From the NCBI GenBank assembly GCA_024638855.1, contig JAHEJP010000004.1, positions 1 through 38,487 on the forward strand: a DNA stretch of 38,487 bases. Direction: 5' to 3'. The notes below the pieces were generated by a model. The model saw only the letters and a program-made list of their open reading frames with translations, was not told the origin of the DNA and did not search any database. The stretch is from Chloroflexota bacterium. Lineage in GTDB: Bacteria > Chloroflexota > Anaerolineae > Promineifilales > Promineifilaceae. Both the position numbers and the translations under genes were made by a program. Of this stretch, positions 1 through 38,487 are shown piece after piece. Every line of letters begins with the position of its first letter. The stretch's first letter is position 1.

Positions 1-2
1 TG

Positions 3-548
3 AGCAGCGATCTACTCTTCATCGCCCGGCTGGATCGGGGGCAGGCAACGCGACAAGTCGAACACATTGATATGGGCGATTTTTTAGGCGCGGTGCTAGA
101 CCAGATACGGCCTTTCGCCGCCGCCAAATCCATCACCCTCGACAAAAACATCTCCGCTGGGCTGACCCTGAACGGCGACATGGATTTGCTCATTCGCCTC
201 TTCCTCAACCTATTAGACAACGCCATGAAATATACGCCAGAAAACGGCCGGATTACTGTTCAAGCTGCTCGAAAAACACCCTTCGTCCAAATCACCATTA
301 GCGATACTGGTCCTGGCATCGCCGCCGAGCATTTGCCGCACCTTTTTGAACGCTTCTACCGCGTTGAGAGCGACCGGGCGCGCCCGGGGCAAAACAATGA
401 TCAAGGGGGCACCGGCCTGGGGCTGGCCATCGCCTATGAAATAACACGAGCCCATGGTGGCACGCTGGCGGTGCACAGCGAGCCAGGCCAGGGGACAACC
501 TTTATCGTCCAACTGCCAGAGAACAAGTCTATCACATCCTCTCTCTAA
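3..548 (+). CDS. Sensor histidine kinase, C-terminal part (5' end outside window)
   Basis: The frame is open from the first bases of the window, so the gene starts upstream and only the end of the dimerisation helix and the ATP-binding domain are visible. The first residues (SSDLLFIARLDRGQ) match the second HisKA helix. The N box (FLNLLDNAMKYTPENGRI), G1/F boxes (DTGPGI, LFERFYRVE) and G2 box (GGTGLGLAIA) are all intact, so the catalytic domain should bind ATP and autophosphorylate the off-window histidine. It is a membrane two-component sensor by family; its response regulator is probably just upstream. The next gene encodes an exported PepSY protein, a common neighbour and target of such systems. 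The signal sensed cannot be seen. Confidence 0.93.
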   Translation, partial: SSDLLFIARLDRGQATRQVEHIDMGDFLGAVLDQIRPFAAAKSITLDKNISAGLTLNGDMDLLIRLFLNLLDNAMKYTPENGRITVQAARKTPFVQITISDTGPGIAAEHLPHLFERFYRVESDRARPGQNNDQGGTGLGLAIAYEITRAHGGTLAVHSEPGQGTTFIVQLPENKSITSSL

Positions 549-556
549 GTTTCATT

Positions 557-587
557 CTTAAACTCATTTCATCATTCTCTTAAACTC
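557..587 (+). promoter_or_regulatory. Direct repeat CTTAAACTC, possible response-regulator site
   Basis: CTTAAACTC occurs at 557-565 and again at 579-587, a 22-bp step of two helical turns on the same DNA face. It sits between the kinase stop and the PepSY gene. OmpR/PhoB-type regulators bind direct repeats, so this could be where the partner of the upstream kinase activates the PepSY gene. This is an inference from spacing and position only. Confidence 0.35.
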
Positions 588-620
588 TCCCTTTACGCTA
601 TCCAATATGAACCGAAAGAT

Positions 621-639
621 GGAGACGCCGGCCGTCTCC
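621..639 (+). other. Small hairpin in the PepSY 5' region
   Basis: GGAGACG and CGTCTCC form a 7-bp stem around CCGGC, 27 bases before the start codon. No T-run follows, so it is not an intrinsic terminator. It may stabilise the leader or be an operator. Confidence 0.3.
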
Positions 640-665
640 ACGATAAGCCTATATAGGATGGTGAT

Positions 666-1061
666 ATGAACAAAAGTTCAAAGAAAAACAGATGGTTGTT
701 GACCCTGGCGATCCCGGTTGGCCTGCTGCTCGGTGCGCTATTCGTGGGGGCACTGGCCTTCAATGCAGCGCCTGCGCTGGCCCAGTCGGCCGCTGGCGAT
801 GTCGTCGCAAGTCAGGCCGAGGCCGATGACGCCCTCGACGCTGATGACGGCGCCGAAGGACCCGACGTGCCCATCACCGGGTCGGCCTTGGAACAAGCCA
901 GCGCCGCCGCCCTCGATTACATGGGCCAAGGGCACGTGACCGAAACCGAGGTCGGCGATGAAGAGGGTTACTACGAGGTCGAGATCACACTAGACACCGG
1001 CCGTCAGACAGATGTTCATCTTGACCAACTGTTTAACGTCTTGGGGCACGAAGCAGACTAA
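666..1061 (+). CDS. Exported PepSY-domain protein
   Basis: 131 residues. A basic N-terminus (residues 1-9) and a hydrophobic stretch (about 11-33) end in an AxA-type cleavage site (PALA|Q, about residue 39), so the protein is secreted or remains anchored outside the membrane. A low-complexity Asp/Ala-rich linker (about 45-68) follows. Residues about 70-129 match the PepSY fold: a helix with a xxALxxA pattern, then VTETEVGDEEGYYEVEITL and a final strand ending in LFNVLG. PepSY domains modulate proteases or act in cell-envelope signalling. The neighbouring sensor kinase suggests a two-component system with its accessory protein. AGGA precedes the ATG by about nine bases. An intrinsic terminator closes the unit at 1110. 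Confidence 0.82.
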   Translation: MNKSSKKNRWLLTLAIPVGLLLGALFVGALAFNAAPALAQSAAGDVVASQAEADDALDADDGAEGPDVPITGSALEQASAAALDYMGQGHVTETEVGDEEGYYEVEITLDTGRQTDVHLDQLFNVLGHEAD

Positions 1062-1064
1062 GCT

Positions 1065-1092
1065 CATCTGAGCCGCTCCATCTGAGCCGCTC
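1065..1092 (+). repeat. Two tandem 14-bp copies just after the PepSY stop
   Basis: CATCTGAGCCGCTC occurs at 1065-1078 and immediately again at 1079-1092. It lies between the stop codon and the terminator and has no obvious function; probably slippage. Confidence 0.6.
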
Positions 1093-1109
1093 TGTCTGTG
1101 ACGAAAGGG

Positions 1110-1138
1110 ACGGGAAGCGTCGAGCTTCCCGTTTTTTT
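1110..1138 (+). terminator. Intrinsic terminator after the PepSY gene
   Basis: ACGGGAAGC (1110-1118) pairs perfectly with GCTTCCCGT (1124-1132) around a 5-base loop, and T1132-T1138 gives a seven-T run. This is a textbook rho-independent terminator for the plus strand. Confidence 0.9.
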
Positions 1139-1266
1139 ATTAACAAAGGATCTCAAACAGCCTCTTTTCTAAGAATAATTTATAAAGTTTCTTCATCAAC
1201 TGCTTAATCCCCGCCGCTACCATAGCCAACATGAACCACAACACGCATCTTACAGGGTAAAAAACC

Positions 1267-2169
1267 ATGAATCACTTCAAGCTATTTCCCATCTTCATCT
1301 TATTTTTAGTGCTCTTTATGCTAGTCGCTTGCGGACAAACGGCTAAGGCCACCACTCCAACAACAGCGTTGCTGGCAACGCTGCCGACGCTGCCAGAACC
1401 GGTGTTAGAATCGGCCGCAGCTAGCCCAAGGGCCGCCGGTAAAATCGACTGTGCCTCCCGAGGCGAAACGGTCGACATCTCAGATGCCCGCCTGTACGTG
1501 GAATTTAACGCCACCGACGGCGATCTCGGCGTTCACGGCGGCTTTGACGATCACGGCTGGTCAGAGCTATGCGTCTACGCGCCCAGCGGCGAGCAAATTT
1601 TGGCAGTCAAGCCCCAAGCCCAATTGGGAGACCTGACCATGGCCTCCATCTTCTTCGAATCTCGAGAGCCTGAACTCTCCGAATTTTCCTTTGACAAGCT
1701 AGTCGCCAAATTCCCAGAAGGGCAGTACGAAGTACGTGCCTCCTCCTATGATGGCGCCATTTTGACCGGCGCGGCCACCTTCTCCCATAACGTCCCAGCC
1801 GAGCCATTCATCATCTCACCGCTGCTGGCCGAAGATGAAGAAACGGCCGTCGACGCGCTCGTTTCTACGACAAACCTGGTCGTCACCTGGGAAGACGTAA
1901 CCGAAACCGTGGACGGCGACCCACTGGCCCTTAGCGGCTACGAACTCATCATCACCAAGGTCGATCATGACGATCCCCATGGCTTCTCCCGGCCGGTATA
2001 CGACGTCCATCTCCCCCCGGACCGCAACAGTTTGAGCGTGCCTACCGAGTTTCTGGAAGCCGATACCGTCTACGAACTGGAAATCCTGACCTTAGAGGAG
2101 AGCGCAACCAGACCATTTCCGTCGGCTTTTTCAGAACGGAATGAGTTTTCAATGCGCCGAAGAAATTAA
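1267..2169 (+). CDS. Lipoprotein of unknown function
   Basis: 300 residues. Residues 1-21 are a lipoprotein signal peptide ending in the lipobox LVAC, so Cys22 would be lipidated and the protein held on the outer face of the membrane. After a Thr/Pro/Ala-rich linker (about 25-58) comes a beta-rich body. The last about 110 residues (LVSTTNLVVTWEDVTETV to the C-terminus) read like a fibronectin-III-type module with its typical LVVTW strand and a C-terminal YELEILTL strand. I recognise no catalytic motif and cannot name a family. It follows a terminator, so it has its own promoter somewhere in 1139-1266. A Cys at about 60 and another at about 101 could form a disulfide. Confidence 0.75.
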   Translation: MNHFKLFPIFILFLVLFMLVACGQTAKATTPTTALLATLPTLPEPVLESAAASPRAAGKIDCASRGETVDISDARLYVEFNATDGDLGVHGGFDDHGWSELCVYAPSGEQILAVKPQAQLGDLTMASIFFESREPELSEFSFDKLVAKFPEGQYEVRASSYDGAILTGAATFSHNVPAEPFIISPLLAEDEETAVDALVSTTNLVVTWEDVTETVDGDPLALSGYELIITKVDHDDPHGFSRPVYDVHLPPDRNSLSVPTEFLEADTVYELEILTLEESATRPFPSAFSERNEFSMRRRN

Positions 2170-2264
2170 ATTTGATTAACTATTCCGTCGACTGGTTGGG
2201 GTGCCAAGCCAAAGAACAGGAGAACGGCCCAATGATACTCCAAGAGAATGGTGCGCATGAAACA

Positions 2265-2308
2265 AACCACAGAGGCATAAGAGCGTTAGCCTTTGTGCCT
2301 CTGTGGTT
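2265..2308. repeat. 13-bp perfect inverted repeat (ACCACAGAGGCA type)
   Basis: AACCACAGAGGCA (2265-2277) and its exact reverse complement (2296-2308) flank an 18-base loop between two convergent genes. Neither side has a strong T-run, so it is only a weak candidate for a bidirectional terminator. The sequence looks like an interspersed palindromic unit. Confidence 0.6.
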
Positions 2309-2361
2309 GAAAAGACGGTTAAAAATGTCGCCTAGGCGAAATATGGTACATTTTGATTTTC

Positions 2362-3117
2362 TTACGGATTAGCGACGTAACGACGGTAAACAATGATCTC
2401 TGGATTAGCAGACAGGAAATCCGATTCTGATGTCTTGGCTGCTTCGGCTGCGTAGCGGTTAGACATTATCAGTTCTGGATTGGTGGATAAGAGGTTGGTT
2501 CCCGCCTGCTCAAAGGCCTCGATAGTATATCGTTGAGCGAGTATCACCTCCGGGTTAGTTGCCTGGAATACGGCCTCCACCTTCCTGGCGGCGGTGTCTC
2601 TGTATCGGCGAGCGACCAACAATTCTGGATTGGTGACCAGGAACCCCATCCTCGATGGCTTAGCAGCTTTCGTGGTATATCGTTGAGCCAGCCTCAACTC
2701 CGGGTTAGCTGCCTGGAAAAGGCTCTCCACCCTCCTGGCGGCGGCATCTGTGTAACGACGAGCGACCATCAATTCTGGGTTGATGGCCAGGAACCCCATC
2801 CTCGATGGCTTAGCAACTTTCGCGGTATATCGTTGAGCCAGCTTCAACTCCGGGTTAGCTACCTGGAATGCGGTTTCTGTCTTCTCAGCGACTGCGTCTG
2901 CGTAGCGGCGAGCGACAGACAACTCCGGGTTGATAGATAACGAATTGGCAGCAACATCTATGCTCACAGTAGGATCGGACGTGGAAATCGTCCAGTAAGC
3001 CGTAAGGGAGAGGAGCACGACTGCCGTCAAAATAACCATAATGGAAAATGTTTGCCCCAAATCCAATGCATCTTCCCTTTTCTGTGCCAGTTGATTTATA
3101 ATATTTGTGGAGTTCAT
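2362..3117 (-). CDS. Membrane-anchored protein of 25-residue tandem repeats
   Basis: About 251 residues. Three consecutive ATG codons (first bases 3123, 3120 and 3117) follow GGAG at 3129-3126; the third has the best spacing and is used here. A single membrane segment (about residues 25-48, TFSIMVILTAVVLLSLTAYW) follows a short cytoplasmic N-terminus. From residue about 67 to the end are seven full 25-residue repeats and a partial eighth, each beginning NPE and containing RRY or QRY. Two types alternate: NPELxVARRYxDAAARxVExxFQA and NPELxLAQRYTxKAAKPSRMGFL, giving a 50-residue (150-bp) super-period. The repeats look helical and amphipathic. I do not recognise a family. The gene is divergent from the SARP regulator and may be its target. 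Confidence 0.75.
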   Translation of the reverse strand: MNSTNIINQLAQKREDALDLGQTFSIMVILTAVVLLSLTAYWTISTSDPTVSIDVAANSLSINPELSVARRYADAVAEKTETAFQVANPELKLAQRYTAKVAKPSRMGFLAINPELMVARRYTDAAARRVESLFQAANPELRLAQRYTTKAAKPSRMGFLVTNPELLVARRYRDTAARKVEAVFQATNPEVILAQRYTIEAFEQAGTNLLSTNPELIMSNRYAAEAAKTSESDFLSANPEIIVYRRYVANP

Positions 3118-3143
3118 CATCATTTCTCCTTCGAGCTATTATG

Positions 3144-3159
3144 GGGAGAACTTTCTCCC
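3144..3159. promoter_or_regulatory. GGGAGAA-2-TTCTCCC dyad upstream of the repeat-protein gene
   Basis: A perfect 7-bp inverted repeat with a 2-bp centre lies 26 bp upstream of the minus-strand start codon. The tiny loop argues for a protein-binding operator rather than an RNA hairpin. The binder is unknown. Confidence 0.4.
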
Positions 3160-3226
3160 GCAGGTTAATGGTCTTTAATTGGATGACCAAGCCGTTTCTT
3201 CTTTGTTTCACACTTTAACCAGCAAA

Positions 3227-3269
3227 CGTTTTGAGTTCGTTCTGGAAAGCGTTCCTGTAACCGTTCTGG
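3227..3269 (+). promoter_or_regulatory. Four phased CGTTyTG-like direct repeats, candidate SARP operator
   Basis: CGTTTTG (3227), CGTTCTGG (3238), CGTTCCTG (3250) and CGTTCTGG (3262) repeat in the same orientation with steps of 11, 12 and 12 bp. SARP/AfsR-family proteins bind direct repeats spaced by about one helical turn. These repeats end 50 bp before the SARP start codon and lie in the region shared with the divergent repeat-protein gene, so autoregulation or control of the neighbour is likely. Confidence 0.5.
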
Positions 3270-3319
3270 TGTGAATTTGCCTGAGATTGTCTCTATTTGG
3301 CGTGTCTTAGGGCCTAATA

Positions 3320-6300
3320 ATGCCTAGCCTGAAAGTATCCTTACTCGGTCCACCCCATCTTGAGCTGGACGGTGTCCCCCTAAAATTCGATTCGCGTAAG
3401 ATCCTTGCCCTAATCGCCTTCCTCGCAGTGACAGGTGAAAATCACAGCCGTGAGTATTTGATCACCTTGCTCTGGCCTGAACTTGATCCCAGCCGCGCTC
3501 GGGCAGGCTTACGCCGCAACCTCTCGGTACTTAAAAAAGCGCTGGGCGGGAAGTGGCTGGTTGCGGACAGGGAAACAGTTGGTTTTGACCTCAGCGCCGA
3601 CGCATGGCTGGATGTGGCTCAATTTCGCCGGCTGCACCAAGCTTGGCAGGGGCACGATCATCCACAAGCCCAAATCTGTCCCGAATGTCTGATCGCTTTG
3701 ACTGAAGCTGTCGCCCTGTATCGGGGGGATTTTTTGGCGGGCTTTAGCCTGCGTGATAGCGCGAATTTCGATGAATGGCAGTTCTTTCAGACCGAGGGTC
3801 TGCGCCAAGAGTTTGCTTTTGCTTTGGAGCGACTAGTGAAGGGTCAAGCAGCCCAGGGAGAGGTCGAGTCGGCCATCCCCTACGCCCGGCGCTGGCTGGC
3901 GCTCGACCCATTACATGAGCCTGTTCACCGGGTTCTGATGAAGTTGTATGCCGAGTCAGGCCAACGTGCCGCCGCTCTGCGCCAGTATGGTGAATGCGAG
4001 CGGGTTCTCGAACAAGAATTGGGCGTACCTCCAGAAGATGAAACGATTCAGCTATTCAAGGCCATCAAAGGAAAACGGGAGTTGCCTCAGCCGGGAGAGC
4101 GCATCGTCACGATCTCCCAACCGGATATCCTGAACGGCCGCTACCGCCTCGACGCAGAACTTGGGCGGGGCAGTATGGGGGTGGTTCACCAGGCTCATGA
4201 CCTCCTGCTCGACCGTGAAGTCGCCGTCAAAGTCTATTCGGCCGCCAGGCTAGGCACGGAGGGTCGTTCCCGATTGCTGGACGAAGCCCAGGCTGCCGCC
4301 AAACTCAATCATCCAAACATCGTCAGTGTATACGATGCTGGTGAAACTGAAGAGTCATCTTATATCGTGACAGAGCTAACGGTGGGCGAATCCCTCCACA
4401 CTCGCCGCCCTAAAGCTTTAGATGATATCCTGGTCATCGCCCAACAGGTATGTGCAGCTCTTGAACACGCCCACACGCACGACATCGTCCATCGTGACCT
4501 CAAACCGGAGAACATCATCATCACCAACGATGGCGCCGCCAAACTGACCGACTTTGGCCTGGCCCGGCCGGTTGCCTCTCGAATCACCAGCCAAGGCGCC
4601 ATCATCGGCACCGTATTCTATCTGGCGCCAGAACTTGCTCTGGGTAAACGTTTTGATGGTCGCGCCGACTTATATGCACTGGGCGTGATGCTGTACGAAT
4701 TGACAACCGGCAGCCTGCCCTTTACCGCCGATGATGCGATGGCCGTGATTTCCCAACATCTGCACGCTCCTGTGGTTCCACCGCGGGCCAAAAATGCCGA
4801 AATTCCGCCCATGCTCGACGCTTTGATCGTCAGTTTGCTGAACAAAGATCCGAAAGATCGCCCGGCTTCCGCTGCCGAGGTATTTGGTTTCCTCATTTCG
4901 CCCGATATTCTGGAGCAAACGACCATCTCCGATGAAGAACTTTCAATGTTGAAACGAATTGGGCCTGGTCAGCTGGTGGGCCGTGACCAAGAACTCAGGC
5001 AAGCAAGAGGCCTATGGAGCAGGATGCTTTCTGGTCAAGGCCAGATGCTGTTGCTCAGTGGCGAAGCGGGCATTGGCAAAACCCGCCTGGTGCGTGAGTT
5101 GGCCACACATGCCCAAGTCTCCGGAGGCCAGGCGTTAGTGGGATCGTGCTATGCCGAAGGCGTCATGCCTTATACACCTTTCACACAAATCCTGCGTCGG
5201 GCTTTCGACGGTGAATCGGGCGAAGATCTTAATTTGCCAGAGTTCGTACTAGCCGATCTGTTAACGCTGGTCCCCGCACTGCGTTTGAAGTATCCAGATA
5301 TCCAACCCAAACCGGCACTCGAGGACCCCGAGGCCGAGCAGCAGCGGATGTTTGAGAACCTGGCCATCTTCTTTTACGCCTTGAGCGACCGCGCCCCACT
5401 TCTGTTGATCGTGGAAGACGTCCATTGGGCAGATAGTGGTACCTTAACCTTGTTGCGCCACATGGCCCGCCACACTCGCCAGAGACGGGTGATGATCGTG
5501 ACCACCCATCGCGAAGTGGGACCAGAAGAAGCAAGGCTTTTCCACGAGATGCTGCTGGACCTCAATCGCGAGAGGCTTGTATCTCGGATAAGGCTACCCC
5601 GTTTGGACCGTGAGCAAACTAAAGAGATGCTGGCCCTCTTGTTTGCCGAGGAGATCACTCCGGCATTCGTGGACGGCATTTACGGCGAAACTGAGGGTAA
5701 TCCATTTTATATCGAGGAAGTGTGCAAGGCGCTGGTGGAGAGCGGCAAACTGTATTTCGCCGATGGGCGCTGGGAACGGCCGAGCATGGAAGAGATAGGT
5801 ATCCCACAGAGTGTTCAGGTGGCCATCCAGTCGCGGGTGCGGGTGCTTCCTGCTGATGCTCAAGAGATATTGTGTTTGGCCGCCGTGCTGGGACGCGAGT
5901 TTGAGTTCGACATCCTATTGGAAGCCAGCGAACAAGACGCGGACGTACTAGTCGATGCACTGGAAAATGCTGAGCGAGTCCAGATCATTGAGACGGTGAG
6001 CAGGCAGGGGGGTGGCATATTTTCCTTCGTTCACGCCTTGATCCCTACCACGCTTGTCGAGAGTACCCGCACCTTACAACGCCGGCGGCTACACCGCCAT
6101 GCGGCCGCAGCCATTGAGGATCAGCACCCGGATGATTTTGAGGTATTGGCCTATCACTACACTCAGGCCGGGGACCTAGAAAAAGCTGCGAAGTATCTGC
6201 TGCAGGCGGGGGATCGAGCCCGCGGGCTATATGCTCACCAAGAGGCGATAAAAAGCTATCGGCAGGCACTAGAGTTCCTGGAAAAGGCGGGCGACCTGGA

Positions 6301-7930
6301 GCAAGTTGCCCGCACGTTAATGAAGCTCGGCTTGACCCATCACAACGCCTTTGACTTCAAGGCATCCCGTCAGGCATACCAGGAGGGCGTTGCCCTGTGG
6401 CAGCAGGTAGCCGAAGTTGAAGTGACGAATCTGACACCGCCCCATTCTTTGAAGATAAGTTTATTGGAACCAGCGAGTTTGAGTCCGGGGGTCGCCATGG
6501 ATCATCCCTCAGCTGTCTTTCAAGACCAACTCTTCAGCGGATTGGTGGAAGTGAGCCCAGATATGAGCGTGGTGCCTGACGTTGCCCGCAGTTGGGAATT
6601 ATTAGATGGCGGTTGCAAGTACGTCTTTTACCTGCGAGATGACTTACTCTGGAGCGATGGGATTCGGGTGACAGCGGAGGACTTTGAATACGCATGGAAA
6701 CGGGTCCTGGACCCAGCCAGGGAGTGGCACGCGGCTAACCTATTGTTCGACATCAAGGGCGCCAGGGAATATTTTCGGGGCGAAATCGCGGATCCGGACG
6801 CAGTAGGGGTCCGTGCCTTGAACGAATTCACCTTGGTCGTGGAACTGGAAGGGCCAGCCAGCTACTTCCCCTATCTCCTGGCTTTCTCCCCCATGTTCCC
6901 TGTACCCCAGCATGCGGTTCAGGCCTATGGTGTGAATTGGGAGAAACCGGATCACATCGTCACCAACGGCCCCTTCAGAGTGGCGACCTGGAAGCATGGT
7001 GAGTCTTTAGTTCTCGAACGCAACCCGACCTATCATGGCCGCTTCACCGGCAATCTGCAGCGGGTGGAATGCTCTTTCCTTTCAGGCCAGCCTGCCAGAT
7101 TTCTACAGATGTATGAGGAGGATCGCCTGGATATCTGTTGTGATCTCTCACCCATGGAATGGGCCAGCGCCCGGCAGCGATATGCGGGGGAATACGTCTC
7201 GGGACTTAGATTATCTATTGACTTCATCGGATTTGACGTCAGCCGGCCGCCTTTCAACAGCAGGCATGTTCGCCGCGCTTTTGCCCTGGCTACGGATAGG
7301 GAAGCACTGGCTGATGTGGCTTTGAGAGGTTACGCATTTCCGGCCATTGGCGGTCTGGTACCTCCTGGAATGCCGGGCCACTCGCCAGCGAATGGCCTGC
7401 CTTATGATCCAGAAGGTGCGCGCCGTCTTTTGGCCGAGGCTGGTTACCCTGGTGGACGCGGCTTTCCGGCTATAGAATGCCTGGCCAGAGCTGATCCCGG
7501 TCACGATCTTCTCTGTGAGTACCTGCATGCACATTGGTTAGAAAACTTGGGGGTAGAGATAACCTGGCAGGAGATAGAGTGGGGAAGGTTTCCCGATATA
7601 TGGCTCAAGAAAACACCCCACATGTGGATGGTTGGGTGGTGGGCCGATTACCCCGATCCAGATGATTATCTTCGGATCATATATTGGCTTTCCCCCGAAT
7701 GGCAGAACGAAGAGTATGACCGGCTGGTAGAGCGTGCCAGACGAGCGATGGATCAGAAAGAACGCATGGACCTGTATCGACAGGCAGATATGACACTGAT
7801 CGAGGAGGCGCCACTCCTACCTCTTGCGTATTTGCGATTCCATATGTTGGTAAAACCATGGGTGAGAAGATACCGGACCTCACCCCTGAGATGGTGGTAT
7901 TGGAAGGACGTCATCATCGAACCACATTAG
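3320..7930 (+). CDS. SARP - Ser/Thr kinase - AAA ATPase - SBP_bac_5 fusion regulator
   Basis: 1536 residues. About 1-95 form an OmpR-like winged helix and about 98-250 the BTAD helical domain of SARP/AfsR regulators. About 273-530 are a Ser/Thr protein kinase with GRGSMG loop, VAVKVY lysine, HRDLKPEN near 391, DFG near 411 and an APE motif, so it should be active. About 555-900 form a signalling ATPase with Walker A GEAGIGKT (about 581-588) and Walker B LLLIVEDVHWAD (about 693-704). About 925-1030 are TPR-like helices. Residues about 1037-1536 are a near-complete family-5 (OppA-type) solute-binding domain. No signal peptide or membrane segment is visible, so the binding domain lies in the cytoplasm and probably senses a peptide or similar ligand, as proposed for SgrR. 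AGGG precedes the ATG by seven bases. Confidence 0.92.
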   Translation: MPSLKVSLLGPPHLELDGVPLKFDSRKILALIAFLAVTGENHSREYLITLLWPELDPSRARAGLRRNLSVLKKALGGKWLVADRETVGFDLSADAWLDVAQFRRLHQAWQGHDHPQAQICPECLIALTEAVALYRGDFLAGFSLRDSANFDEWQFFQTEGLRQEFAFALERLVKGQAAQGEVESAIPYARRWLALDPLHEPVHRVLMKLYAESGQRAAALRQYGECERVLEQELGVPPEDETIQLFKAIKGKRELPQPGERIVTISQPDILNGRYRLDAELGRGSMGVVHQAHDLLLDREVAVKVYSAARLGTEGRSRLLDEAQAAAKLNHPNIVSVYDAGETEESSYIVTELTVGESLHTRRPKALDDILVIAQQVCAALEHAHTHDIVHRDLKPENIIITNDGAAKLTDFGLARPVASRITSQGAIIGTVFYLAPELALGKRFDGRADLYALGVMLYELTTGSLPFTADDAMAVISQHLHAPVVPPRAKNAEIPPMLDALIVSLLNKDPKDRPASAAEVFGFLISPDILEQTTISDEELSMLKRIGPGQLVGRDQELRQARGLWSRMLSGQGQMLLLSGEAGIGKTRLVRELATHAQVSGGQALVGSCYAEGVMPYTPFTQILRRAFDGESGEDLNLPEFVLADLLTLVPALRLKYPDIQPKPALEDPEAEQQRMFENLAIFFYALSDRAPLLLIVEDVHWADSGTLTLLRHMARHTRQRRVMIVTTHREVGPEEARLFHEMLLDLNRERLVSRIRLPRLDREQTKEMLALLFAEEITPAFVDGIYGETEGNPFYIEEVCKALVESGKLYFADGRWERPSMEEIGIPQSVQVAIQSRVRVLPADAQEILCLAAVLGREFEFDILLEASEQDADVLVDALENAERVQIIETVSRQGGGIFSFVHALIPTTLVESTRTLQRRRLHRHAAAAIEDQHPDDFEVLAYHYTQAGDLEKAAKYLLQAGDRARGLYAHQEAIKSYRQALEFLEKAGDLEQVARTLMKLGLTHHNAFDFKASRQAYQEGVALWQQVAEVEVTNLTPPHSLKISLLEPASLSPGVAMDHPSAVFQDQLFSGLVEVSPDMSVVPDVARSWELLDGGCKYVFYLRDDLLWSDGIRVTAEDFEYAWKRVLDPAREWHAANLLFDIKGAREYFRGEIADPDAVGVRALNEFTLVVELEGPASYFPYLLAFSPMFPVPQHAVQAYGVNWEKPDHIVTNGPFRVATWKHGESLVLERNPTYHGRFTGNLQRVECSFLSGQPARFLQMYEEDRLDICCDLSPMEWASARQRYAGEYVSGLRLSIDFIGFDVSRPPFNSRHVRRAFALATDREALADVALRGYAFPAIGGLVPPGMPGHSPANGLPYDPEGARRLLAEAGYPGGRGFPAIECLARADPGHDLLCEYLHAHWLENLGVEITWQEIEWGRFPDIWLKKTPHMWMVGWWADYPDPDDYLRIIYWLSPEWQNEEYDRLVERARRAMDQKERMDLYRQADMTLIEEAPLLPLAYLRFHMLVKPWVRRYRTSPLRWWYWKDVIIEPH

Positions 7931-7993
7931 GTATGTGAAGGTCACCGGCGCGGTTCTAATGGCTGTTTGAGAGGGCAAATTATAGTTGAGTGG

Positions 7994-8019
7994 TTCGAAG
8001 CAGGTCCCATTTGAGGTGC
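7994..8019. repeat. Dispersed repeat, copy A (partner at 13708)
   Basis: This 26-bp stretch matches 13708-13733 at 23 of 26 positions (TTCGAAGCAGGT core). Both copies are in gene-free DNA beside minus-strand operons, which suggests a genome-wide interspersed element or an old mobile-element fragment. Confidence 0.5.
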
Positions 8020-8040
8020 TCAATCAAGATACTCGAGTGA

Positions 8041-8070
8041 GGCCCAGTATCACTGGGCCCTTTCTCTCTG
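8041..8070 (+). terminator. Probable terminator of the SARP-fusion gene
   Basis: GGCCCAG (8041-8047) pairs with CTGGGCC (8053-8059) around a 5-base loop, followed by CTTTCTCTCT. The tail is pyrimidine-rich rather than pure T, so termination may be partial. Confidence 0.55.
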
Positions 8071-8192
8071 AGCTGTAGTTCGAGTCACAATTGCAGAAAT
8101 CACGGGTAATACAGTTTGCTGGTTACCGAGGTGCACCAGATTTCGATCAATGTCGGCATCGATCTTGATTGAAACCGGTCAACTTATCTATA

Positions 8193-8224
8193 CGATTACA
8201 GTAAACTGCCCGTGTAATCGTTTT
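8193..8224 (+). terminator. Hairpin with TTTT tail at the end of the mmd operon
   Basis: CGATTACA (8193-8200) and TGTAATCG (8213-8220) pair around 12 bases and are followed by TTTTCT on the plus strand. On the minus strand, where the decarboxylase operon ends at 8245, the downstream side lacks a T-run. It may protect the minus transcript's 3' end or stop plus-strand read-through. Confidence 0.4.
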
Positions 8225-8244
8225 CTCTTAGGCATTGTTTTTCA

Positions 8245-9372
8245 TCACAGAATTTGTGTGACCAGCGCCAATAGCACTCCCCCGGCAATCACGCTGCCCA
8301 ATTGTCCGGCCGTGTTGGCTCCCATCGCGTGCATCAATAAGAAGTTATCGTAATCGTACTCTTGACCGACTTTTTGAACCGTGCGTGCAGACATGGGGAA
8401 TGCGCTGATACCGGCCGCGCCGATCAACGGATTGATCTTTTTGCCCGAGAGCACGTACATTGCTTTACCCAGCAACAAACCACCAAAAGTGTCCATCACA
8501 AAAGCGAATAAACCAATCGCCAGAATATACAGAGTCTCCGTTCGAATGAAGGAGTTGCCATTCATAGTTCCACCTATCGCCAGCCCCAAAAAAAGAGTGG
8601 TGACATTGGCGATTTCGTTTTGCGCGGAATTACTTAGACGGTCCACAACCCTGGACTCGCGTAATAGATTGCCAAGCATAAGTGTCGCGATCAGTGGTGA
8701 TGCCTTTGGAGAGAGCAACGATATGACAATTGTGACGACGATTGGGAACAGGATGCGAGCGGTCCTAGATATTTTACGCTGAGTATAGGGCATCCTCACT
8801 TTCCGTTCCTTATCGGTCGTCATCGCGCGCATGACCGGCGGCTGGATGATCGGTACGAGCGCCATATAACTGTAAGCTGCTACAGCAACCGCGCCAAGCA
8901 ACTCCGGGGCCAACTGGTTGGTGACGAAAATTGCAGTCGGTCCGTCAACCGCACCGATAATGCCGATCGAGGCGGCCTGGTTCATCGGGAAATTTAACAT
9001 TAAGGCCAGCACCAGGGTGACATAGATGCCCAATTGTCCGGCCGCGCCCAATAAGGCTAACTTTGGATTCTCCAATAATGGACCAAAATCGGTCATCGCG
9101 CCGATACCGATGAAGATAAGCAGCGGAAATAATTCGTTTGCCACGCCGGCCTCGCGCAGCACAGCCAGGAAGCCATCCCCTTCTGTGATGGCCGTCAGGG
9201 GCAGATTGGCCAAGATCGCGCCAAAACCAATTGGTAGCAATAGTACAGGTTCATACTTCTTGGCAATCGCCAGATAAATGAGTGTCAATCCGACGCCAAT
9301 CATCACAAGGTTTTGCCAGGTGAGCAGGGAAATCGGTTCAATCAGGAAGTTGAATAAATCACTGAGGCCCAT
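8245..9372 (-). CDS. mmdB: Na+-translocating decarboxylase, beta subunit
   Basis: 375 residues, the usual length for the OadB/GcdB/MmdB family. It is very hydrophobic, with about nine to eleven membrane segments. The family signature IGIIGAVDGPTAIFVTNQLA carries the aspartate implicated in Na+ binding and carboxybiotin decarboxylation, and AVAAYSYMALVPIIQPPVMR follows as expected. The subunit decarboxylates carboxybiotin on the gamma subunit and drives Na+ outward across the cytoplasmic membrane. It is the last gene of a tight minus-strand operon, six bases after the biotin carrier gene. Substrate specificity comes from the alpha subunit, so the beta symbol follows from the operon. Confidence 0.93.
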   Translation of the reverse strand: MGLSDLFNFLIEPISLLTWQNLVMIGVGLTLIYLAIAKKYEPVLLLPIGFGAILANLPLTAITEGDGFLAVLREAGVANELFPLLIFIGIGAMTDFGPLLENPKLALLGAAGQLGIYVTLVLALMLNFPMNQAASIGIIGAVDGPTAIFVTNQLAPELLGAVAVAAYSYMALVPIIQPPVMRAMTTDKERKVRMPYTQRKISRTARILFPIVVTIVISLLSPKASPLIATLMLGNLLRESRVVDRLSNSAQNEIANVTTLFLGLAIGGTMNGNSFIRTETLYILAIGLFAFVMDTFGGLLLGKAMYVLSGKKINPLIGAAGISAFPMSARTVQKVGQEYDYDNFLLMHAMGANTAGQLGSVIAGGVLLALVTQIL

Positions 9373-9378
9373 CGGTAT

Positions 9379-9804
9379 TTACTCGAAGGTTACCAAGACC
9401 TCGCCATAGTCAACAGCTTGACCGGCGAGAACACCCACAGTAGCGATGACCCCTGCGTGGCTGGTGTGTATTAAATTATTCATCTTCATCGCTTCTAATA
9501 CGCATACTACATCACCGGGATTTACACTATCACCAGCTTTGACCTTGACCTCCACGATGTTTCCGGGCATCGGTGCAGTAATCGCCGAGTTTTCAGCTGC
9601 TGAGGAGTCGGAGGTAACCCTCTTAGCAATTGGCTTGGTTATAGCAGCCGGCGCGGTCTGTTCGACCGATGGCCCATTTTGTGGCGGTACCTCGACGTGA
9701 TAAGTCTTTTGATTCACAGTCGCCTTTATGGGGGATTCATTCAAATCACCGACTTCAACGATGTATTCACGTCCTTCAACGATCACGGTAACTCTTTTGC
9801 TCAT
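9379..9804 (-). CDS. mmdC: Biotin carrier protein (gamma subunit) of the decarboxylase
   Basis: 141 residues from ATG at 9804; AAGGA at 9815-9811 is six bases upstream. A longer reading would need TTG at 9819 and has no ribosome site. The N-terminal part (about 1-40) is a small strand-rich docking region (VIVEGREYIVEVGDL), residues about 40-70 an Ala/Pro-rich flexible linker, and the last about 70 a biotinyl/lipoyl domain. The biotinylated lysine lies in EAMKMNN, 34 residues from the C-terminus as in the family. It carries CO2 from the alpha carboxyltransferase to the membrane beta subunit. It sits between the delta and beta subunit genes. Confidence 0.93.
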   Translation of the reverse strand: MSKRVTVIVEGREYIVEVGDLNESPIKATVNQKTYHVEVPPQNGPSVEQTAPAAITKPIAKRVTSDSSAAENSAITAPMPGNIVEVKVKAGDSVNPGDVVCVLEAMKMNNLIHTSHAGVIATVGVLAGQAVDYGEVLVTFE

Positions 9805-9832
9805 GTTATATCCTTTCAAGATAGAGCAATCA

Positions 9833-10120
9833 TCATTCTAGTAGCTTACCGAGAGAGGGATCACGATATTCCATCACACCGCCGCGTTCTAACAAACAAA
9901 TGCCCACTGCTAAGGCAACGGCCATCTCCTCTAGTCGTTGTTCGTCAATATCTTCAGCGTTGGTTGGCTCCGTCTCCAGGTTTTTTTGCCCGGCCACACC
10001 TTTATCTGGGAAAAAACGTAGCAGCAATACCATCACCAGGATTAACAGACCCAGTGCTAGGAACGTTAGGCTCAAGCCAATGACACTGAGGCGCAAGCCA
10101 ATTAACACATCACTTCCCAT
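9833..10120 (-). CDS. mmdD: Small membrane subunit of the Na+ pump (OadG/MmdD type)
   Basis: 95 residues. One N-terminal membrane helix (about residues 6-36, LRLSVIGLSLTFLALGLLIL) is followed by a short acidic linker and a C-terminal helix (EEMAVALAVGICLLERG), which fits the sodium-pump decarboxylase gamma/delta family. It holds the soluble carboxyltransferase and the biotin carrier on the membrane beta subunit. AAGG precedes the start by about eight bases, and the gene begins ten bases after the alpha subunit stop. Family sequences are short and variable, so the call relies partly on operon position. Confidence 0.85.
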   Translation of the reverse strand: MGSDVLIGLRLSVIGLSLTFLALGLLILVMVLLLRFFPDKGVAGQKNLETEPTNAEDIDEQRLEEMAVALAVGICLLERGGVMEYRDPSLGKLLE

Positions 10121-10130
10121 GATTCAAACC

Positions 10131-11702
10131 TTACATTGGTATGTTACCATGTTTCTTTTTCCGCACAGTGACCTTTTTGTCACGTAACAATTCCAGCGCG
10201 GCGATCAAATTTGAGCGCGTCTCAGCTGGAACGAGCACTTCGTCGATATGTCCACTGGCTGCTACATTGTACGGCTTAGAGAATTTTTCCTGGAATTCCG
10301 CCACGATCTGCTTTTTGGCTTCTTCCGGATTCTCTTCTTCTTTCAGTTCCTTGGCATATAGAATATTGACTGCGCCTTCAGCACCCATCACAGCTACTTC
10401 GGCTGTTGGCCAGGCGTAGACGAAATCGGTACGGATATATTTGCTGCTCATGACAATATAAGCGCCGCCGTATGCCTTGCGAATGATAACCGCCAGCTTC
10501 GGCACAGTCGCTTCGGAGTAAGCATAGACGATCTTCGCCCCATGCCGGATTATGCCCCCATGCTCCTGGTTGACGCCCGGCATAAAACCAGGCGTGTCGA
10601 TAAAAGAGACCAATGGGATATTAAATGCATCACTGAATCGAATAAAACGGGCGATTTTGTCCGATGCGTCAATATCAATCACACCTGCTTTGTGTAGAGG
10701 TTGATTGGCGATCACGGCAATAGTTCGCCCATGCAGCCGGGCAAAACCAACGACTGCATTCGGGGCAAAATGGGCATGCACCGGAAAGAAGCTATCTTTA
10801 TCAAAGATCAAGTCTATTACATCATTGATATCATAGGATTCACTCGGGTCGGTTGGTATCAGGCTGTTTAACCTCTCTTCGGACCGCCAGGGGTCATCCG
10901 TTGGCGTTATCAAAGGAGGCGGAGAGGCATTGCTAGATGGCAAGTAACTGAGTAATTTGCGGGTGATCGTCATCGCATCAGTTTCATCTTCGGCCGCAAA
11001 ATGAGCCACACCACTGACGCTGTTATGCACGATCGCTCCACCCAACGAGTCTAGATCAACTTGCTCACGAGTTACTGTCTCGATCACTTTGGGTCCGGTT
11101 ATGAACATATGGCTGGTTCCCTTGGTCATGATGATGAAGTCAGTCAAGCCTGGTGAATAAACAGAACCACCGGCGCATGGCCCTACCATCACACTAATTT
11201 GAGGCACGATTCCGCTGGCCTGTGTATTCCGCCAGAACAGTTCAGAGTATGCGGCTAGGCTGTAAACGCCTTCCTGAATGCGGGCGCCAACCGAGTCCAT
11301 AATGCCGATCACCGGCACGCCGGAATCCATGGCTAGGTCCAGTACCTTGGAAACCTTTTGACCTTGCACCTCAGAAAAAGAGCCACCTAATACCGTGAAG
11401 TCTTGCGAGTAGACACACACCATCCGCCCATCAACTTTGCCAAAACCGATCACCACCGCATCGCCCTCGAAGCGCTTTTTATCCATTCCAAAATCGGTAT
11501 GCCGGTGTGTCAAATAAGAGTCGATCTCCCGGAAGCTACCTCGATCCAATAGCTGCAAAATGCGTTCACGGGCAGTCTGTTTGCCTTTTGCATGTTGGGC
11601 ATCAATCCGTTTCTGACCTCCGCCTTGCTTGATTATTTCACGTCTTTGGAGCAATTCATCGATCAGTTCTTGATGGGGTTGGTCTTTGTTTTCTTGTGTC
11701 AT
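10131..11702 (-). CDS. mmdA: Methylmalonyl-CoA decarboxylase alpha subunit (carboxyltransferase)
   Basis: 523 residues, matching MmdA and the beta chain of propionyl-CoA carboxylase. The N-terminal carboxyltransferase half has TARERI and GGSFSEVQGQKVSK, then DSVGARIQEG and MVGPCAGGSVYSPGLTDF, whose Gly-rich loops form the acyl-CoA oxyanion hole. The C-terminal half has FIDTPGFMPG and the KAYGGAYIVM motif. It transfers the carboxyl of (S)-methylmalonyl-CoA to biotin, giving propionyl-CoA. Linkage to OadG-, biotin carrier- and OadB-type genes points to the Na+-pumping decarboxylase rather than an ATP-driven carboxylase. Veillonella orders these genes A-D-E-C-B; the same order is seen here without epsilon. 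A related acyl-CoA substrate is possible. Confidence 0.9.
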   Translation of the reverse strand: MTQENKDQPHQELIDELLQRREIIKQGGGQKRIDAQHAKGKQTARERILQLLDRGSFREIDSYLTHRHTDFGMDKKRFEGDAVVIGFGKVDGRMVCVYSQDFTVLGGSFSEVQGQKVSKVLDLAMDSGVPVIGIMDSVGARIQEGVYSLAAYSELFWRNTQASGIVPQISVMVGPCAGGSVYSPGLTDFIIMTKGTSHMFITGPKVIETVTREQVDLDSLGGAIVHNSVSGVAHFAAEDETDAMTITRKLLSYLPSSNASPPPLITPTDDPWRSEERLNSLIPTDPSESYDINDVIDLIFDKDSFFPVHAHFAPNAVVGFARLHGRTIAVIANQPLHKAGVIDIDASDKIARFIRFSDAFNIPLVSFIDTPGFMPGVNQEHGGIIRHGAKIVYAYSEATVPKLAVIIRKAYGGAYIVMSSKYIRTDFVYAWPTAEVAVMGAEGAVNILYAKELKEEENPEEAKKQIVAEFQEKFSKPYNVAASGHIDEVLVPAETRSNLIAALELLRDKKVTVRKKKHGNIPM

Positions 11703-12159
11703 TCGGATTCTTCTTCCACGTAATGAATAATTGGCATCTCTTGCTAGGTCTCAAATTGAAAACTGTCAATTGATTTAGACATGAATTAAAGCGGCTCAAT
11801 CATGACCGGCATTGCTCGGATTCTAATTTTTCCAGCGCTAGAATGCAATGATAGGGTCACGAGTTCGGCTTCTTTTGGAGCCTTGTGTTTTAAGGATAAT
11901 GAGAAAAGATCATTTTATCCAGAGTTTGTACTCAATTACAGTGAAAACTTTATGTTAACAAGGGTGATTCAGACTGACCAATCGAACCAGCGTCGAACGT
12001 AAGTGACTGCGTCCTGATAACGCGCCATGCCAATCAGCGCAATAGAAATACGCCAACTCGACAGTGCGAAACCATCTGCTGATGTTGCCCCCCATTGGCC
12101 GGGCGACAGTCCGGCGGACTCTCATCCGCTTAAAGCATTGACTTGACGAACAACTCGTT
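11703..12159. other. Gene-free 457-bp stretch between mmdA and the amidase gene
   Basis: No convincing gene. It should contain the promoter of the mmd operon: on the minus strand TTGACA (11769-11764) lies 17 bp before TAGCAA, a weak match, and overlaps a small AATTGA/TCAATT dyad (11754-11771). ATTCTA/TAGAAT is another short dyad at 11819-11843. The minus frame at 12115-11979 (about 45 codons, ending WFDWSV) reads like a protein tail and might be a decayed gene fragment, but I cannot assign it. Confidence 0.4.
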
Positions 12160-13557
12160 CTAGGAAGCTGGGGGCAATAAGGGCCGTTGCCACCCGCCGA
12201 AGGTTTGCTCCAGGTGTTGAGCGGCCGCCAGGGCCACATCTTCGCGCCACGGCCGGGCCACCACTTGCACACCCACCGGTAACCCGCCGGCGGCGGTGCC
12301 GCAACGCACCACGGCCGCAGGCCAACCGGTGAGGTTGTAAGTCATGGTATAACTGAAACCGGGGTAATTCTCCCCGGCAAAAGTGCCGTGGGGCAGGGCC
12401 GGGTAGGCGTTGACTGGACACAATATGAGGTCATAGCCGGCCATGAAAGCTAACATATCTGTCCGGAAACGATCCCAGCGGGCGATTTGGTCGGCCATTT
12501 GCCCGGCCGAACCCTCTTTTAATCCCAGATAGCGATCTAATGAAGATTGGTCGAAGGTCGTGGCCGCTTGGGTCAGAATACTTTTGACCCAGGCGCCACC
12601 GTCAGCTCCGCGCATCAAACTACCGAGTAGATCCACGGTGGCTTCAATGCCCGGCGGTCGTTCTTCTTCGACGATGGCCCCGGCCGTCTCAAGGGCAACC
12701 GCCGCGGCCAAAACCACCTTGGCGACAGCCGGTTCGGCCGCGCGAATGCCGTTGTCCGTGTGTACGGCCAGGCGTAATCCTTTGAGTTCGACGGCCCGCG
12801 GGTCACCCAAGGGCATTGGCACGATGGCCGGATCATGCCAATCAGGACCGGCTATCAGCGGCAAAAGATAAGCCAGGTCACCTACGAAACGGGCCATAGG
12901 ACCCAGTTGGGTCAGCCTATTGAGCCAGCCCATTGGTGATATGGCGTGCCCGGTGCGCGGCACGCGGCCCGAAGTGGGCTTGATACCGGCGATGCCACAG
13001 GCATGAGCGGGCAAACGGATGCTGCCTCCGGTGTCGCTGCCTATATCAAATGGCGAACCTTCGGCGGCGATGATGGCCGCCGCGCCGCCGCTACTGCCGC
13101 CCGGCGAACGCGCCAGGTCATAGGGATTGTTTGTCCGGCCGAAAATGGGATTATCCGTTTCATAAGAGAGGGTCAGCTCGGGGGTGTTGCTTTTGCCTAA
13201 CAAGATGGCCCCGGCCGCTCGTAACCGGGCGACCACAGTTGCATCCCTTTGGGGAATATATCTCGCCCGACCGGGCGTACCCCAGGTACTGACCACACCG
13301 GCTGTATCCAGCGAATCCTTGATGGTCATAGGCAGGCCGTGCAGCGGGCCCGGCGCTTGACCCTGGGCCAGCTTTTCGTCAGCCGCTCGCGCCTGGTTTA
13401 AAGCATCCTCGGCCGCCAAAGTCACCACGGCGTTCAACCCCGGGTTAATCGATGTGATGCGCCTCAGCGTCGCCTCGACCACTTCCACCGCGCTCACCTG
13501 CCCTTGGCGGATGGCCCTGGCCAAAGTGGTTACCGGCCCGAATAAAAGATCACTCAT
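12160..13557 (-). CDS. Amidase-signature family hydrolase
   Basis: 465 residues from ATG at 13557 (MSDLLFGPVTTLARAI). The frame stays open upstream, but the extra 44 residues look unlike the family, so the shorter start is preferred although no strong ribosome site precedes it. The Ser-cisSer-Lys triad is present: lysine in PMTIKDSLDT, the Gly/Ser-rich signature SPGGSSGGAAA, and the nucleophile region GSDTGGSIRLPA. The family hydrolyses amides, including Gln-tRNA amidotransferase substrates (GatA). GatB and GatC are absent here and the C-terminal half resembles stand-alone amidases, so a small-amide or amino-acid-amide hydrolase is more likely. It is cytoplasmic and apparently monocistronic. 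Confidence 0.88.
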   Translation of the reverse strand: MSDLLFGPVTTLARAIRQGQVSAVEVVEATLRRITSINPGLNAVVTLAAEDALNQARAADEKLAQGQAPGPLHGLPMTIKDSLDTAGVVSTWGTPGRARYIPQRDATVVARLRAAGAILLGKSNTPELTLSYETDNPIFGRTNNPYDLARSPGGSSGGAAAIIAAEGSPFDIGSDTGGSIRLPAHACGIAGIKPTSGRVPRTGHAISPMGWLNRLTQLGPMARFVGDLAYLLPLIAGPDWHDPAIVPMPLGDPRAVELKGLRLAVHTDNGIRAAEPAVAKVVLAAAVALETAGAIVEEERPPGIEATVDLLGSLMRGADGGAWVKSILTQAATTFDQSSLDRYLGLKEGSAGQMADQIARWDRFRTDMLAFMAGYDLILCPVNAYPALPHGTFAGENYPGFSYTMTYNLTGWPAAVVRCGTAAGGLPVGVQVVARPWREDVALAAAQHLEQTFGGWQRPLLPPAS

Positions 13558-13922
13558 AGGACCTAGAGGATACTTTTGTCGACCCAGATTGGCAATGTCT
13601 GATGCAGGCAGCATGGCCGACGAATCACTTAGAAAACTGAACCGGCCCTTTGGCAATTTAGGGAAGCTCGCGAATAATCCGAACATCAAAGTTGATGGAC
13701 AAAGCGATTCGAAGCAGGTTCCCTTTGGGGTGCCAAAGAGGACTCATCTCGAACTGCGAGTTGACAATTATCAACCGCTGACTGAGAGTCAGCCCATGTC
13801 GGCGGAGGAGTCCCTGGCCGAGTTGCGTTTTGAAAAGCGCCACTTACTAGCTGTTCACCTTCCCCATACAGCATGGGCATTTGGCCATCTGGGTCTTTAC
13901 TTGCGATCTGCTTCTGGAAGAA
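13558..13922. other. Gene-free stretch with dispersed repeat and three small hairpins
   Basis: No gene is supported. Besides the repeat at 13708-13733 it holds AACTGCGAGTT, GTTGACAATTATCAAC and GCTGACT-GAG-AGTCAGC (13777-13793) in a row. The amidase promoter on the minus strand must lie here. Confidence 0.5.
13708..13733. repeat. Dispersed repeat, copy B (partner at 7994)
   Basis: It shares 23 of 26 positions with 7994-8019. It lies directly before three short inverted repeats, which could mark the end of an interspersed element. Confidence 0.5.
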
Positions 13923-14714
13923 TTAATCTGAGTCAGCGATAACTATCTCGACATCCATCTGTGTCAAGATATTGTAGAATTCAGGCGGAGTCGATCGATC
14001 CATCACTAAAACATCTACTTTGTCCAATGGCGACAGGTGAACAAAATTTACCTGACCAACTTTGCTCGAGTCGGCCACCACGATCAATCTCCTGGATTGT
14101 TCAATCATGATTTGCAGCGCTATCGAATCAAGCTGGCTGTTTACGGTTAATCCTTCTTGTATTGTAATGCCACTTACGCCAATCACAGCAACATCGTAAT
14201 AGTGCGCACGCAAAGCCCGTTCAGCCACCGGTCCAGTCAACGTATAGTGATCGCTTCGTACATCTCCACCGGTGCAAGTGACCTCTACTTTGGGGTATAG
14301 AGCCATTTCCATGGCGATGTTCAGCGCGTTGGTCATGATATGCATCCGCTTGTGCTCAAGTCTCGCAAGTTCCCGCGCCACCTGCGTGGTTGTGGTTCCC
14401 GCACCAATTGCAACGTATTGGTTTGCTTTGAGCAAACGAGCTGCGGACCGTCCAATACGCTGCTTGTCAACCAGATGCTCGCGGCTGCGCTTTTCAAAAG
14501 TGCCAATCGGGGGGATTGGTTGCGGCAATGCGAGCGACACCACACCATGTTGGCGCTCGACCATACCCTCCCGCGCCATTCGTGCTAAATCTCGCCGCAC
14601 CGTCCAGCCAGAAACGCCCAGTAGTTCAGCAAGAGCACTTACCGATATCAATTCCTTCCCGGTCAGAATCTGGACGATCTCTTCCTGGCGTTTTAATAAT
14701 CGAGAATTCTTCAT
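13923..14714 (-). CDS. DeoR-family transcriptional regulator
   Basis: 263 residues, the normal length. The N-terminal helix-turn-helix (about 6-60) has the DeoR pattern RQEEIVQIL, VSALAELLGVSGWTVRRDLA and MVERQHGVV. The C-terminal sensor domain (about 80-235) is ISOCOT-like, with IGAGTTTTQVARELA, TNALNIAMEM, GDVRSDHYTLTGPVAE and ADSSKVG, which usually binds a phosphorylated sugar. It is divergent from the 18-kb sugar locus, and the intervening 299 bp carry a TGTGCA/TGCACA array, so it most likely represses that locus and itself until a sugar phosphate appears. AGGGAG lies about twelve bases before the ATG. Confidence 0.92.
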   Translation of the reverse strand: MKNSRLLKRQEEIVQILTGKELISVSALAELLGVSGWTVRRDLARMAREGMVERQHGVVSLALPQPIPPIGTFEKRSREHLVDKQRIGRSAARLLKANQYVAIGAGTTTTQVARELARLEHKRMHIMTNALNIAMEMALYPKVEVTCTGGDVRSDHYTLTGPVAERALRAHYYDVAVIGVSGITIQEGLTVNSQLDSIALQIMIEQSRRLIVVADSSKVGQVNFVHLSPLDKVDVLVMDRSTPPEFYNILTQMDVEIVIADSD

Positions 14715-14802
14715 CGATAAACTTGCTCCCTAGGAACAATCGGTATGACCGCAAGATCCTTGTTACGCACTCACAATCATACTATATCATTCAGGTTGCA
14801 AA

Positions 14803-14878
14803 TGTGCACGAATACTGCACATTTTGAAATAATATGTGCAGAATAAACCTTGTGCTGCACATATATGTGCGGTATGAT
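14803..14878. promoter_or_regulatory. DeoR operator array and promoter of the sugar locus
   Basis: TGTGCA occurs directly at 14803 and 14835, and TGTGCG at 14866 (steps 32 and 31 bp, three helical turns). Inverted copies TGCACA lie at 14816 and 14856. Two direct copies share a longer core, TGTGCA followed by GAATA. TATGAT (14873-14878) with TTGTGC (14850-14855), spaced 17 bp, is a plausible plus-strand -10/-35 pair covered by the array. Phasing and overlap suggest repression, possibly by looping. The binder is inferred to be the divergent DeoR protein. Confidence 0.6.
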
Positions 14879-15013
14879 GTGGTGATTAAAAGACCATGTG
14901 AGAGTATATTGATTCTAATTGAGCGACTATCAGAGAATCAGGCTAATCTGAATGGGCCATAAGACATCGTCATCTACAAATTCCACTAGTCTATTGACTG
15001 ACAGAGCGCGCCG

Positions 15014-16525
15014 ATGACCGATCTACTCCTCGGCATCGACATTGGCACGACCAATATCAAGGCGGTATTAACGACCCCTGAGGGTTGGATCATTGCCCAG
15101 GCTCAAACTGACTATCAGACTTATCGCCCCAAACCTGGCTGGGCGGAACAGGATCCGCTAGATTGGTGGCGCGGGACAGTCGAAGTCACCCGTGTCGTGC
15201 TGGCCAATGCTCCTGCAAGGCCTGAACAGATCGTGGGCATCGGGGTAAGCGGTCAGGGCTGCGCCGTCACATTAATCGATCAAAACGGTGAGGTAGTTCG
15301 CCCGGCAATTATCTGGATGGACATGCGCTCAGAACCGCAGAGCGAATATTTGCGGCATTGCTGTCAGGCTGAAATTCTACAGCAAAACGGCAAGCAACCC
15401 GCCCCTTACAACGCCGATCCGGTTTTGCTTTGGCTGAAGGAACATGAGCCAGAAGCGATTACCGCCGCCCAGACCAGCCTGACGAGCACGGGTTACATCA
15501 ATTTCCGGCTCACTGGGGAAGCGGTAGAAAACCAGTCGGATGCCAGCATTCTATTTGCGTTTGATCTGGCTAAGGGATCGTGGTCGGAGGAACTGATCAC
15601 CGCCTTTGGTTTGCCACGTAAGTTATACCCAAATATCGTCCCTTCAAGTGAAATTATCGGCACGCTCAGCGGGGAAGCCGCAACGGAATTGGGCCTCATC
15701 CCAGGTGTACCTGTGGTTGCGGGAGGGGAGGATACATCGTCCGCCGGATTGGCGATCGGTGTATCAGAAACAGGACAGGCGTTTCTGTCCTTAGGCACGG
15801 CGGGTACGATCTATATTGTAGAAGATCGGCCGATTGTTCACCCCCAATTGTTGGCTTTTCTACATGTTTTACCCGGCCAAACGCTGTTGGGTGGTTCGAT
15901 AACTGCTGTTGGCGCAGGACTCAACTGGATTCGTAAGCTCTTTGGCGCGGAATTCGACTATATTCAGCTAAGTGAGATGGCTCGGCAATCCCCACCGGGT
16001 GCAGGCGGGGCACTGTTTTTACCTTACCTCAGTGGCGAGCTGCAGCCGATTAACGACGGCAACGCCCGCGGCGTGTTTTTTGGTTTAAGCATGAGTACCA
16101 GTCCCTCACACATGGTGCGCGCCGTGATGGAAGGTGCGGCCTTCGCCATTGCCCATAACATCGTTATTGCCAGCGAAGCGGGCTCGACTATCACGGAACT
16201 ACGAGCTGTAGGCGGTCCCACCAAGAGCGATCTCTGGTGCCGCATTATCGCTAATATCACCGGTTACCCGGTGACAGTCCTGGCTGACAATGCCGGCGCC
16301 CCTCTGGGGAATGCACTCCTGGCGGCGGCTGGCATCGGCCTGATCGACGACCCGGCGGCAACAGCTCGAAAAGTCGCTCGCATTACCGGTCAATACGAAC
16401 CAAACCCCAGGTTCAGGGATCGATACGTGGAGATGTTTGCCATTTACCGGCAGCTTTATCCACAACTGAAAAATCAGTTTACAGCACTGGCAGCAATCAA
16501 AGACGTTCACGAGGATCTGGAATGA
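15014..16525 (+). CDS. FGGY-family carbohydrate kinase (xylulokinase-like)
   Basis: 503 residues, typical for the family. The N-terminal ATPase fold begins LLLGIDIGTTNIKAVL, with the phosphate-1 loop, and continues with GIGVSGQGCAVTLID and IWMDMRSEPQ. The C-terminal domain contains LGTAGTIYIV and the FGGY signature region RAVGGPTKSDLWCRIIANIT, then GAPLGNALLAA. The enzyme phosphorylates a ketose, polyol or sugar acid with ATP in the cytoplasm. Xylulose is the nearest guess, but the locus lacks a xylose isomerase, so another substrate is likely. It is the first gene of the plus-strand unit and overlaps the next by four bases (ATGA). No clear ribosome site is visible. Confidence 0.88.
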   Translation: MTDLLLGIDIGTTNIKAVLTTPEGWIIAQAQTDYQTYRPKPGWAEQDPLDWWRGTVEVTRVVLANAPARPEQIVGIGVSGQGCAVTLIDQNGEVVRPAIIWMDMRSEPQSEYLRHCCQAEILQQNGKQPAPYNADPVLLWLKEHEPEAITAAQTSLTSTGYINFRLTGEAVENQSDASILFAFDLAKGSWSEELITAFGLPRKLYPNIVPSSEIIGTLSGEAATELGLIPGVPVVAGGEDTSSAGLAIGVSETGQAFLSLGTAGTIYIVEDRPIVHPQLLAFLHVLPGQTLLGGSITAVGAGLNWIRKLFGAEFDYIQLSEMARQSPPGAGGALFLPYLSGELQPINDGNARGVFFGLSMSTSPSHMVRAVMEGAAFAIAHNIVIASEAGSTITELRAVGGPTKSDLWCRIIANITGYPVTVLADNAGAPLGNALLAAAGIGLIDDPAATARKVARITGQYEPNPRFRDRYVEMFAIYRQLYPQLKNQFTALAAIKDVHEDLE

Positions 16526-17289
16526 GACTTAAAGACAAGGTAGCGATTATCACCGGTGCCGCCCAAGGAATCGGCCAAAGCTGTGCCGAGAGCTTTGCCC
16601 GTGAGGGGGCAAAAATCGTTGTCGCCGATCGCTTTAGCCAACGTGGCGAGCAAGTCATGGCCAGCATCGTCGCACTTGGCGGCGATGCCACTTTCATGGA
16701 AGTCGACGTATCACAACCTGAGCAGGTTGAAGCGATGGTTTCGCAAACTATAAACCATTACGGAAAGCTTGATGTACTGGTCAGTAATGCCGGCGTCGGC
16801 GGACGTAGGTTTGGAGATGGTCCCATACACGAATGCACCATCGAGGGATGGGACGCCATTATGGCAGTCAATCTACGCGGCATGTTCCTGGCCTGCAAAT
16901 ATGCTATTCCCGAATTGCTGAAGACGCGGGGGAACATCGTCACCGTGTCCTCTATCCTGGGGTTGGTCGGTTCACAGGGTTTGTACGATACGCATGCCTA
17001 TATGACCTCAAAAGCGGGCATCATCGGCCTGATGCGAACTATTGCCGCTTATTATGCCAAAGATGGTCTGCGGGCAAATGCTCTGGCGCCGGGACTGGTC
17101 GATACGCAAATGGCGAAACGAACCAAAGTGGATAAGGAGCTTATGGAGCAGATTGAGTTTTGGCAGCCGCTTGGTCCTATTGGCGAGGTGCGCGATGTGG
17201 CTGAGGCGGCCGTTTTCCTGGCCAGCGACGAAGCCAAATTTATCACAGGCGTCGTACTGCCGATAGATGGCGGCTGGTCGGCTCAATAA
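16522..17289 (+). CDS. Classical SDR-family oxidoreductase
   Basis: 255 residues. TGAAQGIG near residues 11-18 is the cofactor-binding Gly motif and VADRF suggests an acidic residue after strand two, which would favour NAD. NAG appears in LVSNAGVGG. The catalytic serine lies in VTVSSILG and the YxxxK pair in HAYMTSKAG. LPIDGGW at the end is the usual C-terminal signature. It would oxidise or reduce a hydroxyl group of a sugar, polyol or sugar acid. The start codon overlaps the kinase stop, so the two are translationally coupled and probably act in sequence. Confidence 0.9.
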   Translation: MRLKDKVAIITGAAQGIGQSCAESFAREGAKIVVADRFSQRGEQVMASIVALGGDATFMEVDVSQPEQVEAMVSQTINHYGKLDVLVSNAGVGGRRFGDGPIHECTIEGWDAIMAVNLRGMFLACKYAIPELLKTRGNIVTVSSILGLVGSQGLYDTHAYMTSKAGIIGLMRTIAAYYAKDGLRANALAPGLVDTQMAKRTKVDKELMEQIEFWQPLGPIGEVRDVAEAAVFLASDEAKFITGVVLPIDGGWSAQ

Positions 17290-17317
17290 AGGAAACAAAG
17301 ACAGAAAGGAAATAGAT

Positions 17318-18115
17318 ATGGAACTGACATTTCCCTCGCAGCTTGACCGTGTAAGGAGCGGCGTCCTGGCTCAGGCGGAGGCGTTGCAGAAGGTCGCCGC
17401 CATCTATGCTGATGCGTTAGAGTATGGTGGGTTGGTACATGTTTATGCCAACGGCCATTCACGCCTCACAGTAGAAGAGATGGTTGTACGCATGGGGGCG
17501 CTGACCGGCTTTCACGCGCTTCTGAATACGGGATTGGCCAACTTTACCGATGTTATTGGTGCAAATGGCGTGCGCGTTAACCAAGCCATTGAAAAGGTAG
17601 AAGGACTGGGTGAGATTATTCTCAACGAGTACGACATTGGCCCCTATGACGCCCTGGTGATCGTATCAGCCACTGGCACAACGGCGGCGGCGGTGGATAT
17701 GGCCCTGGCCTTCAAACGACGTTACCCGGATCATCCACTGATAACGATTTGTTCACTTGAGCAATCGCGGGAGGCTCCAGCCAAACACAGCAGTGGCCAG
17801 AATTTGTACCACGTTATTCAGGAGTCTAAGAACGGGTTTTTGCTGGATAACTGCATGCCTTACGGCGATCTATCGGTGTCAATAGAGGGACAGACCGGAG
17901 ACTACCGGGTCTGTCCACTCTCCTCTATTGGCGCGCTGACTCTCGTCCAGTCACTGAACGAGCTAACGATACGCGAAATGGATCGCCGTGGCGTCAGGCA
18001 TCATGTGTTACGCAATATGCACCTGGATGATACCGAGAATAGTTATGAACTGTGGGTGCGTGACCAACGCCGGCGCTATGCCCGCACGCTGGATAACACA
18101 CAGCCTGCGCAATAG
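17318..18115 (+). CDS. SIS-domain sugar-phosphate isomerase/binding protein
   Basis: 265 residues from ATG at 17318; AAAGGA lies eight bases before it, and an upstream in-frame ATG at 17267 would overlap the SDR gene. The fold is that of the UPF0309-type SIS proteins: VHVYANGHSRLTVEEM (phosphosugar loop), a central VIVSATGTTAAAVDMALAFK with the Ser/Thr-rich loop, and LITICSLEQSREAPAKHSSG. SIS domains bind phosphorylated sugars and catalyse aldose-ketose isomerisation or removal of substituents. The substrate is unknown. The tail (last about 30 residues) is charged and has no recognisable role. Confidence 0.83.
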   Translation: MELTFPSQLDRVRSGVLAQAEALQKVAAIYADALEYGGLVHVYANGHSRLTVEEMVVRMGALTGFHALLNTGLANFTDVIGANGVRVNQAIEKVEGLGEIILNEYDIGPYDALVIVSATGTTAAAVDMALAFKRRYPDHPLITICSLEQSREAPAKHSSGQNLYHVIQESKNGFLLDNCMPYGDLSVSIEGQTGDYRVCPLSSIGALTLVQSLNELTIREMDRRGVRHHVLRNMHLDDTENSYELWVRDQRRRYARTLDNTQPAQ

Positions 18116-18147
18116 CGATTGACTGCTTATCAAGAGGCTTTGAGTTG

Positions 18148-19482
18148 ATGGATATTTACCGCAAACGATTGCCACTGCTAACGGAAGCGGACGTGATCGT
18201 TGTAGGTTCTGGCTCGGCCGGAGCGACGGCAGCAATTGCTGCCGCCCGAAAAGGCGCCAGGACCGTGTTAATTGAGCGTTTCGGCTTCATGGGCGGCACG
18301 AGCACCCAGGTTCTGGATACATTTTATGGTTTTTACACGCCTGGAGAAGTTGCTTACAAGGTTGTGGGCGGGGTGCCAGATGACGTTGTGACCGCTCTTA
18401 AAGAACGGAATATGGCTTTCGAACGGCCGAATTCATTCGGCGCTGGTACGGGCATTACCTATGATCCTTTTACTTTGCAGCTCGTTTGGGAACAGCTAGC
18501 CCAACAGGCGGGCGTTCAGCTACTTTACCACAGCTTCTGCACCGATGTGCTCATGGACGGCAATCGCATCTCGGGCGTTGTTGTCGATGGCAAACGTGGG
18601 TTAATGAAGATCCCTGGGCGGGTGGTAATTGACGCCAGCGGTGATGCTGATGTATGCCACCAGGCAGGCGTTCCCTACGAACGAGCGGGGGACATCGACC
18701 CGGCACAAACTCTGACGACGACTTTTCGTTTGGCGAATGTGGATACAGGACGGGCCAAGGCCTTCGGGAAAAAGGCGATGTGGGCAAAAATGGAAGAGGC
18801 GGTTACCTCCGGCCAGTACAACTTGCCCAGGCGAGAAGGAAGCTGGCATGTCACGACCCAGCAGGGTGTCACCCATACGATCATGACTCGGGTGGCGGAC
18901 ATAGATGGCACTGACCCAATGGCGCTGACAGGGGCGGAGATAGAAGGGCGAAAACAAGCGTTCGAGTATGCCCGATTTCTGCGCGATTGTGTTCCTGGCT
19001 ACGAAAAAGCAGCTCTATCCTGGCTTAATCCCTCTATTGGCGTCCGCGAGACGCGGCGTGTGTACGGCCGTTACCGACTTACGCGTGAAGACTGCCTGAG
19101 AGCGCGCAAGTTTGAGGATGCCATTGGCGCCTGCGGCGCGCCCATCGAGGACCACAGCCCAGGAGCGGACACAACCTGGATTTACCTACCAGAGGGCATG
19201 ACCTATGACATTCCATACCGAACGTTATTACCGCAAAAGATCGATAATTTACTGGTGGCGGGTCGCTGTTTTAGCGCCACGCACGACGCGCATGCTTCCT
19301 GCCGCTCGATGGCCCAAACGATGACCATGGGCCAGGCAGCCGGTACGGCCGCGGCTATGGCCGTGCAGAGCGACTCTCTGCCAAAGGACCTTTCTGTTCC
19401 TGATCTGCAAGACAATCTGCTGGCAATAGGAGCTAAATTCGGCCAAATTTCGGTCGAGCTTGAGCCACAGCACTCGTTATAA
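18148..19482 (+). CDS. FAD-dependent oxidoreductase (FAD_oxidored type)
   Basis: 444 residues. The ATG at 18148 is preferred; TTG at 18145 is better spaced from AGAGG (18133-18137) and could be the start instead. The dinucleotide-binding motif VIVVGSGSAGATAAIAAARK is at about residues 14-33, followed by IERFGFMGGTSTQ. A second family motif, VVIDASGDADVCHQAG, is central, and near the C-terminus LLVAGRCFSATHDAHAS and MAQTMTMGQAAGTAAA form the FAD-closing region. This resembles the PF12831 family, whose members have few known substrates. No membrane segment is seen. It may oxidise the sugar or an intermediate of this locus. Confidence 0.85.
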   Translation: MDIYRKRLPLLTEADVIVVGSGSAGATAAIAAARKGARTVLIERFGFMGGTSTQVLDTFYGFYTPGEVAYKVVGGVPDDVVTALKERNMAFERPNSFGAGTGITYDPFTLQLVWEQLAQQAGVQLLYHSFCTDVLMDGNRISGVVVDGKRGLMKIPGRVVIDASGDADVCHQAGVPYERAGDIDPAQTLTTTFRLANVDTGRAKAFGKKAMWAKMEEAVTSGQYNLPRREGSWHVTTQQGVTHTIMTRVADIDGTDPMALTGAEIEGRKQAFEYARFLRDCVPGYEKAALSWLNPSIGVRETRRVYGRYRLTREDCLRARKFEDAIGACGAPIEDHSPGADTTWIYLPEGMTYDIPYRTLLPQKIDNLLVAGRCFSATHDAHASCRSMAQTMTMGQAAGTAAAMAVQSDSLPKDLSVPDLQDNLLAIGAKFGQISVELEPQHSL

Positions 19483-19491
19483 GGAGACTTG

Positions 19492-20520
19492 ATGAAAAAA
19501 TTGTTACCCACCAGTGTTGTAGGCTCCTACGCCTGGCCTAGTTGGCTTCATACCGGCCTGGCAGCAGCTCATCGGGGTGAGTATGGGCCCGTCGATACTG
19601 AGGAACTGTTGAACGATGCTGTAGACATGGCAATACGCGATCAGGAGGATGCGGGTATCGACCTGATATCCGATGGCGAAATGCGTCGGGCCGGCTTTTT
19701 TACCGCTGCCTTCTACGGCCACCTGACCGGTTTGGAGCCACTGGAACCTAATCGCAAGGTCGGGGCCGCCGGACATGACCAGCAGCATCGCTTCAAAGTT
19801 GTGGAGCGCATCAGCGCACCGCACGGTTTTGGCGTCGTCAACGAATACTTGTATGCCAGACAGCGGACAACAAAGCCACTTAAATGTCTGATACCTGGTC
19901 CGTTCACTCTGGCCGGCCGTTTGACCTACGGCGATGGTGAAGTCTACGGAAGCCGGGAGGAAGCCGCCTGGGATTTTGTACCTCTTGTGAACGCGGAGAT
20001 TAAGGCGCTGGCTGAGGCTGGAGCGGAGTTTGTTCAGCTTGACGAACCCTCTTCAGCCATCCATCCCAATGCAGAGGCCGCTTTTAGTGAATTATTCAAT
20101 GCGGCGCTCAAAGATGTGACAGGTGTAACACTGGCTGCCCACCTTTGTTTCGGCAATTATGTGGGGCGGCCGTTATCGAAGCGGACCTACAAACCGATCT
20201 TTGATGAAATGATGGCCTTTAACGTTGACCAATTGTTACTTGAATTCGCCAATCGAGAGATGGCTGAAGTCGAGCTTCTGACCGAGGTTACTCAGGAAAA
20301 GGAAGTAGCAGTTGGGGTCGTCGATGTTAAAAGTTACTATATTGAAACGGCCGAAGATGTTGCCGAACGCATACGAACGGTCTTGACAGCCGTGCCCGCA
20401 GAGAAACTCAGCCTTATCCCTGACTGTGGATTTAGTGAAACAGCACGCTGGGCCTCTCGGGCAAAATTGCATGCTTTAACAGCCGGCGCAGCGCTGGTTC
20501 GCCAGCAATTAATGGGATAA
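19492..20520 (+). CDS. MetE C-terminal-domain-like zinc methyltransferase homologue
   Basis: 342 residues from ATG at 19492; AAGGAG (19481-19486) is five bases upstream. It matches the catalytic C-terminal domain of cobalamin-independent methionine synthase but lacks the N-terminal half. The zinc ligands are all present: His217 and Cys219 in AHLCFGN, Glu251 in LLLEFANRE and Cys312 in IPDCGFSETAR. Spacing between Cys219 and Glu251 is ten residues longer than in E. coli MetE. VVGSYAWP and GEMRR at the start also fit the family. Family members move methyl groups to a thiol acceptor. In a sugar locus it may demethylate a methylated or thio-sugar, which is inference only. Confidence 0.83.
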   Translation: MKKLLPTSVVGSYAWPSWLHTGLAAAHRGEYGPVDTEELLNDAVDMAIRDQEDAGIDLISDGEMRRAGFFTAAFYGHLTGLEPLEPNRKVGAAGHDQQHRFKVVERISAPHGFGVVNEYLYARQRTTKPLKCLIPGPFTLAGRLTYGDGEVYGSREEAAWDFVPLVNAEIKALAEAGAEFVQLDEPSSAIHPNAEAAFSELFNAALKDVTGVTLAAHLCFGNYVGRPLSKRTYKPIFDEMMAFNVDQLLLEFANREMAEVELLTEVTQEKEVAVGVVDVKSYYIETAEDVAERIRTVLTAVPAEKLSLIPDCGFSETARWASRAKLHALTAGAALVRQQLMG

Positions 20521-20527
20521 ACACTGG

Positions 20528-21487
20528 ATGATCAAAATGAAAAGTATCGAAACGACGCTTGGCCCGCTGCCAGCCGATCAACTAGGCACAAGGATCAATG
20601 CTCACGATCACCTTTTCCTCGACAGCGGGCCTGGCGGGGTGAACGTGCCCGATTTTTTGCTTGATGATGTTGACAAAACCACAGCTGAAATTCGTCGTTG
20701 GGCTGCAGCCGGTGGCGGCGCAATTGTTGATACCATGCCTACGACTGGACGAAATGTCGACAAATGCCTCGAAGTCAGTCGGCAGACCGGTGTCCCCATT
20801 ATCATGTCAACTGGTTTTCACAAAGGAGCATACTACTGGCCTGATCATTGGCGATATCTATATGATGAGGACGAGATGGTTGAGTTGACCTTGACCGAGA
20901 TCACCGAAGGCATCGAACGTACGAACTATAGAGGACCCGTCATCAAGCGTAGCACTGTGAAAGCGGGCGTGATGAAGATCGCCGGTGAATACAATCGCGT
21001 AACCGACAATATGAAAAAGCTTATCCGGGTTATTGGGCGTGTGCATCAGAAAACAGAAACGCCAGTTTATGCTCACACCGAACACGGAACCGCAGCGGAA
21101 GAATTGCTCGATTTGCTTGAAGATGCTGGCATACCGCTAAACCGTGTGTTGATTTGTCACCTCGACCGTAATCCAGATCTCTTTGTGCACAAACACATAG
21201 CTAAACGCGGTGCATTTCTCGAGTATGATACTCCCAGCCGCATTAAATATCAGCCGGAAAGCATCGTGATTAGACTGATGCGCTCCATGATCGAGGCTGG
21301 ATACGGTGACCGAATAATGCTTGGTGGTGACATGGCTCGACGTTCCTATTTAAAGGCGTATGGTGGAGGTCCTGGATTTGAATATCTATTGACAGTATTC
21401 ACGCCACGCCTGGTGAGAGAAGGCTTCTCTGAAGAAGATCTACAATTGATTTGGGAAGACAATCCTGTGCGTTGGTTGACAGGCTGA
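20528..21487 (+). CDS. Phosphotriesterase-family metal hydrolase, probable sugar-lactone hydrolase
   Basis: 319 residues forming a TIM-barrel amidohydrolase-type protein. The full binuclear metal site is visible: His26 and His28 in NAHDHLFL, the likely carbamylated Lys150 in KAGVMKI, His183 in YAHTEHG, His211 in ICHLDRN and Asp268 in LGGDMAR. In this family several members near sugar genes open phosphorylated or free sugar lactones. With a kinase and a dehydrogenase beside it, hydrolysis of a sugar-acid lactone (phosphate) is the best guess. No strong ribosome site precedes ATG 20528; ATG 20537 is another option. Confidence 0.87.
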   Translation: MIKMKSIETTLGPLPADQLGTRINAHDHLFLDSGPGGVNVPDFLLDDVDKTTAEIRRWAAAGGGAIVDTMPTTGRNVDKCLEVSRQTGVPIIMSTGFHKGAYYWPDHWRYLYDEDEMVELTLTEITEGIERTNYRGPVIKRSTVKAGVMKIAGEYNRVTDNMKKLIRVIGRVHQKTETPVYAHTEHGTAAEELLDLLEDAGIPLNRVLICHLDRNPDLFVHKHIAKRGAFLEYDTPSRIKYQPESIVIRLMRSMIEAGYGDRIMLGGDMARRSYLKAYGGGPGFEYLLTVFTPRLVREGFSEEDLQLIWEDNPVRWLTG

Positions 21488-21642
21488 TCGAGATTATATG
21501 GAAGCAAATCTGGTTCGATGTTGAACCGCGAGTTGAGGCGTTTGAGAAGCCAATTGATGAAGAACATTCCACGGCGAAACATTCCTCCCATACTGCCACA
21601 AGATGAAGGCCAACAATTGACTATCATAAAGCAGCTGGAGAA
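21488..21642. other. 155-bp interval between the lactonase-like gene and the aldolase
   Basis: A 44-codon frame (21518-21652, start MLNRELRRLRSQ) ends in TAATG overlapping the ATG at 21652. This could be coincidental or a coupled leader peptide. No other signal was seen. Confidence 0.3.
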
Positions 21643-21651
21643 ATGGCATTA

Positions 21652-22302
21652 ATGATGAGAAAACACCAGCAACTGCAACTTATCCGGGATACCGGACTAA
21701 TCGCCATCATGCGGGCCAGTAATTCGGAACGATTATTGGCTGCGGCCGAAGCTATTTGGGCTGGCGGGGTGCAGGCCATCGAAGTAACGATGACCACGCC
21801 TGGTGCGTTGGAAGTCATAAAAGGTGCCACGGAGAGATTTCATGGAGAGATGCTATTTGGCGCTGGTAGCGTACTTGACGCGGAAACGGCCCGGATAGCG
21901 ATATTATCCGGCGCCGGCTTTATCGTGTCACCCACAGTTAGTGTGGACGTGATCCAGCTATGCAATCGCTACAGCGTGCCGGTAATGCCTGGTTGTTATA
22001 CCCCTACCGAAGCTCTTACCGCCTGGCAGGCTGGCGCCGACATGATCAAGCTATTTCCGGCCAATGTTGGCGGACCAGGTCTGGTTAAGGCGATATTGGC
22101 GCCACTGCCGCAACTGGAAATCGTGCCGGTGGGAGGCGTAAGCTTAAACTCCGCCGCTGATTTTATCCGGGCCGGAGCAGTGGCCCTGGGCGTGGGCAGT
22201 AGCCTTGTCAATCAACTGGCCCTGGAGACTGACGATATGGCTGCCCTTACCCGGCGAGCAGCGGCGTTTGTAAAAGCGGTTGAGGACGGGCGACAAGGCT
22301 GA
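21652..22302 (+). CDS. KDPG/KHG-type 2-keto-3-deoxy sugar-acid aldolase
   Basis: 216 residues from ATG 21652. ATG 21643 is possible, but GGAG at 21637-21640 is then only two bases away. The Schiff-base lysine is in DMIKLFPAN, the catalytic glutamate in QAIEVTMTTPGA and the phosphate-binding region in PVGGVSLNSAADF; GAGSVLD and GCYTPTEA also match the class I Eda family. The enzyme cleaves a 2-keto-3-deoxy acid phosphate to pyruvate and an aldehyde (glyceraldehyde 3-phosphate in the Entner-Doudoroff route). Specificity in this family varies and no Edd dehydratase is present, so the true substrate may be a related sugar acid. Confidence 0.88.
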   Translation: MMRKHQQLQLIRDTGLIAIMRASNSERLLAAAEAIWAGGVQAIEVTMTTPGALEVIKGATERFHGEMLFGAGSVLDAETARIAILSGAGFIVSPTVSVDVIQLCNRYSVPVMPGCYTPTEALTAWQAGADMIKLFPANVGGPGLVKAILAPLPQLEIVPVGGVSLNSAADFIRAGAVALGVGSSLVNQLALETDDMAALTRRAAAFVKAVEDGRQG

Positions 22303-22322
22303 CTTTAACCCAGGTAACTATA

Positions 22323-22350
22323 TTGATGAAACTGTAAAATATTATATCAT
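22323..22350 (+). promoter_or_regulatory. Candidate promoter for the sugar ABC transporter
   Basis: TTGATG (22323-22328) and TATCAT (22345-22350) are spaced by 16 bp. They match the sigma-70 consensus at four and five of six positions. They lie 255 bp before the binding-protein start. Confidence 0.35.
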
Positions 22351-22522
22351 TCGATCTGGATTCAATCGTGCAAACTATCGTTTCGAAGGCTCACATCATG
22401 ATATTGATTATGGCACCAACTGGGGAATAGGAACGGTTACGGATAATCTGCGGCTCGATATTGTTGTGCGCGGCCGTTCAGATGCGTATAAGCAATTCAA
22501 CCAGACCGACTGCAAGGAGGTG

Positions 22523-22543
22523 AAGTGTATTACACTTTTTTTT
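22523..22543 (+). terminator. AT-rich hairpin with T-run in the transporter leader
   Basis: AAGTGT (22523-22528) pairs with ACACTT (22532-22537) around ATT, and an eight-T run spans 22536-22543. The stem is short, so it may be a partial terminator or attenuator separating the enzyme genes from the transporter genes. Read as DNA it is also a 7-bp dyad AAGTGTA-T-TACACTT. Confidence 0.4.
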
Positions 22544-22604
22544 GCATCTGATAAATAGTCAAAATTAGCAATTGACGTTCTACAAAGAAAGGAGAAGACA
22601 AATC

Positions 22605-24650
22605 ATGAAGAGGTTTATGTACATTTTATCGCTCTTGATCATTGGATCGATGATCTTGGTTGCCTGCGGATCTGGTGAGGAACCAGTCCTGGAACCAACA
22701 GAACCAGCAGCGCAAGAAGAGGCACCGGCTGCAGAAGAAGAAGCGCCAGCAGAAGAAGAAGTGATGGCAGATGAGGAGTTGACATTTGTGGCCATCAACA
22801 AGAGCGCTGACCAACAGTACTTCATCGACCTGCAAAACTCGTTTGTCGAGACAGCCGAGGGATTGGGCGCGCAGGCGCTTAAATTTGACGCTAAGCTGGA
22901 CCCGAGCCTGGGTGTCAGCCTGGTGAATGACGCCATTTCTGCTGGCGCCAAAGGCATCGCCATCACCGTTCCCGATCAAACGATCGGCCCGGCGATTGCT
23001 CAGGCTGCCAGGGATGCGGGCGTCGTCTTGATCGCGACGGATGATGGCATCGTCGACGAGAATGGAGACCCGGTTCCGTTCGTCGGTTTTGACGGCAAAG
23101 ATATGGGCAAGAAAGTTGGCGAGGCTGCAGCAGCACTGCTAACCGAAAGCGGCTGGTTGGATGATGCTGCCAAGAAGGTTGGCGTTCTATCGGTCGAGGT
23201 TCAGACGCTTTCCGTATGCAATGACCGTACTGACAATGAGAAAGCGGCCGTCATCGCTGCCGGTGTGCCGGAAGACCAGGTTTACCCAGTTCCATACACG
23301 GGTGAAGCCCTGTCCGCTCAAGACGCGGCCGGTCCAATCATCACCGCCAATCCTGATGTCACCAACTGGATTGTCTTCGGCTGCAACGATGAAGGCGTCT
23401 TAGGCACCTTGAACGCATTGGCTACAGCCGGTTACAGCCCTGATGATATCATCGGGGTCGGCCTTGGCGCCTACGAAGCCTGCAAGTTCTGGGCAGCCGA
23501 GCAACCTTCCGGCTTCAAGGCTGGTCTGTTCATCTCCGGCCTGGATGTCGGCAATACCGCCGCAAATGTGCTCTATGAGGCGGTAGTCAACGGCGTAGAA
23601 CCGCCGCCTAATTCTTTTGCTCCGACCTCCATTGTCGACTCGTCAAACTACGAGTCTGTGATGGATGCCATCTCGCTGGCGAATTGCGGCACTGAGCCTG
23701 CGGAAGTGCCAGCGGCAGAAGCGCCCGATGAGCTACTGTTTGTGGCCATCAACAAGAGCGCTGACCAACAGTACTTCATCGACCTGCAAAACTCGTTTGT
23801 CGAGACAGCCGAAGGATTGGGCGCGCAGGCGCTTAAATTCGACGCTAAGCTGGACCCGAGCCTGGGTGTCAGCCTGGTGAATGACGCCATTTCTGCTGGC
23901 GCCAAAGGCATCGCCATCACCGTTCCCGATCAAACGATCGGCCCGGCGATTGCTCAGGCTGCCAGGGATGCGGGCGTCGTCTTGATCGCGACGGATGATG
24001 GCATCGTCGACGAGAATGGAGACCCGGTTCCGTTCGTCGGTTTTGACGGCAAAGATATGGGCAAGAAAGTTGGCGAGGCTGCAGCAGCACTGCTAACCGA
24101 AAGCGGCTGGTTGGATGATGCTGCCAAGAAGGTTGGCGTTCTATCGGTCGAGGTTCAGACGCTTTCCGTATGCAATGACCGTACTGACAATGAGAAAGCG
24201 GCCGTCATCGCTGCCGGTGTGCCGGAAGACCAGGTTTACCCAGTTCCATACACGGGTGAAGCCCTGTCCGCTCAAGACGCGGCCGGTCCAATCATCACTG
24301 CCAATCCTGATGTCACCAGCTGGATTGTCTTCGGCTGCAACGATGAAGGCGCCTTAGGCACCTTGAACGCATTGGCTACAGCCGGTTACAGCCCTGATGA
24401 TATCATCGGGGTCGGCCTCGGCGCCTACGAAGCCTGCAAGTTCTGGGCAGCCGAGCAACCGTCCGGCTTCAAGGCTGGTCTGTTCATCTCCGGCCTGGAT
24501 GTTGGCAATACCGCCGCAAATGTGCTCTATGACGCGGTAGTCAACGGTGTAGAACCACAGGCTAATTCTTTTGCTCCGACCACTATTGTGGACGCTGACA
24601 ACTACACTGATGTCATGGACGAAATCTCGTTGGCGAATTGCTCCCAATAA
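22605..24650 (+). CDS. Double-domain sugar-binding lipoprotein of an ABC importer
   Basis: 681 residues from ATG at 22605, with AAAGGAG upstream. Residues 1-20 are a lipoprotein signal ending LVAC, Cys21 the lipidated residue. An acidic Glu/Pro/Ala linker spans about 25-58. Two periplasmic-binding-protein domains of the ribose/arabinose class (Peripla_BP_4) follow, residues about 61-378 and 379-681, each starting FVAINKSADQQYF and ending SLANC. The repeat unit is 954 bp (318 codons) in frame, and copies are almost identical until their last about 110 codons. Each carries TVPDQTIG, DDGI, NDRTDNE and FGCNDEG, so both look able to bind ligand. Partner ATPase and permease genes follow. Family members normally have one domain. 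Confidence 0.93.
   Translation: MKRFMYILSLLIIGSMILVACGSGEEPVLEPTEPAAQEEAPAAEEEAPAEEEVMADEELTFVAINKSADQQYFIDLQNSFVETAEGLGAQALKFDAKLDPSLGVSLVNDAISAGAKGIAITVPDQTIGPAIAQAARDAGVVLIATDDGIVDENGDPVPFVGFDGKDMGKKVGEAAAALLTESGWLDDAAKKVGVLSVEVQTLSVCNDRTDNEKAAVIAAGVPEDQVYPVPYTGEALSAQDAAGPIITANPDVTNWIVFGCNDEGVLGTLNALATAGYSPDDIIGVGLGAYEACKFWAAEQPSGFKAGLFISGLDVGNTAANVLYEAVVNGVEPPPNSFAPTSIVDSSNYESVMDAISLANCGTEPAEVPAAEAPDELLFVAINKSADQQYFIDLQNSFVETAEGLGAQALKFDAKLDPSLGVSLVNDAISAGAKGIAITVPDQTIGPAIAQAARDAGVVLIATDDGIVDENGDPVPFVGFDGKDMGKKVGEAAAALLTESGWLDDAAKKVGVLSVEVQTLSVCNDRTDNEKAAVIAAGVPEDQVYPVPYTGEALSAQDAAGPIITANPDVTSWIVFGCNDEGALGTLNALATAGYSPDDIIGVGLGAYEACKFWAAEQPSGFKAGLFISGLDVGNTAANVLYDAVVNGVEPQANSFAPTTIVDADNYTDVMDEISLANCSQ
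22785..23738 (+). repeat. Tandem duplication, copy 1 (954 bp)
   Basis: First copy of the sugar-binding domain coding unit. Positions 22887-23344 read as identical to 23841-24298 over 458 bp. Only two substitutions occur earlier (22839 or so, and 22886). Confidence 0.95.
23739..24650 (+). repeat. Tandem duplication, copy 2
   Basis: Second copy, offset by exactly 954 bp. Substitutions begin at 24299 and become dense after about 24530, giving distinct C-termini for the two domains. The joining linker (CGTEPAEVPAAEAPDE) resembles the acidic N-terminal linker. Confidence 0.95.
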
Positions 24651-24669
24651 CGATTTGCTGACCTAACTC

Positions 24670-24704
24670 CCTGGAAGGGGCTGAGATGCTCAACCCCTTC
24701 CAGG
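24670..24704 (+). other. Intercistronic hairpin between binding-protein and ATPase genes
   Basis: CCTGGAAGGGG (24670-24680) pairs perfectly with CCCCTTCCAGG (24694-24704), with four more pairs inside after one mismatch. No T-run follows. Such hairpins often protect the 3' end of an abundant binding-protein message while transport genes downstream are expressed less. Confidence 0.65.
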
Positions 24705-24741
24705 CTATACTCCAAACGAAGCGATTAATGGATGCTGAACC

Positions 24742-26286
24742 ATGGCTGAAGAAGATAGTAACCCTCCTGGCACCCTGAAAGTCCGCAACATCAGCAAGGC
24801 CTTTCCCAATGTTCAAGCCCTGGCGGATGTCTCCCTCGATATTCGGCCAGGAGAGATCCTTGCTTTTATGGGTGAAAATGGCGCCGGAAAGTCCACGCTG
24901 CTTAAAATCATCAATGGTGACTATCGGCAGGACATCGGAACCATCTCCATTGATGACAAAGTGCTTTCATTCTCAAACCCAAAGCAGGCTCACGAAGTAG
25001 GCATACGAGTCATTTATCAGGAACCTGAAATTGTCCCGGGTACCGCCGTCCCAGAAAACATATGGATCGGCGAACTCCCGAAACGATATGGTGTTATCGA
25101 TCGCCGCCAACTTAATGAGAAGGCTCAGAGACGCTTGGAGGAATACGGGTTTGAAAACGTCTTGCCGATTGGCCTGATGGGTGAGGAACTTTCATCAGCC
25201 CAAAGACAACTTGTCGAAATCATGCGTGCTCTTAAAAAAGATGTTCGCGTTCTGGCGCTAGATGAACCAACTTCGTCCCTGACTGACGAAGAAGTCGATC
25301 GCCTGTTCTCTCTGGTCCGACGCTTGCGCGATGATGGCGTTGCCATTATTTATGTATCCCACCGGATTAACGAGATTAAGCGCTTGTGCGACCGAATCGC
25401 TATCTTGCGTGATGGACGGTTGATCTCTGTGAAACCGGCACCAGAAATGACTGAGGCCGAGATCGTAAGCTTGATGGTCGGCCGTGATCTATCGGATGTT
25501 TTTCAGCGACATCCGGCCGGAAGCGACCGGGAGGTTCTGAGAGTTGAAGAGTTGTACAGTAATTGGCACAATGGCGTCAGCTTCCACATCAATGCGGGAG
25601 AGGTCGTGGGCTTTTCTGGTCTTATCGGTGCAGGCCGGTCTGAACTGGCAAAAGTAATCTTTGGGGAAATGCCGAAAAAAAGTGGGCGCATTATCCTTGA
25701 TGGGGAAGAACTCACTATCAACCGTCCTGATCAAGCTATAGCAAAAGGGATCGGTTTTGCGCCCGAAGACCGCAAACGCGAAGGCCTGATCCTGATGCGC
25801 AGCGTTCTTGAAAATGCCTCGATGGCCATCCTGCGCCAATTGAGTCGCTTTCACATTGTGAGCCGGACCCAGGAAAGGGAAATTGTGGGGAAGTTCGTCG
25901 AAAAACTCAACGTGCGCACGCCTTCCTTGGATCAGGAAGTAGGTAAACTTTCCGGTGGTAACCAGCAGAAAGTTGTTTTGTCGCGTTGGCTGGCTGCTAA
26001 ACCAAAAATTCTCATCCTTGACGAGCCAACTCGTGGAATTGATGTGGGCGCAAAAGCCGAGATCTATGGCTTGATCGACGAGTTGGCCAACGAAGGGCTG
26101 GGAATCATGTTTATCAGTTCCGAAATGCCGGAGATTCTCGGACTGGCAGATCGTGTTTACGTTATGCAGAACGGCCGAATAACTGGGGAACTGTCTTCGG
26201 CAGACGCTACTGAAGAGGCGATACTCGAACTCGCCATGGTCGACGATCTGTCACCGGTCCAAAGTAAAGTTGCAGCACAATCATAA
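24742..26286 (+). CDS. Sugar ABC transporter ATP-binding protein (RbsA/MglA type)
   Basis: 514 residues with two fused nucleotide-binding domains, as in monosaccharide importers. The first (about 10-235) has Walker A GENGAGKST, an altered signature LSSAQRQLVEI and Walker B LALDEPTSSL. The second (about 255-500) has a degenerate Walker A GLIGAGRSEL, signature LSGGNQQKVVLSRWL and Walker B ILILDEPTRGIDVG, so one site is probably catalytically weaker, as in the family. It powers import through the permease encoded 12 bases downstream. The start follows a hairpin, and no strong ribosome site is seen. Confidence 0.93.
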   Translation: MAEEDSNPPGTLKVRNISKAFPNVQALADVSLDIRPGEILAFMGENGAGKSTLLKIINGDYRQDIGTISIDDKVLSFSNPKQAHEVGIRVIYQEPEIVPGTAVPENIWIGELPKRYGVIDRRQLNEKAQRRLEEYGFENVLPIGLMGEELSSAQRQLVEIMRALKKDVRVLALDEPTSSLTDEEVDRLFSLVRRLRDDGVAIIYVSHRINEIKRLCDRIAILRDGRLISVKPAPEMTEAEIVSLMVGRDLSDVFQRHPAGSDREVLRVEELYSNWHNGVSFHINAGEVVGFSGLIGAGRSELAKVIFGEMPKKSGRIILDGEELTINRPDQAIAKGIGFAPEDRKREGLILMRSVLENASMAILRQLSRFHIVSRTQEREIVGKFVEKLNVRTPSLDQEVGKLSGGNQQKVVLSRWLAAKPKILILDEPTRGIDVGAKAEIYGLIDELANEGLGIMFISSEMPEILGLADRVYVMQNGRITGELSSADATEEAILELAMVDDLSPVQSKVAAQS

Positions 26287-26298
26287 GGTTAACATAAT

Positions 26299-27435
26299 AT
26301 GAGCAACGAAACAATAGTCCAACCCAAATTCTTGAAACAAAACACTGGTATCTTTCGTCGGATTGTCAATGCAATTGGCGTTGACAACCTGACCCTCATT
26401 TTCGCCATTGTGATTCTTCTATTTCTCATCATGGTCGCTAGTGGCTGGTTCGGTTTTGACGGCGGAGATAAATTTTTATCCTGGCAAAACCTGATGAACA
26501 GTCTTGCCACAGCAATTGTGATCGTCGGTCTATTGGCTATTGGCGAAACAGTAGTAATTATTGCTGGTGCACTCGATATCTCCGTTGGTTCTATTGCTTC
26601 AATAGGCTCAGTTGCCGCGGCATCGTTCTTGGTTGGCGCGGGCGCATTTGGAGTTATTAGCTTTCTTCCCATAGGCAATGTTTTCTTTGCCGTGCTGATG
26701 GGCATCATAGCCGGGATGTTGTGCGGTGTAGTCAACGGCTTTATTGTCACTGTCCTAAAGGTCAATCCAATTATTGCCACCCTCGGAACATTGGCCGCTT
26801 TCGGTGGTGTTGCTTTCTTGATAGCGCCAGAAGGTAAACCAGTTGGGGTAATGACACAGCCGCAGTTTACGTGGCTCGCCCAAGGTCGCTTCCTGACCGA
26901 CCTGCCGATTCCTCCTCTGGGTAATACGAATTGGCCTGGTATTCCTGTGTTAACTGTTATTCTTCTGGCAGTGGTGTTCATCGCTCATTTCCTGATGAGC
27001 TATACTGATTTTGGCCGGGCGATTTACGCCATAGGCGGTAATGATATCGCCGCTCGCCTGGCGGGCATTAATCTGTCGCGGGTGCGTGTATTGATGTACA
27101 TGCTCTGCGGCAGTGTTGCTGGCCTCGCCGGCGTACTTCTGACATCACGAACGACCTCAGGCAACCCGATTAACGGCGTAGGATTAGAATTGCAAGCGAT
27201 CACGGCCGTATTCCTTGGTGGCGCGGCTACAACGGGAGGCAAAGGAACGGTTGTGGGCACTTTCCTAGCTGTTATTCTGGTTGGCATTCTTAATAATGGC
27301 ATGAATCTGCTTGGATTCAACACCTTTGTCCAACGAGTTGCGCTGGGCTTGTTACTCATTGCTGCTGTAGCCCTTTCTCAGTGGCGCCAGGCACGGGCCG
27401 AACGCGCCCGCACGACACTTGCCGCGGAGGCCTAA
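26299..27435 (+). CDS. Sugar ABC transporter permease (RbsC/XylH type)
   Basis: 378 residues, nearly all hydrophobic, with about nine or ten membrane segments (the first at about 30-53). Family features include LLAIGETVVIIAGALDISVGS, the NGFIVTVLKVNPIIATLGTL region and the cytoplasmic EAA-like loop with YAIGGNDIAARLAGINLSR. The C-terminal GKGTVVGTFLAVILVGILNNG is typical. It forms a homodimer channel for a monosaccharide or similar ligand. Spacing of 12 bp to the ATPase gene indicates one unit. No unusual residue was noticed. Confidence 0.93.
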   Translation: MSNETIVQPKFLKQNTGIFRRIVNAIGVDNLTLIFAIVILLFLIMVASGWFGFDGGDKFLSWQNLMNSLATAIVIVGLLAIGETVVIIAGALDISVGSIASIGSVAAASFLVGAGAFGVISFLPIGNVFFAVLMGIIAGMLCGVVNGFIVTVLKVNPIIATLGTLAAFGGVAFLIAPEGKPVGVMTQPQFTWLAQGRFLTDLPIPPLGNTNWPGIPVLTVILLAVVFIAHFLMSYTDFGRAIYAIGGNDIAARLAGINLSRVRVLMYMLCGSVAGLAGVLLTSRTTSGNPINGVGLELQAITAVFLGGAATTGGKGTVVGTFLAVILVGILNNGMNLLGFNTFVQRVALGLLLIAAVALSQWRQARAERARTTLAAEA

Positions 27436-27451
27436 TCTCAGGCCGGCAGAG

Positions 27452-28444
27452 ATGAACGTCTCTATTAGTCAAAGTTCCTGGTATGGGCAGAAAGCCTGGG
27501 TGTTGGAAAGTGAAACCATCCGGACTATAGTTGTCCCCGATGTAGGCGCTAAATTGGTTTCGCTAATTGATACGCGCACCCAGCTCGAATGGTTGGCTGG
27601 TCCCGGTGAACATCCCTTTAAGAAAGTGCCCTACGGGGCTAACTTCATCGACCAGGATATGAGCGGTTGGGATGAAATGTTCCCGACTATTGTGGCCTGT
27701 GACTATCCCGCCCCAGGTGAAAACAGCGGTACGCCACTACCTGACCATGGCGAAGTGTGGCCATTATCCTGGACCATTGAGCCTTCACGGCCGGGCGCGT
27801 TAAGACTTAGTGTAGAGGGAAAAGCGCTTAGATATCGCCTGACCCGTACGCTAATGTTCAGCGCCGCAGACACCATGCAAATGCACTATGAACTGGAAAA
27901 CCCGGGCTGGGAGAGGATGCCGTATATCTGGGCAGCTCACCCACAGTTTATCTGTATCGATGGGGCGGAAATAATTCTTCCCCCCCAGGTGAAGGAAGTA
28001 TGCAATACGATCCCAGCGGAATGGGGTTGGGGAGATCCGGAAACCCGATTTAATTGGCCAAAGGCGCTGAGTGTAGACGGGAGGCAGGTATCTATCGATC
28101 GCACTGGCCCCGCTTCCCGCAATCAGGCGCGTAAGTTTTTTGTCCTTCCAGAAATTTCCGTAAGCTGGGCTGGACTAATCCGTCAAAATACCAAGGATTG
28201 GTTGCGTCTTGATTGGGATCCAGACCTGGTACCCTACCTGGGCGTGTGGGTGGACGAAGGCGCCATAAATAATGAATCGGTGGTCGCCCTGGAACCGACA
28301 ACCGGTTACTATGACAACCTGGCGGTGGCGTGGCACAAAAAGCAGGTCACAATAATTGAACCTGGGGAGTGCAGGTCATGGACGATATCAGTTCGGTTGG
28401 GTTCAGGTGATCTCCCCTTTCAGACGGAAGACCAAACAATATGA
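27452..28444 (+). CDS. Aldose-epimerase/mutarotase-fold protein
   Basis: 330 residues from ATG at 27452; the frame extends upstream only through a TTG inside the permease gene. The sequence shows galactose-mutarotase-like beta-sandwich patterns: IVVPDVGAKLVSLIDTRTQ at the start, a WDEMFPT substrate-pocket region, DHGEVWPLSW, and a PYIWAAHPQF strand with a His in the usual catalytic place. YDNLAVAWHKK lies before the last strand. It may interconvert anomers of the imported sugar or bind it. Closest relatives are often annotated hypothetical or aldose 1-epimerase. The function is inferred from fold and locus. Confidence 0.7.
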   Translation: MNVSISQSSWYGQKAWVLESETIRTIVVPDVGAKLVSLIDTRTQLEWLAGPGEHPFKKVPYGANFIDQDMSGWDEMFPTIVACDYPAPGENSGTPLPDHGEVWPLSWTIEPSRPGALRLSVEGKALRYRLTRTLMFSAADTMQMHYELENPGWERMPYIWAAHPQFICIDGAEIILPPQVKEVCNTIPAEWGWGDPETRFNWPKALSVDGRQVSIDRTGPASRNQARKFFVLPEISVSWAGLIRQNTKDWLRLDWDPDLVPYLGVWVDEGAINNESVVALEPTTGYYDNLAVAWHKKQVTIIEPGECRSWTISVRLGSGDLPFQTEDQTI

Positions 28445-28457
28445 ACAAGGACGCTAT

Positions 28458-29627
28458 ATGAATAACCTAGAACGCTTTAAGAAAGGCATAGCGTGGGAGC
28501 CGATCGACCGGATTATGACCTATGATCTCCTGGACAATAAAGAGATCCTCACCCAATATGGCGGTTACGATCAATCCAGGGAATACAGTTTTGAGGAGCT
28601 ACTTGAGGTTAACGCCCGGACCTGGAGGAATAGCGGCGTAGATGCAACTCGCGTGGTCTACGATCCCGTCGATCATTGGATGGGGGCCAAGATCACCAAT
28701 TGGATCAGGTTCTTTGGGGTCGACCCCGGGAATTGGGAAGTCAAACAAGCCGGAGAAACAGCCTGGATTTCCAAACGGCCGTTCCAGACATTAACAGAGC
28801 TTGAAAACCATATGCCAAAGAAGCCAGTATATGAAGAAGTCAAAGATTGGTACCAGCCGGTAATTCGCCAGATCCAAGAAGTTGCCAGCCATTATAACGT
28901 CGTGTTCATTGGAGCGGTTGAAGGTCCCATCACGGATGCATATACCTATATGGATATGGAGCTATTCGCCCTGGCCATTTACGATGCGCCGGAGCTAGTA
29001 TCGCATATCATGGATTGCACTGGCTTGTTCTCTGCTCATATATCCAGAGCTTATGCCGAGGTAACCGAGGTTCCGATGATGTTCATGGGTGAAGACATTG
29101 CCGGAAGTACGGGCCCTATCTTCAGTCCGAGATTTGTGCGCGAAGAAGGTTTGCCGCGCTGGAAATGGATCACTGCGCCCATCAAAGAGAGAGGCTACAA
29201 ATTCATGTACCACACTGATGGTCGTTATGGCAGCTTTCTGCCGCTAATCTTCGATGAATTAGAGGCCGATGCGCTTAACCCGATTGAGAGAAACGGTTGC
29301 AACGATATTTTCGCGATCAGAGAGGAATATCCGGACAGATTGTTATTTGGAAATGTATGCTGCATGCAAACTTTGCCTCATGGAACTTTGGCTGACGTCG
29401 AGGACGAAACCTTAGAACTCATTGAAGTCATTGGTCCTCAAGGCGGCATTTTCATTGGCTCATCCAGCGAGGTACATGAATCAATTTCGGCTGAAAATGC
29501 GATTAAAATGTACCAAACTGTACATGAATTTGGATCGTATCCGATCGATGTCAACCGCATCAGAGATAGGAGAACAGAACTCAAGAATCAGGGTGAACTC
29601 AAACTACGAGCAAACCTGGAAATATAG
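28458..29627 (+). CDS. Uroporphyrinogen decarboxylase (URO-D) superfamily protein, role unknown
   Basis: 389 residues from ATG at 28458; AAGGA is seven bases upstream. The sequence has the TIM-barrel URO-D pattern: ERFKKGIAWEPIDRI at the start, central VEGPITDAYTYM, FMGEDIAGSTGPIFSPR, and KFMYHTDGRYGSFLPLIFDEL followed by ADALNPIE and LLFGNVCCMQTL. The HxCG zinc motif of MtaA-type methyltransferases reads HTDG here, so that activity is doubtful, and haem synthesis is unlikely in this context. Such proteins recur beside sugar transporters, where their reaction is unknown. It begins 13 bp after the mutarotase gene. Confidence 0.78.
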   Translation: MNNLERFKKGIAWEPIDRIMTYDLLDNKEILTQYGGYDQSREYSFEELLEVNARTWRNSGVDATRVVYDPVDHWMGAKITNWIRFFGVDPGNWEVKQAGETAWISKRPFQTLTELENHMPKKPVYEEVKDWYQPVIRQIQEVASHYNVVFIGAVEGPITDAYTYMDMELFALAIYDAPELVSHIMDCTGLFSAHISRAYAEVTEVPMMFMGEDIAGSTGPIFSPRFVREEGLPRWKWITAPIKERGYKFMYHTDGRYGSFLPLIFDELEADALNPIERNGCNDIFAIREEYPDRLLFGNVCCMQTLPHGTLADVEDETLELIEVIGPQGGIFIGSSSEVHESISAENAIKMYQTVHEFGSYPIDVNRIRDRRTELKNQGELKLRANLEI

Positions 29628-29714
29628 TTCTTCGAATTACAGGCCGTCTGACTCAGTCTGACCCATCGAAGTACTACATGCCCCCACCGCAATAACTTAG
29701 GGAGATGTTCCGCT

Positions 29715-32700
29715 ATGAAAGACGAACAAGTTGAGTGCTGGGAGGAGTCAGTATCAATCCCAACCTACCGCATTGGAGAACCAGAAAGGAACCCAATGTT
29801 CTTGGAGAAGCGCGTCTATCAAGGCAGCAGCGGCGTCGTTTACCCTTATCCAGTGATCGAGCGCGTATTTGATGAAAAATACGACAAAGAATATACGGCC
29901 GTTTTCCTTGAAAATCGCTACTTAAAAATCATGATCCTGCCAGAAATCGGTGGGCGCGTACAAATGGCGCTCGACAAAACCAACGGTTATCATTTCGTCT
30001 ACTACAACCAGGTCATCAAACCGGCATTAGTTGGTTTGGCCGGCCCCTGGATCTCCGGCGGCATTGAGTTTAACTGGCCGCAGCATCACCGTCCCACTAC
30101 CTTTGATCCGGTCGACTGGCGGACCGAAGTGCACACCGATGGCAGCAAAACTGTCTGGTGCGCGGAAATAGAGCGCATGTTCCGCACGAAAGGCATGCAT
30201 GGTTTTACCTTGCACCCCGATCGGGCTATCCTCGAAATCAATGTGCAACTCTATAACCGTACCGCCGAACCACAGACATTCTTGTGGTGGGCTAATCCTG
30301 CCGTGTCAGTAAACGACGACTACCAATCGATTTTCCCGCCCGATGTCCATGCCGTCATGGACCATGGCAAGCGGGATGTGTCCGACTTCCCCATCGCAAC
30401 CGGCACTTATTACAAAGTGAACTATGCCCCAGGCACCGACATCAGCCTTTACAGGAATATTCCTGTGCCTACCTCTTACATGGTGTGCCATTCCGACTTT
30501 GATTTTGTCGGCTGTTACGATCATGGCAGGCAGGCTGGCATGATGCACGTGGCCAACCATCACGTGGTGCCGGGCAAAAAACAATGGACGTGGGGCTGCG
30601 GCGATTTTGGCCAGAGCTGGGATCGCCAACTCACGGATGAAGATGGGCCGTATATCGAATTGATGTGTGGAGCGTATACGGACAATCAGCCAGATTTCTC
30701 CTGGTTGCAACCGGGTGAGGAAAAGAGCTTTAGTCAGTTTTTTATACCGTATAAGCAAATCGGTGGCGCTAAGAATGCATCCAAGGATGTGATTATTAAC
30801 CTGGAAGTTGATGGGGAACAAGCGAAGATTGGCGTATATGTTACCAGGCCGCACAAGGTGCAGGTGGCCCTGCTAGACAATGATCGACCTATCTTTCAAA
30901 ATGAGGTGACGCTTACGCCGGAAACACCGTTAGTGAGATCGGTTCAATTGCCACCAGATACGCCCCCCCAAGCGTTTACCCTATGCGTGATGGATGGCGA
31001 GGAAGAATTGTTATCGTTTACGCCACTGCCAGACAAGAAACTACCTACCCCCGATCCGGCCACGCCGGCCACACCGCCGGCAGAAATAGTCAGCATCGAA
31101 GAACTTTTCCTGAACGGATTGCATCTAGAGCAATACCGTCACGCCACATATAAACCAGAACCCTATTACGAAGAAGCTTTGCGTCGCGATCCAGGTGACA
31201 GTCGTTGTAATAATGCCATGGGGCTGCTGTTATTTCGGCGGGGGAAATTTGCCGAGTCCGAGTTGTATTTTCGCCGGGCCATTGAACGGTTGACGTCGCG
31301 TAATCCGAATCCTTATGACGGCGAACCATCATACAATCTTGGTTTATCGCTCAAGATGCAGGGACGTTATGAGGAAGCGTTTGATGCGTTTTATAAAGCG
31401 ACTTGGAATGCGGCCTGGGGGGCCGCGGCGTTTTTTGAGTTAGCCCGGTTGGCCAGTCGCGCGAGGCAACCGCAAGTGGCTATTGAATTGCTTGAGCAGG
31501 CTCTGGCAAGAAACGGCCGCCATCACAAAGCGCGACACTTATATGCCATTCTGCTGAGGCATTTGGGAATGTTCGACGCTGCCTTATCCACCACCGCTAA
31601 AAGTTTAGAAATTGACAAAATTGAATATGGTGCGCTGTGGGAACGATATCTGTTAGTAAATGATTCAACATTTGAACAGATTACAAGGCTGAACCCAGAT
31701 ACATTGATCGAACTGGCCATTGATTATGCATATGCGGGTCTATTTGACGATGCGGCAGCACTATTGAATAGCGTTTCTGATGTGGAACCAATGGTCAAAT
31801 ATACGCTAGGTTGGATCTATGAACAGGCTGGCGAAATTGAAAGAGCCCGCGAGGTATTCCAGGAAGCAGTAAACCTTCCGCCTGACTACTGTTTTCCCAA
31901 CCGGCTGGAGGATGTTCTATCATTAACGGCTGCCATGCGCCTGAACCCGGGTGATGCAAGGGCTCCTTACTATTTGGGTAATTTCTGGTATGCAAACCGA
32001 CGGTATGATGAAGCGATCACCGCCTGGGAACGGGCCCGTTCGTTAGATGATCAGTTCGCCACTGCGCATCGGAATCTAGGGTTGGCCTACTACAACAAAG
32101 AAGGTGATCCTCGGAAAGCAGTTCAGAGTCTGGAAACCGCCTTCGCTCTAAATTCGCATGATGCTCGCGTGCTTTATGAACTCGACCAACTTTACAAGAG
32201 ACTAAACCGTTCACCGGCAGAGCGTTTGGCGTTCCTTGAGCAGCAGACCGATCTCGTGGCCGAGCGGGATGATCTCAGTATTGAGCTAATTACTTTGCAC
32301 AACTTGTTGCATCGGCCGGAAGATTCATTACGGCAACTGGCAAACCGGAATTTCCATCCATGGGAAGGTGGAGAAGGGAAAGTCACCAGACAGTACGTGT
32401 TAACTCTTGTCGAGATGGCGCGAAAATGTATTGAGCGTGGGGAATTTGAAACGGCCATTGAATATCTACAGGACGCCCAAACCTATCCCCCTAATCTTGG
32501 CGAAGGCAAACTGGATGGCACTCAGCAAAACGACATCCACTACTATCTAGGCTGTGCCTACGAAGGGCTTAGGTTGGCCAACAGCGCTCATGAATGGTTT
32601 ACACGGGCTGCAACAGGCTTGACCGAACCGACGTCGCCAATGTACTACAATGACCAGCCGCCAGATATGGTTTTTTATCAAGGGCTGGCACGGCAGAAAT

Positions 32701-32993
32701 TGGGAGATTCGGCTGAGGCGCAGTCTATATTCCGTAGGTTGGTGAACTATGGCCAGGCCCACATGGATGATGAAGTCAAAATTGACTATTTTGCGATCTC
32801 GCTACCCAACTTTTTGGTTTTTGATCAAGACCTCAACCAACTCAACCAGATCCATTGTCACTACATGATGGCCCTGGGCTATAGTGGTCTGGGCCAGCAA
32901 GCAACCGCACAAGCTCATTTTGATAAGGTGCTGCAGCTTGATTCGAGTCACCTGGGCGCAGTGCTGCACCGGCAGTTGTTACAACAGCAATGA
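29715..32993 (+). CDS. DUF5107 domain protein with C-terminal TPR array
   Basis: 1092 residues. The N-terminal about 400 match the DUF5107 family, with PMFLEKRVYQGSSGVVYPYP, LKIMILPEIGGRVQMALD, GGIEFNWPQHHRPTTF and QTFLWWANPAVSVND; the fold is mutarotase-like. Residues about 400-450 form a beta module, and about 450-1092 hold around ten tetratricopeptide-like units (for example EAFDAFYKATWNAAWG and DEAITAWERARSL). No signal peptide or membrane helix was found, so it is probably cytoplasmic. The DUF5107 family sits repeatedly in sugar-catabolism loci; it may bind or process an oligosaccharide, with the TPR array recruiting partners. GGGAG is about eleven bases before the ATG. Confidence 0.88.
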   Translation: MKDEQVECWEESVSIPTYRIGEPERNPMFLEKRVYQGSSGVVYPYPVIERVFDEKYDKEYTAVFLENRYLKIMILPEIGGRVQMALDKTNGYHFVYYNQVIKPALVGLAGPWISGGIEFNWPQHHRPTTFDPVDWRTEVHTDGSKTVWCAEIERMFRTKGMHGFTLHPDRAILEINVQLYNRTAEPQTFLWWANPAVSVNDDYQSIFPPDVHAVMDHGKRDVSDFPIATGTYYKVNYAPGTDISLYRNIPVPTSYMVCHSDFDFVGCYDHGRQAGMMHVANHHVVPGKKQWTWGCGDFGQSWDRQLTDEDGPYIELMCGAYTDNQPDFSWLQPGEEKSFSQFFIPYKQIGGAKNASKDVIINLEVDGEQAKIGVYVTRPHKVQVALLDNDRPIFQNEVTLTPETPLVRSVQLPPDTPPQAFTLCVMDGEEELLSFTPLPDKKLPTPDPATPATPPAEIVSIEELFLNGLHLEQYRHATYKPEPYYEEALRRDPGDSRCNNAMGLLLFRRGKFAESELYFRRAIERLTSRNPNPYDGEPSYNLGLSLKMQGRYEEAFDAFYKATWNAAWGAAAFFELARLASRARQPQVAIELLEQALARNGRHHKARHLYAILLRHLGMFDAALSTTAKSLEIDKIEYGALWERYLLVNDSTFEQITRLNPDTLIELAIDYAYAGLFDDAAALLNSVSDVEPMVKYTLGWIYEQAGEIERAREVFQEAVNLPPDYCFPNRLEDVLSLTAAMRLNPGDARAPYYLGNFWYANRRYDEAITAWERARSLDDQFATAHRNLGLAYYNKEGDPRKAVQSLETAFALNSHDARVLYELDQLYKRLNRSPAERLAFLEQQTDLVAERDDLSIELITLHNLLHRPEDSLRQLANRNFHPWEGGEGKVTRQYVLTLVEMARKCIERGEFETAIEYLQDAQTYPPNLGEGKLDGTQQNDIHYYLGCAYEGLRLANSAHEWFTRAATGLTEPTSPMYYNDQPPDMVFYQGLARQKLGDSAEAQSIFRRLVNYGQAHMDDEVKIDYFAISLPNFLVFDQDLNQLNQIHCHYMMALGYSGLGQQATAQAHFDKVLQLDSSHLGAVLHRQLLQQQ

Positions 32994-33048
32994 ACGTACG
33001 CCTCGTCGTCATGAGTTTGGGGAAGGTCAATGGATCGTTTTGCGGGCG

Positions 33049-33114
33049 AACGAACAGCTTCAAAGCGGCCTCCAAATAGTGCGCTCTTCTCTCGGGACTC
33101 GATTTTCGGGCCAT
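33049..33114 (-). pseudogene. 5' remnant of a TetR-family regulator gene
   Basis: Reading minus from ATG at 33114, the first 22 codons begin MARKSSPERRAHYLEAALKL, continuing with FV, a classic TetR N-terminus with the first helix of the DNA-binding domain. After about 33049 the frame loses all resemblance, and 55 bp further on it runs into the end of the DUF5107 gene on the other strand. The rest of the gene appears deleted. Minus-strand TATAAT (33142-33137) and a TetR-like dyad remain upstream. Confidence 0.6.
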
Positions 33115-33143
33115 ATTCCACACCTGATGTTTTTACATTATAA

Positions 33144-33163
33144 ATGACTGACTACTCACTCAT
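33144..33163. promoter_or_regulatory. TetR-type operator ATGACTGACTACTCACTCAT
   Basis: Eight of ten base pairs of this 20-bp dyad are symmetric. TGACTGACT-type palindromes are common TetR/AcrR operators. It lies directly upstream of the -10 hexamer of the TetR remnant, as an autoregulatory site would. Confidence 0.55.
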
Positions 33164-33328
33164 TGCAGTAAAAATATTCACTTTGACAAGATGAATGGAA
33201 ACCCGCCCACGGCCTTTACAAAGTCAAAGAGCAAAGTGAAACAAAAAGACCTAACTCCTCTGATATTAGGTTCGACCATTACATTGCCACGATAAGGTTT
33301 GAATTTTGATCGTATTTGGGCAATTTGC

Positions 33329-33388
33329 TTGACAAATAGAAATATCATGGTATTTTACCATTAGGTTAATTAATCGAATGGTAAAATA
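33329..33388 (+). promoter_or_regulatory. arsR-type promoter with a 38-bp palindromic operator
   Basis: TTGACA (33329-33334) and TATTTT (33351-33356), spaced 16 bp, form the promoter. TATTTTACCATT (33351-33362) and AATGGTAAAATA (33377-33388) are perfect 12-bp arms around 14 bp whose centre is TTAATTAA. ATGGTA-3-TACCAT (33347-33361) is a second dyad. A repressor bound here would block the promoter, so autorepression by the ArsR protein encoded 10 bp downstream is likely. Confidence 0.7.
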
Positions 33389-33397
33389 AGGAAAATC

Positions 33398-33751
33398 ATG
33401 ATTAAGAGGAGTGACGATGACAGACTGAGCCAGACCTTTGCAGCATTGGCAAATTCGACACGGCGAGCGATTTTGGCGCGATTGGCAGAGGGGGAAGCAA
33501 CCGTTAACGAACTCGCAGAGCCGTTTGATTTGAGTTTGCCAGCCATTTCCAAGCACATCAAAGTATTGGAACGTGCAGGGCTAATCACACAGGGGCAAAA
33601 AGCGCAATACCGACCCTGCACCATCGACGTAACGCCCCTAGAGGAAGTTTCCAAGTGGACAGAGCAGTACCGCCATATCTGGGAAACACGCTTTGACCGC
33701 ATGGACGACTATATCAATCAACTTAAGAACAGGGAGAAAGACAATGAGTGA
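33398..33751 (+). CDS. ArsR-family winged-helix repressor
   Basis: 117 residues. The winged helix has ANSTRRAILARLAEGEATV, NELAEPFDLSLPAISKHIKV (recognition helix) and LERAGLITQGQKAQYR (wing). No Cys pair or other metal-binding ArsR motif is seen, so it probably responds to something other than metal. Its stop overlaps the next gene's ATG by eight bases, giving a regulator plus SRPBCC pair common in many bacteria. ATG 33398 follows AAGGAAAATC and fits a ribosome site. The promoter overlaps an excellent dyad, so it is likely autoregulated. Confidence 0.92.
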   Translation: MIKRSDDDRLSQTFAALANSTRRAILARLAEGEATVNELAEPFDLSLPAISKHIKVLERAGLITQGQKAQYRPCTIDVTPLEEVSKWTEQYRHIWETRFDRMDDYINQLKNREKDNE

Positions 33752-34247
33752 CAGCCCCAATACCAAAGATGCAGTTGTGATTGAACGCACTTTCGATGCA
33801 CCCATAGACCTTATCTGGCAAATGTGGACAGACCCCGAACATTTCAAAAATTGGTATGGGCCCAAAGGTTTCACCGTGCCCGTTGCCGAAATGGATGTGC
33901 GTGTGGGTGGCAAACGCCTGGTTTGCATGGAGATGCAAAATCCGGATGGCAGCATGAAAATGTGGACGACAGGTGAATACACCAAAATTGTCCCTAACGA
34001 ACGCCTCGTTTACACGGAAAGCCCCGCTGATGAAAATGGCAATGTGGTTTCGCCGGCTGCCATGGGGATGCCTGAGGGTTACCCTGCAACGACCGAAGTC
34101 ACGGTGTTATTGAGAGACCTCGGTGGGCGTACAAAAATGGTTATGACGCACGCCGGTGTACCGGCAGGCTCAGGCGCAAACGCAGGTTGGGAACAAGCCT
34201 TCGACAAGTTGGTAGACCACATCAAAACTATCCTCAAGGACAAATAA
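33744..34247 (+). CDS. SRPBCC (AHSA1-like) domain protein
   Basis: 167 residues from ATG at 33744; AGGGAG lies about eight bases upstream within the arsR gene. The START/Bet v1-like fold shows in VIERTFDAPIDLIWQMWTD, FKNWYGPKGFT, VGGKRLVCMEM, TTGEYTKIVPNERLVYTES and the final helix GWEQAFDKLVDHIKTIL. These domains bind a small hydrophobic ligand, and their ArsR partner often controls them. The biological ligand is unknown. It overlaps the ArsR gene by eight bases, so both are translated together. Confidence 0.9.
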   Translation: MSDSPNTKDAVVIERTFDAPIDLIWQMWTDPEHFKNWYGPKGFTVPVAEMDVRVGGKRLVCMEMQNPDGSMKMWTTGEYTKIVPNERLVYTESPADENGNVVSPAAMGMPEGYPATTEVTVLLRDLGGRTKMVMTHAGVPAGSGANAGWEQAFDKLVDHIKTILKDK

Positions 34248-34251
34248 TACG

Positions 34252-34355
34252 GGCAGGTTGGTCAAGGCCTACCCCCAGGATAGCAGTATCCTCAACACAT
34301 GACATCATCTCAGGGCAATCATGCGAAATGACACATGATTGCCCTGAAACCTGCC
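34252..34355. other. 104-nt three-way-junction inverted-repeat element
   Basis: GGCAGGTT (34252-34259) pairs with AACCTGCC (34348-34355) as an outer stem. Inside, AGGATA-GCAG-TATCCT (34277-34292) forms one hairpin, and TCAGGGCAATCATG (34310-34323) pairs exactly with 34334-34347 as a 14-bp stem over a 10-base loop, abutting the outer stem. It begins five bases after the SRPBCC stop codon. It may be an RNA structure, a terminator without T-run, or a small palindromic repeat. Confidence 0.55.
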
Positions 34356-34570
34356 TACCCTTCCCAAAGCGAAAACACCTTGACCCGAAAAATGATATCT
34401 GGCTACATTTGGCTGAAGGTCACATTCGGAAACAACAGCCTTCATGAATCTCCACAGGTTCCTGTTGTCGAGCCGGATTCAAACTTTGAATGAAGATCGT
34501 TTGTTGAGTCTATATTGCTTACCAGGTTACCTTTTTGGGATTATCTTAGGCGAACGAAGGGAGAGTAATT
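34356..34570. other. Interval before the broken dehydrogenase gene
   Basis: 215 bp with no gene that I can support. GAAGGGAGAG directly before the GTG at 34571 gives a ribosome site. No clear promoter was located. Confidence 0.4.
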
Positions 34571-35521
34571 GTGAGGATAGATGATATACAGCGCGTGTTG
34601 ATCCTGGGCGCCGGCATCATGGGACGCCAGATAGGCCTGCAATGCGCCCGCTATGGCTATGAAGTCAGGATCTACGACCTCATGCCAGAGGCGCTCCAGG
34701 CGGCCGAAGAGCAAATAAAGAGATTCGCCCGGGAATTCGTGACCGAAGGGATGCTGTCAGAATCCGCGGCTGCGGCCGCATTGGCGCGGATCACCTTCAC
34801 CAGCGATCCAGTTCTGGCAGCGGAAGAGGCGGACTTACTCAGCGAATCGCTGCCCGAGCAACCCAAGCTCAAAGGAAAGGTGCTCGGCCAGTTCAACGCT
34901 TTGTGCCCGGAACGCACCCTATTCACCACCAACAGCTCCAGCCTGGTGCCTTCCCAATTCGCGGCCGCCACCGGACGGCCGGATCGTTTTTGCGCCTTAC
35001 ACTTCCACCAACCGGTCTGATATGCCAACGTCGTGGATATAATGCCCCATCCCGGCACGGCGGCCGAAACGGTGAATTTGCTGCATGCTTTTGCCAGGCG
35101 CATCGACCAGATCCCCATCTTCGTCAAACGAGAGCATCCTTCTTACGTTTTCAACACCATGTTGGATGCCGTCTTGTCTTCAGCCATAGAGTTAGCGGCC
35201 GAGGACGTGGCCTCTGTTGAGGAAATAGACCGGGCCTGGATGGGCACAACCAAGATGCCCATTGGTCCTTTCGGCATACTGGATCTGGTCGGCATCGACC
35301 TGGCCTACGAGATAACCACCCAGAAGACAAAATGGGTTTCCTTCTTTCCCAAGGCGAAGCGGGTCATCAACCTGTTGAAGGAAAAAGTTGATCAGGGTCA
35401 CTTAGGGCTGAAGAGTGGCAGCGGTTTTTATCAATACCCTGATCCCGCCTTCGAGCAACCTGAATTTTTGACCGGCCCAGTGCCGGCGGCCGGGACTGCC
35501 ACTCCAGCCGATATTGACTAA
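34571..35521 (+). pseudogene. 3-hydroxyacyl-CoA dehydrogenase gene interrupted by TGA
   Basis: Two halves of one frame are separated only by TGA at 35018-35020. The N-terminal half (149 codons from GTG 34571, with GGGAG upstream) has the Rossmann motif VLILGAGIMGRQIG, ESLPEQPKLKGKV and TTNSSSLVPSQFA. The second half continues YANVVDIMPHPGTAAETV and ends with a helical 3HCDH C-terminal domain (MPIGPFGILDLVGIDLAYE). The family has Trp after HFHxPV, so TGG to TGA is a likely single mutation. The full length would be 316 codons. The family oxidises 3-hydroxyacyl-CoA with NAD. Other genes here use TGA as a true stop, so recoding is unlikely. Confidence 0.85.
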
Positions 35522-35552
35522 GCTTTTTACAATTCCACCAGGTGTTAACGCT

Positions 35553-36095
35553 TTAAGCCTCGCTTACTACCTCTGGTTCTAATTCAAAGGGCGCATGCTC
35601 TGGCAGATAGCCTCTCGTCAGCGCCATAACGGCCGCGATATTTTCTGGGTCGCGGCTGTAGCCAGATGAGCTGGCCATACTGGTGGGGTTGTCGTAGTAT
35701 TTGCCCGTCGTCTGGCTAACCTCATTTGACATTGCCAGATACGTGTAGGTTTCGGCCATCTCCTCGGGCATGATGGCAAAGCTGCTTTTTATGGCATACA
35801 TCTAGCCCATCAACTTGGGCGCGTCTGGATAGCGTTTGTCGATGTCGATTTGCACATTTTTAGCCAGAAATTCCTCGGCGAAGGCTTGAATGGACGATTG
35901 TAACGACATATCCACGATCATCAGCTCGACGGCATCACTGCCTGAAGCCCGGCACACATCTTGCAAAGCCGCTTCACCTCTTTCAGGATTGCGACAAGCC
36001 ATGATGACCCGGTACCCTTTTTGCGCGATTTGAATGGCGGCCGCGAAATCAATGCCCGAGTTAGCCCCGGTAATGATGCACGTTTTTTCTGTCAT
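35553..36095 (-). pseudogene. SDR gene with a central deletion and an in-frame TAG
   Basis: The first part (36095 to 35802) has the SDR cofactor motif CIITGANSGIDFAAAIQIA and then IMACRNPERGEAAL, with VDMSLQSSIQAFAEEF. At about residue 80 it jumps to sequence typical of the end of such proteins (IDKRYPDAPKLMG), then TAG (35804-35802) stops it. The frame reopens at once with MYAIKSSFAIMPEEMAETYT and finishes with GYSRDPENIAAVMAL. The catalytic Ser-Tyr-Lys segment and NAG motif, over 100 residues, are missing. With both lesions the gene should be dead. Its relatives are retinol-dehydrogenase-like or protochlorophyllide-reductase-like SDRs. Confidence 0.85.
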
Positions 36096-36131
36096 TCGTT
36101 TTTTCTCCAGTGCCTAACAATCTAAAAAGTA

Positions 36132-36150
36132 TTGTAGAATAATGCTACAA
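36132..36150. promoter_or_regulatory. TTGTAG-7-CTACAA dyad, possible TetR-type operator
   Basis: A perfect 6-bp inverted repeat with a 7-bp centre lies between the broken SDR gene (minus) and the DUF6544 gene (plus). Its form resembles TetR-family operators. No intact TetR gene is in the window. Confidence 0.35.
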
Positions 36151-36241
36151 AGGATGATGATCAACTCGGTCAGGAACGGCTCCACTTTGAAGGCATTTTA
36201 TGAGCTGAACCACGAACCGCTTAAACAGGAAGGTGTTGACG

Positions 36242-36994
36242 ATGGAGAAACAGGGGAAAAATGATCGACGGCTCATCACGGCCGACATGGTCGATGATTT
36301 ACCTGCCCCTGTACGGCGTTATATGGACTATACCGGGGTCGTGGGCACCCCCTGGATCGACACCGTGCGCCTGAAGCAGGTAGGCACCTTCCGACTTGGT
36401 CGAGATCGACCCTGGATGCCTTTCACTGCTGAAGAGCTATATACCACCGATCCCCCCAGCCTGCTCTGGAATGCCCGCTTCAAGATCGCCGGCCTGCCCC
36501 TCATTCGGGCCAAAGATAAGTACGAAGCGGGCAAAGGCCACATGTTTGGCAAAGTGGCCGGTCTCTATACCGTCTTCGACGCCCGCGGCGAGGAACTCGA
36601 CCAGGCTACCATGATTCGCTATTTGAATGAGATTATGTGGTTCCCCACCGCCTTCTTGGGCGACAACATCAGCTGGGAAACCGTCAACGACCATTCGGCT
36701 CAGGTCACTTTCAGCGATCATGACAAGAGCGTCTCGGCGCAGATGTTCTTTGACGCCGACGGTCGTCTAGTTAACTTTTCCACGATGCGCTACCGTGAAA
36801 TCAGTGGCTCCTATTCGCTTGACCCTTGGTCCACGCCGTTCTTGGAATACGGGGAACTTGCCGGCCTAAAACTTCCGCTCCGCGGCAAAGCGGTCTGGAA
36901 CTTAGACTCAGGCGACCTCGAGTATGCCGATTTAAAAATCACGCAGGTTGAATACAATTATGGAACCGCACTTGAGAATAGCGCGCCCAACTGA
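36242..36994 (+). CDS. DUF6544/DUF6920-family protein
   Basis: 250 residues from ATG at 36242; AGGAAGG (36227-36233) is eight bases upstream. The pattern VRRYMDYTGVVGTPWIDTVR, FRLGRDRPWMPFTAEELYT, PPSLLWNARFKIAG, RYLNEIMWFPTAFL and FDADGRLVNFSTMRYRE is that of the uncharacterised DUF6544/DUF6920 family. No signal peptide or membrane helix is seen. Its function is unknown; it looks like a beta-barrel lipid-type fold, which is a guess. The end overlaps the following VOC gene by 35 bp. Confidence 0.8.
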   Translation: MEKQGKNDRRLITADMVDDLPAPVRRYMDYTGVVGTPWIDTVRLKQVGTFRLGRDRPWMPFTAEELYTTDPPSLLWNARFKIAGLPLIRAKDKYEAGKGHMFGKVAGLYTVFDARGEELDQATMIRYLNEIMWFPTAFLGDNISWETVNDHSAQVTFSDHDKSVSAQMFFDADGRLVNFSTMRYREISGSYSLDPWSTPFLEYGELAGLKLPLRGKAVWNLDSGDLEYADLKITQVEYNYGTALENSAPN

Positions 36995-37349
36995 TCGCCT
37001 CGAAGAATCGGCACGCATGTACGAACGCGGACTAAACCTGACCCGGTTGGGAGAGTTCAAAGATCACGCTGGCTTCGACGGCATCATGCTCGGTGTACCG
37101 GGCTTCGATTGGCATTTGGAATTCACTCACGAAAAAGGAATCGCTGCCGGTGGCGCGCCGAGCGCTGAACACCTGCTTGTTTTCTACTACCCCCATCAAC
37201 GTGATTGGAATGCCGCCTGTGACCGCATGATTGAAGCCGGCTTCAGCGAGGTTCCTGCTCACAATCCTTACTGGCAACGGAAAGGAAGAACATTTGCCGA
37301 TCTTGATGGCTATCGTGTGGTAATTCAGAACGCGACCTGGTCAGCCTGA
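36960..37349 (+). CDS. VOC (glyoxalase/bleomycin-resistance) family protein
   Basis: 129 residues from ATG at 36960; the frame extends twelve bases upstream only to TTG. The start HLRIARPTDRLEESARMYERGL matches the first beta-alpha unit of the YycE-like VOC fold, and VIEAGF-like (MIEAGFSEV) plus the end FADLDGYRVVIQNA match the second. A single subunit carries two half-modules. Metal ligands are partly visible (His in PHLRIARP, Glu near LEFTHE). The reaction is unknown. It overlaps the DUF6544 gene, suggesting coupling. Confidence 0.85.
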   Translation: MEPHLRIARPTDRLEESARMYERGLNLTRLGEFKDHAGFDGIMLGVPGFDWHLEFTHEKGIAAGGAPSAEHLLVFYYPHQRDWNAACDRMIEAGFSEVPAHNPYWQRKGRTFADLDGYRVVIQNATWSA

Positions 37350-37425
37350 TCTATCGAACGCAGACATTTGATTCGAGTTCCATCTAATAACTTACTGGAG
37401 CGGATCAGAGCGGCGGCGGCCAGTT

Positions 37426-37489
37426 TAGGGTGACCCGAGCCACCCTATTCGTGGAGAACGAAGTTCTCCCAAGCTAAGCGAAGCTCAGC
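37426..37489. repeat. Three adjacent hairpins, two with GAA loops
   Basis: TAGGGTG/CACCCTA (37426-37447) is followed by GGAGAAC-GAA-GTTCTCC (37453-37469) and GCTAAGC-GAA-GCTCAGC (37473-37489, one mismatch). GCGAAGC inside the third is a known exceptionally stable DNA mini-hairpin. They lie between convergent VOC and epimerase genes and could act as terminators or as an interspersed palindromic element. Confidence 0.6.
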
Positions 37490-37542
37490 CACTCAGCCAG
37501 ACTATTCCGGGCAGCTATCTAGCCGTAGGTACATCCGGCACA

Positions 37543-38487
37543 TTATTTTTTGTCCCTTTGCTGGTACCAGGCGACGGTATCGCGAATTGCCTCCTGGTGA
37601 GGGGTGGCGCTATTGCCGAAAGCAGCTTCAAACTTACTGTGACTCACGACAAAGGGATCCTCAAATTCGTACATCATCTCCTTCGTCTCGCGGAGTTCGG
37701 GGACGAAAAGGCCAAGGAGGGTCACTGTTATCCGGCCGGCGGGGCGGAGCTTGACCGGCTGGCCGATTTCACCGGCAACCAGATCGGCAAACTGACGAGT
37801 TGTCATCGCCGGCGCGCTGGGCACATGCCAGGCCCGGCCGTATGCCTCCTGATTTTCACTGAGGGTAACCAGTGCCCTGCCAAAATCACGAATATAGGTA
37901 TAGGTATGGGGCATATCCGGATTGCCGATGACGTTCACACGCTTAGCGGCCAGCGCCGGAGCAAAGAAGGTCTCGCCAACAACTGAGCCCAGCACGCGCG
38001 GGCCATAAAAGTCGGAGGCGCGGCCGATTGTTACCTGGAGCCGTCCTGCCATATGAGCATTTAACAACATCTGGGCCATCTGGGCTCGAGTTTTACCTTT
38101 ATGACCGGTGGCCGCATAGGGTAGCTCTTCATTGATCGTCTCACCTTCTACCGGGCCATACATGTATAAGTTATCGGCAAAGACCAGCCGGGCATTGGTG
38201 CGGCTGACACCGTCCATAATACCTTGAGTGATGGGTGGGAACCGCTCTGGCCAAAGGTGGTAAGGTGGTTGGGCGCAGTGAAAAACCACGTCCATGTCGT
38301 TACATATGCTAGCCACCTGGTTCGGATCGGTAGCATCGCCTTGAACCACGCCGACCCCATCTGGCAATATCTCGCCAACGCGGCCGGCACGGTTGACCAA
38401 CGTTACCTGCCGGCCCAGGCTAACCAGGGCATCCATCACCGCCAGGCCTAATGGCCCCGTACCAAAGACAATATTCTTTTCACTCTT
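37543..38487 (-). CDS. NAD(P)-dependent epimerase/dehydratase-like protein (5' end cut by window edge)
   Basis: The frame is open to the last base, and upstream of the first internal Met it reads KSEKNIVFGTGPLGLAVMDA, the Rossmann Gly motif, so only a residue or a few are missing. About 314 residues are visible. An extended-SDR pattern follows: VVQGDATDPNQVASICNDMD, VFHCAQPPYHLW, ADNLYMYGP, GRASDFYGPRVLGS and TYTYIRDFGRALVTLSE. The YxxxK pair is altered (GHKGKTRAQM in that place), as in some family members that are reductases or not active epimerases. The end (37543) overlaps no gene. The substrate is unknown. Confidence 0.85.
   Translation of the reverse strand, partial: KSEKNIVFGTGPLGLAVMDALVSLGRQVTLVNRAGRVGEILPDGVGVVQGDATDPNQVASICNDMDVVFHCAQPPYHLWPERFPPITQGIMDGVSRTNARLVFADNLYMYGPVEGETINEELPYAATGHKGKTRAQMAQMLLNAHMAGRLQVTIGRASDFYGPRVLGSVVGETFFAPALAAKRVNVIGNPDMPHTYTYIRDFGRALVTLSENQEAYGRAWHVPSAPAMTTRQFADLVAGEIGQPVKLRPAGRITVTLLGLFVPELRETKEMMYEFEDPFVVSHSKFEAAFGNSATPHQEAIRDTVAWYQQRDKK

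Follow-up and report, generated by a model that had tools for sequence, protein, structure and literature searches.

Binding proteins usually have a single domain, and most work on how transporter output varies with site number concerns importers with permease-fused binding domains, GlnPQ and OpuA among them. The locus described here encodes a free, lipid-anchored binding protein with two nearly identical sugar-binding domains. The gene lies in a stretch of 38,487 nucleotides (hereafter the window) from a Chloroflexota bacterium, covering positions 1 to 38,487 of the forward strand of contig JAHEJP010000004.1 in assembly GCA_024638855.1. Loci, contigs and genomes are labeled L, C and G, respectively; the contig of the window is C141 and the gene itself L001.

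The open reading frame at 22605–24650 on the plus strand starts with an ATG at 22605, ends with a stop codon at 24648–24650 and translates into 681 amino acids with no internal stops. It is one lipoprotein with two AraF-like Peripla_BP_4 domains (Table 1). The signal peptide and lipobox cysteine (LVAC, Cys21) were read by eye, and Peripla_BP_4 (PF13407) matches the protein in two stretches at 155 bits, against a gathering cut-off of 35.1, with each domain scoring 83–85 bits when taken alone. Ungapped comparison of the gene with itself at a shift of 954 bp gives a match from 22785 to about 23697 within the single open frame, in agreement with the in-frame duplication of that period proposed in the first-pass annotation. 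The copies differ only at 22859 and 22886 within 22785–23344, and positions 22887–23344 and 23841–24298 are the same over 458 bp without a difference, exactly as previously read. The earlier observation that changes rise after 23345 and become dense near the end also holds, as single differences at 23345, 23365, 23398, 23465, 23507, 23549, 23579 and 23594 are followed by a dense series from 23603 on. The translation likewise bears out that the lipobox and N-terminal linker occur only once; a separate 16-aa linker lies between the domains. The two domains share 96% protein identity. Most of their differences fall within the final 30 codons, and between 22857 and 23688 synonymous changes account for many of the altered codons. 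An AlphaFold model of the full protein, built from five sequences, is poor (mean pLDDT 57).

Table 1. Features of the binding-protein gene and its neighbors in the window, and multi-domain Peripla_BP_4 proteins of the same genome
Feature	Position	Strand	Basis
Lipoprotein signal peptide, lipobox LVAC, lipidated Cys21	22605..22667	+	Translation, by eye
N-terminal Pro/Ala/Glu-rich linker, about 38–39 aa, once, from anchor to domain 1	22668..22781	+	Translation
Sugar-binding domain 1, Peripla_BP_4, AraF-like	22782..23687	+	Pfam; PDB sequence match; repeat
Stretch of 458 bp identical to 23841–24298	22887..23344	+	Shifted self-comparison
Inter-domain linker, 16 aa	23688..23735	+	Translation
Sugar-binding domain 2	23736..24647	+	Pfam; repeat; 96% identity to domain 1
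CUT2-type double ABC ATPase, closest to AraG	24742..26286	+	Pfam; equivalog models
Permease BPD_transp_2, closest to AraH, separate gene	26299..27435	+	Pfam; equivalog models
Sugar-catabolism genes upstream, same direction	15014..22302	+	Pfam/model matches; SDR from its sequence
Multi-domain Peripla_BP_4 proteins in the window's genome	C141 (window), C169 (three domains), C514, C306, C454, C467		Internal repeats confirmed

The pattern of differences bears on how the copies have stayed alike. In the domain body without the last 30 codons, 10 codons differ between the copies, and the run of 152 identical codons would be unexpected if these were randomly scattered (P = 0.002). This run supports partial homogenization of the copies, for which the first-pass annotation suggested gene conversion. 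The 3′ gradient cited for it is not proof on its own, because conservation is lowest in the C-terminal segment (the last 30–60 residues), whether domains of one binding protein or of different ones are compared. The dense 3′ changes in part reflect a C terminus that evolves fast in these proteins generally, and conversion is better supported by the long identical run. The copy number in the host genome, a metagenome-assembled one, could exceed two if another identical copy collapsed in the assembly.

The surrounding genes point to the function of the protein. A double ATPase, a BPD_transp_2 permease and a Peripla_BP_4 binding protein in one cluster make this a CUT2 importer, and the Pfam matches and gene order support a covalent double binding protein served by one ATPase/permease pair. 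The assignment of that pair to the RbsA/RbsC type calls for refinement: the closest models are those of AraG and AraH, although both scores fall below the equivalog cut-offs (587 of 689 bits and 185 of 378 bits, respectively), and the AraF equivalog model has no match in the 681-aa protein. The nearest solved structures of the binding domain are L-arabinose-binding proteins (1abe, from E. coli, E = 4.5e-32, PDB sequence match). Upstream are genes for an FGGY kinase, an SDR dehydrogenase, an SIS protein, an FAD oxidoreductase, a MetE-like protein, a phosphotriesterase/phospho-furanose-lactonase-like protein and a KDPG/KHG-type aldolase, a set that fits a pentose or aldonate route. The predicted sugar is a pentose-like pyranose. 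The same cluster also includes, at 29715–32993 on the plus strand, a gene for a protein of 1092 aa that contains DUF5107 and TPR repeats and lies next to the transporter in several relatives. Elsewhere in the window (3320–7930, plus strand), a 1536-aa protein combines BTAD, Ser/Thr kinase, AAA_16 and TPR domains with a C-terminal SBP_bac_5 domain; very long SBP_bac_5 reading frames on C394 and C450 suggest more multidomain proteins of this kind.

We compared the binding pocket with that of the arabinose-binding protein (ABP), whose sugar contacts we take to be K10, E14, W16, D89, D90, R151, N205, N232 and D235. In the alignment to 1abe, where the placement of ABP residues 1–27 is manual, K10, D89/D90, R151 and N205 correspond to K66, D146/D147, R208 and N261 in domain 1 and to K384, D464/D465, R526 and N579 in domain 2. 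No aligned double protein, even one with only 39% identity, varies at these residues in either domain. The positions of E14, W16, N232 and D235 are occupied here by Q, Y, G and E.

A scan of genome contigs revealed 20 loci related to this gene, nearly all from Chloroflexota. One encodes three domains in a 1008-aa open frame on a 295-kb contig (L009), others encode two (L010, L011 and, from a further genome, L031), and many encode one (L013–L019, L022–L024 and L028). Two contigs of the same bin end inside the repeat (L012 and L021), so this gene has at least two domains. Wherever the contig reaches, an ABC ATPase gene and then a permease gene follow on the 3′ side of the binding gene, whatever its number of domains. 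Domains within one protein are 95–97% identical, and those of different proteins at most about 89%, with the exception of L011 and L015 (93%). The domains of each protein form supported groups in the tree (L001, 99/96; L009, 100/99; L010, 100/100; L011, 96/92; L012 plus L021, 100/97), and single-domain relatives are interspersed. Among 52 genomes searched in the window's own family, only the window's genome has the gene, so the operon is patchy and perhaps horizontally moved. Five relatives (L010, L017, L018, L019 and L023) have signal peptides without an evident lipobox cysteine, and L010 may therefore represent a two-domain form without a lipid anchor. A contig labeled Thiomargarita carries the Chloroflexota operon at high identity (L027) and is probably mis-binned.

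The tandem arrangement extends well beyond this operon. The first-pass annotation was right that the double protein is real; it is not a one-off, as the trait recurs in six binding proteins of the genome and in the family. In the window's genome, 6 of 18 Peripla_BP_4 reading frames above the cut-off have two or three domains. The search for tandem homologs that the annotation proposed yielded two-, three- and four-domain proteins in other Chloroflexota, the longest array being a 1452-aa protein with four near-identical domains (L163, contig C21 of G008). With matches counted at E up to about 1e-49 and the window's own genome left out, 17 of 69 strong Peripla_BP_4 reading frames in the family are multi-domain versus 2 of 140 elsewhere in the phylum sample, a difference (Fisher P = 1.4e-7) that is indicative only, because genome completeness is unequal between the samples, the matches lack phylogenetic independence, and five family frames were entered as multi-domain since other searches showed their further domains. 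One of the two cases outside the family sits in a single contig of 5,258,541 bp, and another double lies in a three-contig genome (G033). Among plasmid records, the ten matches listed are all single-domain-sized, at 870–900 bp. Seven long reading frames with a single match (L172, L173 and L189–L193) proved not to be tandem. In the window's genome, two SBP_bac_8 (CUT1-type) proteins are also double (L194 on C86 and L195 on C68), the copies of L194 sharing an identical stretch of 1146 bp, and an SBP_bac_8 protein on C319 has two domain matches. Because a Peripla_BP_6 (amino-acid type) reading frame at a contig end of the same genome (C248:14-1702) also matches twice, the trait may extend beyond sugar-binding proteins.

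To what extent are the copies maintained? In all 44 tandem proteins measured, ω between copies (Nei–Gojobori) lies between 0 and 0.29, indicating that both sites are kept functional and alike. The corresponding dS values range from 0.01 to saturation, with many pairs above 0.3, and some old pairs are still similar (L179, 94% amino acid identity at dS 2.4; L177, 99% at dS 0.31). Identical tracts are longer than expected by chance in many of the proteins, with P = 0.0002 in L065, L067, L068, L069, L158, L165, L167 and L178. In a tree of eight two-domain orthologs, one from each of eight genomes, every protein's two domains are sisters. When two single-domain orthologs are added, the pair of L161 is left unresolved. 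A clade of all first domains in this larger set is rejected (p-AU = 1.7e-24), which speaks against one ancestral duplication without homogenization. In the AraF-like set and in group D the domains show no signal of positional orthology, their ends included; group C has a faint one at most, confined to its last 75 columns. Tree resolution is poor in the three-domain group around C169. In nearly every case, then, copies within one protein are each other's closest relatives, and together with the rejected first-domain clade this implies either that duplication occurred many times or that an old duplication is continually homogenized.

We consider it probable that the arrangement gives each lipid anchor several equivalent binding sites that serve a single transporter, and that recombination and selection keep the copies alike. 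In this reading the gene supplies a CUT2 ABC importer of the arabinose/pentose type with its membrane-anchored binding protein, and in-frame duplication of the entire binding domain has placed two equivalent sugar-binding domains on flexible linkers behind one anchor. By analogy with known tandem systems, the domains may load independently and dock in turn on a single permease/ATPase complex. With two equivalent domains behind it, each anchor would offer more sites and more loaded domains would be available locally, at unchanged specificity. The number of domains, from one to four, would shift readily via recombination between repeats, and repeated duplication, gene conversion or both would act with purifying selection to keep the copies the same. 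An extra domain is predicted to increase uptake, although close relatives manage with one (L013–L019 and L024).

Some of these observations could also be accommodated if the tandem were mainly a by-product of frequent recombination, with duplications arising, being tolerated and being lost again without benefit. Recombination signatures are indeed common, and domain number differs between close relatives (L011 is double and L015 single; L160 and L162 fall among doubles). We nevertheless regard this account as unlikely, since no decayed second copy was seen among the tandem proteins, their frames stay open and ω stays well under 1 throughout, also in the pairs with saturated dS. The enrichment of one family across different binding-protein subfamilies also argues against it, though a higher duplication rate could explain that enrichment. 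Cooperation between the domains, as has been proposed for OpuA, is rather doubtful; interacting neighbors would keep one another close to the permease, the departure of one making way for docking of the other. A precedent exists in OpuA, whose two substrate-binding domains make transient contacts and work cooperatively (PMC11065425), and the short linkers of 12–16 residues would keep the domains close, but the domains of GlnPQ act independently on a similar 14-aa linker (PMC8025302). Divergence of the domains toward two sugars, or two forms of one as the first-pass annotation had envisaged, is highly improbable. The domains of GlnPQ do differ in specificity (PMC8025302) and the copies are less similar in a few family members (L182, 59%; L181 and L184–L186, about 77–80%), but the near-identity of the window domains disfavors two specificities: their differences fall mostly in the final 30 codons, the pocket residues mapped do not differ between them, and ω is far below 1, as it is in the other multi-domain binding proteins, very old pairs among them. 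An assembly artifact or chimera, which the length of the 458-bp stretch relative to short reads and the contigs broken inside the repeat (L021 and L012) might suggest, is largely refuted and excluded as a general explanation, because the copies differ at dozens of sites, many pairs exceed dS 0.3 and the same architecture is found in contigs of 295 and 560 kb as well as in the single-contig and three-contig genomes described above.

The multiplied-site reading can be set beside known systems. The protein resembles AraF of the AraFGH CUT2 importer in its match to 1abe, in five equivalent pocket residues and in its partner genes, the ATPase being nearest to AraG and the permease to AraH; it differs in having two domains on a lipid anchor, where AraF is a single-domain periplasmic protein, and at the four substituted pocket positions. 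As in GlnPQ, two bilobed binding domains stand in tandem on a flexible linker (roughly 14 aa in GlnPQ) and serve one translocator. GlnPQ, however, is an amino-acid importer whose domains bind unlike ligands and are fused to the transmembrane subunit (PMC8025302). The window protein contains no permease domain, the permease being encoded separately; it is a free lipoprotein with near-identical domains, of which relatives carry up to four. In OpuA, too, each transporter is served by multiple identical binding domains. The tandem domains of GlnPQ bind independently, extending their linker slows transport, and delivery is believed to be faster because of tethering (PMC8025302); in OpuA, a domain and its neighbor can each make the other locally more concentrated close to the permease (PMC11065425). 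In the literature we found tandem substrate-binding domains only in permease-fused systems (GlnPQ and OpuA among them), although subscription journals are thinly covered and absence is weak evidence. Within the same incomplete coverage, we found no publication on tandem binding lipoproteins in Chloroflexota, on free binding lipoproteins with two to four near-identical domains, or on such proteins as a lineage trait. Tandem domains fused to a permease are thus known, and free lipoproteins with two to four near-identical domains are apparently new.

These orthologous transporters form a natural series in which the number of near-identical domains runs from one to three (and reaches four in another subfamily) while the ATPase and permease genes stay the same, making the effect of site number testable. 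They also provide a bacterial case of concerted evolution within single genes. Assemblies from short reads may split genes of this kind or collapse their repeats, as with L012 and L021. For this family of the class Anaerolineae, we see about an even chance that internal domain copy number, with one to four near-identical sites per lipoprotein under concerted evolution, is a general, evolvable means of raising sugar uptake that arose independently in many CUT2 and some CUT1 transporters.
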